The notes under the pieces are model-generated. The model saw only the letters and a list, made by a program, of their open reading frames with translations. It had not been told where the DNA came from and made no database searches. Shown piece by piece: positions 1 to 64,000 of a DNA stretch of 64,000 nt. Positions within the stretch are counted from its first letter, which is position 1, and the number at the start of each line of letters is the position of its first letter. This stretch comes from Ignavibacteriota bacterium (lineage in GTDB: Bacteria > Bacteroidota > Ignavibacteria > UBA10030 > SZUA-254). The translations under genes and the position numbers were made by a program. The stretch covers positions 1 through 64,000 of the forward strand of contig JACREZ010000015.1 in assembly GCA_016212665.1 (NCBI GenBank), read 5' to 3'.

Positions 1-89
1 ACTTCTACAAGTTAGAAGCGACAACGACCGATGAAAAAGGAAACCGGAATACGTTCAACAATATCAAGAAGATGATGTTGATGAAGTAA
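1..89 (+). CDS. C-terminal end of a T9SS-secreted protein (5' truncated)
   Basis: An open frame enters from the left edge and stops at TAA 87-89. The last 28 residues read FYKLEATTTDEKG...NNIKKMMLMK, which is the typical end of a type IX secretion sorting domain: a YFYKL strand followed by a basic K-K-M-x-L-x-K tail. The ends of the complete cargo proteins at 13.6 kb and 58.3 kb look alike. The passenger part lies outside the window, so its function is unknown. Confidence 0.7.
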   Translation, partial: FYKLEATTTDEKGNRNTFNNIKKMMLMK

Positions 90-105
90 CGCCACGTGCT
101 TATCA

Positions 106-140
106 AAAGCGCAGGTTGGGAACAACCTGCGCTTTTTTTT
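106..140 (+). terminator. Rho-independent terminator
   Basis: The arms AAGCGCAGGTT and AACCTGCGCTT pair around a short GGGAAC-type loop and are followed by a run of eight T. It sits 17 bp after the stop of the T9SS cargo gene and separates it from nth. Confidence 0.9.
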
Positions 141-170
141 GCACTAAACTGTATTGTGTTGATTTAAAAC

Positions 171-199
171 TTGCAAAAAAAGTAGAAAGCCGATACCTT
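171..199 (+). promoter_or_regulatory. Possible sigma70-type promoter for nth
   Basis: TTGCAA (171-176) and TACCTT (194-199) are separated by 17 bp, about 50 bp before the nth start and downstream of the terminator. The -10 match is imperfect, so this is a weak prediction. Confidence 0.35.
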
Positions 200-252
200 A
201 CGCATGATTAGTTTTTTCAAACAAATAGCAGTAAAATTTATTCGATACGAAA

Positions 253-894
253 ATGATGAAATCAGATGATACTAGTAATTGGCTCAACGCGTTCAAGCCG
301 TTGTTTAAAAAGTACAGTGCAAGAAAACACCCGCTTGACCATAAAAGCCGTTATCAATTAGTGGTGATGGTGATTCTTTCTGCGCGTACCTCCGATAAAA
401 GTGTGAACGTTGCGGCGGAAAAATTATTTCAACAATTTCCGACTTTTGCTTCTCTCTCAGAAACAACAATCGAAGAGTTATACCCATTCATCAAATCCAT
501 TCCCGGTTTTCGGAAGAAGGGCGAATGGCTGATTACCTTGGCAAAACAAGTGCGAACGGAAGAACAGATTCCACACTCGCAGAAAGAACTCGCGAAACTG
601 CCCGGCATCGGAAGGAAATCTGCCAATGTCATCATGAGTGAATCAGGCGATATAATGGAAGGAGTGATTGTTGATTTACATGTACTGCGTACCGCTCCGC
701 GTATCGGTATTGCAACGGGAACGAATCCTGAAAAAATCGAAAAGCAATTGATGGAAAAAATTCCACAGAAGTATTGGAAGCAACTTGGAATGAGTCTGAC
801 GTTTCTCGGTAGAGAAATTTGCCGACCGACAAATCCAAAATGTACGGAGTGTCCCGTAAATTCTGTTTGTGAATATTTCAAAACGTTGAAATAA
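253..894 (+). CDS. nth: Endonuclease III (DNA glycosylase/AP lyase)
   Basis: A base-excision repair enzyme that removes oxidised pyrimidines and cleaves the abasic site. At 213 aa it has normal family length. The helix-hairpin-helix LPGIGRKSANVI carries the catalytic lysine, and the aspartate of IVDLHV matches the catalytic Asp of the VDTH segment in E. coli Nth. The C-terminus has the [4Fe-4S] signature Cys-x6-Cys-x2-Cys-x5-Cys (CRPTNPKCTECPVNSVC). Two consecutive ATG codons at 253 and 256 make the exact start ambiguous. It is followed after 25 bp by ygfK, but a functional link is not evident. Confidence 0.95.
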   Translation: MMKSDDTSNWLNAFKPLFKKYSARKHPLDHKSRYQLVVMVILSARTSDKSVNVAAEKLFQQFPTFASLSETTIEELYPFIKSIPGFRKKGEWLITLAKQVRTEEQIPHSQKELAKLPGIGRKSANVIMSESGDIMEGVIVDLHVLRTAPRIGIATGTNPEKIEKQLMEKIPQKYWKQLGMSLTFLGREICRPTNPKCTECPVNSVCEYFKTLK

Positions 895-919
895 AATCAT
901 AAAGAACGAAGAACTAACA

Positions 920-2947
920 GTGGCAGAGCTCATCCCCATCTCCTTCGATAAACTTCTGAAACGCATCTACTACGAATATCAGAAGAACGATTCGATTTTC
1001 GATTTGCCGTCGAGAAAATTTTATCGTCCGAATCCTGAGTTGGATTTATCGGTGATGTTTTGCGGGAACAGGGCGGCGAATCCTGTCGGACCGGCGGCGG
1101 GCCCTCATACACAACTTGCTCAAAACATTGTACTCTCGTGGCTTGCAGGCGCGCGTATTCTTGAACTGAAAACAGTTCAAATCAAAGATGAACTCCAACT
1201 AACACGTCCATGCATTGACATGGCAACAGTTGGCTACAACACTGAGTGGTCGCAGGAATTACGGTTGGAAGATTCGCTTCGAGAGTATGTGAAGGCGAGT
1301 ATGATTATTGAGATTCTGAAAGAATCGTTTGGAGTTTCGGGTTTTGAGTTTCGGGAGAATGAGAAACTAACCCAACCCCCCAACCCAAAACTCGAAACTA
1401 TATTCGATATAAGCGTCGGTTATGACCTTGCGGGAATCCACTCTCCCCAAATCAGAAGTTGGTTGCAAACTATGCGCGATGCTTCAGAATTGATTTCAGA
1501 TTTAAGATTTCAGATCCCCGATGAGTTTGGAGTGTTTCGGGATTTGCCATTCAAATCGGAAATCGGAAACAGCATCACGCTTTCTACATTTCATGGATGT
1601 CCGGCAAATGAAATAGAAAAGATTTGTGAGTTTCTGATTTCAGAGATGGATTTTCATGTTATCATCAAAATGAATCCGCCGATGCTTGGGAAGGAACGGC
1701 TTGAACATTTACTGTATGAGAAACTCGGATACACTGACATCGAAGTTCATCAGAAGGCGTACGATACGAGTATCAAGTTCGATGAAGCGGTTGATATGGT
1801 GCGACGGTTACAATCAGTTGCAATGCGTTGCAACAAGACAATCGGTGTGAAGTTCGGCAACACACTTGAAGTCGTCAACAAAGGAAATTTTCTGAAAGAT
1901 AAGATTCAATATCTTTCAGGTCAGCCGTTGCATATCCTCCATCTTGCGCTTGTGAATGAATGGAGAACGGTGTTCAGCACAGAATTTCCGATTTCTTTTT
2001 CTGCCGGAGTTGATGCGAACAATTTCGCTGATATAGTTTCTATCGGACTTGTTCCCGTAACAACCTGCACTGATTTGCTTCGCCCAGGAGGATACGGGCG
2101 GCTTCCCCAATATCTCTACAATCTTGAACGGAAGATGCTTGAACTTGAGGCAAGAACGGTTGCAGAGTTTATTCAAAAAAGTGATATGCGATATGAGATA
2201 TGCGATATGGACAATGATAAACTCACATCACACGACTCATATCCAACATCCCATATCTCACATCTCACATCAAGAGTGTTAGAACAGAGCATTTCCAATC
2301 CACGATATCATTTTTCCACCAACACAAAAGCCCCGCGGAAAATCGGAAGCCAATTGCATCTTTGGGATTGCATCAACTGCGACAAGTGTATTCCTGTCTG
2401 CCCGAACGATGCAAACTTCTATTTTGAAATTGAACCGTTTGAAATTGTAGTTAAAAATATCGAAATTGTAAACGGCTCGTGGCGATTGATAGACGGTGGC
2501 GTGTTTTCTATTAAAGAAAAACATCAGATAGGAAACTTCGCCGATGCGTGCAACGAGTGCGGTAACTGCGATGTCTTTTGTCCAGAAGACGGCGGACCAT
2601 ACATAGAGAAACCAAGATTTTTTAGTTCGTTAGAAAATTGGAAGAAGTGGAATTCGCAGAGCGGATTCCATTTTGAAAAATCAAATGGTTCGATAATTCT
2701 CTATGGAAGATTTGCAGAAAAAGAATTCACTCTGACACAAGAGGGTGATACGACAAAATTTCAATGTGGTAATATTTGTATCGTGATGGATCCGATTACG
2801 AATTCTTTTCTTGATATAGAAATTCATGAATCCATAAACAAAACTATCGATATGAGATATTATTTTGTGATGAAAACATTAATACGCGGTATGATGAATA
2901 AAAGCCGTGTGCATTTTGTGAATGTTGGTTTGTTTGAAACCACATAA
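920..2947 (+). CDS. ygfK: YgfK-type iron-sulfur oxidoreductase subunit, shortened
   Basis: A relative of YgfK, the predicted redox partner of molybdenum hydroxylases in yge/ygf purine clusters. The N-terminal part resembles the dihydropyrimidine/dihydroorotate dehydrogenase barrel (NPVGPAAGPHTQLAQN near residue 55; HGCPANEIEKICEF and IIKMNPPMLG near 230-255). The C-terminal part has two [4Fe-4S] motifs, CINCDKCIPVCP (about residue 486) and CNECGNCDVFCP (about 545). It is 675 aa, whereas the E. coli protein has about 1030. The GltD-like FAD/NAD(P)H module that normally lies between barrel and clusters is not visible. Two palindromic insertions (1333-1399 and 2190-2271) lie in frame. The start is GTG 920. 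It is followed after 64 bp by the hydroxylase, the likely partner. Confidence 0.8.
   Translation: MAELIPISFDKLLKRIYYEYQKNDSIFDLPSRKFYRPNPELDLSVMFCGNRAANPVGPAAGPHTQLAQNIVLSWLAGARILELKTVQIKDELQLTRPCIDMATVGYNTEWSQELRLEDSLREYVKASMIIEILKESFGVSGFEFRENEKLTQPPNPKLETIFDISVGYDLAGIHSPQIRSWLQTMRDASELISDLRFQIPDEFGVFRDLPFKSEIGNSITLSTFHGCPANEIEKICEFLISEMDFHVIIKMNPPMLGKERLEHLLYEKLGYTDIEVHQKAYDTSIKFDEAVDMVRRLQSVAMRCNKTIGVKFGNTLEVVNKGNFLKDKIQYLSGQPLHILHLALVNEWRTVFSTEFPISFSAGVDANNFADIVSIGLVPVTTCTDLLRPGGYGRLPQYLYNLERKMLELEARTVAEFIQKSDMRYEICDMDNDKLTSHDSYPTSHISHLTSRVLEQSISNPRYHFSTNTKAPRKIGSQLHLWDCINCDKCIPVCPNDANFYFEIEPFEIVVKNIEIVNGSWRLIDGGVFSIKEKHQIGNFADACNECGNCDVFCPEDGGPYIEKPRFFSSLENWKKWNSQSGFHFEKSNGSIILYGRFAEKEFTLTQEGDTTKFQCGNICIVMDPITNSFLDIEIHESINKTIDMRYYFVMKTLIRGMMNKSRVHFVNVGLFETT
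1333..1399. repeat. In-frame inverted repeat inside ygfK
   Basis: The left arm AGTTTCGGGTTTTG (1333-1346) pairs with CAAAACTCGAAACT (1386-1399), 13 of 14 positions. The interior is C-rich low-complexity sequence (AACCCAACCCCCCAACCC). It encodes a polar segment around FRENEKLTQPPNPKLE that looks unlike the surrounding barrel. Confidence 0.6.
2190..2271. repeat. In-frame inverted repeat inside ygfK
   Basis: GATATGCGATATGAGATATG-type sequence on the left (2190-2210) pairs with CCATATCTCACATCTCACATC-like sequence on the right (2251-2271) at 18 of 21 positions. The segment encodes about 27 residues rich in D, M, S, H and T. It falls between the barrel and the ferredoxin part, roughly where longer homologues carry their FAD/NAD(P)H module. 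Confidence 0.6.
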
Positions 2948-3011
2948 AAGAGCCGAAACCCCACAGATTCACACTTAGTAAGTTAATCAGAAACCAAATT
3001 AGCGTCAAAAA

Positions 3012-5597
3012 ATGAAATTAGATTTCACCCTCAACGGTCAACAATTTCAATCAGAAATTTCAGACAATCTCTCGTTGATGGATGTTCTCCGCGAGCAAGC
3101 GGGATTGATTTCTCCCAAGAACGGATGCGCGCCACAAGGTTCGTGCGGTGCGTGTACGGTTATCGTTGATGGAAAAGCGGTTTCATCGTGCGCTGTTCCC
3201 GCGAAGAATGTCGAAGGGAAATCTGTGCATACACTCGAAGGGTTGAATGAGAACGAACGCGACATCTTCGCACGCGCATTTTCCTACTCAGCCGCGATGC
3301 AATGCGGTTTTTGTATTCCCGGAATAGTTGTTCGAGCGAAGCACCTTCTATCTAAAAATCCCGAGCCGACACGAGACGAAATTGCTCATTCATTGAACAA
3401 TAACATTTGCCGATGCACGGGCTACGTGAAAATCATTGATGCGATTGAACTTGCAGGAAAAGCATTTCGGGGCGAGCCGTTGCCGGAACCGGATTATTCA
3501 GGAAAAATCGGGACAAGTTTGCCGAAGATGGATGGCGAAAAGTTTGCTATGGGCGAGCGTCCGTACATTGATGATATGAAATTGCCGGGCATGTTGTATG
3601 CTGCGTTTCTCTTTTCTCCGCACCCGCGAATCAACATCAACAAAATTGATTACACTGACGCGGAAATACTTCCCGGCGTTGTTCGTGTTGTCACCGCAAA
3701 TGATGTTCCCGGTCAACGGAAGCAAGGATTGATTTACAAGGATTGGTCCCTGTTCATTGCTGAGGGAGAAATCACTCATTGCATCGGAGATGTTCTCGCG
3801 GCCGTTGTAGCCGATGATGTTCGGACGGCGAGGAAAGCATGTGAACTCATCAAACTCGATTACGAAATACTCCCCGGGGTATATGACCCTGAAGAGGCAT
3901 TGAAACCCGATGCGCCACGAGTTCACTCAGACCATGACAATCTTCTTTCAAAATCTGTCATCAAGCGGGGTGATGTTGATTCAGCGCTTGCAGAATCTGC
4001 GTTTGTTGAGACGCGAACATTCGAGACGCAGATGATTGAACACGCGTTCCTCGAACCGGAAAGCTCGATTGCTCTGACAAACAACGGAACGCTTGAAGTG
4101 TTCAGTCAGGGGCAAGGCGTGTTCGATGACAGAAAACAAATCGCTTCTTTTCTTGGATTATCGGAAGAGAACGTGAAGGTTACACTCATCACCAACGGCG
4201 GCGCGTTTGGAGGAAAAGAAGATTTAAGCATTCAAGCGCAGGTTGCATTGATGGCAATGCTGGTTGGAAAACCTGTTAAGGCGACCCTGACACGCGAAGA
4301 AAGCATTCGACTTCATCCGAAACGCCATCCGATAAAGATGACGTACACAGTTGGTTGCGACAAGAACGGAAAGTTGACTGCTGTTCGTGCGCGAATGATT
4401 GGCGATAAAGGAGCGTACGCTTCGGTCGGTACGAAAGTGTTGGAGCGAGCGGCAGGACATGCGTGCGGTCCGTACAATATTTTACATTCGGATGTTGAAG
4501 CGCTTGCAGTGTACACAAATAATCTCCCTTGCGGCGCGATGCGCGGCTTCGGAGCGAATCAGGCGGCATTTGCGATTGAAGGAATGATGGATATTCTCGC
4601 GGAGAAAGTCGGGATTGACGGATGGGAAATGCGATGGAGAAATGTTGTGGATGTCGGCGATACGTTCTGCACGGGACAAGTATTCGAGAAAGCGGTCGGC
4701 ATCAAAAAAACTCTCCTTGCAGTGAAAGACATTTTTTACTCATCGAAGTACGCGGGTATCGCGTGCGGTATTAAAAATGTCGGTATTGGAAACGGGATGC
4801 CGGAATACGGACAGGCGATTGTGCGAATTCATCCTGACGAAACAATTACCATCAACACCGGCTTTACAGAAATGGGACAAGGTTTTTGCACGGTGATGAT
4901 TCAGTTTTTTTCTGATGTTACAGGAATTGACCCGCGCAAGGTCCGTGTTGATATTGACACGACACAACCAACCCCCTGCGGAATGACTACTGCTTCCCGT
5001 GCGACGGTACTGGGCGGACGCGCTGTTATCGAAGCGGCGAAGAAAATGAAAATTGATTTGGATTCGGGATTGAAGATTCAGGATTTAGTCGGGAAAGAAT
5101 ATTTCGGTGAAGTGGTGATTGACTACACAACAGCTCTCGACGCAACAACGAACAAACCGATTACTCACATGACGTTCGGATTTGCAACACAGGTTTGTAT
5201 TCTTGATGATTCAGGAAAATTGAAAAAGTTTGTCGCCGCGCATGATGTCGGAAAAGTCATCAACAAAAAAATGCTCGAAGGACAACTCGAAGGTTCGATT
5301 CACATGGGACTCGGTTACGCATTAACGGAAGAACTGAAGTTGAACAACGGTATTCCCGAATCGTTCAAACTCCGCTCGCTTGGATTGCTGAGGGCGAAGG
5401 ATATGCCGGAGACGGAAATTATTCTCATCGAAGAACACGAACCGGAAGGTCCGTTTGGTGCGAAAGGTGTTGGCGAAATCGGTCTTGTGCCGACTGCCGG
5501 CGCCGTTGCTTCTGCGTTGTATAAGTTTGATGGCATTCGTCGGTACAAATTGCCGATGAAAGATTCTCTTGCGGCGAAGGCAATTCACCACGGATAA
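3012..5597 (+). CDS. Molybdenum hydroxylase of the selenium-dependent xanthine dehydrogenase type
   Basis: Predicted purine hydroxylase with the [2Fe-2S] and molybdopterin parts fused in 861 aa. Residues 1-150 carry both clusters: Cys39, 45, 48 and 60, then MQCGFC and CRCTGY. From about 170 the molybdopterin part shows GGAFGGKED, MRGFGANQAAFA and the catalytic-Glu region GAKGVGEIGLVPTAGA near the C-terminus. There is no FAD domain, so electrons must leave through a partner, plausibly YgfK and/or the PduS homologue. XdhC, YgeW and YgeY in the cluster support the selenium-linked family. In that family selenium is a labile cofactor, and no in-frame UGA is needed. The last codons (IHHG, stop) lie inside the GxxExxY element, so the native tail appears replaced. 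Confidence 0.88.
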   Translation: MKLDFTLNGQQFQSEISDNLSLMDVLREQAGLISPKNGCAPQGSCGACTVIVDGKAVSSCAVPAKNVEGKSVHTLEGLNENERDIFARAFSYSAAMQCGFCIPGIVVRAKHLLSKNPEPTRDEIAHSLNNNICRCTGYVKIIDAIELAGKAFRGEPLPEPDYSGKIGTSLPKMDGEKFAMGERPYIDDMKLPGMLYAAFLFSPHPRININKIDYTDAEILPGVVRVVTANDVPGQRKQGLIYKDWSLFIAEGEITHCIGDVLAAVVADDVRTARKACELIKLDYEILPGVYDPEEALKPDAPRVHSDHDNLLSKSVIKRGDVDSALAESAFVETRTFETQMIEHAFLEPESSIALTNNGTLEVFSQGQGVFDDRKQIASFLGLSEENVKVTLITNGGAFGGKEDLSIQAQVALMAMLVGKPVKATLTREESIRLHPKRHPIKMTYTVGCDKNGKLTAVRARMIGDKGAYASVGTKVLERAAGHACGPYNILHSDVEALAVYTNNLPCGAMRGFGANQAAFAIEGMMDILAEKVGIDGWEMRWRNVVDVGDTFCTGQVFEKAVGIKKTLLAVKDIFYSSKYAGIACGIKNVGIGNGMPEYGQAIVRIHPDETITINTGFTEMGQGFCTVMIQFFSDVTGIDPRKVRVDIDTTQPTPCGMTTASRATVLGGRAVIEAAKKMKIDLDSGLKIQDLVGKEYFGEVVIDYTTALDATTNKPITHMTFGFATQVCILDDSGKLKKFVAAHDVGKVINKKMLEGQLEGSIHMGLGYALTEELKLNNGIPESFKLRSLGLLRAKDMPETEIILIEEHEPEGPFGAKGVGEIGLVPTAGAVASALYKFDGIRRYKLPMKDSLAAKAIHHG

Positions 5598-6091
5598 ACA
5601 CGGATGCGACGGAATAACACATATGATGCTTCATCAGGATATAACAGATAAAATCATCAACGCATTTTACACTGTGTACAATACGCTTGGTTCTGGATTT
5701 CTTGAGAAGGTGTATGAGAATGCCTTTGTCATCGAACTTGAGAAAAAAGGATTGCATGTTGAACAGCAAAAGAGGATTGATGTCTTCTACAAAGGCAAGA
5801 AGGTCGGAGAGTATTTTGCTGACATCTGTGTTGAAGGACTGGTCGTTCTTGAATTAAAAGCAGCAGAAGGTATCGCACCCGAACATGAAGCACAACTCAT
5901 CAATTATCTCAAAGCAACAAATATTGAACTTGGATTTTTATTTAACTTCGGACCTAAGCCGATATTCATCAGAAGAATTTTAACAAACGATAAGAAAGGA
6001 ATTAACCACGGATGAACACGAATGCGACGGATTTTTCACAGAGATATCAGTGAACATCCGTGCTTCTACAGTGTAAATCGGTGGTGAATTG
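5581..6091. mobile_element. GxxExxY cassette with terminal inverted repeats
   Basis: The ends are CAATTCACCA (5581-5590) and its exact complement TGGTGAATTG (6082-6091). Just inside, the left end reads CCACGGATAAACACGGATG and a copy CCACGGATGAACACGAATG occurs at 6008-6026, overlapping the end of the gene. A CATCCGTG segment lies near the right end. The 511-bp unit carries a single gene and sits between the hydroxylase and the PLP enzyme. It provides the stop codon of the former and the translation-start region of the latter. No transposase is present, so any movement would need help in trans. Confidence 0.6.
5623..6015 (+). CDS. GxxExxY family protein
   Basis: A 131-aa protein with the signature GFLEKVY in GSGFLEKVYENAF and a following D-x(n)-ExK pattern (DICVEGLVVLELKA) that suggests a PD-(D/E)xK nuclease-like fold. 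The frame stays open upstream to a TTG at 5569, but ATG 5623 or 5626 gives the normal family length. The ending GINHG is encoded by the repeat sequence of the surrounding cassette. Its biological role is unknown. Repeated CACGGAT-type flanks suggest it is the cargo of a small mobile unit rather than a member of the purine pathway. Confidence 0.8.
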   Translation: MMLHQDITDKIINAFYTVYNTLGSGFLEKVYENAFVIELEKKGLHVEQQKRIDVFYKGKKVGEYFADICVEGLVVLELKAAEGIAPEHEAQLINYLKATNIELGFLFNFGPKPIFIRRILTNDKKGINHG

Positions 6092-6093
6092 AA

Positions 6094-7530
6094 ATGATCA
6101 TCAAGAAATTTAAACAAGACGTAATTAAAAAAACTGCTGCTCGCTGTAAAAAACACGGCATTACCATTCCCACATTCGCGCAGATGCGAAACCCGAATCT
6201 CGTTCCGCAATCAGTCAAGGAGAAACTTCCAAAGATTGGTTTGTGGGATGTTGACCCGGCTAATCTCTTCCGCATAACATGGAAGAACGACACGCAAACG
6301 GGACTGTATGGCGGAGTCAATTATCTTGAAATTCCGAAAGAGATTACGGGAGTAAAAGCGAGAATCATCGGACTTATCGGAAAATATTTTCCGACAGGAG
6401 CGCATAAAGTAGGTGCGGCGTTCGGTTGTTTGGTGCCGCGACTTGTCAGCGGCGAGTTTGACCCGGACAAACACAAAGCAGTGTGGCCCTCGACAGGAAA
6501 TTTTTGCCGCGGCGGAGCGTTTGTTTCTTCCTTGCTTGATTGTACTGCGGTTGCAATCTTGCCTGAGGGAATGTCGAAAGAACGGTTCGCTTGGCTGAAA
6601 GAAATCGGAGCGGAGGTGATTGCAACTCCCGGTACCGAATCGAACGTGAAAGAAATTTATGATAAGTGCTGGGAACTGAAACGAGACCCGCTCAATGTCA
6701 TCTTCAATCAGTTTGAAGAATTCGGCAATCCGATCTGGCATTACAATGTAACGGGTCCTGCAATTGAAGAAGTGTTTCAATCGCTTGGAAAAAATCTTCG
6801 GGCATCGGCGTACATTTCGGCAACCGGTTCGGCGGGAACGATCGGCGCGGGGGATTATCTCAAAAAACAATTTCCACATCTGAAGGTTGTTGCGACAGAA
6901 GCGTTGCAATGTCCGACTCTGTTCATGAATGGTTTCGGTGCGCATCGTATTGAAGGCATTGGTGACAAGCACGTGCCGTGGGTTCATAATGTTTTGAACA
7001 CAGATGCAGTTGCGGCAATTGACGATGAAGATTGCATGAGAGTTCTTCGGTTGTTCAATGAACAGGAAGGTCAAAAATTGTTATGCGGTGAGCAGGGAGC
7101 GGTGAGCGGTGATTTGTCTATTCTTGGAATCTCAGGGATCTGCAATATGCTTGCAGCAATCAAGACAGCGAAGTATTACGAGATGAATGAGAACGACGTC
7201 ATCTTCACGATTTTCACCGATTCGTCTGACTTGTATCAATCTCGTTTGAAAGAGTTGGAAGAGGAGCGCGGCAAATATTCGATCATGCAGGCGGCAAAAG
7301 ATTTCGCCGGACCGCTTGAACATCAGAGCATTGATTACTTCAAAGAACTTTCGTACTATGACCGGAAAGCAATTCACAATCTCAAATACTTTACGTGGGT
7401 TGAACAGCAGGGACGAAGTTCCGACGAACTGAACGCTCAGTGGAACCCTGATTTCTGGACGAGAATGTTTGAGGAAGAAGTGAATGAGTTTGATAATCTC
7501 ATAGAAGAGTTTAATCGTCATGCGATGTGA
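6094..7530 (+). CDS. Fold-type II PLP-dependent enzyme (TrpB-like), purine cluster
   Basis: A 478-aa pyridoxal-phosphate enzyme. PTGAHKVGAAFG resembles the GAHK motif of tryptophan synthase beta and holds the likely Schiff-base lysine. STGNFCRGG supplies the asparagine-containing loop, and ATGSAGTIGAG looks like the phosphate-binding loop. In E. coli and gut anaerobe purine clusters the equivalent place is taken by YgeX, a fold-type II 2,3-diaminopropionate ammonia-lyase of about 400 aa. This protein is longer and differs in motif, so an analogous amino-acid lyase role is inferred rather than shown. Its start region is formed by the end of the GxxExxY cassette. It overlaps the next gene by 4 bp. 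Confidence 0.75.
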   Translation: MIIKKFKQDVIKKTAARCKKHGITIPTFAQMRNPNLVPQSVKEKLPKIGLWDVDPANLFRITWKNDTQTGLYGGVNYLEIPKEITGVKARIIGLIGKYFPTGAHKVGAAFGCLVPRLVSGEFDPDKHKAVWPSTGNFCRGGAFVSSLLDCTAVAILPEGMSKERFAWLKEIGAEVIATPGTESNVKEIYDKCWELKRDPLNVIFNQFEEFGNPIWHYNVTGPAIEEVFQSLGKNLRASAYISATGSAGTIGAGDYLKKQFPHLKVVATEALQCPTLFMNGFGAHRIEGIGDKHVPWVHNVLNTDAVAAIDDEDCMRVLRLFNEQEGQKLLCGEQGAVSGDLSILGISGICNMLAAIKTAKYYEMNENDVIFTIFTDSSDLYQSRLKELEEERGKYSIMQAAKDFAGPLEHQSIDYFKELSYYDRKAIHNLKYFTWVEQQGRSSDELNAQWNPDFWTRMFEEEVNEFDNLIEEFNRHAM

Positions 7531-8963
7531 GATATGCGATTGAAAGAATAGTAAAACACCAAGTACAAAGAACCAAAGAGTTGGATATTCAAGATAAAAT
7601 AAGATACGCCGGTATCGTCGGCGCAGGCGGCGGCGGGTTTCCCGCGCACGTGAAAGCCGCGTCGAAGGTTGATACCGTCATTGCGAACGGCGCTGAATGC
7701 GAGCCGCTCATCCATAAAGATTATGAGTTGATGGTGAACTATCCTGAGCGAGTTGTTCATGGACTTCTTCTCTTGATGGAATCAACGGGTGCGAAGCGGG
7801 GAATAATTGGCGTGAAGGAAAAGAACAAAGCGGCGATTGAGGCATTGAACAAGGTGATTCAGGATTTAGGATTAAAGATTCAAGATGAATCAACGACTAC
7901 TCACCACTTTCACCCGCCTACGGCGGGCATGCCAATAACGATTCACCAACTGGGCGATTTCTATCCGTCCGGCGACGAGTACATTCTCGTCTATGAAGCA
8001 ACGAAGCGGTTGATTCCTCCGCAGGGAATTCCGCTCGATGTTGGTATTGTGGTGAACAATGTTGAAACGCTCTACAATATTTCCAAAGCGAAAGATGATG
8101 AGCCGGTGATTGAGAAATTTATTACCGTCTCAGGCGCGGTGAAGCATCCTGTTTCATTTCTTGCGCCGATTGGAATGAGCTATCGTGAGGCGATTGAATC
8201 GGCGGGTGGTGTGAGTGTGAAGGAGTATGGCGTGTTTGTCGGCGGGGTGATGATGGGGAAATTGGAATTCGATTTGGAAAAACCAATTACGAAAACAACT
8301 GCCGGGTTGATTGTTCTTCCGAAGGAACATACGCTCATTCAGCGAAAGAGTCAACCGGAGAAAGCAATGCATCGCATCGGGAAATCGGCGTGCGACCAAT
8401 GCAGTTACTGCACGGAACTTTGCCCGCGGTATGTTCTTGGTTACGATGTTCAGCCGCATAAGGTGATGCGAAGTCTCGGCTTCACAACAACAGGAGAAAA
8501 CATCTGGAATCAGTTTGCGCAACTTTGTTGTGCCTGTGGCTTGTGTACGTTGTACGCATGTCCCGAAAGTCTTTTCCCGAAAGAAGCGTGCGACAAAGCC
8601 AAGCACGACTTGAAAGAACAAGGCATCAAATGGTCTGGAAGAAAGGAAGTCGAACCGCATCCAATGTATGAAGGACGAAGAACACCGCTCAAACAACTGA
8701 TGAAGCGACTCGGCGTTGAAGAGTACAATCACGCATCGGAATTTTGTAAGGATGGCTGTAAGCCATCGAAGGTTGAAATTCAGTTGTTGCAACATATCGG
8801 TTCTCCTGCGTTGCCGATTGTCCGAGTCGGTGAAACGGTGAAGCGCGGACAGTGCATTGGAGAGATTCCTGAGGGAAAACTTGGGGCGAGAGTACATGCG
8901 AGTATTGATGGAGTAGTTACTCATATCAATGGAAGTATTATTATTCAGGCAATGCAAAATTAA
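7527..8963 (+). CDS. pduS: PduS/RnfC-like NADH-oxidising iron-sulfur flavoprotein
   Basis: This 478-aa protein matches the RnfC/PduS layout: a glycine-rich flavin/NADH region (GIVGAGGGGFPAHVK, then GAECEPLIHKDYEL), a YPSGDEYILVYEATKR segment, an SLBB-type segment (VSGAVKHPVSFLAPIGMSY), two ferredoxin motifs (CDQCSYCTELCP and CCACGLCTLYACP), and a C-terminal barrel-sandwich part. In Pdu microcompartments PduS oxidises NADH and partners PduT, and the next gene here is a PduT homologue. GTG 7527 overlaps the previous stop (GTGA), but a start near LDIQDKI (about 7581) is also possible. Two palindromes (7913-7927 and 8751-8767) lie in frame. Confidence 0.82.
   Translation: MRYAIERIVKHQVQRTKELDIQDKIRYAGIVGAGGGGFPAHVKAASKVDTVIANGAECEPLIHKDYELMVNYPERVVHGLLLLMESTGAKRGIIGVKEKNKAAIEALNKVIQDLGLKIQDESTTTHHFHPPTAGMPITIHQLGDFYPSGDEYILVYEATKRLIPPQGIPLDVGIVVNNVETLYNISKAKDDEPVIEKFITVSGAVKHPVSFLAPIGMSYREAIESAGGVSVKEYGVFVGGVMMGKLEFDLEKPITKTTAGLIVLPKEHTLIQRKSQPEKAMHRIGKSACDQCSYCTELCPRYVLGYDVQPHKVMRSLGFTTTGENIWNQFAQLCCACGLCTLYACPESLFPKEACDKAKHDLKEQGIKWSGRKEVEPHPMYEGRRTPLKQLMKRLGVEEYNHASEFCKDGCKPSKVEIQLLQHIGSPALPIVRVGETVKRGQCIGEIPEGKLGARVHASIDGVVTHINGSIIIQAMQN
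7913..7927. repeat. Small palindrome in frame inside pduS
   Basis: CCCGCC-TAC-GGCGGG is a perfect 6-bp stem with a 3-base loop. It encodes part of an HPPTAGMP segment absent from the usual RnfC pattern. A similar GCCGCCTACAGCGGT word occurs in the non-coding DNA near 38.24 kb. Confidence 0.5.
8751..8767. repeat. Small palindrome in frame inside pduS
   Basis: GATGGCT-GTA-AGCCATC is a perfect 7-bp stem encoding the DGCKPS segment near residue 410. It looks like a short dispersed palindrome that has been absorbed into the gene. Confidence 0.5.
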
Positions 8964-9012
8964 AAATGCAAAATGCAAAAAAGGGTTTAGAAATTCTTAT
9001 CTTTGAATTATC

Positions 9013-9564
9013 ATGACACGAAACTCCATAGGACTTATTGAACTGACGAGCATCGCCGCGGGATATCAGGTTGCCGATGCAATGTTGAAAGCGGCTGACG
9101 TTGAGATTATTCTCTCACGGACAATTTGCTCGGGCAAATACATGGTGTTAATTGGCGGAGATGTTTCTGCGGTTACCGCGAGCGTACAGGCAGGCGGAGT
9201 TGCCGGGCGCGGCTCTATTATTGATGTGTTCATCATTCCCAATGTTCACCCGGCGGTGTTTCCCGCAATTTCGGGGATGAACAAGGTTGAAATGCTTGAA
9301 GCGCTCGGTATCGTTGAATCGTTTTCGGTTGCTTCGTTAATTGAAGCCGCCGATGCCGCAGTAAAAGCATCGCGTGTAGAGTTGATTGAAATCCGGCTTG
9401 CGATGGCGCTTGGCGGAAAAGCGTTCTTCACTCTAACCGGCGATGTTGCCGCAGTGCAAGCTGCCGTTGACGCAGGCGCAGCAGTCATTGCAGAAAAAGG
9501 ATTGCTGGTGAATAAAGTCGTTATTCCGCATCCGAGGAAAGAGTTGTTGTCGGAAAAGATTTAG
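9013..9564 (+). CDS. pduT: PduT-like tandem-domain microcompartment (BMC-T) protein
   Basis: A 183-aa protein made of two BMC domains (about 4-90 and 95-180), similar along its length to PduT. The N-terminus is IGLIELTSIAAGYQVADAML; later come NVHPAVFPAISGMN, a second GIVESFSVASLIEAADAA, and the tail GLLVNKVVIPHP. Cys39 in TICSGKY corresponds to the pore cysteine through which PduT trimers bind a [4Fe-4S] cluster. It follows the PduS homologue, its known partner in Pdu systems. No BMC-H or BMC-P shell genes occur in the window. It may be an electron conduit kept without a full shell, or it may join shells encoded elsewhere. Confidence 0.9.
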   Translation: MTRNSIGLIELTSIAAGYQVADAMLKAADVEIILSRTICSGKYMVLIGGDVSAVTASVQAGGVAGRGSIIDVFIIPNVHPAVFPAISGMNKVEMLEALGIVESFSVASLIEAADAAVKASRVELIEIRLAMALGGKAFFTLTGDVAAVQAAVDAGAAVIAEKGLLVNKVVIPHPRKELLSEKI

Positions 9565-9586
9565 ATATTTTGTACTTTCGATTGCA

Positions 9587-10003
9587 ATGAGCATAGACCT
9601 GAAAAATCCTTTGACTATAGATATTCAAAAAAGACTTCATTCTTGTGGAGTTGAACTTGTTTATCTTTTCGGTTCGCACGCGGAAGGAACGGAACATCCT
9701 CTCAGCGATGTGGATATTGGCGTTGTTTTCTCTTCACCGCTCTCTGATGAAAACGTATCAGATATGTACAATGAACTCTATGATATTTTTACAGATGTTT
9801 TCCCACAGCATAGCGTTGATATTGTTTTGTTGCAACGAGCAGGTTTAGAATTGTGTTTCGATGTTATCTCGCATGGAAAAATTTTGTTCGAAGCGAAACC
9901 GGGGTCAAGATACGACTTTATAGAATACATACAGATAATGTATGCAGATTTTCGACCGCACCTGGATGAGTTTAACAAACAAGTTCTGGAGAGAATAGGA
10001 TGA
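9587..10003 (+). CDS. mntA: MntA-type nucleotidyltransferase antitoxin
   Basis: A 138-aa minimal nucleotidyltransferase. LFGSHAEGTEHPLSDVDIG holds the GSxxxG loop and the DxD metal pair, and DIVLL supplies the third acidic residue. MntA proteins neutralise the HEPN toxin HepT by adding AMP to a tyrosine near its active site. The next gene overlaps by 4 bp (ATGA) and encodes HepT. The pair interrupts the purine cluster and is probably a passenger. Confidence 0.88.
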   Translation: MSIDLKNPLTIDIQKRLHSCGVELVYLFGSHAEGTEHPLSDVDIGVVFSSPLSDENVSDMYNELYDIFTDVFPQHSVDIVLLQRAGLELCFDVISHGKILFEAKPGSRYDFIEYIQIMYADFRPHLDEFNKQVLERIG

Positions 10004-10461
10004 TGGAAACGCCGCTCAAAGCACAATCTATTATTCCACGGATTGATGGAATACAACGGGATGTAGAAAAACTCAAGGAACTTGTTGGGCTTTCATTTGA
10101 ACAATTTGAGAACGAAACAAACTTTGTCCTTGCTCAATATTATTTACGTCGTGCATTGGAGGGAGTCTTCCATATTGGTTTGCACCTTCTCTCCCGATTA
10201 CCGGGCAACCGTTCTACAGAATACAAAGCAATAGCAATTCAACTCGGTGAGTGCGGGGTTGTTGAAAAACAATTTGCACAAACCGCTCTCAAAAACATGG
10301 CTGGCTATCGAAACAGGTTGACTCACTTTTATGCTGATGTTACACCGAAAGAAATTTATTCAATACTGCAAAAGAATCTCGGTGATTTTGATGTTTTTCT
10401 AAAAGCAGTAAGAGAAGTTATGAAACATCCTGAGAAGTACGGCTTTAGTGTTGAGAAGTAA
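10000..10461 (+). CDS. hepT: HepT-type HEPN ribonuclease toxin
   Basis: A 153-aa all-helical HEPN protein of the DUF86 type. YRNRLTHFY contains R-x4-H-x-Y: the Arg/His pair is the RNase motif and the tyrosine is the residue AMPylated by MntA in characterised pairs. The toxin is therefore probably active and controllable. Translation is coupled to mntA through ATGA. Confidence 0.88.
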   Translation: MMETPLKAQSIIPRIDGIQRDVEKLKELVGLSFEQFENETNFVLAQYYLRRALEGVFHIGLHLLSRLPGNRSTEYKAIAIQLGECGVVEKQFAQTALKNMAGYRNRLTHFYADVTPKEIYSILQKNLGDFDVFLKAVREVMKHPEKYGFSVEK

Positions 10462-10494
10462 CTGAATGACATTTTATTGAAAAGAGTACTTACT

Positions 10495-13400
10495 ATGAAA
10501 GCTACTTTTACACTTAGTATCTACATTCTGTTCTGCTCACTTGTATCCGTCACAAACGCGCAGTTTGTGAACGACAACCTATGGGCAACGGATGGACGAG
10601 TGTATGCTATTGTTACTTCCGGTAATACTATTTATATAGGAGGACAATTTACGTATGTTGGACCGCCGACGGGGCCTGGAGCAGCGATTGATATTGCAAC
10701 AGGGCAACCTGACCGAGCTTTACCAAAAGTGAATGGAGATGTTTATGCAGTGGTTTCCGATGGCGCGGGAGGATGGTATATTGGCGGATACTTCTCTGAA
10801 GTTGGAGGGGTACCGAGGAACAATATCGCCCACATTAAAGCTGACAAAACGCTAGACTTGAATTGGAATCCGAATGCAAACAGTAATGTTAATGCTATTA
10901 CCGTTTCAGGAACAACTGTGTATGTAGGAGGGGAGTTCACAAGCATCGGCGGACAGGCAAGGAATTATATTGCCGCACTTAATGCCTCATCGGGCAGCGC
11001 AACAAGTTGGAATCCGAATGCAGACAATAGGATTTATGCATTTGTTGTCTCAGGAACGACTGTGTATGTAGGAGGGCAGTTCACAAGTATCGGCAGACAG
11101 GCAAGGAATTGTATTGCCGCGCTTGATGCAACAACTGGTAATGCCATAAGTTGGAATCCGAATGCAAACAGAACGGTTGATGCTCTTACAGTTTCTGGAA
11201 CAACCGTGTATGCAGGAGGCGCTTTCACGAACATCGGCGGTCAATCAAGAAATCACATCGCCGCTCTTGATGCTACTACGGGTAATATTACAAACTGGAA
11301 TCCGAATGCAAGTTCTTCAGTTATAGCACTTGTCGTCTCAGGAACCACTGTGTATGCAGGAGGATGGTTCACAAGCATCGGCGGACAGGCAAGGAATTAT
11401 ATTGCCGCGCTTGATGCCACGACAGGAAACGCCACAAGTTGGAATCCCAACGCGAATTACGTAGTTAACGCTCTTACTATTTCAGGAACAACTGTTTATA
11501 CGGTAGGAGGTTTTGATAGCATTGGTGGTCAGTCAAGAAATCGTATCGCCGCTCTTGATGCTTCAACTGGGAACGCGACAAACTGGAACACCGATGCAAA
11601 CGGAGAGGTTAATGCTCTTGCTATTTCAGGAACTACGGTGTATGCCGGAGGTATGTTCACGAGCGTTGGTGGACAATATAGAAATAACATTGTTGCTCTT
11701 GATGCTACAACAGGAAATGCAACAAGTTGGAATCCGAATGCAAACGATGTGGTTCGTGCACTTGCAGTCTCGGGAACAACCGTCTATGCCGGAGGATACT
11801 TCACAAGTATTGGCGGTCAAACAAGGAATCGTATTGCCGCGCTTGATGCTACGACAGGTAACGCAACAAGTTGGGACCCGAATGCAAATGGTGATGTTGA
11901 TGCTCTTGCAGTTTCAGGAACTATTGTGTATGCAGGAGGACTTTTCGGTAGCATCGGCAGTCAATCAAGAAATTTCATCGCTGCACTCAATACCACAACG
12001 GGCTACGCTACAAGTTGGAATCCGAATGCAAACGATTTTGTTGAAGCTCTCGCCATTTCAGGAACAACCGTCTATGCCGGAGGATACTTCACAAGTATTG
12101 GTGGACAAACAAGAAATTGTATCGCCGCACTCAATACCACAACGGGCACCGCAACAAGTTGGAACCCGAATGTAATCGGCGGGGTTCTTGCACTTACTAT
12201 CTCAGGAACTAAAGTGTATGCAGGAGGACAATTCGACAGCGTAGGCGGGCAAGCAAGGAATAATATTGCCGCGCTTGATGCCACTACTGGAAATGCAACA
12301 AGTTGGAATCCGAATGCAAACAGTGATGTTCGTACACTTGCTGTCTCCGGAACAACCGTGTATGCGGGGGGAAGTTTCGATAGCATTGGTGGTCAGTCGA
12401 GAAATTATATCGCCGCTCTTGATGCCACCACGGGAAATGCCACAAACTGGAATCCTAATGCAAACAGTGTTGTTCGTGCACTTGCTTTTTCCGGAACGAC
12501 GGTGTATGTAGGAGGAAGTTTCGATGACATTAATTACAGTGGACACTCTTATTTTGCCGGAATTGTACCGCAACTGTTTAACGTAACTTCATCAGTGGCT
12601 GGTAATGGTACTATCTCTCCAATCGGTAACGTCAATGTCGTAATAGGAGAACAGCAAAGTTTTACTGTTACCCCAATTACTAACTGGCACACTGACAGCA
12701 TTGTCGTTGACGGTCAACGTGTTGATTCACTGTCAAGTTATACGTTTTACGACGTAGATACAACCCACACCATTATCGCTTATTTCACGCCGGATAGTTC
12801 TTTCTCGACCATACAAATGAATGCAAGATGGAATCTTGTTTCTGTTCCCGTTCTGTCAAATGATTACAGAAAAACCACGTTGTTTTATTCTGCAATGTCA
12901 TCTGCCTTTGCTTATCAAGAAGGTTATGAAGAGAAGGATACACTCGCCGTTGGTGTCGGTTACTGGATGAAATTCTCTACTGCAGAGCCGGTGTACATTC
13001 CGGGTTCAGTCGTTACTACCGAAACTGTGAATGTTGCTGAAGGATGGAATATCATAGGTTCAATTTCTCAGTCTGTTCAAACATCAAACATTACAAGCCT
13101 TCCTCCGGGAATTGTTACCACTGAATTTTTCGGGTACAATGCAGGCTATTCTCCAAGTTCAACAATTGAGCCGGGCAAAGGTTACTGGGTAAAAGCTAAC
13201 GAAGCAGGGCAACTTATTCTTTCTTCTGTTATCTCTTCATCAGTTTCAAGCAGAATAAAAATTATTCCAACTTCGGAGTTGCCTCCGCCTCCGCCCGATG
13301 GTGAAATCACTAATCACGAATCACAAATTCCGAATCACTTTATTCTTGAACAGAACTATCCCAATCCGTTTAATCCATTAACCGTTATTCGTTATCAGTT

Positions 13401-13635
13401 ACCTGTAGGTCGAGACGCTGTCTCGACCGGACGACTCGGCGAGTCGTCCTACAATGTTACACTCAAAGTGTACAATCTCCTTGGCGAAGAAGTCGCTACG
13501 CTTGTAGATGAGATGCAAGAAGAAGGAAACAAGTCGGTAAACTGGGATGCAAGCGGGATTCCGAGCGGAATATATTTCTATCGCCTTCAAACTCAATCAT
13601 TCAACGAAACAAAAAAACTTGTCCTGATACGTTGA
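10495..13635 (+). CDS. Secreted repeat propeller protein with T9SS sorting domain
   Basis: About 1046 aa. ATG 10495 begins a signal peptide ([19 protein letters not shown]...NAQ); the upstream TTG 10477 is less likely. Residues from about 25 to 690 form roughly 14 units of a 48-residue repeat (TVYAGG[31 protein letters not shown]) of the delta-60/YVTN propeller kind. A repeat-like domain with GNGTISPIG follows, then a WNLVSVPV module near 790 and the sorting domain [14 protein letters not shown] with a YFYRL...KKLVLIR end. A 48-bp palindromic insertion lies inside the sorting domain. It is a surface or released protein of unknown ligand, paralogous to the protein at 55.2 kb. Confidence 0.85.
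10912..12530. repeat. 144-bp tandem repeats within the propeller gene
   Basis: Near-identical units of 144 bp (48 codons) recur about twelve times, with shared words such as GGCGGACAGGCAAGGAATTA and ACAAGTTGGAATCCGAATGC. Conservation at DNA level points to recent internal duplication and possible copy-number variation. Confidence 0.8.
13405..13452. repeat. Double palindrome inserted in frame in a T9SS sorting domain
   Basis: The 48-bp segment starts GTA and ends TAC. It contains two perfect stems, GGTCGAGAC-GCT-GTCTCGACC and GGACGACTC-GGC-GAGTCGTCC. It adds 16 codons (about [14 protein letters not shown]) between the RYQLPV and YNVTLKVYN strands, which are adjacent in other sorting domains. 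A related GTAGGGCGACTCGCTGAGTCGC hairpin is at 35.71 kb. Confidence 0.75.
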
Positions 13636-13720
13636 ACAGTCAACAGTAACGAGTAATCAGTAACCTGAAATCGGTAACCCAAAGCCCAAAACTTGAAACA
13701 CGAACCCCAAAACCATACTC

Positions 13721-14935
13721 ATGAAACCTTCATTCGAACACATCTACAAAACAGCACAAAAGAACGAACCACAAGTCGCTCAATTTCTTCGCGACATTAT
13801 TGCCATCAAATCATTAAGTTCGCAGGAGGAGCAAGTCATTCATCGCATCAAACAGGAGATGGAGAAATGCAACTTCGATGAGATTACGATAGACGGCATG
13901 GGTAACATTCTCGGTCGCATCGGTCACGGGAAGCACATCATTGCGATGGATGCGCATGTGGATACGGTTGATGTCGGTAACCCGGCAAACTGGACGATTG
14001 ACCCGTTCAAAGGCGCGGAGAAGGACGGTATCATCTACGGTCGCGGCGCATGCGATATGAAAGGCGCGCTCGCTTCAATTGTCTATGGCGGAAAAATTAT
14101 CAAAGAACTTGGACTTGAAGACGACTACACGCTTTATATTGTCGGAAGTGTGCAGGAGGAAGATTGCGACGGACTCTGCTGGCAATATATCATCAATGAA
14201 GATAAGTTAAGACCGGAAGTTGTGGTGATTACCGAGCCGACAAACCTTGCTGTCTATCGCGGTCACCGCGGGAGAATGGAAATTGAAGTACGCACAAGAG
14301 GAATTTCGTGTCACGGCTCTGCGCCGGAACGCGGAGTAAATGCTGTCTATAAAATGGCGCCAATCATTCAGGATATAGAAAAGTTGAATGAACGTCTTGG
14401 CGGCGAACCGTTCCTCGGAAAAGGAACGGTGACGATTGCTGAAGTCCGTTCGACTTCGCCTTCGCTCTGTGCCGTTGCTGATTCAGCAACGATTCATCTT
14501 GACAGACGACTTGCCGCAACCGATACGCTCGAATCAGCCGTCAAAGAAATTCAAGAACTGCCGAGTGTGAAGAAAGCGGGAGCCGAGGTTGTCGTTCTCG
14601 ATTATGCAGTCCCGAGTTGGAAAGGATTAACATATCCAACAAAAAAATATTACCCGACATGGCTGTTACCGGAAAATCATTCTGTGCTTGATGCTGGCGT
14701 AAAAACGTTTGAGGGATTATTTGGCACCAAGCCGGAAGTGAGTCGCTGGGTATTTAGTACGAACGGTGTTGCCGTGATGGGAATGCATGGTATTCCTTGT
14801 ATCGGCTTTGGTCCCGGAAACGAAATTTATGCGCACATGGCAACCGAGCAAATCCCGATTGAGCATCTTGTGAAAGCAAGCGCGTGGTATGCGGCGTTTC
14901 CTTTGAATTATTTTAATGGTCAACGTGAACGGTGA
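13721..14935 (+). CDS. ygeY: YgeY-family M20 hydrolase of selenium-linked purine clusters
   Basis: A 404-aa metallohydrolase. Metal ligands of the M20 family are visible in MDAHVDTVD, GRGACDMKGALAS, VQEEDCDG and the C-terminal AHMATEQIP. The first half matches the YgeY-type proteins found with xanthine dehydrogenase and YgeW clusters. It is thought to cleave an amide in the ring-opened purine or carbamoylated amino-acid product; the substrate is not settled here. The 85 bp before it are low-complexity AACC/GTAACC words. Confidence 0.85.
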   Translation: MKPSFEHIYKTAQKNEPQVAQFLRDIIAIKSLSSQEEQVIHRIKQEMEKCNFDEITIDGMGNILGRIGHGKHIIAMDAHVDTVDVGNPANWTIDPFKGAEKDGIIYGRGACDMKGALASIVYGGKIIKELGLEDDYTLYIVGSVQEEDCDGLCWQYIINEDKLRPEVVVITEPTNLAVYRGHRGRMEIEVRTRGISCHGSAPERGVNAVYKMAPIIQDIEKLNERLGGEPFLGKGTVTIAEVRSTSPSLCAVADSATIHLDRRLAATDTLESAVKEIQELPSVKKAGAEVVVLDYAVPSWKGLTYPTKKYYPTWLLPENHSVLDAGVKTFEGLFGTKPEVSRWVFSTNGVAVMGMHGIPCIGFGPGNEIYAHMATEQIPIEHLVKASAWYAAFPLNYFNGQRER

Positions 14936-15017
14936 ATCTTCAACGGTGAAATGTATTTATCGCGAGAATTTCCTACATTGTAATACAATCAAACATTGAA
15001 CAATAAGAAATATATTT

Positions 15018-15191
15018 ATGGCTGAAGCAATTCGAGCAAATTCAAATTTGAAATCAAGGAACAATACTACGAAGAAAAAATTTTCCCAAGAGGAGATTCG
15101 TCGTGTTTTGAATTTGCTTCAATCTGCACAATTCGATCTTGGTCGAAAGACGGATTCGGTGAAGATTATCCGCAGAGAACGCTCCTCATGA
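15018..15191 (+). CDS. Small antitoxin preceding a PIN toxin
   Basis: A 57-aa ORF starting ATG 15018, MAEAIRANSNLKSRNNTTKK, with a C-terminal helical part (FSQEEIRRVLNLLQ) and a basic end. It overlaps the PIN gene by 4 bp (ATGA), the usual layout of VapBC operons. It shows no recognisable AbrB or RHH fold by eye, so antitoxin identity rests on size and position. Confidence 0.6.
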   Translation: MAEAIRANSNLKSRNNTTKKKFSQEEIRRVLNLLQSAQFDLGRKTDSVKIIRRERSS

Positions 15192-15589
15192 TTCTTTTTG
15201 ACAGTTCTGTTTGGGTAGCGTATTTTCACAAAAGAGACGCTCACCATCAAAAAGCAGTTCATCTTGTATCGAATTCATTTCAAAACAATGAACAGATTAT
15301 TGTACCGGAATTCGTGTATGCAGAAGTATTGAATTCAGTATGGAGACTCACACAAAACGAGCATGATGTTAACTCTTGCAAACGTGTTTTTCTTCAAGGC
15401 TCACCTCTCATACAATTAGAATTAGGTGGCTCTGTTTTCTGGTATCAACTAATAGAACAAACAATGATGAAGGTGAACCTGAAAGCTTCAGACTTAATCG
15501 TTGCTGCATCTGCTGTATTTTATCAAGTTCAAAAATTTGAAACGTTTGATGAAAAACTTCGTCGTGAAATGAAAAAATTATTTTTTTAG
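15188..15589 (+). CDS. vapC: VapC-type PIN-domain ribonuclease toxin
   Basis: A 133-aa PIN domain. The acidic metal-binding positions are visible: Asp5 in ILFDSSVWVAYF, the Glu of FVYAEVLNSV, and the Asp of LKASDLIVAASA; FDEKLRRE supplies the fourth. VapC toxins cut specific tRNAs or rRNA. The short gene upstream is the likely antitoxin. The pair separates ygeY from ygeW. Confidence 0.85.
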   Translation: MILFDSSVWVAYFHKRDAHHQKAVHLVSNSFQNNEQIIVPEFVYAEVLNSVWRLTQNEHDVNSCKRVFLQGSPLIQLELGGSVFWYQLIEQTMMKVNLKASDLIVAASAVFYQVQKFETFDEKLRREMKKLFF

Positions 15590-15608
15590 TATTTTTAAAA
15601 AGGAACAT

Positions 15609-16610
15609 ATGCCAACAAAACTCCCCATTCTCCCGAACGCCGTTCGGGGAAAAGACTATATCGAAACCAAAGACTGGTCAATCAAAGAAATTGAACTCGC
15701 GCTGAAAACTTCTTCAGATTTGAAGAAGATGTTCAGAGCAGGAAAGTCGCACCGGTATTTACCGGACAAAACGATTTTCTTATTCTTCTTTGATAAATCA
15801 ACACGCACAAGAAATTCGTTTGAAGCAGGAGCGACACAACTTGGAGCGCACGCGCATTTCATCGCGGCGGAAACATCACAGGTTGCTCATGGAGAATCGC
15901 CGAGAGATATGGGAATCATTCTTTCGAGTTACGGTCATGCGATTGCCATTCGCCACGACCTTGTGCCGGGGGAAGGAAATTCATACATGCGCGAGGTTGC
16001 AAAGAATTCAGACCGACCTGTGCTGAACATGCAATGCGATATTGACCATCCGTTTCAAACGCTTGCCGATTTGATGACAATCAGAGAAGAATTCGGAAAG
16101 AATTTGCGCGGGCGAAAGATTGCTGTTTCGTGGGCGTACGCACCGAGTTATGCGAAGCCAATGTCTGTCCCGCAAGGATTGATTACATTGATGCCGCGCT
16201 TCGGACTTGATGTTGTTCTCGCTCATCCGCCGGAATATAAATTGATGAAAAGCGAAATGGAGTACGCGAAGAAAGCCGCGAAAGAAAACGGAACCAAGTT
16301 TGAAGTTGTTGATAACATGGATGAAGCGTTCAAAGATGCCGACATCGTGTATCCAAAATCGTGGGGAATTGAGACACTGTTTCATAAGCCGGAAGAAGCA
16401 TTGAAACTCTCAAAGAAATACAAGTATTGGATTTGCGATGAGAAGAAAATGAAACTCACAAAGAAGGAGGCGATTTACATGCACTGTCTTCCGGCAGATC
16501 GAGGTTACGAGGTCACCGATGCAGTGATTGATGGTCCACAATCGCGTGTGTTTCCCGAAGCAGAAAACCGTCTCCATACTTGCAAATCAGTGATGGCGTT
16601 GACAATGTGA
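15609..16610 (+). CDS. ygeW: YgeW-type knotted carbamoyltransferase
   Basis: A 333-aa member of the aspartate/ornithine carbamoyltransferase superfamily. The carbamoyl-phosphate site is FDKSTRTRNSFE. DHPFQTLADLMT and MHCLPADRGYEVTD are the other conserved segments. Family members occur with selenium-dependent purine catabolism and probably transfer a carbamoyl group from, or to, a purine breakdown product such as 2,3-diaminopropionate. In the catabolic direction this would yield carbamoyl phosphate and hence ATP. A clear AAAAAGGA ribosome-binding region precedes ATG 15609. Confidence 0.92.
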   Translation: MPTKLPILPNAVRGKDYIETKDWSIKEIELALKTSSDLKKMFRAGKSHRYLPDKTIFLFFFDKSTRTRNSFEAGATQLGAHAHFIAAETSQVAHGESPRDMGIILSSYGHAIAIRHDLVPGEGNSYMREVAKNSDRPVLNMQCDIDHPFQTLADLMTIREEFGKNLRGRKIAVSWAYAPSYAKPMSVPQGLITLMPRFGLDVVLAHPPEYKLMKSEMEYAKKAAKENGTKFEVVDNMDEAFKDADIVYPKSWGIETLFHKPEEALKLSKKYKYWICDEKKMKLTKKEAIYMHCLPADRGYEVTDAVIDGPQSRVFPEAENRLHTCKSVMALTM

Positions 16611-16619
16611 AATCAGTTG

Positions 16620-16675
16620 CAGGTTTGAGGTTAGGGGTTCGCGTATGAAGCCGTACTGTTCAAACCTCAAACCTG
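16620..16675. repeat. Inverted repeat upstream of xdhC
   Basis: CAGGTTTGAGG (16620-16630) and CCTCAAACCTG (16665-16675) are exact complements, set in AACCTCAAACC low-complexity DNA. An open reading extension of xdhC through this stretch (from ATG 16645) is judged non-native. Confidence 0.55.
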
Positions 16676-16695
16676 TAACCTCAAACCAAGAATCT

Positions 16696-17844
16696 ATGGA
16701 TATATACTCAGAAATACTTTCCGCGCTCGAAACAGAAGAGAGCATCATGCTCGCAACAGTAATTTCGACGAGCGGTTCGACTCCGGCTTCCGCGCTTTCA
16801 AAAATGCTTGTGAAGCGTGGCGGTGTTTTGACTGTCGGGACGATTGGCGGAGGTTGCATGGAAGGTGAAGTTGTGCAACATGCTAATCGGATTTATGGAA
16901 GCGGGAAAGCAGAAATTCATTCATTTGAATTAAATGAAGATGAAACTGAATCGGGATTGATTTGCGGCGGAACTCTCGAAGTGCTTCTCGAACCGATTAC
17001 GAGAGAGCATATCAAACTGTTCACAGAGGTTAAAGCGATTCGCGACGAAGGCGAAGATTGTGTTGTAACCACATTGGTTTCGCCTGAAGGAACAATCGCG
17101 ATGAAAGAAGTTCTTCCGATCGCGCCGCAACATACAACCGAGTGGGGAAGCCGTGTTGTCAAGAAAATGGAAAAGTTGGTGTTCGCTTTTTCTGACCCGG
17201 AATTTCAATCGAAACCGATTTCCGATATTGTGAAGAAAGCCTTTCACAATCAGCAGACAAAACGAATGAAGACTGAGCAAGGAGAATTTTTCCTTGAGCC
17301 GGTACGCGGTACGCCTTCGCTTATTATTTTCGGAGGTGGTCATGTCTCAAAATATATTTCTTCATTTGCTTCGATTGCCGGATTTCAGGTAACGATTGTT
17401 GATGACCGTGAGAAGTATGCAAACCCGGTCCGGTTTCCGGAAGCGACAGCAACGCTTGCGCTTGATTACGGACAAGCATTAGAGAAATTGAAAATCCGCG
17501 AATCAACATACGTTGTGATTGTCACGCGCGGGCATCAGTATGATGAGGAGATTCTCAAGCGTATCATCAAGACTCCGGCACGGTACATTGGAATGATTGG
17601 AAGTAAGAGGAAAGTTCTGACGACGTATGAACACTTACTTCCCCGCGGAATTTCTATTGAGGCGTTGAAACGCGTTCACGCTCCGATTGGAATTGAAATC
17701 GGCGCAGTGACTGCGGAGGAAATTGGCGTCAGCATCGTTGCACAACTTATCAATGAACGCCGCGGAGGAGTCCCGTTACGAAATAAATCTGCGGAACTGA
17801 ATGAGCAACTCCGGGCGTTTGAGCAAAAGAAATCAATTGCCTGA
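16696..17844 (+). CDS. xdhC: XdhC-family molybdenum-cofactor maturation factor
   Basis: 383 aa from ATG 16696; the longer frame from 16645 reads through a repeat. The N-terminal XdhC/CoxI part shows ISTSGSTPASALSKMLV and GTIGGGCMEGEV. The C-terminal Rossmann part shows IFGGGHVSKYIS and IGMIGSKRK. XdhC binds molybdenum cofactor, promotes its sulfuration and inserts it into xanthine dehydrogenase, so the hydroxylase at 3.0 kb is the probable client. It is followed after 6 bp by the amidohydrolase-like gene. Confidence 0.88.
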   Translation: MDIYSEILSALETEESIMLATVISTSGSTPASALSKMLVKRGGVLTVGTIGGGCMEGEVVQHANRIYGSGKAEIHSFELNEDETESGLICGGTLEVLLEPITREHIKLFTEVKAIRDEGEDCVVTTLVSPEGTIAMKEVLPIAPQHTTEWGSRVVKKMEKLVFAFSDPEFQSKPISDIVKKAFHNQQTKRMKTEQGEFFLEPVRGTPSLIIFGGGHVSKYISSFASIAGFQVTIVDDREKYANPVRFPEATATLALDYGQALEKLKIRESTYVVIVTRGHQYDEEILKRIIKTPARYIGMIGSKRKVLTTYEHLLPRGISIEALKRVHAPIGIEIGAVTAEEIGVSIVAQLINERRGGVPLRNKSAELNEQLRAFEQKKSIA

Positions 17845-17850
17845 AATAGT

Positions 17851-19155
17851 ATGAGATACAATCTGAAGACACTAACATTGTTGCTGATGTGTTGTGTTAC
17901 GGTAGTAATATCGCAACGTCAACGTCCGATCGTGCTGGAAGAGGCAACGGTGATAGATTCGTGGAATACGGGACCAATCACAAATTGCTTTATCGTGATT
18001 GAAGGAAACAAAATCTCGTACATCGGAAAACGGTATGAAGTTGAGATTCCGGAAAATGCTCAGAAATTTAATTTAAAAGGAAAATACGTCATTCCAGGAT
18101 TAATTGATGTTGAATCCCGGTTCAGAACACCGGAAGAACTCAGGACGCTTCTTTCATGGGGAGTTACTTCGGCGAATTGCTCGTTTGAATCTATTGAAGA
18201 GGGAGAGCGATTTTCTCAAATGACAAAAGTTGATTCCGCTCAATTTCCCGACATCTATGTTACGGCGCCAATGTTTGGTTCGCCGGGTAATGATGTGGTT
18301 CTCAACGTCAAACCAAAAACACCGGAGGATGCACGCGCTCAGGTTCGATTGCTTCATTCAAAGAAAATCAGCCGCTTCAAAATATTGTGTAACAAAAAAC
18401 AGACGAACGAAGGTTTACCGGTTGAACAATTGGATTCATCCGTTATTCTCGCATTGATTGATGAAGCAAAGAAACTTGGAATCTCTACGGCGATTCAGAC
18501 ATCGTCAATCAAGGAAGCACAGATGGCGATTGAAGCGGGAGTTTCCATACTCGTTGGAGGAATTCAGGATGAGCAATTGGGAAGTTCTCTTATTGATGAG
18601 ATGGTACAGCGAAATACGTACTATGTTTCCACTCTCTCGCGATATGAAGCATTTTCCGATGCAAAAAAATTCCTCAACAATATTTTGTCCGATTCTCTTT
18701 TTCGTTCAACATTGACACAATCTGAACTTACAACCTATGCTCAGCCAGAAGCCGTACGTCTCAATGATAACAGGTTCCCGGAGTTCACTGTTTCTCCCGA
18801 GCGTCTTGCTCTAGTGTATGGTAATTCCGGTGCGATAGTGAAGCATTATATTCCTGTGCCGATGGGAACTGATGTTCCGTCTCTCCCCGGCATCAGCGCA
18901 CATATTGAATTGGAAAATTTGGTGAAAGCCGGATTGACACCGATGCAGGCTATTGTTTCCGCAACAGCAATTTCTGCCGAGTGTCTTGGTCAGAGAAAGA
19001 ACTTGGGATTTCTCTACATGAATTATCAGGCAGATATGCTCGTGTTGGAGAAAAACCCTCTCGAAGATATTCGTAACACACGCACAATTTCGATGATTAT
19101 CAAAAAGGGGAAAATATTTACCCCGAAAGAGTTGCGCGAACCGGTTCAGAAATAA
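17851..19155 (+). CDS. Secreted amidohydrolase-like protein lacking the HxH metal site
   Basis: A 434-aa protein with an N-terminal signal peptide (YNLKTLTLLLMCCVTVVIS) and the composite-domain fold of imidazolonepropionase-like amidohydrolases: VIEGNKISYIGK, GKYVIPGLIDV, then AGLTPMQAIVSATAISAE and NYQADMLVLEKNPLEDI. The residues after GLIDV are ESRF, where active members have HxH. The downstream GTD aspartate is kept. It may be a binding protein or use an unusual site. SsnA- or HydA-like amidohydrolases occupy comparable positions in other purine clusters, but they are cytoplasmic. This one is probably exported. Confidence 0.75.
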   Translation: MRYNLKTLTLLLMCCVTVVISQRQRPIVLEEATVIDSWNTGPITNCFIVIEGNKISYIGKRYEVEIPENAQKFNLKGKYVIPGLIDVESRFRTPEELRTLLSWGVTSANCSFESIEEGERFSQMTKVDSAQFPDIYVTAPMFGSPGNDVVLNVKPKTPEDARAQVRLLHSKKISRFKILCNKKQTNEGLPVEQLDSSVILALIDEAKKLGISTAIQTSSIKEAQMAIEAGVSILVGGIQDEQLGSSLIDEMVQRNTYYVSTLSRYEAFSDAKKFLNNILSDSLFRSTLTQSELTTYAQPEAVRLNDNRFPEFTVSPERLALVYGNSGAIVKHYIPVPMGTDVPSLPGISAHIELENLVKAGLTPMQAIVSATAISAECLGQRKNLGFLYMNYQADMLVLEKNPLEDIRNTRTISMIIKKGKIFTPKELREPVQK

Positions 19156-19162
19156 CTACGCA

Positions 19163-19756
19163 ATGATAGTCGGTGTTATTCTTGCGGCGGGGGCTTCCAG
19201 CAGAATGGGAACTCCCAAACCATTATTGAAAATTGGGGAGGAAACATTTCTTCAGCGTATTGTTCGTGTTCTCCACTCAGCAAGAGTGATGGAAAATATT
19301 CTGGTTCTTGGTTCACACGCAGAGCAACTTCAAGCCTCGTTGTCGTGGTTTGATGGAAAAATTGTAGTGAACAATCATTGGGAACAAGGGCAGATGTGTT
19401 CGTTACGAGCAGGACTTTCAGCAGTAGAAATTGAAAAAGCGCACGGCGTTATTGTTTGTCCGGTTGACCGACCATTGCTGACACAATCGCTTGTAGTTGA
19501 TTTATTGCAGGGCTTCTGGAAATCAAACAAAAATATCGTTCTCCCCAAGTACAACGAACGACGGGGACATCCCGTAATTTTTGGAACCTCTATGTTTGAT
19601 GCGCTTCAAACTGCACCGATGAATGAAAGCGCCCGGTTCATCATCCATAACCATCCGGAAGAAATTTTGGAAGTTCCTGTTGATGAAGAAGGTGTCCTTG
19701 TGAACATTGATACGCCGGATGATTACAAGTTTTTGCAAATGAAATTTGCTCAATGA
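19163..19756 (+). CDS. mocA: MocA-like molybdenum cofactor cytidylyltransferase
   Basis: A 197-aa nucleotidyltransferase with LAAGASSRMGTPKPLL for nucleotide binding, CPVDRPLL as the metal-binding aspartate segment and RRGHPVIF as the substrate motif. It probably attaches CMP to molybdopterin or acts on a related purine-hydroxylase cofactor. It begins 7 bp after the amidohydrolase and overlaps moeA by 4 bp. Confidence 0.85.
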   Translation: MIVGVILAAGASSRMGTPKPLLKIGEETFLQRIVRVLHSARVMENILVLGSHAEQLQASLSWFDGKIVVNNHWEQGQMCSLRAGLSAVEIEKAHGVIVCPVDRPLLTQSLVVDLLQGFWKSNKNIVLPKYNERRGHPVIFGTSMFDALQTAPMNESARFIIHNHPEEILEVPVDEEGVLVNIDTPDDYKFLQMKFAQ

Positions 19757-20949
19757 TAAACGCACAGGAAGCATTACAAATTGTTTCAGACTCAGTCCAA
19801 TCTCTTGGTACGGTAACTATTTCGTTTGAGAACGCACTCGGTTACGTCCTTGCTGAAGATATTCTATCAAGTGAAAACATTCCGTCGTTCGATAACTCAG
19901 CAATGGATGGATTTGCCATTCGATCGGAAGATGGCAAAAACGTTCCCGTTGTTCTGCAAATCGTTGATGAAATTTCAGCAGGAACTTTATCAAGCAAAAC
20001 TATAGAACGAGGAGAGTGTACGACAATTATGACCGGTGCGAAAATTCCACCGGGTTGCGATGCTGTCATTCAACACGAATGGACAGAAAAGATACATGAA
20101 CATGAAGTGCGATTACTCCGAAGTGTAATTCCCGGACACAACATTCGCCGTGCGGGAGATGACATCCAACAAGGAGAAACAGTTTTGGAACGCGGGCAAC
20201 GGATTCGACCTCAGGAAGTTGGTGTTCTTGCTTCACTTGGAAAACAATTTGTCTCTGTGTACAGAAAACCAACGGTTGCCATTCTCGCCACAGGAAACGA
20301 ACTAGTGGAAATTAACAAACCTCTGACAGAAGGAAAAATCAGAAACAGCAATCTCTACGCGCTGAAATCATTAGTACGTGAACTTGGTTGCAATGTTATG
20401 GATTTGGGGATAGCAAGAGATGACAGAGAGGAGTTAAAAACAAAAGTGGGACAAGGCTTACTTGCTGATATGCTCATTACGTCTGGCGGAGTTTCGGTCG
20501 GTAAATTTGATTTCGTCCTCGAAACAATGAAAGAACTCGGGGTAGAAAAAAAAAATTGGAAAGTCAACATCAAGCCGGGAATGCCGCTTTTCTTTGGGAT
20601 GGCTGGAAATGAACCTGTGTTTGGGCTTCCGGGAAATCCTGTCTCTTCCTTTATAACATTTGTCGAGTTTGTGAAACCGGCAATTCTTCAGATGTCAGGA
20701 AATAACGTATCGAGAGAACGAGTACCGTTGATGGCAACACTCGCGACAGAAATAATGAAGAAAGATGCCAAGCGGCATTTTGTTCGTGGCATTCTTGAAA
20801 ACAGAAACGGGACGTTACACGTGAAAACGACAGGAACACAATCATCGAACGTGTTGACTTCATTGACGAAGGCAAACTGTTTGATTCATTTGCCTGAAGA
20901 GAAAGAGGCGTTTCGCGTGGGTGATGTTGTAGAAGTTGAGTTGCTATGA
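19753..20949 (+). CDS. moeA: Molybdopterin molybdenumtransferase MoeA
   Basis: 398 aa, normal length. MoeA inserts molybdate into adenylated molybdopterin. DNSAMDGFAIRSED, ILATGNELVE, GGVSVGKFDFV and FGLPGNPVSSF are all family motifs. ATGA overlaps with mocA and moaD on either side indicate a tight co-translated unit. Confidence 0.95.
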   Translation: MINAQEALQIVSDSVQSLGTVTISFENALGYVLAEDILSSENIPSFDNSAMDGFAIRSEDGKNVPVVLQIVDEISAGTLSSKTIERGECTTIMTGAKIPPGCDAVIQHEWTEKIHEHEVRLLRSVIPGHNIRRAGDDIQQGETVLERGQRIRPQEVGVLASLGKQFVSVYRKPTVAILATGNELVEINKPLTEGKIRNSNLYALKSLVRELGCNVMDLGIARDDREELKTKVGQGLLADMLITSGGVSVGKFDFVLETMKELGVEKKNWKVNIKPGMPLFFGMAGNEPVFGLPGNPVSSFITFVEFVKPAILQMSGNNVSRERVPLMATLATEIMKKDAKRHFVRGILENRNGTLHVKTTGTQSSNVLTSLTKANCLIHLPEEKEAFRVGDVVEVELL

Positions 20950-21191
20950 ACATACAAGTGAAGTTTTTCGCTGTAACGCGAGATATTGTGGGGGCAAGCC
21001 AGAAAACTATCGCTTTGCCCGAACAGGCAACAACGAATGATTTACTTGAGCATCTCATTCATTGTTATCCGAAGTTCGCTGAATGGAAACCATTTATTCG
21101 TATTGCTGTAAACCATGAGTATATTATTCAAGAGAGAGTTTTGTCTGAACAGGATGAAGTTGCACTTATTCCTCCGGTAAGCGGCGGATAA
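20946..21191 (+). CDS. moaD: MoaD, small subunit of molybdopterin synthase
   Basis: An 81-aa ubiquitin-like protein with the required C-terminal Gly-Gly (IPPVSGG) that is converted to thiocarboxylate to deliver sulfur to molybdopterin. It partners the MoaE encoded about 210 bp downstream. It overlaps moeA by 4 bp. Confidence 0.92.
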   Translation: MNIQVKFFAVTRDIVGASQKTIALPEQATTNDLLEHLIHCYPKFAEWKPFIRIAVNHEYIIQERVLSEQDEVALIPPVSGG

Positions 21192-21403
21192 ATTCAATAC
21201 AAAATGAAATAAAGTAGATGAGTAGTTGAGTCATTGAGTAGTTGAGATTTTCTTAGCAAAGAGATTTTATCCGACTGTCATAGAAGTACAAAGTATATAA
21301 CTTTATCACTTCAATACGAATGACTAAAGACCATCAGCTAAATTTAAGAACAGCAACTGCAAACCACGAACCAGCAACCACGAACCTTCTACTGTCAACA
21401 ACT

Positions 21404-21829
21404 ATGATAAATATCGTACAACATTCAATAAACATTCAGGAAGTTATTGCAAGCGTGAGCGACGCAGGCGCGGGAGGAATTGATGTATTCATAGGAACAA
21501 CACGAGACAATGCTAAGGGCAAACGCGTTCTCTGGCTTGAGTATGAAGCCTACGAACCGATGGCATTGAAAACGATGCAACAGATTGTGGATGAGGCAAA
21601 CGGGCAATGGAAATTGAAAAAGGTTTCAGCCGTGCATCGCATTGGTCGAGTTGATATTGGTGAAGCGAGTGTTGTTATTGCAGTCTCTTCCGCTCACCGA
21701 AAAGAAGCGTTCGAAGCATGCCGATTTTTGATTGACCGACTGAAACAAATAGTTCCCATTTGGAAAAAGGAATTTTTTGAAGATGGAAGTGTTTGGGTTG
21801 ATTCAAGAATTAACAATTTGAAGGAATAA
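21404..21829 (+). CDS. moaE: MoaE, large subunit of molybdopterin synthase
   Basis: 141 aa from ATG 21404. The frame is open to 21320, but that part lies in AACCACGAACC low-complexity DNA, so the shorter start is preferred. FIGTTRDNAKGKRVLWLEYEA and HRIGRVDIGEASVVIAVSS are typical, and RLKQIVPIWKKEFF carries the conserved lysines near the active site. moaA and moaC are not in the window. Confidence 0.92.
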   Translation: MINIVQHSINIQEVIASVSDAGAGGIDVFIGTTRDNAKGKRVLWLEYEAYEPMALKTMQQIVDEANGQWKLKKVSAVHRIGRVDIGEASVVIAVSSAHRKEAFEACRFLIDRLKQIVPIWKKEFFEDGSVWVDSRINNLKE

Positions 21830-21967
21830 TCCCCCGATTTACTTTATTTTTGAATTTATTGTTCAAGTGAAAAATATGAACCGACAAGAAACTTTCTCAC
21901 ACGGATGCAGTGTTATAAAAGGCGTTAATTCACATCAATGTTTAATAATCACAAAAGGTAAAATTTT

Positions 21968-22537
21968 ATGAAAAAAATAATTTCAATATTTGTACTTCTT
22001 GCTGTCTTTTTCACAGTCCAACTCACAGCAGTGGCACAAAATAAAACTGCAGAAAAGATGGAAAAGAAAGGGGAAAGGATGCAGAAAAAAGGTGAGGTAA
22101 TGGAGAAAAAGGGAGAAATGATGCAAAAGAAAGCAGAAAGGATGGAAAGGAAAGGTGAAGCAATGGAGAAAAAGGGGGAAGCAATGCACGACCACGGAAT
22201 GGAAAAGCACGGAGAGATGATACAAAAGAAAGCGGACAAAATGGAAAAGCGCGGCGAGATGATGGAGAAGAAGGGGGAGAAAATGCAAAAGGTTGGTGAG
22301 AAGATGGAAATGAAAGCAGAGAAAATGAAAGACCATGTTTGTACCGGCGATTGTAAGGGTGGTAAGCATAGCTACGCGCACGGAGAAAAAGGACATACAT
22401 GCGGAAAAGAATGTGAACACATGATGAGAATGAAAGAACACAAGTGTTCTGGTTCTTGCAAAGATGGAAAACATTCTTACGCTCACGGGGAAAAGGGACA
22501 CGTGTGCGGAGAAGAATGTAAATCGCACACGCATTAA
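21968..22537 (+). CDS. Exported Met/Lys heptad-repeat protein with Cys/His metal-binding tail
   Basis: 189 aa, no family recognised. Residues 1-24 are a signal peptide. Residues about 28-125 are roughly thirteen heptads of the form M-x-K-K-G-E-x (MEKKGER, MQKKGEV, MEKKGEM), highly charged with a methionine every seven residues and probably helical. The tail has two copies of a C-x3-C...KHSYAHGEKGH-x-CG-x-EC unit with four Cys and several His each, separated by EHMMRMKEHK. The Met and Cys/His content suggests periplasmic binding of a soft metal such as copper. That role is inferred from composition. Confidence 0.7.
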   Translation: MKKIISIFVLLAVFFTVQLTAVAQNKTAEKMEKKGERMQKKGEVMEKKGEMMQKKAERMERKGEAMEKKGEAMHDHGMEKHGEMIQKKADKMEKRGEMMEKKGEKMQKVGEKMEMKAEKMKDHVCTGDCKGGKHSYAHGEKGHTCGKECEHMMRMKEHKCSGSCKDGKHSYAHGEKGHVCGEECKSHTH

Positions 22538-22562
22538 TTACGGATTGATGAACAGAACGAAG

Positions 22563-22590
22563 AGCGACGGAGACGTCGCTTTTTGTTTTA
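22563..22590 (+). terminator. Rho-independent terminator
   Basis: AGCGACG-GAGA-CGTCGCT followed by TTTTTGTTTTA, 25 bp after the Met/Lys protein stop. It lies at the junction with the convergent lipoprotein gene. Confidence 0.88.
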
Positions 22591-23157
22591 TTGGGGAAGG
22601 GGAGTTGGAAATTTGAGCGACGTGATGACGCTCTGTTGCACTGAAAAAAGATTAATCAAGAATGTTCCGTCGAACAAGCTATTTACCGGAGTTGCTTCAC
22701 ATTCAAAGAAATGATTATTTATTGAAAAGACAATAACGCGTTTTGTTATCACCGCGGAATGTTGTTCATAACTAAAAAACTTCGTCTTTCCGGAAGAAAA
22801 TTCTAATTGATGTTGATAGGTCGTCGAAGTATCAGTTTCACCGAAAGATTTACTTATCTCTGCAAGATATTCCAATCCTTCCTCCTCGACCTGTCGTTTG
22901 GCTGTTTCATCCAAATGTAATTCTCTGATGACGATTGCAGCCGTAAAGTCATCGTTCAGCAACCACGCTTCTAGCGATTGAGCGACCGAGGTATCGGATG
23001 AAGAAAACCATCCTTTGGGGATTGTTCCGGAAAAATATCCGCTTCTGGAATGGAACGTTTCATCGCTCATTGGAGAGGTGAGTGAGTATGGGATTTTTGT
23101 TGCGCAAGAACAGAGTAGAACCGCGCAGGCTATCAAAAAAAGAAATGAACGAAGCAA
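22588..23157 (-). CDS. Predicted lipoprotein of unknown function
   Basis: 189 aa with a lipobox, LLCSC, after a hydrophobic stretch (RSFLFLIACAVLLCSC), predicting lipid attachment at the cysteine. The rest contains SGTIPKGWFSSSD, resembling small envelope proteins with a substrate-independent fold, but no family was identified. It is the last gene of the minus-strand operon that begins with the S9 peptidase, 18 bp after the PorV-like gene. Confidence 0.75.
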   Translation of the reverse strand: MLRSFLFLIACAVLLCSCATKIPYSLTSPMSDETFHSRSGYFSGTIPKGWFSSSDTSVAQSLEAWLLNDDFTAAIVIRELHLDETAKRQVEEEGLEYLAEISKSFGETDTSTTYQHQLEFSSGKTKFFSYEQHSAVITKRVIVFSINNHFFECEATPVNSLFDGTFLINLFSVQQSVITSLKFPTPLPQ

Positions 23158-23175
23158 TGTCTCAGTAAAAAGAAA

Positions 23176-24219
23176 TTATTCCGATGCCCGTTTGAATTGT
23201 TCCGCTTCGAGCGTAAAGGTAAGCGAAACGCGATGGGTGTTGCCAAGTTGGTTTTCCGCATCGAACTTGGCGAACGTGTAATCAATATCGAGTTTCGGAA
23301 GATGAATCCCCGCTCCGAAGTTCAGCGAACCAATATCACTGTAACCAACACGGAGCGCGGCGAATTGCTGATACTGAATTTCTCCGCCAAGATGAAAATC
23401 CAAACTTGCCGGACCGAGGTGCGCTTGTGCAGAATATTCCCTTCCTTCAAAACGTATGTCTGTATCAATCGTCGGAATCAAACGGAAGTCACCAAGCGGT
23501 TGAATGTATGCGCCGCCAAGTTTGAATGTCGGCGTAAGGAATTCATTTCGTCCGGTATTCCATGCAATCAATGTCGTTGTGATGTCCTGAATGGTTGCGC
23601 CGAGAAAGAGATTCTCTGTTGCATGATATTGCGCGCCTGCATCAAACCCGATTCCTGTTGCCGAGCCTTCGTCTTGGTCGCGGCGAATGATTTTCAAATT
23701 CGCTCCGTAGGAAAAATCTTCGCTTTGTTGTTTTGCGTAGGAAAAATACAATGCCCAATCCGCCGCATTAAAATAGGTGACGCGTGACGGGTCAATTCTA
23801 GAAAAATTCTGAATTTGGTCGGGAGGTAACAAATTGCCGTTCGCATCAAGTCCGGCAAATTGTGTGTTGGGAATGTTATCAACACCAAGCCGGATAGCGC
23901 TCACTGCAAATGTTGTTCGTTTTCCAAACGGTAGCGCGAGCGCCGCGAAATCATAATTCACCAAACCGGCGAATCGTTCATCGTGCATGAGTGAGATTTG
24001 CGGGTACTGAAGTTTGGAAAGCCCGGCAGGATTCCAATACGCCGAAGTCGCATCGTTCGCGAGTGCAACGTACGCACCGCCAAGTCCCAATGCTCTTCCG
24101 CCAACGCCGATTGCAATAAACTCACCGGCATATTTCGCGCCTGCATAAACGTTTATAAAACTACAAACTACAAACCACAAACCGCAAACCACAAACCACA
24201 AACCATTGTTCTTAACCAT
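23176..24219 (-). CDS. PorV/PorQ-like outer-membrane beta-barrel protein
   Basis: 347 aa. After the signal peptide, AIGVGGRALGLGGAYVALANDATSAYWNPAGLS is the N-terminal signature of the PorV/PorQ (FadL-like) family, and alternating barrel strands run to the end (HRVSLTFTLEAE). PorV-type proteins serve T9SS as shuttle or attachment factors, which agrees with the cargo proteins in this window. The signal peptide contains a duplicated GLWFVVC, encoded by a CAAACCACAAACC repeat. It lies 11 bp after dnaX. Confidence 0.85.
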   Translation of the reverse strand: MVKNNGLWFVVCGLWFVVCSFINVYAGAKYAGEFIAIGVGGRALGLGGAYVALANDATSAYWNPAGLSKLQYPQISLMHDERFAGLVNYDFAALALPFGKRTTFAVSAIRLGVDNIPNTQFAGLDANGNLLPPDQIQNFSRIDPSRVTYFNAADWALYFSYAKQQSEDFSYGANLKIIRRDQDEGSATGIGFDAGAQYHATENLFLGATIQDITTTLIAWNTGRNEFLTPTFKLGGAYIQPLGDFRLIPTIDTDIRFEGREYSAQAHLGPASLDFHLGGEIQYQQFAALRVGYSDIGSLNFGAGIHLPKLDIDYTFAKFDAENQLGNTHRVSLTFTLEAEQFKRASE

Positions 24220-24230
24220 AAACGTCCTTC

Positions 24231-25991
24231 TTATTCAACAACCTCACATCCAAACTCTTTAATTATGAGTTGAGTAATTGGATGATTCAGTAAGTCATTG
24301 TATGCAGTTGGAGGTGCGGCGTTCGTTGGTTCTGCCTGCTCGGAGTTTGTTCCGGCAGAATGTTGCAACGGTTCGACTTGTGAGACAATCGCTTCAAGCC
24401 GGACTTTCGCGCCATAGACCTGTTCTGCAAGCGTAAACAAAAACTGTTTGTGGCGGTTAAAAGTTTCCAGATGAAAATCATCGGGGCAGGAAATCTGAAG
24501 ACGGTTTTCTTTTACGTCTTTCAGTTTGCTTTCGGAAAGCATCGTGCCGACGTGAATCTTCTCTTTTTTCGCTCCGTTGACAAACATCTGCCACTTACTG
24601 AACGCTTCATCCATACTGATGGGCGTGACACGTTGTTCAAACGATTGTGTTACAGTTTGCTGTGGCGTAGTAATATTCTTTGATGTTGCCACGTATGTTC
24701 TCGTTGGTTCGGATGTTGCCCGCAACGGTTGCGACGGAAGATTGGTTTCATCGTCCATCTTTTTTAATGGGGATTTCAACGCAGGTTTTCCGGTCGTCGC
24801 TCCGCCGAACAAATCTGATTCACCGCTTGCTTGTTTGGAAAAACCTCCGTTCATCTTCTGTTTGATGGATTCAAGTTGTTGCAGAAGTTGGTCAATCAGG
24901 ATACTGCTATCCATCTTTTGCATTTGCAACAAAGCGATTTCCAATTTGTAGCGCGGTTGTTGGCTCCATTTGATTGCCGCTTCTGTATCCGTTCCGATTT
25001 TGATGAGCCGCAATAAATCCGTTTCTGTGAACGAAGAACTTTCCTGTTGATACCTTTTCTTGAACGCATCCGATGCTTCGATGAATTTCACCGAACCGGT
25101 GGAGCGGGCAATCAACAAATTGCGGAGATGCTCAATGAAGCCGTTGACAAACTCGCGGAAGTCGTATCCCTTGCTCATGATTTCTTCCACGAGCGATAAC
25201 ATTCCCTGCGGCTCTTTTGATTTGATGAGCGAGGTAACACGGAAGTACAATTCCTGGTCAACGATGTTCAACGCCTGCATGATTTGCTGAGCGTCAATGT
25301 TCGTACCGCAGAACGAGACAACCTGGTCGAAGAGACTTTGAGCGTCGCGCATCGAGCCATCTGCCTTGTGCGCAAGGAGAAACAGTGCTTCATCATCAAT
25401 GACGATGTTTTCTTTTTCGGCGATGAAGCGAAGCCGCGAACAAATTTCTTCAACCGTCACACGGCGGAAATCGAATCGTTGACAACGGGAAAGAATAGTG
25501 AGAGGAACTTTGTGTATTTCTGTTGTTGCAAAAACAAAGATGACATACGACGGTGGTTCTTCGAGCGTTTTCAATAACGCATTGAACGCCTCTTTCGTGA
25601 GCATGTGAACTTCGTCTATGATATAGACTTTGTATTTTCCTTTTGCCGGACCGTACCGCACCGCCTCGCGCAACGAACGGATTTCTTCGATGCCGCGATT
25701 GGATGCGCCATCAATTTCAAATACATGAACGCTCCGTCCTTCGGTTATTTCCGTGCAGAACTCGCACGAGTTGTCCGGGTCAATATTATTCGGGTGAAGG
25801 CAGTTGATGGCTTTCGCGAGAATCCGCGCCGTAGTCGTTTTGCCGACACCACGCGGTCCGCTGAACACAAATGCATGATGCAACCGGTTGGTTGCAATTG
25901 CATTTCGCAACGTTGTCGTCACATGCGATTGCCCGACAACATCGCCAAACACCATTGGTCGCCACTTACGGGCGGTAACAATAAAACTCAT
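24231..25991 (-). CDS. dnaX: DNA polymerase III subunits tau/gamma
   Basis: 586 aa clamp-loader ATPase. The N-terminal AAA+ part has Walker A GPRGVGKTTTAR, a zinc-binding Cys cluster ending CEFC, YIIDEVHMLT and the sensor LSRCQRFDFR; the clamp-loader collar follows at about 220-370. A proline/serine-rich linker leads to a C-terminal tau-like part. An A-AAA-AAG slippery heptamer at codons 409-411 would give a 414-residue gamma form. The start overlaps the stop of the upstream TumE-like toxin gene (ATGA), so dnaX translation is coupled to a toxin gene. Confidence 0.95.
   Translation of the reverse strand: MSFIVTARKWRPMVFGDVVGQSHVTTTLRNAIATNRLHHAFVFSGPRGVGKTTTARILAKAINCLHPNNIDPDNSCEFCTEITEGRSVHVFEIDGASNRGIEEIRSLREAVRYGPAKGKYKVYIIDEVHMLTKEAFNALLKTLEEPPSYVIFVFATTEIHKVPLTILSRCQRFDFRRVTVEEICSRLRFIAEKENIVIDDEALFLLAHKADGSMRDAQSLFDQVVSFCGTNIDAQQIMQALNIVDQELYFRVTSLIKSKEPQGMLSLVEEIMSKGYDFREFVNGFIEHLRNLLIARSTGSVKFIEASDAFKKRYQQESSSFTETDLLRLIKIGTDTEAAIKWSQQPRYKLEIALLQMQKMDSSILIDQLLQQLESIKQKMNGGFSKQASGESDLFGGATTGKPALKSPLKKMDDETNLPSQPLRATSEPTRTYVATSKNITTPQQTVTQSFEQRVTPISMDEAFSKWQMFVNGAKKEKIHVGTMLSESKLKDVKENRLQISCPDDFHLETFNRHKQFLFTLAEQVYGAKVRLEAIVSQVEPLQHSAGTNSEQAEPTNAAPPTAYNDLLNHPITQLIIKEFGCEVVE
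24748..24767 (-). other. Candidate programmed -1 frameshift site in dnaX
   Basis: The zero-frame codons TTA-AAA-AAG contain A-AAA-AAG, the same heptamer used by E. coli dnaX. After a -1 slip the next codons are GAT-GGA-CGA-TGA, giving a product of 414 aa. About 24 nt downstream, CGCAA-CCG-TTGCG can form a small hairpin. No strong internal Shine-Dalgarno was seen upstream. Confidence 0.6.
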
Positions 25992-26368
25992 TTATTTTTT
26001 CCTACCAACGCTTCTATTTCTTTGATAACTTCAGAGAGTTGTGGCGCTCGTGACGAAACTACTCGTAAAGCAGTATGTTTGTGATGAGGAAAGTTTTTCA
26101 TGCCAGGATAATGTTCAACGTTATCGTATCGGAACACTAATGTATTTTTCTTATCCTGAAGATGATATGCGTACATATATCGCACGGGCGAAGTGTGCGC
26201 CAATTTGATAAACTCTCTTGCTGAAAATCTATAGCCGCCAATAAGCGAACAATCTGCTTTGAAAAAGCCTATCGTCTCCGAACGTTTTTCTTTATGGATT
26301 GTATAGAATCGAATTACCGGACTTACCATAAATAATCTTTCAACGGAATCAAGATAACTCTGTATCAA
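25988..26368 (-). CDS. TumE-like (DUF6516) toxin
   Basis: 126 aa. The C-terminal half matches the pattern of the TumE/DUF6516 family: FRYDNVEHYPGMKNFPHHKH, then VVSSRAPQLSEVIKEIE. Family members are predicted toxins paired with a small upstream antitoxin. Here the upstream gene overlaps by 4 bp. The stop overlaps the dnaX start. The identification comes from motif recall and should be confirmed by a profile search. Confidence 0.65.
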   Translation of the reverse strand: MIQSYLDSVERLFMVSPVIRFYTIHKEKRSETIGFFKADCSLIGGYRFSAREFIKLAHTSPVRYMYAYHLQDKKNTLVFRYDNVEHYPGMKNFPHHKHTALRVVSSRAPQLSEVIKEIEALVGKNK

Positions 26369-26655
26369 GAAAGACGAATCTCCTTAAGAGTTTGGTACTC
26401 TTCGTTCAACATCTCAAGTGTTTTCGCCTCACCAATCCATTCGATGAAGTCCATGTTGGAATCATCGAATCCTTTCTTGATTTTCGAGAGGAATCGTTTC
26501 GTCGGCATTTTATATTGAGATTCAAAGAGTTGTATTTTCTCTCTCGTTTTGCCAAGACTCATTTCGAGCAAATTCAATTCTTGTTCCAAGGCATTGGAAA
26601 TCAATGCTCGAACTGTCTGTTTCTGTTTCGATGTTTTAATCGTGAGAGTTGTCAT
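26365..26655 (-). CDS. Antitoxin partner of the TumE-like toxin
   Basis: 96 aa, charged and helical, with LEQELNLLEMSLGKTREKIQLFE and a C-terminal DFIEWIGEAKTLEMLNEEYQTLKEI typical of small antitoxins that precede DUF6516 toxins. It overlaps the toxin by 4 bp. Identification rests mainly on context. Confidence 0.6.
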   Translation of the reverse strand: MTTLTIKTSKQKQTVRALISNALEQELNLLEMSLGKTREKIQLFESQYKMPTKRFLSKIKKGFDDSNMDFIEWIGEAKTLEMLNEEYQTLKEIRLS

Positions 26656-26691
26656 GTCTGTTATTGTTTCATCTGATATTTATTAAAAAAC

Positions 26692-26961
26692 TCAATTCTT
26701 ATCCTGATACACTTCTTTACGATGTTGAATTCTTTGAACGAATATCGTTCGTTGAGTATGAGCAATTTGATAAATGATTCGATAATCTCCAACACGGAGT
26801 TTATAACAATCTTTCCATTCTTTCCCATGTAATCTGTAGTGGGGAATGTTTTCAAAATTGCTTCCTAGCCATTCGAGTTTGTCAATAATGCGCTCGGAAA
26901 TTATTGACGATAAAGAAGATAAGTCCGTTATTGCATTTTCAGAAAGTTCAATTTCAAACAT
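26692..26961 (-). CDS. RelE/ParE-family toxin
   Basis: 89 aa. The pattern KLEWLGSNFENIPHYRLHGKEWKDCYKLRVGDYRIIYQI is characteristic of the RelE/ParE fold (split in two here: KLEWLGSNFENIPHYRL and GKEWKDCYKLRVGDYRIIYQ), ending with IFVQRIQHRKEVY. RelE-type members cut mRNA on the ribosome. The gene starts 3 bp after its antitoxin. Confidence 0.85.
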   Translation of the reverse strand: MFEIELSENAITDLSSLSSIISERIIDKLEWLGSNFENIPHYRLHGKEWKDCYKLRVGDYRIIYQIAHTQRTIFVQRIQHRKEVYQDKN

Positions 26962-26964
26962 GAA

Positions 26965-27237
26965 TCAAATACCTAATGTTTTCCTCACTTGTTGAAGCGG
27001 TATAGTCTTTCCTTTTTTGGTTTCTCTTAGGGATTTCCGCAATCCCTTCTTGAAGTCTTCCCGCAATTCAAGATGGTCTTCATCGTCCTGAATCAGAGCA
27101 ATCTTGATTCCATGTTCATCCTCGTAGAAAGGGATAAAGTTCTTTGTCAGTTCTTCTCTGACAATCTTCCGTACAATCTGTTTGAACTCTGTAAGACTAA
27201 TGTCTGCAATTGTTTTTTTTCGTGCTTGTGCTACCAT
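26965..27237 (-). CDS. Antitoxin partner of the RelE-like toxin
   Basis: 90 aa with a conserved-looking helix SLTEFKQIVRKIVREEL, an acidic centre (DDEDHLELREDFKKGL) and a basic tail (KTIPLQQVRKTLGI). Its size, acidic composition and position just before relE support an antitoxin role. It starts 2 bp after the S9 peptidase stop, so it is in the same operon. Confidence 0.65.
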   Translation of the reverse strand: MVAQARKKTIADISLTEFKQIVRKIVREELTKNFIPFYEDEHGIKIALIQDDEDHLELREDFKKGLRKSLRETKKGKTIPLQQVRKTLGI

Positions 27238-27239
27238 AG

Positions 27240-29414
27240 TTACTTACTTTCTTTCATCAAATGTTTCTTAAAAAATTCTTCAATGCGTTTGTATTCATCC
27301 AACCAACTTTCCGGTTGTGAAAACGAGTGTCCTTCATCGGGATAGACCATCACTTCAAAATCTTTTTTTGCTTTCTGAAGTTTGTCAATCAACTGCGCGG
27401 CATCCTGAAAAAAGACGTTGTCGTCAGCCATGCCGTGAAGAATCAGAAGCGGTTTCTTCAAACTGTCAACAAATGAAATCGGAGAACTTTTCTTGTACGC
27501 TTCAGCATTCTCTTCGGGCTTGCCGAGCCGTGCGCCGGTGTACCATTGATTGTGGCGGTAATAATTTTCCCAACTCGTTACCGCGCGCAACGCCGCACCG
27601 CACGCGTACTTATCCGAGAGCATCAAGCCCATCAATGCCATGAAGCCGCCGTAACTTCCACCGTAAATTCCCACACGCGCAGGGTCAATGTAGCCAAGCG
27701 AGTTCAAATAATCAAGCCCGTCAAGTTCATCCTGCAAATCTTTTCCGCCGAGGTGCATGGAAACATCCGTGCGGAAATCTTTTCCCAATCCGGCGCTTCC
27801 TCGATACTCGACTTCAAATACGACATAGCCAAGTTGTGTCAGCCGATGATGAAACATGTATTCCCGGTAATAATAACTCCACCCGCGATACACATTCTGC
27901 AAATATCCCGCGCCATGGACGAACACAACAACCGGGTATTTTTTTGATGCGTCGAAATCGTTCGGTTTGTAAATCATCGCGGGAATTTCTTTTCCATCCG
28001 AACTTTTGAACGAAACGATTTCCGGCTTCACCCAATTGATGTTGGCAAATTCATCAGGGACAGATTGAGTGAGTTGTGTGACTTCCGCTTTGAGCGGAAG
28101 CAGAAGCGACATTCCTTCATCAACCGCGACCTGTGCGCTCGAATCGCTCAGATGTGTTTCCACCCGGACAAGTTCTGTTGGTCGTGCAAAATCCGAATGT
28201 TTTGCAATAATGAACTTTCCGTTCTTTGAAAGAGTTGCCTCTTCATACGAACCGACGGTATCGCTGATGAGTTGCGCCGAGCCGGTGTTCAAATCAATAT
28301 CATACAACAGCCATTGCTGATGACTTAACTCGTTGGCGATGCAATACATGTGGTTTCCTTTGGGCTCAATATCGAACCACTGAATTTCCCATTTGCCTTC
28401 CGTGAGTTGTGCCAAATCTTTTCCGTCCGGCAAAATGCTGTAAAGATGGTTCCATCCGTCCTTCTCGGAAGTGAAGATTATTTCGTTGCTGTTCGGCATC
28501 CACTTTGCCATTGTTTGACCCCCTTCAATCCATCCCTTGTCTGTTTCTTCGTAGATGCGTTTTGCTTTGCCGCTGTCGGAATCGGCAACGAATAATTCGC
28601 GCTTTTTCAAATCGGCAGAAATACGCTCGACCAATATTTTCGCGCCATCGGGGGAAATGGAAATATCTCCGATGTACGCTTTTTCTTCATCAGGAAATTT
28701 GAGCCAGATGGTTTTTCCCGTATCAACCGGAGCGATGCCGAGTCGGGTTTTTCCCAATCCCGCTTTGAACGTATTCGACGTAACATCTTTTCCTGTGAAG
28801 CGAGGCACGACAAATTCTTTCAATCCATCCTGGTCGGTTTCGAGAAACAAGATGCGCTTGCTGTCGGGAAAGAAATCAATCATGCGGACGTACGAGTTTT
28901 CGGAAGAAGGTTTTGCGATTTCATAGAGCGAAAGCTTCCAGACGGATGCGGCATACAACGTTTTGTCGGAAGAAAAAGCAAGTAGTCTGCCGTTCGGCGA
29001 CCAACGAAGTCCGCGTTCCCACGATTGTGTTTTCGTAATTCGCTCGAAGTTGGTAAAACTTGTATCGGTGATAAAAATATCTCCGTTACGTGTGCAGGCA
29101 ACCGTGCGGCTGTCCGTCGAAAGTTCAAATTCGCCGATGGTTGTATCTGATATTTGCCGCATGTTTTTTCCGTCTGAATTCAAAAGCCAGTAACGATACT
29201 TGTTCATCGCTTTATCGTCCCATGAAAAGATAATAAAGCCGCCGTCGTTAGAAAGCACCGGGCTCAATGGTCGTGTTCCAGCGATGTACGGTTTCAGGAA
29301 GATACGTTCAAGTGAAAGAAGCGATTCGGAAGAAGTTTGGCAATACGAGACGGAAATGAAGAAAGAACAGAAAAGCCACAGTGTGGCGGTTCGTTTAATG
29401 AAGAAACGATTCAT
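27240..29414 (-). CDS. Exported S9-family prolyl oligopeptidase/DPP-like peptidase
   Basis: 724 aa with an N-terminal signal peptide (TLWLFCSFFISVSYCQ). A beta-propeller built of WSPNGRLLAFSS- and ISPDGAKILVE-type blades precedes an alpha/beta hydrolase. The nucleophile serine is in YGGSYGGFMAL, the aspartate in HGMADDNVF and the histidine in YPDEGHSF. Such enzymes remove dipeptides or cut short peptides after proline in the periplasm. It heads a minus-strand operon that continues through two TA pairs to dnaX. Confidence 0.9.
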   Translation of the reverse strand: MNRFFIKRTATLWLFCSFFISVSYCQTSSESLLSLERIFLKPYIAGTRPLSPVLSNDGGFIIFSWDDKAMNKYRYWLLNSDGKNMRQISDTTIGEFELSTDSRTVACTRNGDIFITDTSFTNFERITKTQSWERGLRWSPNGRLLAFSSDKTLYAASVWKLSLYEIAKPSSENSYVRMIDFFPDSKRILFLETDQDGLKEFVVPRFTGKDVTSNTFKAGLGKTRLGIAPVDTGKTIWLKFPDEEKAYIGDISISPDGAKILVERISADLKKRELFVADSDSGKAKRIYEETDKGWIEGGQTMAKWMPNSNEIIFTSEKDGWNHLYSILPDGKDLAQLTEGKWEIQWFDIEPKGNHMYCIANELSHQQWLLYDIDLNTGSAQLISDTVGSYEEATLSKNGKFIIAKHSDFARPTELVRVETHLSDSSAQVAVDEGMSLLLPLKAEVTQLTQSVPDEFANINWVKPEIVSFKSSDGKEIPAMIYKPNDFDASKKYPVVVFVHGAGYLQNVYRGWSYYYREYMFHHRLTQLGYVVFEVEYRGSAGLGKDFRTDVSMHLGGKDLQDELDGLDYLNSLGYIDPARVGIYGGSYGGFMALMGLMLSDKYACGAALRAVTSWENYYRHNQWYTGARLGKPEENAEAYKKSSPISFVDSLKKPLLILHGMADDNVFFQDAAQLIDKLQKAKKDFEVMVYPDEGHSFSQPESWLDEYKRIEEFFKKHLMKESK

Positions 29415-29541
29415 AAGTGTGTGGAAAAGTATCGGGCGAAAATTGAAAATAAACTCTGAGAATATACAGAAGGCGGGAAAGACTTACAAGGGTTTATTGC
29501 ACAATCGAGTAAACTTGATGACAGAATATTGATTTGATTTT

Positions 29542-29579
29542 ACTCAGTATATTGAGTAAATTTACTCAATATACTGAGT
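29542..29579. promoter_or_regulatory. 38-bp perfect palindrome before the ATPase gene
   Basis: ACTCAGTATATTGAGTAAA (29542-29560) is directly followed by its exact complement TTTACTCAATATACTGAGT (29561-29579). Each half is itself a near-palindrome, so the site resembles two abutting operators. It lies 13 bp before the preferred start codon at 29593 and covers the expected promoter/ribosome-binding area. Confidence 0.6.
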
Positions 29580-29592
29580 GAGAATCACTACC

Positions 29593-30783
29593 ATGAAAAA
29601 AGATTACAAACGAACTGTCTTTCATACGCTTCATACACGGCTTTCGGAAAAGCGAAAATTTATCCAAGTCCTTTCCGGTCCACGACAATGTGGTAAAACT
29701 ACTCTTGCCCGTCAAGTTATCGAATCACTAAAGTACCCTGCTCACTATGCATCTGCGGACGATCCTTCGCCGCACAATACAATATGGATTGAGCAACAAT
29801 GGGAGATTGCACGTATGAAAGCGAAAGCTGTTGGCAGTATTCTCGTTCTTGATGAGATACAAAAAGTCCACTCGTGGTCGGAAACAGTGAAGAAACTGTG
29901 GGATGAAGATAGTGCAAAAAAAATCCCTTTGAAAATTTTGCTCTTAGGTTCGGCTCCTCTCTTAATTCAAAAGGGACTTTCGGAAAGTTTGGCGGGACGT
30001 TTTGAAATAATTCCATTGACGCACTGGTCGTTTAAGGAAATGCATGATGCGTTTGGTTGGACGTTGGAAGAATACATTTACTTTGGCGGTTACCCCGGTA
30101 CTGCCGATTTGATTAGCGACCATTCACGGTGGTCAAACTATGTTCGCGATGCGCTCATTGAAACAACAATCTCCCGTGATATTCTCTTGCTTACAAGAGT
30201 TGACAAACCAGCGCTCTTGCGACAGTTGTTTCATCTTGGCTGTGCATATTCCGGGCAGATTGTATCATATCAGAAAATGCTTGGACAACTTCATGACGCA
30301 GGGAATACCACAACGTTAGCGCATTATCTTCAACTTCTCCATGCGTCGGGGATGTTAACGGGGTTGCAGAAAGTGACAACATCGGCAATCCGGCAACGGG
30401 CATCAAGTCCAAAATTCCAAGTCCTGAATACCGCTTTAATCTCTGCTCAGTTTTACAACTCGTTGGAGGATTTGCTACGGCAACGAAATATTTGGGGTAG
30501 ATTGGTTGAGTCGTGTGTGGGAGCGCATTTACTAAATAGTACAGTAGGTACAAAAATACAGGTAATGTATTGGCGTGAAGGTACGAGTGAAGTTGATTTT
30601 GTTCTAGTTGACGGGAAGAAACTTACCGCTATAGAAGTGAAAAGCGGAGCAGAAAAAGGAGTGATTCAAGGAATGCAGGTATTTGCAAAATTATTTCCAC
30701 AGTGTAAGAAGTTGCTTGTGGGAGGGGATGGAATACCTGTCCGGGAATTTCTCGAGACTCGCTTGCATGACTGGTTGACTTAA
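29593..30783 (+). CDS. DUF4143-type AAA+ ATPase
   Basis: 396 aa from ATG 29593; the frame extends to 29578 inside the palindrome. The N-terminal AAA part has Walker A SGPRQCGKTTLAR and Walker B ILVLDEIQK. A DUF4143-like region follows, and the C-terminus has a PD-(D/E)xK-like pattern, SEVDFVLVDGKKLTAIEVKSG. These ATPases are common, mobile and of unclear function, often grouped with TA and defence genes. It is monocistronic and preceded by a large palindrome. Confidence 0.85.
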   Translation: MKKDYKRTVFHTLHTRLSEKRKFIQVLSGPRQCGKTTLARQVIESLKYPAHYASADDPSPHNTIWIEQQWEIARMKAKAVGSILVLDEIQKVHSWSETVKKLWDEDSAKKIPLKILLLGSAPLLIQKGLSESLAGRFEIIPLTHWSFKEMHDAFGWTLEEYIYFGGYPGTADLISDHSRWSNYVRDALIETTISRDILLLTRVDKPALLRQLFHLGCAYSGQIVSYQKMLGQLHDAGNTTTLAHYLQLLHASGMLTGLQKVTTSAIRQRASSPKFQVLNTALISAQFYNSLEDLLRQRNIWGRLVESCVGAHLLNSTVGTKIQVMYWREGTSEVDFVLVDGKKLTAIEVKSGAEKGVIQGMQVFAKLFPQCKKLLVGGDGIPVREFLETRLHDWLT

Positions 30784-30807
30784 CTATCGAATATTCCCAG
30801 ATTCTTT

Positions 30808-30960
30808 TTACAATTTCTCCCGATGTTCCAGCGCAAACCTAAGAAGCGCGTTCGTTCCCGTGATTTCTAATTTCGTGCAAATGTTGTGTCGGTGCGTATC
30901 AATCGTTTTCGGGCTGAAGAATAATTCGTTTGTGATATTTTTTGTTGCTTTGTTATTTTC
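30808..30960 (-). pseudogene. Remnant of a LuxR/NarL-type response regulator (C-terminus)
   Basis: Reading the minus strand, 50 codons ending at TAA (30808-30810) translate to ...ITNELFFSPKTIDTHRHNICTKLEITG...ALLRFALEHREKL. This is the recognition-helix half of a LuxR-type DNA-binding domain. No start codon or receiver domain is found upstream, where the sequence is diverged, so this is a decayed fragment. Confidence 0.75.
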
Positions 30961-31112
30961 CAAATGCCATCGTTTATTGCAATCAATTCAAAACGAATCT
31001 ATCCTTGAAAGAACAGAAATGCTGGGGAAGAAACAATAAGTATTCTGCATTGTTTGTTCGAAAGTAGAGGGCGGAATCTGAGTGGGATTGTCAACAGAAC
31101 TTTGACACAAGT

Positions 31113-31141
31113 TTGCATTATTAGGCGGTTCTTCTTATACT
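31113..31141 (+). promoter_or_regulatory. Predicted promoter of the aroF leader
   Basis: TTGCAT (31113-31118), 17-bp spacer, TATACT (31136-31141). The predicted start of transcription, 7 bp after the -10 box, is base 31148, the A of the leader-peptide ATG. Confidence 0.55.
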
Positions 31142-31147
31142 CTTGCC

Positions 31148-31228
31148 ATGAATTTCAGACGCTTCTACTTTTATTACTTTTACTTTAGCCCGATCTCCCC
31201 GAGCCCGGACTTGGAGCGTCGTTCTTAA
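31148..31228 (+). CDS. Phe/Tyr-rich leader peptide of the aroF attenuator
   Basis: A 26-codon ORF encoding MNFRRFYFYYFYFSPISPSPD... and stopping at TAA 31226-31228. Nine of residues 3-13 are Phe or Tyr, comparable in kind to the PheL leader of enterobacteria. A terminator hairpin follows 24 bp later and then a DAHP synthase gene, the first enzyme of Phe/Tyr/Trp synthesis. Ribosome stalling at these codons when charged tRNA-Phe or tRNA-Tyr is scarce would be expected to favour read-through. There is no Shine-Dalgarno; the message may be leaderless. Confidence 0.75.
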   Translation: MNFRRFYFYYFYFSPISPSPDLERRS

Positions 31229-31252
31229 AAAAACATAAATCAAGAATGTACA

Positions 31253-31286
31253 AACCCCGCCGAGCAATCAGCGGGGTTTTTTATTT
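31253..31286 (+). terminator. Attenuator terminator before aroF
   Basis: AACCCCGC (31253-31260), 10-nt loop, GCGGGGTT (31271-31278), then a T-rich tract. It lies between the leader peptide and the DAHP synthase start. CUCCCCG within the leader ORF (31195-31201) could pair with the GCGGGG arm as a competing structure. Confidence 0.85.
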
Positions 31287-31312
31287 TATCACCAAACAAA
31301 AAGGAAATCATT

Positions 31313-32335
31313 ATGGTTATTGTTATGTCATCAAAAGCAACGGAAGCGGATGTGCAGGTCGTGACCGAGCATGTGGAAGCGCTCGGATTGAAAGCGCATC
31401 CGATTTTTGGCGTCGAGCGAATCGTCATCGGCGTGATTGGCGATGAACGACTGATTCAGAAAGACCAACTCTCGCTCATCCCGCATGTTGAAACCGTCAT
31501 CCCGATTCTCAAGCCATACAAACTCGCAAGCCGTGAGTTGAAACAGGAAGACTCAATTATTGATGTCGCCGGAGTGAAAATCGGAGGGAGGGAAATGGTT
31601 GTTATTGCCGGACCGTGCTCAGTGGAAAATGAAGAACAACTCCTTCAAACAGCACACTCGGTGAAAAATGCGGGAGCGAAGCTGTTACGCGGCGGCGCGT
31701 ACAAACCTCGCACAAGTCCCTATGTGTTTCAAGGCTTGGGTGAAGAGGGATTGAAGTTGCTGATGAAAGCGAAAGAAGAAACCGGGTTGGGAATAGTGAC
31801 GGAAGTTATGGAGACGGCGGATGTTGAATTAGTCGCTGAGTACGCTGACCTGCTTCAGGTTGGCGCACGGAACATGCAGAACACGCGCTTACTTCGTTCG
31901 CTCGGAAAAATACAGAAGCCGGTTCTTCTCAAACGAAATTTCTCAGCGACGCTGAATGAATTTCTGATGAGCGCGGAATACATTCTCTCCGGCGGAAATG
32001 AGAAAGTAATTTTATGTGAACGCGGCATAAGAACGTTTGTCGAATACACACGCAACACACTCGATCTGAATGTCGTACCGGCAGTAAAGCAACTCTCTCA
32101 TTTACCCATCATTGTTGACCCGAGTCATGGAACAGGACGCCATGATTTAATTATCCCGATGAGTCGCGCCGCAATCGCCGCCGGCGCCGATGGGTTGATT
32201 ATTGAAGTCCACCCCAATCCCGCTGTTGCCTTCTCCGATGGCGAGCAATCACTTACTCTCGAAGTATTTCAAGAACTGATGAAAGAAGTCAGTCTCATCT
32301 CCAAAGCAATGGGACGAATCGGTCAATCACAGTAA
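31313..32335 (+). CDS. aroF: DAHP synthase (3-deoxy-7-phosphoheptulonate synthase), copy 1
   Basis: 340 aa. It condenses phosphoenolpyruvate with erythrose 4-phosphate, entering the shikimate pathway. The N-terminal 70 residues are the ferredoxin-like (ACT-like) regulatory domain of the Thermotoga/Bacillus-type enzyme. The barrel has [24 protein letters not shown] and [12 protein letters not shown]. It is preceded by a Phe/Tyr leader and terminator, and the N-terminal domain suggests feedback inhibition as well. A very similar second copy follows. Confidence 0.95.
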
Positions 32336-32384
32336 CATCAATCCGCAATCGGCAATTCGAAATTCGAAATCACTAAGGTGGGTT

Positions 32385-32453
32385 ATGAAAAATATTTTGT
32401 TTATACTTATGCCCGCAATGAAATTCACCATCATACAAGGAATTGAAAAATGA
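32385..32453 (+). CDS. Short upstream ORF coupled to the second DAHP synthase
   Basis: 22 codons, [22 protein letters not shown]. It is preceded by AAGGTGGG as a good ribosome-binding site, and its TGA overlaps the ATG of the following gene (ATGA). It is hydrophobic in its first half. It could set translation of aroF copy 2; without conservation data it may also be chance. Confidence 0.35.
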
Positions 32454-33466
32454 TAGTTGTCATGAAATCCGGCGCAAAAAAGTCGGACGTACAGAATGTT
32501 CTCAAACTTATTAAACGCTTAAAACTCAAGCCGCATCTTTCCGCCGGCATTGAGCGAACGATTATCGGCATCATCGGCGATGAGCGGTTGTTCAAGAAAG
32601 AACAGTTCTCGATGTTGCCGGGAGTTGAAAATGTTATTCCCGTTCTCAAGCCGTACAAACTTGCAAGCAGGGATTTCAAAAAAGAAAACTCAATCATAGA
32701 CGTTGCCGGAGTGAAAATCGGAGGCGATGCACTTGTCGTGATTGCTGGACCATGTTCCGTCGAAACGAAAGAACAATTGTTGAGAACCGCTAAGTTGGTG
32801 AAGAAAGCCGGAGCGCATCTGATGCGGGGCGGAGCGTACAAACCGCGCACAAGTCCGTATGCATTTCAGGGTTTGGGAAAAGAGGGATTGAAATATCTTG
32901 CCGCGGCACGAAGAGAAACCGGACTCGGCATTGTTACGGAAGTGATGGAATCTCAGGATGTCGAATTGGTTGCCGAGTACGCTGACATGTTACAGGTTGG
33001 GGCGCGCAACATGCAAAACACAAAACTTCTCCGTTCGCTCGGAAAAATCCGCAAGCCGGTTTTATTGAAACGAAATTTTTCTGCCACGCTCAGCGAGTTC
33101 CTCATGAGTGCGGAATACATTCTTGCCGGCGGCAACGAACAGGTTGTTCTGTGCGAGCGCGGCATTAGAACGTTTGTTGAATACACACGCAACACGTTCG
33201 ATTTAAATGTTATTCCTGTCGTCAAACAACTTTCCCACTTGCCGATTCTTGCCGATCCAAGTCATGCAACCGGCAGACAGGACATCGTTATCCCGATGAG
33301 CCGCGCGGCGGTTGCCGCGGGTGCGGATGGATTGATTGTCGAAGTCCACACAAATCCTGCACAGGCATTTTCCGATGGCGACCAATCGCTCACGCCGCAA
33401 ATGTTTGGCGAGATGATGAAGGAAGTGAAAGCGGTCGCTAACGCAATCGGGCGAACTCTTTCTTAG
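32450..33466 (+). CDS. aroF: DAHP synthase, copy 2
   Basis: 338 aa, clearly homologous over its full length to the preceding gene, with the same [21 protein letters not shown] and [10 protein letters not shown] motifs. Most differences lie in the N-terminal regulatory domain ([19 protein letters not shown] against [19 protein letters not shown]), which suggests different feedback inhibitors. No terminator separates the two copies, so both may respond to the upstream attenuator. Confidence 0.95.
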
Positions 33467-33496
33467 TGTTTCTTCGTGTCGTTCGTGGTTTGATTC

Positions 33497-34948
33497 ATGC
33501 AAGCATCGGTCCTCAAAAAACTCAAAGAACTTCTCGGTTCGGAGAATGTTTTTGATTCACCCGAAGCGCAACTTGCGTATTCGTATGACTCGACCACCGG
33601 ATTAGCCTCGCTTCCCCTCGCGGCTGTCCGACCATCTTCCGCTGAACAGATTTCACAAATTGTACGACTTGCAAACGAGGAACATTTTCCAATCGTTGCA
33701 CGCGGCTCGGGGACAGGATTAAGCGGCGGAGCGATTCCGCTGAATAATGCAATCGTCGTTCTCACCAATCACTGGAACAAGATTGTTGAGGTTGATGAAG
33801 AAAATCTGACGGTGACAGTTCAACCGGGAGTTATTACAGGACAACTTCATCAGGCAGTAGAAAAACTTGGATTGATGTATCCGCCCGACCCTGGAAGTTC
33901 GACGATTTGTACCATCGGTGGCAACATTGCTGAAAATGCGGGCGGCTTGCGCGGATTGAAATACGGCGTCACAAAAAATTATGTACTGGGGTTGGAAGTT
34001 GTTCTGCCGAACGGAGACATTATGTTCACCGGAGGAAAGATGGTGAAGGATGTCGCTGGCTACAATCTCAAAGATGTCCTTGTCGGTTCGGAAGGAACGC
34101 TCGGTATCTTCACAAAAATTCTTCTTCGACTTATTCCCAAACCTGAAACTTCAAAAACTATGCTTGCATTTTTCCCGACAATGGATGATGCGGCGAAAAC
34201 CGTTTCCGCAATCATCGCGGCGAAAGTTACTCCCGCGATGCTGGAGTTTCTCGACAACACCACGATTCGATGCGTGGAAGATTATGCGCATCTCGGCTTA
34301 CCGGTTGAATCGGCGGCGATGTTGTTGGTTGAAGTGGACGGGCGGAGTGTGGTGATTGAGGAAGACGCACTTCGAGTGACGGAAATTTGTAAGAAGCATA
34401 ACGCTACGTCGGTAAAAGTCTCTGCCAATGAGCAGGAATCTATCAAATTGAAAGCGGCGCGGCGTTCCGCATTTACATCGCTTGCACGGGTGAAACCGAC
34501 GACAATTATGGAAGATGTCGGAGTTCCCCGCTCTCGCATTCCCGAACTTGTTGAACATATCAATAATGTTTCGCGAAAGTATGACGTAATGATTGGAAAC
34601 TTCGGTCACGCAGGAGACGGGAATCTTCATCCGAATTATCTCACCGATTCGCGGGATAAAGAAGCGTTCGCCCGCGCAGAAAAAGCGGTGATTGAAGTAG
34701 AAGAAGGAGCCATCAATCTTGGCGGGACAATCACCGGCGAGCATGGAGTCGGTTTATACAAAAAGCGATTACTTGAAAAAATGGTTGGTTCTCCCTCTGT
34801 TCAAATGATGAGAACACTCAAGCAGATGATGGACCCGAACAACATCATGAACCCGGGAAAAATCTTCGACCTGAAACCGAAGTGCGAAGGGAAACTTCCG
34901 AGAGAGCGGGAGGAGATTAAGAAGTTTGAGGAAGTTGCGTGGATGTAA
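33497..34948 (+). CDS. glcD: GlcD-like FAD-linked oxidase (glycolate/D-lactate type)
   Basis: 483 aa flavoprotein of the vanillyl-alcohol-oxidase superfamily. The FAD-binding part has GSGTGLSGGAIPL and PPDPGSSTICTIGGNIAENAGG. The C-terminal part has NFGHAGDGNLHPN, TGEHGVGLYKKRLL and MNPGKIFDLK. It would oxidise a 2-hydroxy acid such as glycolate or D-lactate and pass electrons to an iron-sulfur partner (GlcE/GlcF), which is not encoded nearby. It starts 30 bp after aroF copy 2. Confidence 0.9.
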   Translation: MQASVLKKLKELLGSENVFDSPEAQLAYSYDSTTGLASLPLAAVRPSSAEQISQIVRLANEEHFPIVARGSGTGLSGGAIPLNNAIVVLTNHWNKIVEVDEENLTVTVQPGVITGQLHQAVEKLGLMYPPDPGSSTICTIGGNIAENAGGLRGLKYGVTKNYVLGLEVVLPNGDIMFTGGKMVKDVAGYNLKDVLVGSEGTLGIFTKILLRLIPKPETSKTMLAFFPTMDDAAKTVSAIIAAKVTPAMLEFLDNTTIRCVEDYAHLGLPVESAAMLLVEVDGRSVVIEEDALRVTEICKKHNATSVKVSANEQESIKLKAARRSAFTSLARVKPTTIMEDVGVPRSRIPELVEHINNVSRKYDVMIGNFGHAGDGNLHPNYLTDSRDKEAFARAEKAVIEVEEGAINLGGTITGEHGVGLYKKRLLEKMVGSPSVQMMRTLKQMMDPNNIMNPGKIFDLKPKCEGKLPREREEIKKFEEVAWM

Positions 34949-35030
34949 TTGATAGACAATTCTAAGTTATATAGTATTCTATGGCTTTTTTATAAACAAC
35001 AAGAGGTTGTCTCAAAAGTTAGGTTTCATC

Positions 35031-35058
35031 GTAGGCGCAACCTTCATGGTTGCGCTTC
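35031..35058. repeat. GTAGG-type dispersed hairpin
   Basis: GTAG followed by GCGCAACC-TTCAT-GGTTGCGC, a perfect 8-bp stem. It shares the GTAGG-stem format of the elements at 13.4 and 35.71 kb. It lies between convergent genes but has no T-tract. Confidence 0.5.
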
Positions 35059-35069
35059 CGCTATGATGT

Positions 35070-35390
35070 TCAAGAAATTGTGTACACTTCTCCCGGGACA
35101 ACTTCTTGAAGTTTGGTAAGAACAGATGGAACCAAAGGACGTACATACTCTAAACGGTTAAACGGGGTATCAAGAACAAGCACAGCAAGAGAATACCTTT
35201 TGATAGTTTGTTGAAACTGAAGTCTCTTGTCTATTGTAATGAAGGCTTGGAATCCATTGCTTGAAGCCAGCGAAAGCAGTTCTCCGTTCACTTTGCCTTC
35301 CCACCCCATATCCTGAACCGTAAAAGATTCATGAGGCATCAGTTCACGTTTCAATCTCCAGTTCAAACATTCATCAAGCAACAACTTCAT
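35070..35390 (-). CDS. DUF5615 PIN-like toxin
   Basis: 106 aa from the ATG at 35390, MKLLLDECLNWRLKREL; the upstream extension is rejected because it runs into the partner gene. LLDECL carries the first acidic residue and AFITIDKRLQFQQ the later one, as in PIN-like DUF5615 proteins. It overlaps its DUF433 partner by 17 bp, the common arrangement for this TA type. Confidence 0.8.
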   Translation of the reverse strand: MKLLLDECLNWRLKRELMPHESFTVQDMGWEGKVNGELLSLASSNGFQAFITIDKRLQFQQTIKRYSLAVLVLDTPFNRLEYVRPLVPSVLTKLQEVVPGEVYTIS

Positions 35391-35601
35391 TATACTCTTC
35401 ACTAACCAAAGAATGTTCAGCAGTTTCAAGCAGTTCGATAACCTGTTCTCGTTTTACGGTAGGGAAGTCTAACAAAAAATTGTCTATTGTGTCGCTACAC
35501 TCAAGATAATCGAAGAGTGTTTTGATGGGAACTCGTGTTCCTCGAAAGACCGGCATTCCACTGAGGATGTCGGGCGAAATGGAGATAACGGATGTATTCA
35601 T
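35374..35601 (-). CDS. DUF433 antitoxin
   Basis: 75 aa. ISPDILSGMPVFRGTRVPIKTLFDYL is the DUF433 core: an SGxPVFRGTRVP loop followed by a helix-turn-helix. It is the partner of the overlapping DUF5615 toxin and probably represses the pair. Confidence 0.88.
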   Translation of the reverse strand: MNTSVISISPDILSGMPVFRGTRVPIKTLFDYLECSDTIDNFLLDFPTVKREQVIELLETAEHSLVSEEYNEVVA

Positions 35602-35710
35602 GGCATTTCTTTTTGAGAAGATACAAATTTTTGCATTTCAGTACAATGCCAGCAAAAGCATGCAAGTTTCGAAGTATCGGCGGTTCAATTCCGTCCCTGT
35701 CCACAAACAT

Positions 35711-35740
35711 GTAGGGCGACTCGCTGAGTCGCTTTTTTTT
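35711..35740. terminator. GTAGG hairpin doubling as a terminator
   Basis: GTAGG, then GCGACTCG-C-TGAGTCGC and TTTTTTTT. The stem is closely related to half of the 48-bp element at 13.4 kb. With its T-tract it can end plus-strand transcription, though no plus-strand gene ends here. Confidence 0.6.
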
Positions 35741-35813
35741 GTGACCCTATAATATATTAATCAGAACATTCTTGGGTTAATTAAAAACGCTTTAATATCA
35801 TAATATCATAATA

Positions 35814-37262
35814 TCATTCTGCGGCTGAAAGAGGTTGCCCCGTACTATTAACTACTTGTTTCCAAAACATTCCTTTGATTGGAACACTTTTTTTTCCAAG
35901 CTGTACAAGAGTTAATGGTACCAAAACGAATTCTGTTAACCAAAGAGAAATCATACAATCAGTATATCCTGCTAATGCATTATCTACGGCTAACGCACCT
36001 AATCGCTCACAGTAAATTTGATCATGTGCATTTGCAGGTACGGCGCGAATATTATGTCTTGGTTGATTCGGAAATACGGGCATGTAAGAACCATGGGCAT
36101 CTTTAACTTTTTTCTCTATATACAATTGAAATGAATTGAGAAAGTTCTTCTTTGTTACTCGTTTCCCATCTATCTTGACATTATTGTTTTCTAGTATCGT
36201 ACCTACCCCTTCTGCTACAACAATTAGTGCGTGAGGATTGTGATGATTTAAATCCTCATCTCCTACTCGTTTTTCAATATGTTCAATAATATCATCTAAA
36301 TATTTTTTTACTTGTTTATTATCAAGTGCTTTAAAAACCTCAGGAATTAATACAGCATCCACGTGACCACTTGCTAATGTAGAATTAGCTGCGACAAATC
36401 CGGATTCGGCACCAAATAACTCTATTAAGCAAATTCTGCGCGTTGCCTCTGCCTCACTCCTTAAAGTATTAATAACTCTAGTTGCTTGTTCTACCGCTGT
36501 ATCGAATCCAAATGATTGCCAGACCCATAATACATCGTTATCCATTGTTTTGGGAATACCGATAATACTCCTCTTAGGATTTCTTATTGCGATTTCATGT
36601 GCAGTTTTCAAGGAACCATCTCCACCTATAATATACAGGATATCAATTCTATTCGATTCTAAATTTTTTGTTATTTCAGAAGCGAGAACCTCTATTACCT
36701 TTTTTCCTTGATGTTCACTCCCTTCGGTATTGTGGTAGTATCTCACAATGCCTAATTTTGAACCCCCTTGATCTAACCATTCTTCTGTTATTGTACTGTC
36801 CAATTCGATAGTATTGGAAGCCATATCGCATAAACCACGAAAACTGTTATATACTCCAAAGATTTTTCCTTGAGCCGCTCCATATGTATCTCTATGTCGT
36901 TTAACAATACTATGAATTACGCAATGTAAACCTGGAGCTAATCCACCGGTTGTTACGATTGCAACACGTACGGTTTGGGGGTCAAAAAGCAATTTAGACC
37001 GGGGACCTGCTTCATAAAAAGACGGGATTATTTTATTTTTCTTTCTAAAATTTTCAATTAATTCAGTGTCGGCAATAAGCACTTTTTTAGAATCAAACTT
37101 ACGATATAATCCTAGAATTCTTTCATTCAGTCTATTGGATAAAAACGTCTTTTTATCAATAAAATGAACTTCAGTATTGAGTTCACCTTTCTTCTTTAAT
37201 GAATCTAGAATAAAAGTTCGTTCACTTGTCAACGATGTAATATCAGTAATTCTTTCAAGCAT
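35814..37262 (-). CDS. 6-phosphofructokinase (ATP-type by motif, long form)
   Basis: 482 aa. Phosphorylates fructose 6-phosphate. IIGGDGSLKTAHEI has the glycine found in ATP-dependent enzymes, and PKTMDND has a lysine where E. coli PfkA has glycine, a combination known from plant and trypanosome ATP-PFKs. LIELFGAESGFVAANS and VAEGVG are further family segments. The N-terminal ~90 residues are an extension beyond the classic bacterial enzyme. The gene is visibly more A+T-rich than those at 27-35 kb, hinting at acquisition. It stands alone. Confidence 0.85.
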   Translation of the reverse strand: MLERITDITSLTSERTFILDSLKKKGELNTEVHFIDKKTFLSNRLNERILGLYRKFDSKKVLIADTELIENFRKKNKIIPSFYEAGPRSKLLFDPQTVRVAIVTTGGLAPGLHCVIHSIVKRHRDTYGAAQGKIFGVYNSFRGLCDMASNTIELDSTITEEWLDQGGSKLGIVRYYHNTEGSEHQGKKVIEVLASEITKNLESNRIDILYIIGGDGSLKTAHEIAIRNPKRSIIGIPKTMDNDVLWVWQSFGFDTAVEQATRVINTLRSEAEATRRICLIELFGAESGFVAANSTLASGHVDAVLIPEVFKALDNKQVKKYLDDIIEHIEKRVGDEDLNHHNPHALIVVAEGVGTILENNNVKIDGKRVTKKNFLNSFQLYIEKKVKDAHGSYMPVFPNQPRHNIRAVPANAHDQIYCERLGALAVDNALAGYTDCMISLWLTEFVLVPLTLVQLGKKSVPIKGMFWKQVVNSTGQPLSAAE

Positions 37263-37458
37263 TTTTTTCTAATAATAATTTTGTTAATACGGTTTGCAAA
37301 TTAGAATTAAGTAAGGAGTTGCCACAGTTATAATCATTATAGATACACAATTTTGATAACTGAATTATGTAGATATGTGTAACTGCAACAATTATTTCTT
37401 AGAGGCAACTCGTTACACTATTTTACTTTCCTAAGCAAGGCAAATTTTGATTCATCTT

Positions 37459-38172
37459 CTACGGCGCCGGAGGCGGCGCAGGAGGTTCTTCCGTCTTCTC
37501 CTCCTCATCCATGCCGTACAACACGAACCGTTGGTAGCGCGCATAATCATTTGCATACAACAACTTCCCGATATTGGCGACATCGGAAGTTCGTTCCCAC
37601 ACCTTATTCAAGAGTAGGATGCGGTCTTGCGCTTCAACCGTCCGGTGGTCTTTCTCCACTTCCTGTGAGGTATTTGCGCTATCAAGTTGTGTGTGGAGTG
37701 AAGCAAGTTCATCAATGCGAGCCTGTGTACAATTTGCAGCAAGCAACTCCGGCGTATATTTTACCGCCGCCATCGAAACCTTCTTCATAAACAGAATTAA
37801 CTTCGGTTGCGAGCGTATGGCTTCCTCGTAGTCGTCAAACCCGAACTCCTTCTGCTTCGCGAGGTTATTCGGAAACGCATCCAAGACAAATGGTTTGAAC
37901 AACTGGAACGCACTGCCGCACGAGGTCATCAGTGTTTTCACCGATGTCGTTGCGCCAGTTAATTCAGCCCGGATTGAAGAATCCTGCTCGGTTGCCTCAG
38001 CCGCTGTAATATCAGCGAGCCAATCGCTTCCGTATGGCGACTTATATTTGATATTATAGTTTTGAAAATCCGAATTATACTCCGTAAACGCCGCGTGTTT
38101 CTCCTTCGAGATCTCGAGCATTTTCGCATCGTCTATCTTATAAATCCGGACTACTTCATTAGGTGCACCCAT
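37459..38172 (-). CDS. Hypothetical helical protein with Pro-rich tail
   Basis: 237 aa, not recognised. It has no signal peptide. Residues 1-215 look helical (KMLEISKEKHAAFTEYN; RIDELASLHTQLDSANTSQE), with a short acidic stretch and a proline-rich end (EEKTEEPPAPPPAP). Base composition matches the chromosome average, unlike the flanking genes. Confidence 0.7.
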   Translation of the reverse strand: MGAPNEVVRIYKIDDAKMLEISKEKHAAFTEYNSDFQNYNIKYKSPYGSDWLADITAAEATEQDSSIRAELTGATTSVKTLMTSCGSAFQLFKPFVLDAFPNNLAKQKEFGFDDYEEAIRSQPKLILFMKKVSMAAVKYTPELLAANCTQARIDELASLHTQLDSANTSQEVEKDHRTVEAQDRILLLNKVWERTSDVANIGKLLYANDYARYQRFVLYGMDEEEKTEEPPAPPPAP

Positions 38173-38326
38173 AATGTTTTCCTTATGATGTTGTAATAAA
38201 TGAAAAATGAATTACGTGGATTTTCCACACTCGCATCGTGCCGCCTACAGCGGTTTCTTTGATAGATATCATTAATCGATTAATAAAAATAATCATACAT
38301 GTTTTTCTTCCATAGAAACGAAGTTG

Positions 38327-38564
38327 AGGAACGCTCCAATTATCAGAAGGAACAACCCTGTAGAATGTCGGAAGAACGTGATACACCGGAAAAAGTTATC
38401 GCTTGGATGGCGGAAGCAACCCTTCGTGGTACGGAAGAAACAGAGAGTATTTCGGAAACATGTGATAGGATGTCGGAAATTTCCCATCAGGTTTGGGAAG
38501 AAGTCGCTTCGTACTTGGAAGTTACGTCTATGGGGTCGGAAGCAGTAAAGAGGGGGTCGGAAGA
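38327..38564. repeat. 21-bp-period degenerate repeat region
   Basis: The word CGGAA (or GGGAA/TGGAA) recurs with a spacing of exactly 21 bp from 38411 to 38558, and 18 or 24 bp before that, about twelve units. Several frames are open through it: plus 38299-38619 gives MSE-x(4)-type heptads, and minus gives CFR/FFR heptads. Coding status cannot be decided. Confidence 0.65.
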
Positions 38565-38619
38565 AGTCGCTCGGCGGCAATATGGCGCTTCCCAAGCACA
38601 AAAACCCTGTTTGTGGTAG

Positions 38620-39199
38620 TAAAGTGGGAACTCCATGATGGAAAAACGTGTGTTTTATCCCCGCAGTGGAGGAAACCAACAAATACGCATTTCTGCCATA
38701 TTTTTTAAGAAAACGACAAATCATTCAAAGACTGATAGACAACAACAATAACTAATGCCTGTCTCCTGCCTGAGAGCATCCTTCGGGGACTCCCGCAAGT
38801 TAATCCTTACCACACAAGGTTCGCTCGATGTTGGCGATTGAAAAACTCCAAAACCGAGAACAACCTGATGCAAAGAAGAAACAAGGTTGCTTCCTGACAA
38901 AGAAGAAAATGTTTTATGAAATACAGTATATGATATGAAATCGTTTTGCCTGAGGGAGCGTCGCGGAAATAATGACGGCGACAGAACCATGCCCAAGTGG
39001 CATGGAGATATACAAGAAAAATTAGAGGGTAATTAAACTGCGGAGGAAGTCACCCTTCAACTCCAGTCCACCATGCGGACTTCGTATATCAACGACGGGG
39101 TAACGTAAGAAATTTTTTGGAAAAAGGCAAGCGATAAATAAAAAAATAATAAAGTAGGAAGTAATATATCTGGTTCAACCAAATGTACTTTAAGTCTCA
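38620..39199. other. Gene-poor stretch of unusual composition
   Basis: Between the 21-bp repeat and the RelA/SpoT gene no ORF is convincing. Two adjoining short frames, MLAIEKLQNREQ (38828-38941) and MKSFCLRERRGNN (from 38935), overlap by ATGA but resemble no family. It may be the remains of an older inserted element. Confidence 0.35.
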
Positions 39200-40186
39200 T
39201 TATCTATCAAAAGATATTCCCATGTCAGTAAACATAGGTCTTAATTCTGATTCGGTTAATGGCCATTTATTCCTGAAAACATTTTTTTGTTTTTCTATCA
39301 TAAAATAGATAAATAAAATAATCGGTTGCTTGTAAAGAAACGATAGATCCAGATTTCTTTTAATAACATTAGCTAAATAAGAATGACGTGAAATAAAAGC
39401 TTCAATGTCCGCAATGTTTGTATTGTTAATGGTTTCTCGATAAGCATCCAAAATATAAATATTAATTTTAGGTTCTATGTCTGTGGTTTCATAACATTTA
39501 TATATTTGAGTTAAAGCATTAAAGAATTTATTAATGTTTTCGTCTGCATTTCTTAAAGTCATATCAACCTCAGAAAAAATTTTATCTGTTGTTTCAATTA
39601 ATGCCATACTACGAGCAACAGACCTGATAACTTGTGGAGATTTGTACGATGTAGGTTTATAAATTAAATCATGTGTGAGTTCTGAGTAAGCATGTTGTAA
39701 GAGTGTTCGAATTTGTACTTCGCATGGAGTGGATTGAGGAATTTCAATTCCATTATAAGAGAGATTTTCCTTACTTCTTAAAATGTAATGTACAGACTGG
39801 TAATCAAAGATAAGAGGATTCCTCAACCGTTCTTCTTCGAAATCTCTATCTTTTGAATAGATCCAGGTCATATTAGTATTTTCAATAATACCTTTTATGA
39901 TCTCGATATCTTCAATAAGTAAAACTACATATCTAACTCCAACCTTGTCTGTAATATCTTCATATGGATTGTTATAATTTTTATTTCGATAGAATGCCTT
40001 GGCGACAAGTGAGTCAATCTCTTTAGTTCTTGGTTTCGGATTTATTTTAATAAATGAATCAAGCTTTCCTTTATCTCCGAGTTTGTGTGTTAAATGTTGG
40101 TTTAGTTGTTCCAGGACGTAATTACCCCATGCCGTGTAAACTTGTTTCTCAGAAGAGTATCTTGTTCTAAATTCCTGTTCTGTCAT
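39200..40186 (-). CDS. RelA/SpoT-type nucleotide pyrophosphokinase, single-domain
   Basis: 328 aa. Synthetase motifs are intact: PRTKEIDSLVAK (R-x-K-x3-S-x3-K for ATP), DITDKVGVRYV (D-x2-G-x-R), FDYQSVHYIL (the loop that stacks the acceptor) and CEVQIRTLLQHAYSELTH with IYKP. There is no HD hydrolase, TGS or ACT domain. About 150 extra C-terminal residues look helical. It could make (p)ppGpp or, like toxSAS toxins, modify tRNA or make (p)ppApp. It overlaps the NdpA-like gene by one base (TAATG). The base composition is strongly A+T-rich, as expected of a transferred defence or TA module. Confidence 0.85.
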   Translation of the reverse strand: MTEQEFRTRYSSEKQVYTAWGNYVLEQLNQHLTHKLGDKGKLDSFIKINPKPRTKEIDSLVAKAFYRNKNYNNPYEDITDKVGVRYVVLLIEDIEIIKGIIENTNMTWIYSKDRDFEEERLRNPLIFDYQSVHYILRSKENLSYNGIEIPQSTPCEVQIRTLLQHAYSELTHDLIYKPTSYKSPQVIRSVARSMALIETTDKIFSEVDMTLRNADENINKFFNALTQIYKCYETTDIEPKINIYILDAYRETINNTNIADIEAFISRHSYLANVIKRNLDLSFLYKQPIILFIYFMIEKQKNVFRNKWPLTESELRPMFTDMGISFDR

Positions 40187-41253
40187 TAGTCCACTTTCTT
40201 TATAGTACCTTTAATTGAAACGATAGTTCTGTCATCTTCAGTCTTTGAAATAATATGAACTAAATCTTCAAAATTATCTGATGGAGATGATATTTTTACA
40301 TCTGACGTAAATTTAATATTTCTCCGTCGTAGTTTATACATAATGTATGTTATATCCTTATTTATTTGTCTGTCAGGTAATCCTTTGTCAAACATAAATT
40401 CCGAATAATTATCTTTTTGTTCTGGCTCAAGATATTCATCAGCAAATTCTGTGACTGAAATAAGATTATTTTGTGAGACTTTTAAATATGTATAAAGACC
40501 TGTTTCCAAATCTAATTTGGTATCCTCGGGAATATTGAGTGTTTCAAAAAACTCCTTTGTATAATGATAGAAATCACTTGTAAGTTTTTTGTCAGAAGGT
40601 GAAAACGTACACCCCAAAAATGTTTCATAAAAATATTGTGCGGCCTGCTGCGTTTCAGATTTGGTCATGTTATGGTCGTAGACAAAAACCAAATAATTTT
40701 CCGGTAAGATTGAACCATTTTGTGGAGAATTATTCTCAATAAAGAGAGCAATTTTATATAATTTTTGTTGTGGCGTTAATAGAAGATCGGATAAAAATTC
40801 TAACGATAGAACATTGTCATCTTCGATAATATTAAACCCACTATGTATTTCAGCTTTTATTATTCCTAAAAATCTTTTGTTATTTGATCCAATAGTTCCA
40901 TCGAAAACTACCACTACTCCACCGGGAATAATTCGCGAAGTTTGTGCTTGTGCTAACTTTAGAGGCAACTTTTTTGATATTTCCTTAAAGTCGTTGTCAG
41001 CAGAAGCTATTAATTTTGTACTAACATCAAATACACTTTCTGGATTAGTTCCATTAATTTGCATCTCCAGACTATACGATTCATTGCCTAAAGCATTAAT
41101 AATACGCTCTTGCAACGTAGCAATTCCCTTGATATCAAGCGTGGTAAACTCTGTGCTATATTTCGGTGGAACAATATCACGATTATCAGATCTTTGATAA
41201 ACCTCATGGACAATTATTCGTTTAATTAGAAGATTATTGAATCCAAATGGCAT
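40186..41253 (-). CDS. NdpA/YejK-like nucleoid-associated protein
   Basis: 355 aa, resembling the 37-kDa nucleoid-associated family. The N-terminus LIKRIIVHEV, the segment ARGGVVVVFDG-like IIPGGVVVVFDGTIGSNN, and LGIIKAEIHSGFNI with FVYDHNM fit the pattern by eye. NdpA proteins bind DNA, with poorly known roles. It is transcribed ahead of, and overlaps, the RelA/SpoT-type gene, and both are A+T-rich. The pairing suggests a sensor-effector or antitoxin-toxin relation, which is inference. Confidence 0.65.
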   Translation of the reverse strand: MPFGFNNLLIKRIIVHEVYQRSDNRDIVPPKYSTEFTTLDIKGIATLQERIINALGNESYSLEMQINGTNPESVFDVSTKLIASADNDFKEISKKLPLKLAQAQTSRIIPGGVVVVFDGTIGSNNKRFLGIIKAEIHSGFNIIEDDNVLSLEFLSDLLLTPQQKLYKIALFIENNSPQNGSILPENYLVFVYDHNMTKSETQQAAQYFYETFLGCTFSPSDKKLTSDFYHYTKEFFETLNIPEDTKLDLETGLYTYLKVSQNNLISVTEFADEYLEPEQKDNYSEFMFDKGLPDRQINKDITYIMYKLRRRNIKFTSDVKISSPSDNFEDLVHIISKTEDDRTIVSIKGTIKKVD

Positions 41254-41334
41254 TTTTACTCCTTAATATGTGCATTAATTTTCAATAGATATTTGTAGAT
41301 ACCGTTATGTAATAACAATATATGTCGAAAATAT

Positions 41335-43320
41335 TTATTCCTCTTTCGCTCTCATCGTATCCCACAACGCATATCCAAACAATAGCAGGAACATCACCAA
41401 TCCGAGTATTTCGCCGCCCTGTGATTCTGCCCAGTGAGCGTTGAAGTATTTGTCGTTCCAGTCTTTATCAACAAAGTGGACGATGGCGTTGAGAACGCCA
41501 AAGAGTGAACCGCCTGCGATGAAGCCGGAAGCGATGAGCGTGCCACGGGAGAAACGAGCGTTGTTCAATTTTTCGTTCTTTGTTCTTGTTGTAACAAACC
41601 ACGCAAGTAACCCACCGATGATGAGTGGTGTGTTCAAATCTTGCGGGAGATACATGCCGAGTGCAAATGCGAGAGGTGAGATTCCAATCGTAACAAGGAT
41701 GAGGGAAATCATCGCGCCGACGAGATACAACACCCACGGAGCGGGAACATTCGACATCAAGGGCTGAATGATTGCCGCCATCGCGTTTGCCTGCGGCGCG
41801 GGAAGTTGCTTCGAATCTTTGAAGCCGAACGCATCATTTAAAATAAAAATCACCAGAGCAGTGGAAGCGGCGGAAACGAGGATGCCGAGAAATTTCCATG
41901 TCTCCTGTTTCTTTGGCGTTGTGCCGAGCCAATAGCCGACTTTCAAATCGGTGACGAAACCGCCCGCAACCGATAGCGCGGTACAAACAACTCCGCCGAT
42001 AAGAAGCGCACTTAACATACCGGTGTTGCCGCTCAATCCCATTCGGACAAGAATGAAAGAAGAAAGTATCAGCGTCATCAATGTCATTCCTGAAACAGGA
42101 TTGTTGCCGGTGATGGCGATAGCGTTTGCCGCGACGGTGGTAAAAAGAAATGAGACGACCACAACGATAAGCAATCCGCCGACAGCATGCATCGGGTCGT
42201 CAACAACATTGCCTGCAAAAAATGCAAATGCGAGAACGGCGGTAAGGACCAACCCCACAATTACGTGAAGCATTTTCATATCGGTCTGCCATCGCACGGT
42301 GGTTTCCTGATGCGATGTTCCTTTCCCGATTTCTTTTACGGCGAGAGAGAGCGCACCACCGATTATTTTTCGTGAGCGGATAATGCCGATAATTCCCGCC
42401 ATCGCAATTCCGCCGATGCCGATTTGCCGGACATACGCACGGAAAATTTCTTCTGCACTCATATCGGCAATCAGTTTTGTCGCTGTCGCACCAAGCGGAG
42501 TTGTCAATCCGTGTCCGATTTCATACACAAGAGGAATGAGAACATACCACGCGAGGAACGAACCTGCGGCAATAATCGTCGAGTATTTCAACCCGACGAT
42601 GTAACCGAGTCCGAAAATCATCGAGGAGGAATTGATTTTTGCAACGATTTTTAATTTGTCTGCAACAGTCGCTCCCCAGTCGAACATTCTGGTTGAAATG
42701 ACTTCAGCCCATGCACCGAATGCGCTGAAGAGAAAATCAAACACGCCGCCAATCAATCCGCTGATGACAAGTACTTTAGCCTGGCCGCCCCCTTTTTCAC
42801 CGGCGACAAGAATTTCCGTTGTCGCTGTCGCTTCGGGGAACGGCAACTTGCCGTGCATATCTTTGACAAAATATTTTCTGAACGGAATGAGGAATAAGAC
42901 GCCAAGAAATCCGCCTAGAGAAGAAGCCGCAAACATCTGAAAGAAACTTGCAGGTAAATCAAGAATGTAAAGAGCGGGAATAGTGAAAACCGCTCCCGCA
43001 ACAATCACTCCCGAACTTGCGCCGATGGATTGGATGATGATGTTTTGTCCAAGTGCGTTTTTCTTTTTTGTGACTGCCGAGATTCCGACGGCAAGAATTG
43101 CAATCGGGATTGCCGCTTCAAACACCTGCCCGATTTTCAGACCGGAGTATGCGGCGGCGGCGGAGAAAAGTACCGCCATGATTAATCCCCACACAACGGA
43201 GTATGGTGTTACTTCCTCCTGTGGTTGGTTCGGGTCCATGATGGGGCGATAGGTTTCGCCTTCTTTGAGTTCTTTGTACGCGTTGTCGGGAAGACCGCTT
43301 GTAGTTGGAATGTGTTCCAT
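41335..43320 (-). CDS. OPT-family oligopeptide transporter
   Basis: 661 aa, very hydrophobic with about 14-16 membrane segments. The N-terminal region YSVVWGLIMAVLFSAAAAYSGLKIGQVFEAAIP and EATATTEILVAGEKGGGQA are family signatures. It is a proton-coupled importer of peptides (some members move metal chelates). A peptidase T gene lies immediately upstream on the same strand, consistent with peptide import followed by hydrolysis. Confidence 0.92.
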   Translation of the reverse strand: MEHIPTTSGLPDNAYKELKEGETYRPIMDPNQPQEEVTPYSVVWGLIMAVLFSAAAAYSGLKIGQVFEAAIPIAILAVGISAVTKKKNALGQNIIIQSIGASSGVIVAGAVFTIPALYILDLPASFFQMFAASSLGGFLGVLFLIPFRKYFVKDMHGKLPFPEATATTEILVAGEKGGGQAKVLVISGLIGGVFDFLFSAFGAWAEVISTRMFDWGATVADKLKIVAKINSSSMIFGLGYIVGLKYSTIIAAGSFLAWYVLIPLVYEIGHGLTTPLGATATKLIADMSAEEIFRAYVRQIGIGGIAMAGIIGIIRSRKIIGGALSLAVKEIGKGTSHQETTVRWQTDMKMLHVIVGLVLTAVLAFAFFAGNVVDDPMHAVGGLLIVVVVSFLFTTVAANAIAITGNNPVSGMTLMTLILSSFILVRMGLSGNTGMLSALLIGGVVCTALSVAGGFVTDLKVGYWLGTTPKKQETWKFLGILVSAASTALVIFILNDAFGFKDSKQLPAPQANAMAAIIQPLMSNVPAPWVLYLVGAMISLILVTIGISPLAFALGMYLPQDLNTPLIIGGLLAWFVTTRTKNEKLNNARFSRGTLIASGFIAGGSLFGVLNAIVHFVDKDWNDKYFNAHWAESQGGEILGLVMFLLLFGYALWDTMRAKEE

Positions 43321-43408
43321 GGTTGTTCCTGTTTTTCTATGTTAGTAAAAGGTTTGAGTGTTTACAGGTTTCGGGTTTCAGGTTACTTATTAATTGCTTG
43401 CACAAGCA

Positions 43409-43446
43409 ACGGATAATATTCTTAATATCTATTGACTATTATCCGT
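43409..43446. repeat. Inverted repeat between pepT and the OPT gene
   Basis: ACGGATAAT (43409-43417) and ATTATCCGT (43438-43446) are exact complements, preceded by the small hairpin GCTTG-CA-CAAGC. The surrounding 120 bp are low-complexity words such as GGTTTCGGGTTTCAGG. Confidence 0.5.
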
Positions 43447-43465
43447 TGACTATTGACAATTAATA

Positions 43466-44716
43466 TTATCTGCTCTTCTCCACCCACACCTGCGCAACAT
43501 TCACCACGGTCTCGACTGCTTTTTCCATTCCCCAAACGGAACACCATTCGGTTTTGCCATGGTAATTTTGTCCCCCGGTGAAAATGTTTGGGCAGGGAAG
43601 TCCCATTGCTGTCAGACGTGAACCATCAGTGCCGCCGCGAATGGGAACCCACTTCGGTTCCATTCCGGCGCGTGTTGCGGCTTCAAACAAACAATCAAGC
43701 ACACGCACGTCTTTCTCACAACCCTCGCGCATGTTGCGGTATTGTTCTTTGATTTCAAGTTCGATGCGCGCTTTCGGGTGAAGCGGCTTTACTTCTTCGA
43801 TAATCTTTTCAAGTTTTTTCTTGAGCGAATCAAGTCCGGTTGTATCAAAATCTCTCAGGAGGAAGTTCAATGTTGTTTTTTCTTCTTCACCCTTCAACAC
43901 ATGAGGATGGAGGTATTGTTCGTAGCCTTCCGTCGTTTCGGGCGAACAATCTTTCGGCAGTCGAACGATAATATCAGCCATTGTTTTGATGGAGTTGACC
44001 ATAATTCCTTTTGCTGTCCCCGGATGAATGTTCCGGCCATGAACGGTAATTGTTGCGGAGTTTGCCGAGAATGTTTCTTTGTTCAATTCGCCGGGAGAAT
44101 CGCCATCAACGGTGTAGGCAAACTGCGCTCCGAATTTTTGGATGTCGAAGTATTTTGTTCCCGCACCGATTTCTTCATCGGGAGTGAATCCTATTTTGAT
44201 ATCACCGTGAATGATGTTCGGATTGTTGAGTAATGTTTGAATAGCAGTCATGATGATTGCAATTCCTGCCTTGTCATCCGCGCCGAGAAGAGTCGTTCCA
44301 TCAGTTGTAACAATTGTTTTGCCGATGTTCCGTTTCAATTCTTTGTTCTCCGATTCTTTGATGATGACCGACGGGTCGCCGGGGAGAATGATGTCGCCGC
44401 CCTGATAGGTTATCACTTGCGGTTTCACGTTCGTGCCGGAAGCGGAAGGAGATGTATCAACATGCGAGATAAATCCGACAGCAGGAGTTTTGCCAAACGC
44501 TTTGTCCGATTGAGGAATGTTGCTTGGCAGTGTTGCCATCACGTATCCATACTTATCAATGGTAACATCGGGCAAGCCGAATGCTTTCAATTCCTGAACA
44601 AGCAGGTTGAGCAAGTTCCATTGTTTGTCGGTGCTGGGATACGTGGTTGATTCTTCGGAAGATTGAGTATCAATCTTCACGTAACGGAGGAGGCGGTCGA
44701 GTACGGTTTCGTTCAT
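43466..44716 (-). CDS. pepT: Peptidase T (aminotripeptidase)
   Basis: 416 aa, normal length. A zinc M20B peptidase releasing the N-terminal residue of tripeptides. Metal ligands are visible in GFISHVDTSP, LGADDKAGIAI, FTPDEEIGAGT, TVDGDSPGELN and NYHGKTEWCS. It is cytoplasmic with no signal peptide. It is probably co-transcribed with the OPT transporter about 145 bp downstream. Confidence 0.95.
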   Translation of the reverse strand: MNETVLDRLLRYVKIDTQSSEESTTYPSTDKQWNLLNLLVQELKAFGLPDVTIDKYGYVMATLPSNIPQSDKAFGKTPAVGFISHVDTSPSASGTNVKPQVITYQGGDIILPGDPSVIIKESENKELKRNIGKTIVTTDGTTLLGADDKAGIAIIMTAIQTLLNNPNIIHGDIKIGFTPDEEIGAGTKYFDIQKFGAQFAYTVDGDSPGELNKETFSANSATITVHGRNIHPGTAKGIMVNSIKTMADIIVRLPKDCSPETTEGYEQYLHPHVLKGEEEKTTLNFLLRDFDTTGLDSLKKKLEKIIEEVKPLHPKARIELEIKEQYRNMREGCEKDVRVLDCLFEAATRAGMEPKWVPIRGGTDGSRLTAMGLPCPNIFTGGQNYHGKTEWCSVWGMEKAVETVVNVAQVWVEKSR

Positions 44717-44772
44717 AGTAATACTTTCGGAAATTCTGTTGAGATTATTGAGGCAAAAAAATTATATACATG

Positions 44773-44812
44773 AGGTCGCCTTCGTCAGCGCTCAGGCTAC
44801 GGGCGGTGACCT
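44773..44812. repeat. Imperfect hairpin element between pepT and a sensor kinase
   Basis: AGGTCGCC (44773-44780) and GGCGGTGACCT (44802-44812) pair with a two-base bulge; the loop contains TCAGCGCTCAGGCTACG. It resembles the GCC-TAC-GGC words seen elsewhere in the window. Confidence 0.4.
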
Positions 44813-44892
44813 TGTGAAAAACGCGTGTGATTCTATGAATTTTCTGCATAAAAACCAAAAGAAATTGCCCGCTTTTTCTTACATTTGTACCG

Positions 44893-47800
44893 ATGAAACA
44901 ATCAAACAAATCTCTGCTTAGAATACTCCCGGTTACTCTTCTTGTTCTCGTACTCTTCCCTGTTCAATTGGTTTTCGGACAAATAGAAAACCTGAGTGAT
45001 GAGTGGCGTTGGGTGCATTTTACTTCGGTGTATGGATTGCCGTCGGAAAATGTCATTTCTATAGTTGAAACAAAGAGCGGAACGATTTGGGCGCTCACTT
45101 CCAACGGCGTTGTTTGGTACGATGGTTACCAATGGATTCTTGCAGAAGAAAAAGAATTGCCTTCATCTAAACCGACGTGGCTTGGCGATTGGATAGCCGA
45201 CAGTATCGCTTTGGGATTTGAAAGCGGAGTGTATATCGGCGTTCAACATCAGTTCAGGAAATTACCAAATTACATATCAGCGCCTGTTTTTCCGTTCAAT
45301 GAGCGGGAGATTCTTTTTCTTGAAAAAAATTCTGTGGTAAAGCATGATGGAAGTGTGAAAACTGCTGTTGATGAGTTGTTGACATCAAACAAAACAATGA
45401 ATGTATGGAAGACAAATGCTCAACAGATATGGCTCAATACTTCTTCATCGTTAAGCCGATGGAACGGTGAACAGTTCGAGACGGTCATTGCTGACTCGAC
45501 GGAATTGATTCGTGTGAACATACTGAAAGAAAATATTCATAGAACGGGTATCGCTTCTGTGGTTAGCCCGATGGAGATGAGAGGAATTTGGGAGTGGGAT
45601 AGCACATCGGTTCCGGTGTTAAATGTGTCGGAGAAAGGGAGTCAGGTGTTATGTTTGGATGTTGCGCCGAACGGAGACGCTATTGCCGTGTATGCTTCGG
45701 GAGAAGTTCGCGTCAGAAAGCAGGGAGTGTGGAGTTCGCCGGAACATGTGCCGCGCTTTTTGCAGGAATGTAAGTTCCTCAGGTTTGCTTCGAATGGCGA
45801 TTTGTGGGTTGCTACAAGTAAAGGATTGTATCTCCTCAAGCGGTCTGTTGCGTTATGGTCGAACATCACCCACAAGGAATTGACGTTACGTAACAATGTG
45901 AATGAAATTCTGTTTGCCCGCGATGGAACGCTCTGGCTTGGAACGGGAGACGGAGTAGAGATTCACCGAAACGACAGCACAGTAGAGTGGATTTCCGAAA
46001 TTGAAGGAAAACATTTGTATGGTGTAACAGGATTAGCGCAGGATGTGTTCGGAAATATCTGGATTTCGAGCGGGACAACATTCAGCGGCGCATATCGTTG
46101 GGATGGAACTCGCTGGCAACATTTCGATATTGGTGAACACCCGGAAGAAAATCGTTTTCACAAAATCAGAACATCGTTTGATGGTACGCTCTGGTTTCTC
46201 GGGCTCGCAAGTCGGGGAACTGCATCAGGGATTGTACAACCCGGTGTGTTCCGGTTCATGAATGATGAGTTTATTTCATTCGGTGATTCGACGAATGTCT
46301 ACCGTAATCGCGTGTACGCGTTTGCAGAAGGACATGATGGAGCAAAATGGTTCGGAACAGTAACGGGAATTTATCGCTTCAGAAATCAAACATGGACACA
46401 TTGGGGAATTGAAGAAGGATTGAAAATTGCCCGAACATTTACACTTGCTATTGATGATGAAAATATTCTCTGGTTCGGCGACCAGGATGCAGGCGGCGGG
46501 TTAGGGTATATTGATGAAGAAGATAATGTTCACTACTTCACGACAACCGATGGACTGATTCACAATCAGGTGTGGGATTTGGTTGTAGATACTCTGGGAA
46601 TATTGTGGGTTGCGACGGAAGGCGGGTTGTGCAGTTATACAAACGGAACGTGGACTACGTACGGAGAAAAAACCGGTTTAAGTTGTTTATCGCTCTGGAC
46701 AATTCTCCCGCGAGAAAACCAAGTGTATGTGGCAACGCGCGGAAAAGGATTGGCGATTCTTCATCGCGGAGCAACTGCGGCTTCATTTCCCCGTGTTGTA
46801 ATAGAAAGACCATTGATTGATGGAGGCAACGTGCAGATTCGCTGGAGTGTGTTTGCATTCATGGGTGAACTTTCGGCTGAGGAAATTCAAACGCGCTACC
46901 GGTTCGAGAATCAAACGTGGTCGGCGTGGACGACAGAACGAGTTTTCCATCTCGAACATCTTCAACCAGGTACCTACTCGTTATCTGTGCAGGCGAAAGG
47001 ATTGTTCGGTCAGGTTGACCTGAGCGGGAAAACAATTTCCTTTACGATTCCGCCGCCGATGATTCAACAGCCCTTGTTTTATCTTCCCATTGGGGGATTG
47101 GCTCTTGCGTTCGTGATTCTCGCGTTCACGTATTTCATCAGGAAACGAAAAGCAGATGCGGAACTCCGGCGGAGCGAAGAAAAATTCAGAACGGTTACGG
47201 AAACGACGCCTGTTGCAATTTTTATTTTTGATGAGACCAAGACGCTGTTTCTCAATCCTGCGGCAGAGAAGTTGACCGGAAGTTCTTCGAGCAATTTGAT
47301 GCAAATGAAGTTGATTGAATTGTTCAGCGAAACAAGCCGGGAAGCATTTCTTGCTGAATCAAAATTGCTTGATGAATCTTCAAACAGAACAAGAAATCTC
47401 GAAGTGCAACTTCAAGCACAATCGAATGGAGAGCGATGGGTGGAATTCACGCTCGGTCGAATCGTGTTCGAAGGGAATCCTGCAATCCTTGCGGTTGCGT
47501 TTGATGTTACCGAACGGAAGAACGCAGAGGCAAAACTAGTCTCACTCGCTTCCGAACTTTCGGGAACGGAGGAACGTGAGCGACAACGGATGGCAACGTA
47601 CCTGCACGATTATATCAGTCAAAATCTTGTTTTTTGCAAGTTGAAATTGCACGGGTTGCAACAAGTAATTTCGGATGAACAATTTCTTCAGCAGGTTCGT
47701 GAAGTGCAGGCGCTTGTCGAGCAACTCATCCGCGATTCTCAGACGCTGACGTTTGAATTGAGTTCTCCGCTGTTGCATGAACTCGGACTTGAAGCGGGAC

Positions 47801-48192
47801 TGGAATGGCTTGCCGAGCAAATCGAGCAGCGGCACGGAGTGAAATGCTCGTTCGAGGCAAGTCAGCGAACGATACAACTTGAACATGAATCGGTGGTGTT
47901 ATTGTTCACCATCGCACGGGAACTCTTGATGAACGTAACGAAACATGCACAGGCAACGAGCGCACGAATCGCTTTGCTTTATCAACCGAACAAAGTTCTT
48001 CTCAGCGTGAACGATGACGGGAAAGGATTCAATGTCGAGATGCTCGGTTCGAGAATATCCAAGCAAGGCGGGTTCGGATTATTTAATATCAAAGAACGAC
48101 TTGTGTATGTTGGCGGCTCGTTGAATATCGTTTCGAAACAAGAACGGGGGACGACGGTGACGGTAACTCTGCCGATGAAGAAAAAGGAGTGA
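44893..48192 (+). CDS. Propeller-type sensor histidine kinase, copy 1
   Basis: 1099 aa. A signal peptide or N-terminal membrane segment (1-30) is followed by a periplasmic region of about 640 residues with two-component propeller repeats (GLPSENVISIVETKSGTIWAL; GLIHNQVWDLVVDTLGILWVATEGG, given here in part), a Y_Y_Y domain (TRYRFENQTWSAW...LQPGTYSLSVQAKG) and a membrane helix near 735-755. A PAS domain (EEKFRTVTETTPVAIFIFD) and a HisKA_3 domain with phospho-accepting His905 in MATYLHDYI come next, then a HATPase (NDDGKGFNVE, GGFGLFNIKERL). It is a membrane sensor probably detecting a polysaccharide or other extracellular ligand. The partner regulator is the next gene. Confidence 0.92.
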   Translation: MKQSNKSLLRILPVTLLVLVLFPVQLVFGQIENLSDEWRWVHFTSVYGLPSENVISIVETKSGTIWALTSNGVVWYDGYQWILAEEKELPSSKPTWLGDWIADSIALGFESGVYIGVQHQFRKLPNYISAPVFPFNEREILFLEKNSVVKHDGSVKTAVDELLTSNKTMNVWKTNAQQIWLNTSSSLSRWNGEQFETVIADSTELIRVNILKENIHRTGIASVVSPMEMRGIWEWDSTSVPVLNVSEKGSQVLCLDVAPNGDAIAVYASGEVRVRKQGVWSSPEHVPRFLQECKFLRFASNGDLWVATSKGLYLLKRSVALWSNITHKELTLRNNVNEILFARDGTLWLGTGDGVEIHRNDSTVEWISEIEGKHLYGVTGLAQDVFGNIWISSGTTFSGAYRWDGTRWQHFDIGEHPEENRFHKIRTSFDGTLWFLGLASRGTASGIVQPGVFRFMNDEFISFGDSTNVYRNRVYAFAEGHDGAKWFGTVTGIYRFRNQTWTHWGIEEGLKIARTFTLAIDDENILWFGDQDAGGGLGYIDEEDNVHYFTTTDGLIHNQVWDLVVDTLGILWVATEGGLCSYTNGTWTTYGEKTGLSCLSLWTILPRENQVYVATRGKGLAILHRGATAASFPRVVIERPLIDGGNVQIRWSVFAFMGELSAEEIQTRYRFENQTWSAWTTERVFHLEHLQPGTYSLSVQAKGLFGQVDLSGKTISFTIPPPMIQQPLFYLPIGGLALAFVILAFTYFIRKRKADAELRRSEEKFRTVTETTPVAIFIFDETKTLFLNPAAEKLTGSSSSNLMQMKLIELFSETSREAFLAESKLLDESSNRTRNLEVQLQAQSNGERWVEFTLGRIVFEGNPAILAVAFDVTERKNAEAKLVSLASELSGTEERERQRMATYLHDYISQNLVFCKLKLHGLQQVISDEQFLQQVREVQALVEQLIRDSQTLTFELSSPLLHELGLEAGLEWLAEQIEQRHGVKCSFEASQRTIQLEHESVVLLFTIARELLMNVTKHAQATSARIALLYQPNKVLLSVNDDGKGFNVEMLGSRISKQGGFGLFNIKERLVYVGGSLNIVSKQERGTTVTVTLPMKKKE

Positions 48193-48194
48193 AC

Positions 48195-48860
48195 ATGAAC
48201 GAACAACAGAAGTCAATCAATGTGTTTTTAGCCGATGACCACACGCTCATGCGTCAGGGACTTGCATCGCTCATCGAGAAAGAGTTGAATATGAAAATCG
48301 TCGGTCAGGCGGAGAACGGAAAGGAAGCGGTGGAGAAATGTTTGCAACTTCGTCCGCACGTTATTCTCATGGATATTTCCATGCCGGAGTTGAACGGCAT
48401 TGAAGCGACTCGGCAAATTACACAAGCAATGCCCGATGCAAGAGTTATTGCGCTTTCGATGCATATTGACAAACGATACGTGACGGGAATGTTGATCGCC
48501 GGTGCAAAGGGTTACATGTTAAAACATTGTGCGGTTGACGAACTTGGAACTGCAATGGATACAGTACTGCGCGGGAAAATCTATCTCAGTCCTGAGATTA
48601 CCGGAGTCGTGGTTGAGGATATTGTTGCTCAAGCAGATAAACAGAAAGAACATCAAACCGTTTTGCTGACTGCAAAAGAGCGTGAAGTTCTCCAACTCCT
48701 TGCTGAAGGAAATTCAAGCAAAGACATTGCAGAGAAACTGAACCTGAGTATTCACACCATTGATTCACACAGGAAGAACATCATGGATAAATTGCAAATG
48801 TTTTCGGTTGCTGAATTGACAAAATATGCTGTGAGGGAAGGGTTGACGGGGCTGGAATGA
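48195..48860 (+). CDS. NarL/LuxR-family response regulator, partner of copy 1 kinase
   Basis: 221 aa from ATG 48195, which has AAGGAG 5 bp upstream; the GTG at 48189 is less likely. The receiver domain has the acidic pair LADDHT, the phospho-accepting Asp in VILMDISMP and a Lys in GYMLKHC. The C-terminal LuxR helix-turn-helix is LTAKEREVLQLLAEGNSSKDI...NLSIHTIDSHRKNIMDKL. It follows the kinase within a few bases, so the two form a cognate pair. Confidence 0.95.
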   Translation: MNEQQKSINVFLADDHTLMRQGLASLIEKELNMKIVGQAENGKEAVEKCLQLRPHVILMDISMPELNGIEATRQITQAMPDARVIALSMHIDKRYVTGMLIAGAKGYMLKHCAVDELGTAMDTVLRGKIYLSPEITGVVVEDIVAQADKQKEHQTVLLTAKEREVLQLLAEGNSSKDIAEKLNLSIHTIDSHRKNIMDKLQMFSVAELTKYAVREGLTGLE

Positions 48861-48974
48861 GACTTTGATAAGCTTGTTATTCTGAGTACATTCAGGCAAT
48901 TAGAAGACCACAAATAGCAATTCTATTTTACTTCACAACAATTTCGGATAGATATTTCAAGAAAGGATAGCATT

Positions 48975-49691
48975 ATGAAACACTTGTTTTTATTAGCGCT
49001 AATAATCTCCGTTTTGAATTATGAATCATGGGCTTGTACATGCGGAGAGAGGGAAACTCCCACAATAGCTTTAGCAAATAGCAATGCGGTATTTATCGGT
49101 AAGGTGATAAACGCAGAACTTGATACATTAGATATCCCTGGTTTTGGTGAACTCTATCGTATTACTTTTCTTGTCTCAGCATATTGGAAAGGTATTGACA
49201 ACGACACTATTATTTTGAGAACAGCCTATGATGGAACTGCATGTGGGTATCCCTTTTATCAAGATGGAAGTTATTTAGTGTATGCATTAAATTTAGAATT
49301 TGGTTTGTTTACAAGTTCATGTAGTAGGACAATAGATTCATTTAATATGTCGGATGATATAGTTGAAATAGGTAATCCTATTCCATTAGAAGCATCTTTT
49401 GAAGGAGAGAACGAAACAAAGAGTTTTAGCAACTTCACACTAAACCAAAATTATCCCAATCCATTCAACTCTTCCACTATCTTTAATTATTTTTTGCCTA
49501 AGTCTGATTATGTAATATTAAAAGTTTACAGCGTCCTTGGTGAAGAAATTGCAACCGTTGTGAATGGCTTACAAAGTGGAGGGAATAAATCGGTAACGTT
49601 TGATGCAACAAATTTAGCAAGTGGAGTATATGTTTATCGTCTCTTCACTTCGACATATAGTGAAACGAAGAAAATGATTTATCTCAGATAA
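48975..49691 (+). CDS. Small secreted Cys-rich protein with T9SS sorting domain
   Basis: 238 aa. The signal peptide ends before CTCGERETPTIALANSNAVFIGKV, a pattern seen in netrin/TIMP-like (NTR) domains with N-terminal Cys-x-Cys and later paired cysteines (GTACGYPFYQD, FTSSCSRT). From about 155 comes the T9SS domain NYPNPFNSSTIFNYFLPKSD and the end YVYRLFTSTYSETKKMIYLR. Its function is unknown. In bacteria such NTR-like modules are generally uncharacterised. Confidence 0.75.
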   Translation: MKHLFLLALIISVLNYESWACTCGERETPTIALANSNAVFIGKVINAELDTLDIPGFGELYRITFLVSAYWKGIDNDTIILRTAYDGTACGYPFYQDGSYLVYALNLEFGLFTSSCSRTIDSFNMSDDIVEIGNPIPLEASFEGENETKSFSNFTLNQNYPNPFNSSTIFNYFLPKSDYVILKVYSVLGEEIATVVNGLQSGGNKSVTFDATNLASGVYVYRLFTSTYSETKKMIYLR

Positions 49692-49728
49692 CTCCGTGTT
49701 GTATCAGTTACCCTTTGTAGAATAATCG

Positions 49729-51243
49729 ATGAATAAGTTGAAGATTTTCGTAAGCAGTGTGCAATCAGAATTTGCCGAAGAAAGGCAAATGCTGTATGAT
49801 TATTTGACGACTGATGCTTTGCTGGGTCGTTTTTTTGAGCCATTTCTTTTTGAAAATCTTCCGGCAACAGACAGAGATGCTTCTACCGCCTATCTTGAAC
49901 AGGTAAGACAAGCGGATGTTTACCTTGGTATTTTCGGAAAGAAATATGGCTACGAAAATAATGATGGAATTTCTCCCACTGAACTCGAATATCATCTTGC
50001 CTCATCAGAACATAAAACCCGTTTGATTTTTATTAGCCATGTAGCTGATAGTGAGAGACATCCAAAAGAAACATTACTCATCAAAAAAGCAGAAGATGCG
50101 GTCGTCAGGAAAAAGTTTAGCAGTACCGTTGAACTCAAGACCGCAATTTATGCTTCGCTCATAAATTTACTTGGTGAAAAAGAACTCATTCGTTCCGGTC
50201 CGTTTGATGCTAGCATGTGCAAAAGCGCTACTGTAGCAGATTTGGATACAGAGAGAATAACATGGTTTGTAAAAGAAGCTCAGGCAAAAAGAGGGTTCCC
50301 GCTTTCTTCCACAGCTACAATGGAAAGCATACTTACTCACCTGAATCTTCTTCGTGACAATGGACTTGCAAATGCGGCTATTCTTTTATTCAGCAAAAAA
50401 CTACAGCAATTTTTCATTACTGCTGAAATTCGTTGTGCGCTTTTTCATGGGAATGAAATCATGAAACCAATTCCGGCATACCAGGTTTATAAAGGTGATA
50501 TTTTTGAGCAGGTCAATCAGGCTGTTGATTTTGTTTTGTCCCGGATCAACCTTTCAGTGGGTGACAGAAGCGCCTCAATAGATGTTCCAGTTACTTATGA
50601 AATTCCACGCTCAGCCGTAACAGAAGCAATTGTAAACGCAGTGGCACACCGTGATTACAACAGCACCGGCTCTGTGCAAGTCATGCTTTTCAGAAACCGT
50701 CTTGAAATTTGGAATCCCGGGCATTTGCCATTCAATCTAACAATCTCAAAACTCAAACAACCTCATCCGTCATACCCAGCCAATCCACTCATTGCAGAAC
50801 CGCTTTATCTTGCTGGATATATTGAACGGATGGGAACCGGTATTCCAGATATGATTCAGTCTTGTTTGGCAGCAGGTCTTAAAGAACCTGATTTGGTTCA
50901 GGAAGAATCGTTTAAGGTAATTCTTTGGAGAAAACAGCAGGCTACCGACCAAGCTACTGGGGAAGTTGGTGGGGAAGTTGCTGGGGAAGTTGCTGGGGAA
51001 GTAGCGGAGACAGTAAAAAGGGTAGTTTTTGTTCTGAAAGGTTCTATGAAACGGGCAGAAATTCAAGAATTATTGCAACTGAAACATGATGATTTTTTCA
51101 GAGTCAGTTATATGTTACCCGCAATTGCCTCTAACTTTGTAGAAATGACTCTTCCTGAATCTCCTAATAGCCCAAAACAAAAATACCGGCTCACTTCAAA
51201 AGGTATAGCGTTGCAACAACAACTCAAAAAACAAAAGAAATAG
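49729..51243 (+). CDS. DUF4062 protein with RecG-like ATPase-type module
   Basis: 504 aa. Residues 1-150 are DUF4062, a TIR-like alpha/beta domain: KIFVSSVQSEFAEERQML, ADVYLGIFGKKYGYE, GISPTELEYHLA. The middle part, ending in PRSAVTEAIVNAVAHRDYN, is a HATPase_c_4-type segment of the family often labelled RecG-like transcriptional regulators, with WNPGHLP and YIERMGTGIPDMI. A GEVA repeat and a winged-helix end (MKRAEIQELLQLKHDDFFRV) follow. DUF4062 proteins recur in defence islands, so a nucleotide-signal or NAD-consuming defence role is possible but unproven. Confidence 0.75.
   Translation: MNKLKIFVSSVQSEFAEERQMLYDYLTTDALLGRFFEPFLFENLPATDRDASTAYLEQVRQADVYLGIFGKKYGYENNDGISPTELEYHLASSEHKTRLIFISHVADSERHPKETLLIKKAEDAVVRKKFSSTVELKTAIYASLINLLGEKELIRSGPFDASMCKSATVADLDTERITWFVKEAQAKRGFPLSSTATMESILTHLNLLRDNGLANAAILLFSKKLQQFFITAEIRCALFHGNEIMKPIPAYQVYKGDIFEQVNQAVDFVLSRINLSVGDRSASIDVPVTYEIPRSAVTEAIVNAVAHRDYNSTGSVQVMLFRNRLEIWNPGHLPFNLTISKLKQPHPSYPANPLIAEPLYLAGYIERMGTGIPDMIQSCLAAGLKEPDLVQEESFKVILWRKQQATDQATGEVGGEVAGEVAGEVAETVKRVVFVLKGSMKRAEIQELLQLKHDDFFRVSYMLPAIASNFVEMTLPESPNSPKQKYRLTSKGIALQQQLKKQKK
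50959..51006. repeat. Four 12-bp tandem repeats in the DUF4062 gene
   Basis: GGGGAAGTTGCT and close variants occur four times in a row and encode GEVG-GEVA-GEVA-GEVA as a hinge between the ATPase-like part and the winged helix. The copy number is likely variable. Confidence 0.75.
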
Positions 51244-51410
51244 CGCGGGCATAATTGGTAACACTAAATACGAATAGGCAGTCCGCAATAAAAATTCTTT
51301 TCATCACACTAACAATTTCCGTTCTTTTCCGTACACAAATCCGAAACTAACTAACTAATCCATTCATGAGCCGAATCTATATAGAGAGCAGGCTCACATT
51401 TAGGAATATT

Positions 51411-54400
51411 ATGAACAAAACTCTAATTCTCATTACTCTGTTATTACTTGCAACAACCGTTTCGTTGGTTGCGCAGGATGAAGCGCGTTTGCTTCGTTTC
51501 CCAACAATCTATGGAAACCAAATCGTGTTCAGTTACGCAACTGATTTGTACACGGTTTCCGCTACGGGCGGCGTTGCACGAAAACTTACTAACGATGAAG
51601 GCGTAGAACTCTTTGCCCGATTTTCTCCCGACGGCAAGTGGCTCGCTTTCACCGGACAATACGACGGTAACACCGAAGTCTATCTGATGCCATCGCAAGG
51701 CGGCGTTCCCAAGCGGCTTACCTACACAGCAACGCTTGGTCGTGACGATGTCTCTGACAGAATGGGACCGAACAATCTCGTCATGGGATGGAAGCACGAT
51801 AACAAAAGCATCGTCTTCCGTTCGCGCATGAAAGAGTTCAACGATTTCAAAGGACAACTCTATCTTGCATCGGTTGATGGCGGCTTGGTGGAAAATCTCC
51901 CGTTGCCCCGCGGCGGTTTCTGCTCGTACTCTCCCGACGACAAGAAACTCGCGTACAACCGAATCTTCCGCGAGTTCAGAACATGGAAACGATATCGCGG
52001 CGGCATGGCTGACGATATTTCCATTTATGATTTTGAAACAAAGAAGACTGAAAACATCACGAATAATCCTGCGCTCGACATTATCCCGATGTGGAGCGGC
52101 AATAAAATCTATTTCATCTCCGACCGTGACGAAGCAAAACGAATGAATTTGTATTCGTATGATTTGACATCGAAGGAGACGAAGCAACTCACGACGTTCA
52201 AGGATTATGACATCAAGTTCCCGTCGCTCGGTGATAAAGCAATTGCGTTTGAAAACGGCGGCTACATTTACAAGTTTGATTTGGCAACTGAGAAAACGGA
52301 GAAAGTTTCTATCAGGATTGATGATGATATGGTCGGAAGCCGCGGCGGAATTTTGAAAGTCAATGACCAAGTCACCAACTACGAAATTTCTCCCGACGGC
52401 AAGCGTGCATTGTTCGGCGCACGCGGTGATGTATTCACGGTTCCGGCAAAGAACGGAGTTGTTCGGAATATCACGTCAACGCCCGGCATCCATGAACGAA
52501 ATTCAAAATGGTCCCCTGATGGAAAATGGATTGCGTACATCTCCGATGCAAGCGGTGAAGATGAAATTTATATAGAGCCGCAGGATGGAAGCGCGCCGCC
52601 AACACAACTCACAAAGAATGGTGATTCGTACAAATTTCAAATCTATTGGTCGAACGATAGCAAGAAGCTTTTGTGGGCTGATAGAAAACAACGCCTGCAA
52701 TTTGTTGATGTTGATTCCAAAGACATAACGCTTGTTGCTGAATCCAAAGCATTTGAATTCAATCAATACGGATGGTCTCCGGATAGCAAATGGATAACGT
52801 ACACGATGCCTGAGGTTGAGATGATGAATAAAGTGAATCTCTATTCGCTTGAGAGCGGAAAATCAACTGCAGTAACCGATGGTTGGTACGATGCTTCGCA
52901 GCCGGTCTTCAGTTCGGATGGAAAATATTTATTCTTTGTTTCAGACCGTGACTTCAACCCACTCTACAGCGCGACAGAATGGAATCATGCGTATCAGGAT
53001 ATGTCGAGAATTTATTTCCTAACGCTGGCGAAAGATACCGAGTCGCCATTCAAACCGAAGAGCGATGAAGTGTCAATCAAAGAAGAAAAGAAGGAAGAAA
53101 AGAAAGACGCGAAGGATAAGAAGGAGAAGAAAGATGAAGAGAAGAAAGAGGATAAAGTTGTTGTCAAAGTTGACCTTGACGGATTGAAAGACCGAATCGT
53201 TGGTTTGCCGATTCAAGCGGCGAATTACGGAAATGTGAATTCCGTCGGTAACACTCTTTACTACACAAGACGAGGAAGCAAAGATGAACAAACACAATTC
53301 ATGATATATGATTTGAGCGAGCAGAAGGAAACCAATCTTGGTGAAATCGGCAGTTATGAAATTTCCGCTGACCAAAAGAAAATGCTTGTTTCGAAAGACC
53401 GTTCATATGCAATTATTGATTTGCCGAAATCGAAAATCGAAATGAAAGACAAACTCGATTTGAGCGGCATGGAAGTGAAACTCGACCGCAAAGGCGAGTG
53501 GAATCAAATCTATAACGAGTGCTGGCGGCAGATGCGTGATTTCTTCTACGACCCGAACATGCACGGTGTTGATTGGAAAGCCATGCAGAAAAAGTATGCA
53601 CCGTTAGTTGAGTATGTAAGTCATCGTGTTGATTTAACCTACATCATCGGTGAAATGATTGGTGAATTAAATGTTGGTCATGCGTACGTCGGAGGCGGTG
53701 ATTATCCCAAAGCACCGCGTGTTCCTCTTGGATTGCTTGGTGCGGAACTTGAGCGAGATGCCTCATCGAACTATTATCGCATCAAGAAAATTCTGAAAGG
53801 ACAAAACTGGGAGAAGAGTAAGCGTTCTCCATTGACGGAGATTGGCGTCAATGTGAAAGAGGGCGATTACATTCTTGCTGTTGATGGAAAATCAACTAAG
53901 GAGATGAACAACATCTATGAAGCATTAGTAAACACAGCAGGCAAACAAGTGAAATTGAAAGTCAATTCGGATGCAAATGAAAAAGGGAGCCGTGATGTTG
54001 TTGTTATTCCGACAGACAATGAAGCGTCGCTCTATTACTATACGTGGGTACAAAACAACATCAGGAAAGTTGACGAAGCAACGAATGGAAAAGTCGGATA
54101 CATTCATATTCCTGACATGGGCGTGAATGGTCTGAATGAGTTTGTCAAATATTTCTATCCGCAGTTGAAGAAGAAAGCGCTTATCATAGATGACCGCGGA
54201 AATGGTGGTGGAAATGTATCTCCTCAAATCGTCGAACGCTTACGGCGTGAAGTTGCAATGATTAGTATCGCGCGCAACACTGTTCCCACAACCGACCCCG
54301 ACGCAATGGTCTGGGGACCGAAAGTTCTTCTTCTTGATGAGTTCTCTGCATCTGATGGAGATATTTTTCCGTATCGTTTCAAGAAATATAAACTTGGTAA

Positions 54401-54692
54401 ACTCATCGGCAAGAGAAGTTGGGGCGGAGTTGTCGGGATTCGCGGCTCGCTTCCGTTGCTCGATGGAGGATTTCTGAACAGACCGGAGTTTTCGCGATTT
54501 GGTCTTGATGAACAGAATTGGATTATGGAAGGATATGGTGTTGACCCGGATATTGTTGTTGATAACGATCCGGCAAAAGAATATGCCGGAGTGGATGAGC
54601 AACTTACCAAAGCAATCGAGGTAATTCTTGAGGAACTCAAGACTCAAGAGAAGAAGTTGCCGCCTGTGCCGAAATATCCTGACAAACGGTAA
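51411..54692 (+). CDS. Exported tricorn-like S41 protease
   Basis: About 1093 aa from ATG 51411 (MNKTLILITLLLLATTVSLVAQ signal peptide, given in part: TLILITLLLLATTVSLVAQ); the extra 15 residues from 51366 are unlikely. Two propellers of PD40 blades (FSPDGKWLAFTG, WSPDGKWIAYIS) come first, then a long Lys/Glu linker near 565-590. A C1 helical domain, a PDZ-like region (GVNVKEGDYILAVDGKS) and the S41 core follow, with DDRGNGGGNV and the nucleophile serine in EFSASDGDIFPY. Tricorn-family enzymes trim peptides, here probably in the periplasm. Confidence 0.9.
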   Translation: MNKTLILITLLLLATTVSLVAQDEARLLRFPTIYGNQIVFSYATDLYTVSATGGVARKLTNDEGVELFARFSPDGKWLAFTGQYDGNTEVYLMPSQGGVPKRLTYTATLGRDDVSDRMGPNNLVMGWKHDNKSIVFRSRMKEFNDFKGQLYLASVDGGLVENLPLPRGGFCSYSPDDKKLAYNRIFREFRTWKRYRGGMADDISIYDFETKKTENITNNPALDIIPMWSGNKIYFISDRDEAKRMNLYSYDLTSKETKQLTTFKDYDIKFPSLGDKAIAFENGGYIYKFDLATEKTEKVSIRIDDDMVGSRGGILKVNDQVTNYEISPDGKRALFGARGDVFTVPAKNGVVRNITSTPGIHERNSKWSPDGKWIAYISDASGEDEIYIEPQDGSAPPTQLTKNGDSYKFQIYWSNDSKKLLWADRKQRLQFVDVDSKDITLVAESKAFEFNQYGWSPDSKWITYTMPEVEMMNKVNLYSLESGKSTAVTDGWYDASQPVFSSDGKYLFFVSDRDFNPLYSATEWNHAYQDMSRIYFLTLAKDTESPFKPKSDEVSIKEEKKEEKKDAKDKKEKKDEEKKEDKVVVKVDLDGLKDRIVGLPIQAANYGNVNSVGNTLYYTRRGSKDEQTQFMIYDLSEQKETNLGEIGSYEISADQKKMLVSKDRSYAIIDLPKSKIEMKDKLDLSGMEVKLDRKGEWNQIYNECWRQMRDFFYDPNMHGVDWKAMQKKYAPLVEYVSHRVDLTYIIGEMIGELNVGHAYVGGGDYPKAPRVPLGLLGAELERDASSNYYRIKKILKGQNWEKSKRSPLTEIGVNVKEGDYILAVDGKSTKEMNNIYEALVNTAGKQVKLKVNSDANEKGSRDVVVIPTDNEASLYYYTWVQNNIRKVDEATNGKVGYIHIPDMGVNGLNEFVKYFYPQLKKKALIIDDRGNGGGNVSPQIVERLRREVAMISIARNTVPTTDPDAMVWGPKVLLLDEFSASDGDIFPYRFKKYKLGKLIGKRSWGGVVGIRGSLPLLDGGFLNRPEFSRFGLDEQNWIMEGYGVDPDIVVDNDPAKEYAGVDEQLTKAIEVILEELKTQEKKLPPVPKYPDKR

Positions 54693-54714
54693 AATATTTA
54701 TTTATTGTTTTGAT

Positions 54715-54755
54715 AAAGCCTCAGTCTGAAAAAGATTGGGGCTTTCTTCTTTTTG
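54715..54755 (+). terminator. Rho-independent terminator after the tricorn-like gene
   Basis: AAAGCCTCAGTCT pairs with AGATTGGGGCTTT at 11 of 13 positions, followed by a T-rich tract. The stem resembles the one at 58.37 kb. Confidence 0.8.
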
Positions 54756-54875
54756 GGGTATGTACCGTCCTATAATATGTTGACACTGTAGGATGTAATA
54801 TATGATTGCACAATATTTACGGTTGTTTTAGACTATGATGTTCGACAACAGATAGACAATTTTTTACAAAATCTA

Positions 54876-54904
54876 TTGACATATTCATTCATGTTAATTA
54901 TATT
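54876..54904 (+). promoter_or_regulatory. Sigma70-type promoter with long leader
   Basis: TTGACA (54876-54881), 17-bp spacer, TATATT (54899-54904), nearly consensus. It lies about 280 bp before the T9SS propeller gene at 55184. The interval 54.69-55.18 kb holds no gene, only this promoter, the terminator before it and the hairpin at 55052. Confidence 0.65.
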
Positions 54905-55051
54905 ATGCCCGGTTTGACAATCATATTGATTGTGATTCTCAAATTTACTGAAGTAACATTAGTACTGAGGTACTATTGAGAAAATATCATTCTCTCCTCC
55001 GGTTCTTTCCTATCATTGTAGTGTTGTTCTTTTTACAGACTTGTAACAAGT

Positions 55052-55074
55052 AAAATAGTAGGCTACTATTTTTT
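55052..55074 (+). terminator. Terminator-like hairpin in the leader of the propeller gene
   Basis: AAAATAGTAG-GC-TACTATTTTTT is a perfect inverted repeat ending in a T-tract. It stands between the predicted promoter and the start codon, so it could attenuate the gene or end a short transcript of about 165 nt. Confidence 0.5.
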
Positions 55075-55183
55075 CTGTATCGCTATGACATTATTGAGTC
55101 ATAGATTACGTTAGAAGATAAATTCGTAGCACTCCATAATTTCTTTATTAAATATTTATTAAACAAAACAAAGGATAACACCT

Positions 55184-58100
55184 ATGAAAAATTCTCATAT
55201 TATTTTTTTGATGGTTGCAGTCGTTATTACTTTATTTAGTGGTGCATCACTGCTCCCTGCTCAAACTATCCAAGATAATCTTTGGGTTACGAACGGAGCT
55301 GTATATTCCACAGTTCGTACTGGTAACACAATTTACATCGGGGGACAATTCTCACAAGTAGGACCAGCAACAGGTTCTTGTGTCAACATTAATTCAAGTA
55401 CAGGTATCCGAGATGCCGATTTTCCAAGATTCAACGGAACCGTGTATGCAGTTGTTGCAGATGGTTCCGGGGGGTGGTACATCGGTGGAAATTTTACGAT
55501 GGTGGAAGCCACTGCACAAAAATATCTTGCACATATACTTTCCGATAACACTTTGGATGCAACGTGGTCTCCAAATCCAAATGGTTATGTAACAGAACTT
55601 GCATTATATGGTTCATACATTTATGTTGCCGGTCAATTTACAGTGATAGGCGGGCAATCAAGAACGAAGCTTGCTCAGATAGAACTTTCTACGGGCTTAG
55701 CGACTTCGTGGAATCCTTCACCAAGTAACACTGTATCATGTCTCAATATAAATAGTACCGGTACCACGCTATACGTTGGAGGTGCATTTACGACGATAAG
55801 TAGTTCAACGAGAAACCGTATTGCTTCCTATTCAATTCCTTCGGGGAGTTTAAGTAGCTGGAATCCTACTGCAACGGGCTCTGTTTCTGCCATTGAAATA
55901 TCCACATCAACAGTATATGTGGGTGGAAATTTTACTACGATAGGAGGACAGCCAAGGAATTATATTGCTGAACTTGATGCTTCAACAGGAAATGCAACAA
56001 CATGGAATCCGAATGCAAACAGTTCCGTAGTAGCGTTAGCAAAAAGTGGAAATTATGTCTATGCAGGAGGATATTTTACAACCATGGGAGGTAATACGGT
56101 ACATTATTTTGCACGTATTAATACAACTTCGGGTTATGCTTCTAGTTATGCAAATCCAAATGACTACGTGTACACAATAACAGTATCCGGTGCAAAATTG
56201 TATGTCGGGGGAGGGTTCACTACTATCGGAGGCGAATCGAGAAGGTATATAGCGGCACTCGATATTGATGGTCAGATTGCTACATCGTGGAGTCCGAGTT
56301 TGAACGGCTCGGTCAGGACAATTGCATTAAATGGAACCGATGTTTGTACCGGCGGTACTTTTTCCAGTATGGGAGGAGTCCAAAGATATGGACTCGCGGC
56401 AATTGATGCTTTGAGTGGTGAAGCGACAGAATGGAATCCGGAAACGAATGGATATATCTTAAGTATGGCACTCTCTGGAAATACTCTCTATATAGGTGGT
56501 CAGTTTTCAAGCGTTGGCGGAGAATATAGAAATTCCCTTGCCGCCGTTGATGCATCAACGGGAAGTGTATCAAGTTGGAATCCGAATGTCGAAGGTGAAG
56601 TTTGGACGATGCTCTTATCAGGAACAAATCTATTTCTTGGTGGAGATTTTTACACCATAGGGGGAGTAGCAAGACAATTTCTTGCTTCTGTTGATGCAAC
56701 TACAGGTAACCCAACTAGTTGGAATCCAACATTGGACGGTTCCGCACGGGCATTACTTCTTTCCGGTTCAACACTCTACATAGGTGGAGAATTTACCACG
56801 ATAAATTCTCAGGTCAGACAGTTTCTTGCCGCATTTGATGTCGGTACAAGTTCATTGAAAAGTTGGAATCCAGCTGCTGATGGTCCCGTTTATGCACTTG
56901 CCTTGTCAGGCAATACAGTGTATGTCGGAGGAGATTTTTTGACTATCGGTTCCCAGACAAGACAATTCGTGGGAGCGATAGATGGCAGTACGGGCGACCC
57001 GACAGCATGGAATCCTATGTCAGATGTTACCGTTCGTTCGTTGGCTATCTCAGGAAATAATGTTTATGCTGGCGGTGATTTTGGAGTGATAGGAGGACAA
57101 ACACGATATGGCTTGGCATGTCTTGATGGTACAACGGGAAATGCGACAACATGGAATCCAAGTAATGATTACGCGTCGTTATTTTCAATTGTTTTATATG
57201 GACAAACTGTATATATCGGAGGTGAATTTTGGAGTATGGCAAATTCTTCGCATGCATATTTCGCAGGCATATCCGATACAAGTATGTCGTTCTCAGGAAC
57301 ATCTGCGGTTAAGTACAGAACATTCACCCCTGATACTTTAGGATATATTTATTATCAGAAGCCTGCAACGCGTCCGAAATATCCGAACACTGCGAATGTC
57401 ATCTATGAAACGTATAAGCGAATGCCAACAGCCCTCTTACGTGTTGGAAAACCCGGTCAATACAATCTGGGGCTAAAAGAAAAAGCCTATGTCCAACCCA
57501 AAGCCTATACGGACGTATTGAAAACATTGCTTAAAGGAACTACGATTCATACCGGGACTGCTCGAGGATTAGATTTTGATAACAAAAATGCTCTTTTAGT
57601 CAAAAAATATCTTTCACTGGATCCGGTGAAACACAACAATACCCTGTTAGCAAATTTAATGGCTCTCCAAGTAAATATTGCAGCAAGCGATACCGGAGTA
57701 ACACCCTATGGTTTTGCTGACCTTGTGTACGATGAAGGAAGCGGTAATCCATTGAGTGGTATGACAATGGATGAGATTGCAGAGTATGCAAATAATCTTA
57801 TGTCAAATTATGAATATCAACCGTTGAGCGTCTATGAAAATATTGATACAACGGTTAATAAAATAAATGAAGCATTTTCCGGAACGTTTGATACGACTTC
57901 ATGGATAGTTGGGACTAAACTGAGAGTTAAGGGGACTAAAGAACTTGGAAGGGTAGCATTTCTAAGAACAAGCACTGTCTCACGTTCAAGAATAATTCCG
58001 ACGGCATCGTATGAGGATATGCTACCATCAATGTATTCGTTAAGGCAGAACTATCCCAATCCCTTCAACCCGACAACGACTATACAATTCGAGTTAGGAC

Positions 58101-58330
58101 AGAATTCACTTGTAACGCTAAAGATATATAACATGCTCGGACAAGAAGTGGCGACATTATTAGACCGTGATGAAATGTATGAAGGACAACGCGAGGTAAC
58201 ATTCAATGGAAAAGAATTAGCTTCGGGTGTGTACTTCTATCGGCTTGTTGCCGAAGGTATTTCGGAGAATAGTGAAGAAAGTCAGTCGAAGAACTTTATT
58301 GAAACGAAAAAAATGGTTCTGGTAAAATAG
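55184..58330 (+). CDS. Secreted repeat propeller protein with T9SS sorting domain, paralogue
   Basis: 1048 aa. Signal peptide (IIFLMVAVVITLFSGASLLPAQ), then [24 protein letters not shown]..., very like the start of the 10.5-kb protein. About 14 repeats follow in which VYVGG-x-FTTIGG-x-RR and NPNANSSV recur, but they are much more diverged than in the paralogue. Residues about 710-930 form a separate region (MPTALLRVGKPGQYNLGLKEKAY). The end is [16 protein letters not shown]...YFYRL...KKMVLVK. It is a surface or secreted protein with unknown ligand, placed before a sensor kinase pair. Confidence 0.85.
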   Translation: MKNSHIIFLMVAVVITLFSGASLLPAQTIQDNLWVTNGAVYSTVRTGNTIYIGGQFSQVGPATGSCVNINSSTGIRDADFPRFNGTVYAVVADGSGGWYIGGNFTMVEATAQKYLAHILSDNTLDATWSPNPNGYVTELALYGSYIYVAGQFTVIGGQSRTKLAQIELSTGLATSWNPSPSNTVSCLNINSTGTTLYVGGAFTTISSSTRNRIASYSIPSGSLSSWNPTATGSVSAIEISTSTVYVGGNFTTIGGQPRNYIAELDASTGNATTWNPNANSSVVALAKSGNYVYAGGYFTTMGGNTVHYFARINTTSGYASSYANPNDYVYTITVSGAKLYVGGGFTTIGGESRRYIAALDIDGQIATSWSPSLNGSVRTIALNGTDVCTGGTFSSMGGVQRYGLAAIDALSGEATEWNPETNGYILSMALSGNTLYIGGQFSSVGGEYRNSLAAVDASTGSVSSWNPNVEGEVWTMLLSGTNLFLGGDFYTIGGVARQFLASVDATTGNPTSWNPTLDGSARALLLSGSTLYIGGEFTTINSQVRQFLAAFDVGTSSLKSWNPAADGPVYALALSGNTVYVGGDFLTIGSQTRQFVGAIDGSTGDPTAWNPMSDVTVRSLAISGNNVYAGGDFGVIGGQTRYGLACLDGTTGNATTWNPSNDYASLFSIVLYGQTVYIGGEFWSMANSSHAYFAGISDTSMSFSGTSAVKYRTFTPDTLGYIYYQKPATRPKYPNTANVIYETYKRMPTALLRVGKPGQYNLGLKEKAYVQPKAYTDVLKTLLKGTTIHTGTARGLDFDNKNALLVKKYLSLDPVKHNNTLLANLMALQVNIAASDTGVTPYGFADLVYDEGSGNPLSGMTMDEIAEYANNLMSNYEYQPLSVYENIDTTVNKINEAFSGTFDTTSWIVGTKLRVKGTKELGRVAFLRTSTVSRSRIIPTASYEDMLPSMYSLRQNYPNPFNPTTTIQFELGQNSLVTLKIYNMLGQEVATLLDRDEMYEGQREVTFNGKELASGVYFYRLVAEGISENSEESQSKNFIETKKMVLVK

Positions 58331-58372
58331 TGCCACGAATTGAAACACATCACTAAATAATGAAAACAGATG

Positions 58373-58402
58373 AGCCTCAGTTTTATTAACTGGGGCTTTT
58401 TT
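58373..58402 (+). terminator. Rho-independent terminator after the propeller gene
   Basis: AGCCTCAGTT-TTATT-AACTGGGGCT with one G-T pair, followed by TTTTTTATT. Confidence 0.85.
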
Positions 58403-58403
58403 A

Positions 58404-58620
58404 TTAGTAACTGATGTTACGCAAGCATGTAATTTCAAGGAAAAAATCCTAAATCATAATATCGAAACCCTAAACAAATTCTAATCTCGAATGTTCAAAC
58501 TTCAAATTCACCTTAAAACAGAGGTTTAGTTTTTTGAATTTTGGATTTGTTTAGTTTTTCGTATTTCGATATTAGGATTTTTGACGTCAAACAACGGTGT
58601 TGCGTAACTTCAGTTAGTAA
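58404..58620. mobile_element. MITE-like palindromic element
   Basis: The ends TTAGTAACTGATGTTACGCAA (58404-58424, minus strand of the right end differs at two positions) and TTGCGTAACTTCAGTTAG (from 58600) are inverted copies, 19 of 21 matching. Inside, AAAAATCCTAA...ATATCGAAA on the left mirrors TTTCGATATTAGGATTTTT on the right, with further words such as TAAACAAAT / ATTTGTTTA. About 217 bp, no coding capacity, just before a sensor kinase gene. Confidence 0.65.
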
Positions 58621-58667
58621 TGTTGTGATGAGGTTGAATTTTCAATCCCAAATGAATATCTTACACC

Positions 58668-61600
58668 ATGAAACAGAGATTCTGTGGATGTAGTGATTCT
58701 CGGTATGTGATGAAGTACGTGTTGTTCTTCATCGTCTCATGTGTGCGTTTGTTCGCACAGGAGCCGCTTTTCACAGAAGATTGGAGATGGTCTCACTTTA
58801 CGACAAAATCCGGGTTGCCGTCGAACAATGTGTTACAGATTTTTGAAACAGAAGATAGTACGATCTGGGTGAACACCACCGAAGGGATAGCATGGTTTGA
58901 TGGTTATGAGTTTAATAAAGTTCTTCTTCCCAATCGGAAAGATAGTTATCAATCATTTATCAGGTCGGTACGGGGAGAGAACTTAGTAGTGTTCTCGATG
59001 AAATCTGTTTTTTGGGGAAATAAAAACGGATTCAGGGAGATACGCGAACTTCAACAAACACAATTTATGGAGGCGGTGCAAAACAACACATTGTTGTTTT
59101 TGAAAAATGATTCCATTTTCAGTTATACACAGGGGGAAATTTCTGTCCCCTTAATTATTCCCGGCTATTTTCAAGGTACGGTGTCTGAGTTTGGAAAAGT
59201 GAAGAATGGAAGTCTCTGGCTGAAAAGTACAATGGGAATTTATAAACTCCGGGATACAGTATGGCAGTTACTGCTTCCCTCCCCGGAAGGAATTTTTATC
59301 ATCAACGGGATAGAAGAAAATTCGGCAGGGTATGGGGCGCTTGCAATCGTCAATCCGTTGAGTCATCAGGGACTCTGGGAATGGAATAAGAGTGTACGCC
59401 CGACACTTTACATGAGTACCGATGCGACATTTACCAATTCATTCGATATTGATTTGAACGGCAATATTATTACGGTCGAAAAAAATAATGAGATACGAAT
59501 CAAACAGATTGGAAAATGGAAGTCGTATTCACGATTGAATCCCCTCATGAAAAATCCCCGAAGCGTTTTTATCTCGAACCATAATGATGTTTGGTTCGGC
59601 GGGGAAAACGGCATGTTTGTGTATAAAGTTCAGCAATCCCGGTGGAACTTATTGGGACATCCATCCATGATGAAGAGAAACATGGTGAATGAGATTGTTA
59701 TCATGCCCGATGAACAAATCTGGCTTGCGACCGCCGATGGAATAGAAATTCTCGGACCGGGCAATCGAAGAAAATGGATTCGGAATGTTTTAGGAAAAAG
59801 TATCGCCGGGGTAACAGGGATGGACGTTGATGAGAAGGGAAATGTCTGGATATCGAGCGGCTCAGCGTTTAGCGGCTTATATCAATGGAACGGAAAAAAA
59901 TGGAAGCACCATCCTGTAACCGGCAGCCAGACGGAAATCTATTTTCATAAGATTACAAAAGATAGACAACAACAATTATGGTTTCTGCCTTTGTCAGCAA
60001 GAGAAAATTCGTATTACAAAAAACTTACTCCCTATCGCTTAGTGAACGATACAATAAAACCATGGACGGAAATTGCAGGCAAAGAAAAATTACGGCTCTA
60101 CTCGTTTGTCGAAGATGCTCATGGCGGAAAATGGTTCGGCACGATTACGGGATTGCAACGTTGGAAAGAAGGTACTATCGGACTGTGGGAAGTATTATAT
60201 TCGAATTTGAAAAAACCCAGAATTTTTACACTGGCATATGGACCTAACGATAATATTTGGTTTGGTGACCAGGACGGCGGCGGCGGATTAGGATATGTTA
60301 ACCAAAAAGATTCTATCGGATATTTTACTTCGCGTGATGGGTTGGTCAATGATAATATCTGGGACCTCGTGGTTGATTCATCCGGCGTACTCTGGATTGC
60401 GACGGAACGCGGGCTTGGCAGTTATAATCAGGGGGAGTGGAGAATCTATGATGAACGGAGCGGGTTGAAGTACCCGTTCATTTGGCCCATCGTTCCCCGG
60501 AGCGAGAAAGTGTATGTCGGCACGCTGGGAGGCGGACTTGCAATTCTTGACAGAACGATTCCAATTCCTCCTTCTCCGAGAATCAAGTTAGAAGAGCCGA
60601 TAATTGAAGAAGCGAAAACTACCATTCAATGGAAGGCGCTTGCTTTTAATGGAGAGTTGCCTCCCGATGAGGTACAGACACGGTACCGGCTGAACGATGA
60701 AGAATGGTCGGCATGGAATACGCAACGAAGCATTACGTACCAGAAACTAGAACCGGGGAATTATCATTTTTATCTGCAGGCGCGTGGTGTGTTCGGACAG
60801 TACGACACACCCGGGAAGCAGGTATTCTTTACAATCCAACCTCCGCTCCTTAAACGCCCGGTATTCTTTCTCCCGATTGGAACGCTTTCATTATTGAGTA
60901 TCATTTTTGCAGTCAGTTATTTTGTCCGCAGAAGAAAATCGGAAGCGGCGCTCAGGCGAAGCGAAGAACGATTTCGTACGATTACCGAAACCTCGCATTC
61001 GGCAATTTTTATTTTTGCCGATTCACGACTGTTGTTTGTCAACAGCGAAGCATGTCGTTTGACAAAGTTTACGGAAGATGAACTTCTCCGGAAATCGTTC
61101 ATGCAACTACTTGCTACCGATGAACAGCAATCCAATGATAGCGGAATTGCAAGAATGAAATACCGGGGCGATTCCATCAAACGCTTTGAAGGAAAAATTC
61201 ATTGCGCCGATGGTTCCGACAGATGGGCGGATTTTATTCTCGGTTCCATTACCTTTGAAGGAAAAGAGGCGACCATTGCTACCGCATTCGATATTACGGA
61301 GAGAAAACAATCCGTTGTTCAGTTGATGAAATACCAACACGAACTGAGAACGTTGACAGCACAACTTTCAATTTCCGAAGAACAGGAACGAAGAAAGATG
61401 GCAACGTATCTCCACGATTCCATCGGGGCGACGCTCGCATTTTGTAAAATTAAACTCGGCGAACTGCAAGCCGGTATTTCTTCCGACACCAATCTGAGCG
61501 TGTTCAAAGAAATACGGGAGATGCTTACCCGCGCAATTCAGGATACCCGCTCACTGACGGTTGAATTGAGTCCGCCCATTCTATATGAATTAGGACTTGT

Positions 61601-62045
61601 TCAGGCGCTTGAGTGGCTCGTTGAGAAAATGATGACGGAACATCGTATTCAATTTGAATTCCACGATGATAAAGAGCCGAAGCCGCTCGAAGACGAAGTA
61701 AAGGTAATGCTCTTCCATGCTGTCCGGGAACTCTTGGTCAACATCATCAAACACGCACGGGCGACACGCGTTACAGTCACCACGCAATGTAAGGGACATC
61801 ATCTTGAAATTTCCGTTCACGACAACGGCGTCGGGTTTGACAGTACACAGGTTCTCGATGCGGCTCGTTCCAAATCGTGGAGAACATCAAAGATGGGATT
61901 CGGAATTTTCAATATCCGTGAGCGCATTTCACACATCGGCGGTGAAACAATCATCCAATCCCGAACAACAGCAGAGAACAAACGCGGAACGACGATTCGG
62001 TTACTCATCCCGCTTTCACTACATTCCATCGGTGAATATTCCTGA
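58668..62045 (+). CDS. Propeller-type sensor histidine kinase, copy 2
   Basis: 1125 aa, paralogous over its whole length to the kinase at 44.9 kb. After a hydrophobic N-terminus come propeller repeats (GLPSNNVLQIFETEDSTIWV; GLVNDNIWDLVVDSSGVLWI), Y_Y_Y domain (TRYRLNDEEWSAWNTQRS), a membrane helix near 745, PAS (EERFRTITETSHSAIFIFA), HisKA_3 with His916 in MATYLHDSIG and HATPase (VHDNGVGFDS, MGFGIFNIRERI). It starts at ATG 58668; a second ATG at 58710 (MKYVLFFIVSCV) gives a cleaner signal peptide and may be the true start. It pairs with the regulator at 62.1 kb. Confidence 0.92.
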   Translation: MKQRFCGCSDSRYVMKYVLFFIVSCVRLFAQEPLFTEDWRWSHFTTKSGLPSNNVLQIFETEDSTIWVNTTEGIAWFDGYEFNKVLLPNRKDSYQSFIRSVRGENLVVFSMKSVFWGNKNGFREIRELQQTQFMEAVQNNTLLFLKNDSIFSYTQGEISVPLIIPGYFQGTVSEFGKVKNGSLWLKSTMGIYKLRDTVWQLLLPSPEGIFIINGIEENSAGYGALAIVNPLSHQGLWEWNKSVRPTLYMSTDATFTNSFDIDLNGNIITVEKNNEIRIKQIGKWKSYSRLNPLMKNPRSVFISNHNDVWFGGENGMFVYKVQQSRWNLLGHPSMMKRNMVNEIVIMPDEQIWLATADGIEILGPGNRRKWIRNVLGKSIAGVTGMDVDEKGNVWISSGSAFSGLYQWNGKKWKHHPVTGSQTEIYFHKITKDRQQQLWFLPLSARENSYYKKLTPYRLVNDTIKPWTEIAGKEKLRLYSFVEDAHGGKWFGTITGLQRWKEGTIGLWEVLYSNLKKPRIFTLAYGPNDNIWFGDQDGGGGLGYVNQKDSIGYFTSRDGLVNDNIWDLVVDSSGVLWIATERGLGSYNQGEWRIYDERSGLKYPFIWPIVPRSEKVYVGTLGGGLAILDRTIPIPPSPRIKLEEPIIEEAKTTIQWKALAFNGELPPDEVQTRYRLNDEEWSAWNTQRSITYQKLEPGNYHFYLQARGVFGQYDTPGKQVFFTIQPPLLKRPVFFLPIGTLSLLSIIFAVSYFVRRRKSEAALRRSEERFRTITETSHSAIFIFADSRLLFVNSEACRLTKFTEDELLRKSFMQLLATDEQQSNDSGIARMKYRGDSIKRFEGKIHCADGSDRWADFILGSITFEGKEATIATAFDITERKQSVVQLMKYQHELRTLTAQLSISEEQERRKMATYLHDSIGATLAFCKIKLGELQAGISSDTNLSVFKEIREMLTRAIQDTRSLTVELSPPILYELGLVQALEWLVEKMMTEHRIQFEFHDDKEPKPLEDEVKVMLFHAVRELLVNIIKHARATRVTVTTQCKGHHLEISVHDNGVGFDSTQVLDAARSKSWRTSKMGFGIFNIRERISHIGGETIIQSRTTAENKRGTTIRLLIPLSLHSIGEYS

Positions 62046-62080
62046 TTGACCCTTATGAAAAATTATCGTATCATTGTACC

Positions 62081-62734
62081 ATGAATACTAAAATACTCCT
62101 TGTGGATGACCACCTGATTTTACGGGAAGGTCTTCGTAGCATGTTATCGAAACAACCCGATTTTGAAATTATCGGGGAAGCGGAAAACGGAACGCTCGCC
62201 ATTGAACAAGCCGAGAAGTTACATCCGCATGTCATCGTGATGGATGTATCCCTTCCCGATATTAACGGAATCGAAGCGACGAAAACAATACTTTCATTCA
62301 GCCCGGCAACGAAAATCATTGCTCTCTCGATGCATTCCGAAAAACGATTTGTCATGAATATGCTTCGTGCAGGCGCCTCCGGTTACTTACTGAAAGATTG
62401 CGCGTTCGAAGAATTGATTTCAGCAATTCGATTCGTGTTGACGGGAAATCTCTACATCAGTCCAACGCTCGGGAGCGAGATTATTAAAGATTACCTGAAA
62501 CAAATTTCTCACCTGCCGGATGATGAAATAGATGTTCTTACACCGAAGGAACGGGAAATTCTCAAACTTCTTGCTTCCGGGAAAGCCCTGAAAGAAATTG
62601 CCTACGATTTGAACATCAGTGTGAAGACTGCGGAAACGCATCGCCAGCACATCACGGAAAAATTGGGGATTTACACCACAGCCGAGTTGACGCAATACGC
62701 TATCGTGAAGGGCGTTATCGTGTTGGGAAAATAA
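62081..62734 (+). CDS. NarL/LuxR-family response regulator, partner of copy 2 kinase
   Basis: 217 aa. Receiver: LLVDDHLILREG, phospho-accepting Asp55 in VIVMDVSLPD, Lys in GYLLKDC. DNA-binding domain: LTPKEREILKLLASGKALKEI...NISVKTAETHRQHITEKL. It begins 35 bp after the kinase without a clear Shine-Dalgarno. Operator-like palindromes occur directly downstream, which it may bind. Confidence 0.95.
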   Translation: MNTKILLVDDHLILREGLRSMLSKQPDFEIIGEAENGTLAIEQAEKLHPHVIVMDVSLPDINGIEATKTILSFSPATKIIALSMHSEKRFVMNMLRAGASGYLLKDCAFEELISAIRFVLTGNLYISPTLGSEIIKDYLKQISHLPDDEIDVLTPKEREILKLLASGKALKEIAYDLNISVKTAETHRQHITEKLGIYTTAELTQYAIVKGVIVLGK

Positions 62735-62772
62735 CCCCCGCTCCGATTTTTTCTTTCTCCCGGCTGATTTTC

Positions 62773-62888
62773 ATCAGGGTTTTCGGAAACGTTCCTCTTG
62801 AAAATTCAGTTTTCCATCAGGGAATTCCTGATAGAACATGTCAGTTATATCAGGGAAACCCTGACATACCGTATCAGGAATTTCCCTA
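62773..62888. promoter_or_regulatory. Operator-like palindrome array
   Basis: Variants of ATCAGGGAATTCCTGAT occur at 62816-62832 (perfect 6-bp arms), 62849-62865 (TCAGGG-AAA-CCCTGA, perfect) and about 62873-62888 (TCAGGAATTTCCCTA). A half-site, ATCAGGG, lies at 62773. The last copy abuts the -35 box of the promoter at 62889. Centres are about 33 and 24 bp apart. Confidence 0.6.
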
Positions 62889-62917
62889 TTGACTCACCCT
62901 CGCACACATTGTATATT
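62889..62917 (+). promoter_or_regulatory. Sigma70-type promoter downstream of the operator array
   Basis: TTGACT (62889-62894), exactly 17 bp, TATATT (62912-62917). The same -10 box occurs at 54.90 kb. Predicted transcription start near 62924. Confidence 0.7.
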
Positions 62918-62923
62918 GTACCA

Positions 62924-63155
62924 ACTTCTTTCGGTAGTTTTCATTTGCCGTGGATACGTGGATTAAGTTAAGATTCAATTGTTGCACGTTCAGGAGGAAC
63001 ACAGTGTAACAGGAAGTTGGAACAAAAGTACCTCACAAGCGAATGAAAATTCATTCTCCTGTTCGACAGGAGGTCGAAGCAGGAGAAACCGGAAGCAGGA
63101 ATTCGTCAAAAATACAACCCGCTCATTCAGGAGGAAGAGCGGGTTTATTTTTTTT
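62924..63155 (+). ncRNA. Candidate regulated small RNA
   Basis: The interval is bounded by a good promoter and a strong terminator and holds no convincing ORF. Internal pairing includes TTCTCCTG-TTCGA-CAGGAGG and a GGAGGAACACAG segment that is purine-rich like an anti-Shine-Dalgarno target. Size about 230 nt. An 83-codon frame beginning 63043 runs straight through the terminator and is not credible. Confidence 0.45.
63116..63155 (+). terminator. Rho-independent terminator
   Basis: AACCCGCTC (63116-63124) and GAGCGGGTT (63137-63145) are exact complements, followed by TATTTTTTTT. Confidence 0.92.
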
Positions 63156-63160
63156 GAGCG

Positions 63161-63279
63161 TGTTGCCGAATATCGAAAAGTGTCTTTGCGAGGAGCGAAG
63201 CGACGAAGCAATCCCGCATTCCACTCTACTTTCAATAGTGAGATTGCTTTGCTGCGCTCGCAATGACCATTCGGCAACA
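63161..63279. mobile_element. MITE-like inverted-repeat element
   Basis: TGTTGCCGAAT (63161-63171) and ATTCGGCAACA (63269-63279) are exact complements. Inside, TTGCGAGGAGCGAAGCGACG with AAGCAATC mirrors GATTGCTTTGCTGCGCTCGCAA. Sequences of this TTGCGAGGAGCGAAGC type are familiar as dispersed repeats in environmental genomes. No gene. Confidence 0.65.
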
Positions 63280-63475
63280 TGCTTTTATGGTTGAATGAGA
63301 GTGAAATTACCACTAAAAACAGGCAGTTCTGTTTGTCTATTCAATGATTTTTTACTACACTTACACAGCGAGGATGTCTGAAGTGTGCTGTTATGGGCTG
63401 TATGGACGCACACACAACTCCCACTCTCAAAAGATTCTTAAAATTATTCAATCAATTTTTTTGAAAGGATGCAAG

Positions 63476-64000
63476 ATGGGCAACAACATCATTCAACAAC
63501 AAACGGGGGCAAATGGCATACGGGAGGACGAACAACAACACAAACCAACGGTTTGGATTGTCGAGGATGAGTTATCGTGTAGAACGATCTTTCAGGAAGT
63601 TGTCAACAGTTCTGAACACTATGTTTGTCCTTGCGCGTTCGAGTCGTGCGAGGAAGCATTTGAGAGGTTGGAGGGAGAGAAACCTCCGCGTTTTTTCGTT
63701 TTAGATTTGCACTTTGGAAAGAATATGAATGGGCTTGAGTTGCTGGAGGTAATCCGGAAAAAGATGCCGGAGACAAAAGTTCTTGTCATCACGGGCGATA
63801 AAACACCGGCGACGATGAATACTGCTATTCAACGCGGCGCGGCAGGGTACTTGGTCAAGATAATTGATCTCGAGGAAATAATTCTCTCGCTCGATGAAAT
63901 TGCAGGAGGAAAAATTCCGATAAGCGCAGAGATGGCGCGGCACGCGCTCCACCTCGTTCCCGAACCTCTCGATGAAAAAGAGAAGCAGTCCCTGACGCCA
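63476..64000 (+). CDS. Response regulator, 3' truncated by the window edge
   Basis: An open frame of 175 codons from ATG 63476 to the end of the window, preceded by GAAAGGA. After a 25-residue Gln-rich lead comes a receiver domain: VWIVEDELSCRTIF with the acidic pair, VLDLHFGKNMNGLELL with the phospho-accepting Asp, VLVITGD and GYLVKII with the conserved Lys. The last residues, EKEKQSLTP, look like the start of a LuxR-type DNA-binding domain, as in the two complete regulators nearby. No kinase gene is adjacent. Confidence 0.88.
   Translation, partial: MGNNIIQQQTGANGIREDEQQHKPTVWIVEDELSCRTIFQEVVNSSEHYVCPCAFESCEEAFERLEGEKPPRFFVLDLHFGKNMNGLELLEVIRKKMPETKVLVITGDKTPATMNTAIQRGAAGYLVKIIDLEEIILSLDEIAGGKIPISAEMARHALHLVPEPLDEKEKQSLTP

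Follow-up and report, generated by a model that had tools for sequence, protein, structure and literature searches.

The window, by which we mean the whole 64,000-nucleotide stretch of Ignavibacteriota DNA that was analyzed, carries in its first 20 kb a set of purine-type genes, among which lie adjacent genes for PduS and for a PduT-like microcompartment (BMC) shell protein. The relevant features are as follows:

920..2947, + strand: ygfK-like flavoprotein, short form; 4Fe-4S dicluster kept, FAD/NAD(P)H domain not detected
3012..5597, + strand: selenium-type xanthine dehydrogenase homolog (Se-XDH), from TIGR03311 and Pfam domains
6094..7530, + strand: PLP-dependent fold-II enzyme (PALP), from PF00291; adjoins YgeY/XDH/SsnA homologs in relatives
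7527..8963, + strand: PduS, NADH/FMN flavoprotein family with two 4Fe-4S motifs, from Pfam, alignment, sequence and RnfC structures as best PDB match
9013..9564, + strand: PduT-like BMC-T shell protein, pore Cys39 retained; no second BMC-T found in the genome
13721..14935, + strand: ygeY hydrolase (NF009555, 589.9 bits; TIGR03526, 584.6 bits; both above cut-offs)
15609..16610, + strand: ygeW-like carbamoyltransferase, short form (PRK07200, 263.5 bits; TIGR03316, 248.3 bits; cut-offs of 453 and 500 not reached)
16645..17844, + strand: XdhC-like maturation factor (NF045664, 321.9 bits, slightly under the cut-off of 350)
19163..19756, + strand: MocA-like molybdenum cofactor nucleotidyltransferase, name assigned by eye; groups with its counterpart in relatives

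The 861-aa product of 3012-5597 scored 992.6 bits against TIGR03311, the profile of selenium-dependent xanthine dehydrogenase (cut-off 830), and showed Mo-binding and [2Fe-2S] domains in Pfam with the FAD domain absent; it is probably a urate/xanthine oxidoreductase. The score, the domains and the position of the ORF bear out an earlier sequence-only reading of this DNA, which had described a molybdenum hydroxylase without FAD domain at this place. That the upstream ygfK is a short form had escaped that reading: its 675-aa product reached 413 bits against TIGR03315 (cut-off 835), with the best stretch covering positions 5-396 of the 1012 of the profile, and a Pfam scan returned ferredoxin (Fer4) domains and nothing else. 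The TIGR03526 score of YgeY was well over the curated cut-off of 321.5 bits, as expected of a reductive urate cluster, and the scores of YgfK (413 vs 835 bits) and YgeW (248 vs 500 bits) mark these two as homologs, not curated equivalogs. The PALP enzyme would probably be the diaminopropionate lyase of the purine pathway. No match to SsnA was obtained when the window was searched with the reference set, and SsnA-like genes (labeled by eye) sit in the clusters of relatives. Promoter predictions in the window were near expectation (15, vs 12.2 from shuffled sequences) and terminator predictions above it (12 vs 7.9).

Four Pfam domains were found in the 7527-8963 product (PF01512, SLBB, Fer4_17 and RnfC_N), corresponding to the FMN/51K, SLBB, 4Fe-4S dicluster and RnfC_N make-up reported for PduS (PMC6325248). 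Alignment placed in it both cysteine motifs described for Citrobacter freundii PduS (PMC2982820), as C289/292/295/299 and C334/337/340/345; from the sequence, the real start is probably the TTG at 7581. The 9013-9564 product consists of two PF00936 domains, with 3nwg as its best solved match (E 2e-55) and further alignments to 3pac ('Shell protein'), 3n79 and 3vcd (PduT) at E 4e-48 to 1e-44, and Cys39 was invariant in the 15 aligned BMC-T proteins (15/15). The PduS/RnfC-like flavoprotein and the PduT-like BMC-T with Cys39 of the earlier reading are thus both confirmed, and chance is of no concern for the gene calls of the window because the matches are so strong. The arrangement, a four-domain PduS next to a BMC-T with a pore cysteine, is that of the PDU and glycyl-radical (GRM) pairs (PMC2982820, PMC6325248), with which it shares the domain make-up, the cluster motifs, the pore cysteine and the adjacency of the two genes, and at the sequence level the cofactor ligands of the pair are conserved. 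Unlike those systems, the operon in the window holds purine enzymes, and inspection of the window by eye brought up neither a B12 enzyme nor a glycyl-radical one; unlike PDU PduT, the BMC-T remained under the cut-off of the curated PduT equivalog TIGR02526 (126.6 vs 250 bits). PduS of C. freundii is described as an NADH-dependent protein with FMN and two [4Fe-4S] clusters that co-purifies with PduT (PMC2982820), and the role of the two proteins in glycyl-radical systems is described as open (PMC6325248).

The sequence-only reading had also called the cluster one without shell genes. This holds for the 64 kb, since the only matches of the genome-wide BMC and EutN search on this contig are the two halves of the BMC-T; it does not hold for the genome. 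The search of the remaining genome for PF00936 and EutN genes, which that reading had proposed, returned two BMC-H genes (C38:48394-48621 and C38:48713-48940) and three BMC-P (EutN) genes (C25:91439-91687, C25:91779-92027 and C25:124696-124947), in three places on two other contigs. The shell set is therefore split over four places on three contigs: a BMC-H pair, a BMC-P pair, a single BMC-P and the BMC-T. A complete shell operon with a PduS/PduT of its own was not among them: the single BMC-T and the single strong PduS of the genome both lie in the window, the sole other PduS match having 21 bits. No PduL was found in this genome, and a search with one BMC-type aldehyde dehydrogenase (AldDh), which reaches close homologs only, gave no match at E<=1e-40, which speaks against a classical metabolosome core of PduL and the queried AldDh; among 60 relatives the same five have both (5/60). 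In 17 of 20 BMC-H-pair loci pdxJ lies within about 5 kb of the pair; another (L098) has it in the stretch at an unmeasured distance, and two are without it (L104, not a pair locus, was left out of this count).

From locus layout, number of BMC-P genes and host group, the shell set fits the FRAG microcompartments of the catalog of Sutter et al. 2021 (PMC8217296): its genes stand at several separate places, a BMC-P triplet is present by count (2+1), the host belongs to the Ignavibacteriae and related phyla in which FRAG loci occur, and no signature enzyme was recognized beside the BMC-H and BMC-P genes. The catalog lists FRAG1-7 among AldDh-encoding types and states that a telling correlate of FRAG function is still awaited; its main text has no mention of purine, XAU or PduS. 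Different from its FRAG description are the BMC-T and PduS among purine genes, and that neither PduL nor a close AldDh was found here.

Co-occurrence was scored over the order to which the genome belongs. Of the 98 genomes returned, 46 carry the PLP marker (E<=1e-60) by which the purine pathway was scored, and at least one EutN match was scored as a shell. The main tables comprise 92 genomes, six with a distant, PVM-like PduS (41-44% identity; G031, G043, G054, G074, G075, G078) being set aside. PduS was present in 29/32 genomes with shell and purine marker, in 3/28 with the shell only, in 0/9 with the marker only and in 2/23 with neither; at a completeness of at least 90% the figures were 23/26, 2/20, 0/7 and 1/17, respectively. 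Within the order, PduS tracks the shell marker and the purine marker combined. The purine effect among shell-bearing genomes (Fisher 2e-10) and the shell effect among purine-positive ones (Fisher 6e-7) gave p values of 5e-6 and 0.006 after stratification by family, the stratified statistics of this analysis being by family or genus. Without the two families in which the genes are linked (f1 and f3), the table was [[20,2],[3,19]] (p 4e-7), and counting the six PVM-like genomes as PduS-negative gave a PduS by marker table of [[47,17],[5,29]] (p 3e-8). A genus-stratified permutation, with few informative genera, reached p = 0.10 only. Genome size was tested as a confounder and does not explain the pattern.

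Individual genomes depart from it. G022 (100% complete) has shell and PduS-T, with neither a TIGR03311 match nor the PLP marker; G005 and G045 have shell, Se-XDH and short YgfK (669 and 686 aa) and no PduS. G083, kept in the tables as PduS-positive, has neither EutN nor marker, and its PduS, encoded on a short contig that also bears BMC-H-like and AldDh-like genes, probably belongs to another BMC type. The marker scores G014 and G034 as purine-negative despite XDH and PreTA-type genes; G014, which also has an SsnA-like gene, would be a further exception if scored on these genes: shell and pathway without PduS.

Recurrence of the gene order, another check that the earlier reading had proposed, was observed in part: xdh-PLP-pduS-pduT-ygeY recurs in families f1 and f3 and not in the rest of the order. 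Among the 34 genomes of the order with a PduS of the window kind, the pair lies with purine genes in 9 (f1, f3) and PduS directly follows a different XDH in 5 (G018, G051, G080, G084, G085), the complete set of f5 genomes from genera g15 and g37; in the other 20 no purine or XDH gene was seen beside the pair. The three XDH-linked sequences included in the PduS tree form one clade (100/99); three sequences in that tree (L134, L137, L145) appear under record names and are contigs of G085, G071 and G091, inside the order. In 4/5 genomes of family f2 a MutS-like and a sigma-like gene are found close to the pair; the fifth has MutS close to it, at the end of a contig. Se-XDH was considered as the specific partner of PduS and rejected on account of many PduS genomes without Se-XDH; most of the unlinked XDH loci later turned out to hold a second form (form B) of the same pathway. 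Because form B has flavin-bearing partners and PduS-T is retained with it, PduS cannot be explained just as a stand-in for absent flavin modules, an idea weakened also by G005, G017, G041 and G045, in which Se-XDH and a YgfK of short form (666-686 aa; the Pfam scan covered the G041 protein) occur without PduS.

Outside the order, YgeY was above cut-off in 24/47 PduS-bearing genomes vs 1/14 control genomes (L134, L137 and L145, being contigs of order members, were left out of the 47), and the 10 best-scoring YgeY loci there all have purine neighbors (10/10). YgeY was found in only 2/13 Acidobacteria-type genomes with PduS, which indicates that the pair has other uses. By best-hit labels, strong purine/XDH neighbors stand at only 4/80 PduS loci (L130, L134, L136, L150), all four in the order. 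Going by record titles, Stygiobacter electus strain 09-Me is one of the genomes with both PduS-PduT and YgeY.

The cluster is like the reductive urate cluster of E. coli and C. difficile (PMC12507026) in its YgfK, YgeW, YgeY, PLP enzyme and XDH homolog, and two C. difficile proteins without flavin, XdhD and UacX, have their parallel in the FAD-less Se-XDH and the short YgfK of the window. Points of difference are the scores of YgfK and YgeW, too low for the equivalogs, and the lack of an SsnA match in the window; the published account of that cluster, so far as it was drawn on here, mentions neither a shell nor PduS. The characterized YgfK/YgeW/YgeY pathway is described as reductive: its XDH homolog converts urate to yanthine by reduction (PMC12507026). 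YgeY cleaves a ureido group in this pathway. The 'purine oxidation' of the sequence-only reading is uncertain: the known pathway of the same kind being reductive, 'oxidation' may be backwards.

We propose that PduS-PduT acts as the redox port of a FRAG-type shell, kept in this order mainly for reductive purine (urate) catabolism, and give this an even chance of being correct. Trimeric PduT would hold a 4Fe-4S cluster in its pore, and PduS would dock on PduT and exchange electrons between NAD(H) and Fe-S carriers, in either direction. The NAD(H) pool at one side of the shell would thereby serve the purine redox enzymes at its other side, in this genome Se-XDH and YgfK. The pair would be an add-on to the shell and, as most genomes with a shell and no purine marker are without it, the shell itself must have another cargo too. 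A stricter version, which we hold to be rather unlikely, makes the FRAG shell a purine (urate/xanthine) redox organelle in which BMC-T and PduS wire enclosed flavin-less oxidoreductases to cytosolic NAD(H). Encapsulation of the purine enzymes is no more than a candidate idea: when shell-bearing relatives were compared by eye with shell-less ones, Se-XDH, PLP, YgeY, YgeW, SsnA and PLP2 showed no shell-specific N- or C-terminal extension that could be an encapsulation peptide, which counts against the proposal.

That lack of extensions would suit a pair that is a general part of FRAG shells serving other cargo, its association with purine genes reflecting shared regulation or ecology. The pair indeed occurs widely among Ignavibacteria and Acidobacteriota, in most cases not beside purine genes, as the locus counts above indicate, and both its occurrence in G022 without a TIGR03311 match and its f2 neighborhood of MutS-like and sigma-like genes point the same way. 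However, a general part should stay in shell-bearing genomes without the purine marker, and 25 of these 28 are also without PduS; moreover, the pair is linked with purine oxidoreductases in two distinct gene arrangements. We regard this explanation as possible, if somewhat doubtful. The earlier reading had left two options, a shell-free complex or a microcompartment with shell genes elsewhere, and the BMC-H and BMC-P genes, together with the frequency of PduS where shell and marker coincide, favor the latter. A cytosolic electron-transfer complex of PduS/PduT with the hydroxylase would agree with the BMC-T being the only shell gene in the cluster, and also with Se-XDH and YgfK both needing an electron partner, no flavin/NAD(P)H module having been detected in either. 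The occurrence of PduS in none of the nine purine-only genomes (the PVM-like six set aside), vs nearly all of those with both markers, disfavors it, as do the BMC-H, BMC-P and BMC-T genes of the genome and the membership of PduT in a shell-forming family. After the shell genes and the order-wide profile became available it was dropped as main explanation, and we now consider it improbable. Least probable by far is membership in, or descent from, the XAU microcompartment, a link to which had been raised in the sequence-only reading and finds no support here. Both combine purine catabolism, predicted to involve a BMC, with shell proteins, but XAU is reported in Firmicutes only; its shell genes adjoin those for hydrolases, a decarboxylase and a formimidoyltransferase, and its XDH is proposed to work outside the shell (Ravcheev et al. 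2019, PMC6620236). Here the enzymes are, by annotation, YgfK, YgeW, YgeY and a PLP enzyme, and the shell genes are scattered, BMC-H and BMC-P standing apart from the enzyme genes; XAU membership was therefore rejected on gene content.

A pair found almost only together with a shell and a defined pathway constitutes a testable correlate for part of the FRAG group. Our proposal gives PduS/PduT a role outside B12 and glycyl-radical chemistry and would provide an electron supply for flavin-less urate enzymes. The purine microcompartment of the stricter version, if true, would be a different one from XAU and would have no aldehyde core.

Every listed gene of the purine cluster lies on the + strand within the first 20 kb of the window, which begins contig C15 of a 3.91 Mb genome (G000; 45 contigs, 99.65% complete). 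ORFs and profile and domain matches confirmed the gene calls of the sequence-only reading, and the names of the three small features marked below were given by eye.

Genes in the first 20 kb of the window
before ygfK, first in the listed order, +, Nth-like gene
920-2947, +, ygfK
3012-5597, +, selenium-type xanthine dehydrogenase (XDH) homolog
5569-6015, +, GxxExxY-like ORF (by eye)
6094-7530, +, PLP fold-II enzyme
7527-8963, +, pduS
9013-9564, +, pduT-like BMC-T
9587-10461, +, nucleotidyltransferase/HEPN-like pair (by eye)
10477-13635, +, repeat protein of ~1050 aa, built from [28 protein letters not shown] repeats
13721-14935, +, ygeY
between ygeY and ygeW, +, PIN-like ORF (by eye)
15609-16610, +, ygeW
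after ygeW, +, xdhC-like, amidohydrolase-like and mocA-like genes, in that order

The GxxExxY-like ORF and the nucleotidyltransferase/HEPN-like pair sit among purine genes, and comparable small genes break up the cluster in some relatives. A second large protein (~1050 aa), with a start resembling that of the repeat protein, is encoded at 55184-58330.

The window BMC-T aligns to PduT structures across almost its full length, and its Cys39 is conserved in every one of the 15 aligned proteins. In PduS, all four domains reported for the family are present, as are the two four-cysteine motifs. Passages of PMC2982820 and PMC6325248 describe, for PDU proteins, PduT trimers that hold a 4Fe-4S cluster in the shell pore and PduS as an NADH-reacting flavoprotein that binds PduT.

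The sequence-only reading had placed this pair in a cluster without shell genes, which holds for the window, where BMC-T stands alone, but not for the genome. Pfam BMC gave four domain matches genome-wide, two in the window BMC-T and two in adjoining BMC-H genes (contig C38:48.4-48.9 kb), and EutN detected three BMC-P genes, all on contig C25: two together at 91.4-92.0 kb and the third at 124.7 kb. In fetched stretches of relatives, G000 included and neighbours named by eye from translations, 17 of the 20 loci with the BMC-H pair had a pdxJ-like gene ~5 kb away or less (a further locus has the gene at an unmeasured distance, and two lack it). The BMC-P pair lay at most 0.4 kb from a sigma-70-like gene (12/12), and the single BMC-P at most 0.13 kb from a dprA-like and 2.4 kb from a glmM-like gene (10/10). 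Because the same genomic places recur in relatives, the dispersed shell looks old and vertically inherited. The 2021 catalog (PMC8217296) describes such dispersed shell genes for the FRAG microcompartments, a class to which it assigns no function.

The second BMC-H protein (C38:48701-49402, L008:18701-19402 in the fetched locus) carries a long, charged linker as well as a C-terminal tail that is conserved, approximately as LxxMTVHELRxYARxxxGLSIxGRxISRANRxxLIxELxKxKF, in 19 loci (the G000 copy and 18 others among L090-L109). By eye this tail resembles a Rho_N/SAP-like nucleic-acid-binding motif; Pfam at 1e-3 gives BMC and nothing further for the G000 protein. C38:37108-39822 (L008:7108-9822) holds a 904-aa ORF for a DnaB-like helicase, and its translation, judged by eye, suggests an intein.

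Of up to 250 genomes requested for the order, 98 were obtained, and these were searched for PduS, EutN (for the shell) and a PLP fold-II match (E<=1e-60, for the purine pathway); six with a more distant PduS were set aside, leaving 92. PduS was present in 29/32 genomes with EutN and the marker, 3/28 with EutN alone, 0/9 with the marker alone and 2/23 with neither; at >=90% completeness these values were 23/26, 2/20, 0/7 and 1/17, respectively. Family-stratified tests gave p = 5e-6 for the marker among EutN-positive genomes and p = 0.006 for EutN among marker-positive ones; with strata set by genus, the direction was unchanged but p was only 0.10. Removal of the two families having linked genes (f1 and f3) gave [[20,2],[3,19]], p = 4e-7. 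Once the PLP marker is taken into account, genome size contributes little. The exceptions are G022, G042 and G071 (EutN and PduS, marker absent), G005, G045 and G077 (EutN and marker, PduS absent), and G034 and G083 (PduS only), the latter apparently with a different type of BMC.

PduS of the window's kind was found in 34 of the 98 genomes. The pair stands beside purine genes in nine, from f1 and f3, usually ordered PLP-pduS-pduT-ygeY; PduS directly follows a different XDH in five, which are all the f5 genomes of genera g15 and g37; and by the labels used it is located elsewhere in the remaining 20. In the PduS tree, the three XDH-linked sequences included form a separate clade (support 100/99), and those from f1 and f3 with purine linkage fall in the same larger group, which is weakly supported (86/89). 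PduS of this kind occurs in 26 of the 60 nearest genomes and the distant one (41-44% identity) in three: it lies with AldDh and AckA in G043 and G054, and was located by search in a G031 locus whose ORF list holds PduT, AldDh and AckA.

Most of the 20 loci around other strong XDH matches in relatives carry a whole or partial set of pathway genes (SsnA-like, three-subunit XDH, PreT/PreA-like, PLP, YgeY, YgeW), the pathway being not clearly visible in L220, L224 and L227. Two forms occur: form A, that of G000, with a selenium-type XDH without FAD and a short YgfK, and form B, with flavin-bearing partners. Passages of PMC12507026 describe the characterised pathway as reductive, with an XDH homolog reducing urate to yanthine, YgfK reducing yanthine further and later enzymes leading to diaminopropionate and pyruvate; the flavin-poor enzymes of C. 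difficile are there thought to use ferredoxin. Best-hit labels point to another XDH pair in G000, this one flavin-bearing, at C38:28.1-32.0 kb; it precedes the BMC-H genes by ~16 kb and may convert xanthine to urate. Together with an amidohydrolase-like gene, this pair occupies C38:28132-33420 (L014/L008).

A wider scan, over named genomes, retained the 80 best PduS loci. They come from Ignavibacteria, Acidobacteriota, Armatimonadetes and other groups, and 13 of them are DNA of genomes already in the order set; ORF calling missed PduS in four, plus some PduT genes in GC-rich loci. Strong purine/XDH neighbours, by best-hit labels, occurred at four of the 80, all within the order. YgeY exceeded the cut-off in 26 of 50 PduS-bearing genomes searched, or 24 of 47 once three order members were removed: 21/29 Ignavibacteria/Bacteroidetes/Chlorobi-type or unlabelled, 2/13 Acidobacteria-type and 1/5 others, in groups sorted by hand from record labels. 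The ten best-scoring YgeY loci all had purine neighbours. As the genomes sampled here all bear PduS, the co-occurrence outside the order is no more than suggestive.

PduL (PF06130) and BMC-type aldehyde dehydrogenase (AldDh) at E<=1e-40, a threshold that leaves room for more distant aldehyde dehydrogenases, were absent from G000 and present in the same five of 60 relatives (G018, G031, G043, G051, G054). In G018 (L104) and G051 (L083/L089), AldDh, PduL and three BMC-P lie close together on one contig, with PduS elsewhere, behind XDH.

No shell-specific extensions were seen by eye on six purine enzymes between shell-bearing and shell-less relatives, which counts against encapsulation, although PduS itself is described, in a passage of PMC6325248, as retained without an encapsulation-type peptide. 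Among the matches listed from open-access full texts, no paper joined FRAG microcompartments or PduT with the purine pathway. We class the locus as a putative FRAG microcompartment that carries a redox module linked to purines. As for PDU proteins, PduT trimers would place a 4Fe-4S cluster in the shell pore and PduS would bind PduT, so that electrons would pass through the pair, across the FRAG shell, between the NAD(H) pool and the Fe-S enzymes that act in purine catabolism. The +99 mV reported for PduT in passages of PMC2982820 and PMC6325248, a PDU value that may differ here, would favour electrons moving from NADH outwards; urate reduction would instead need them inwards, at low potential.
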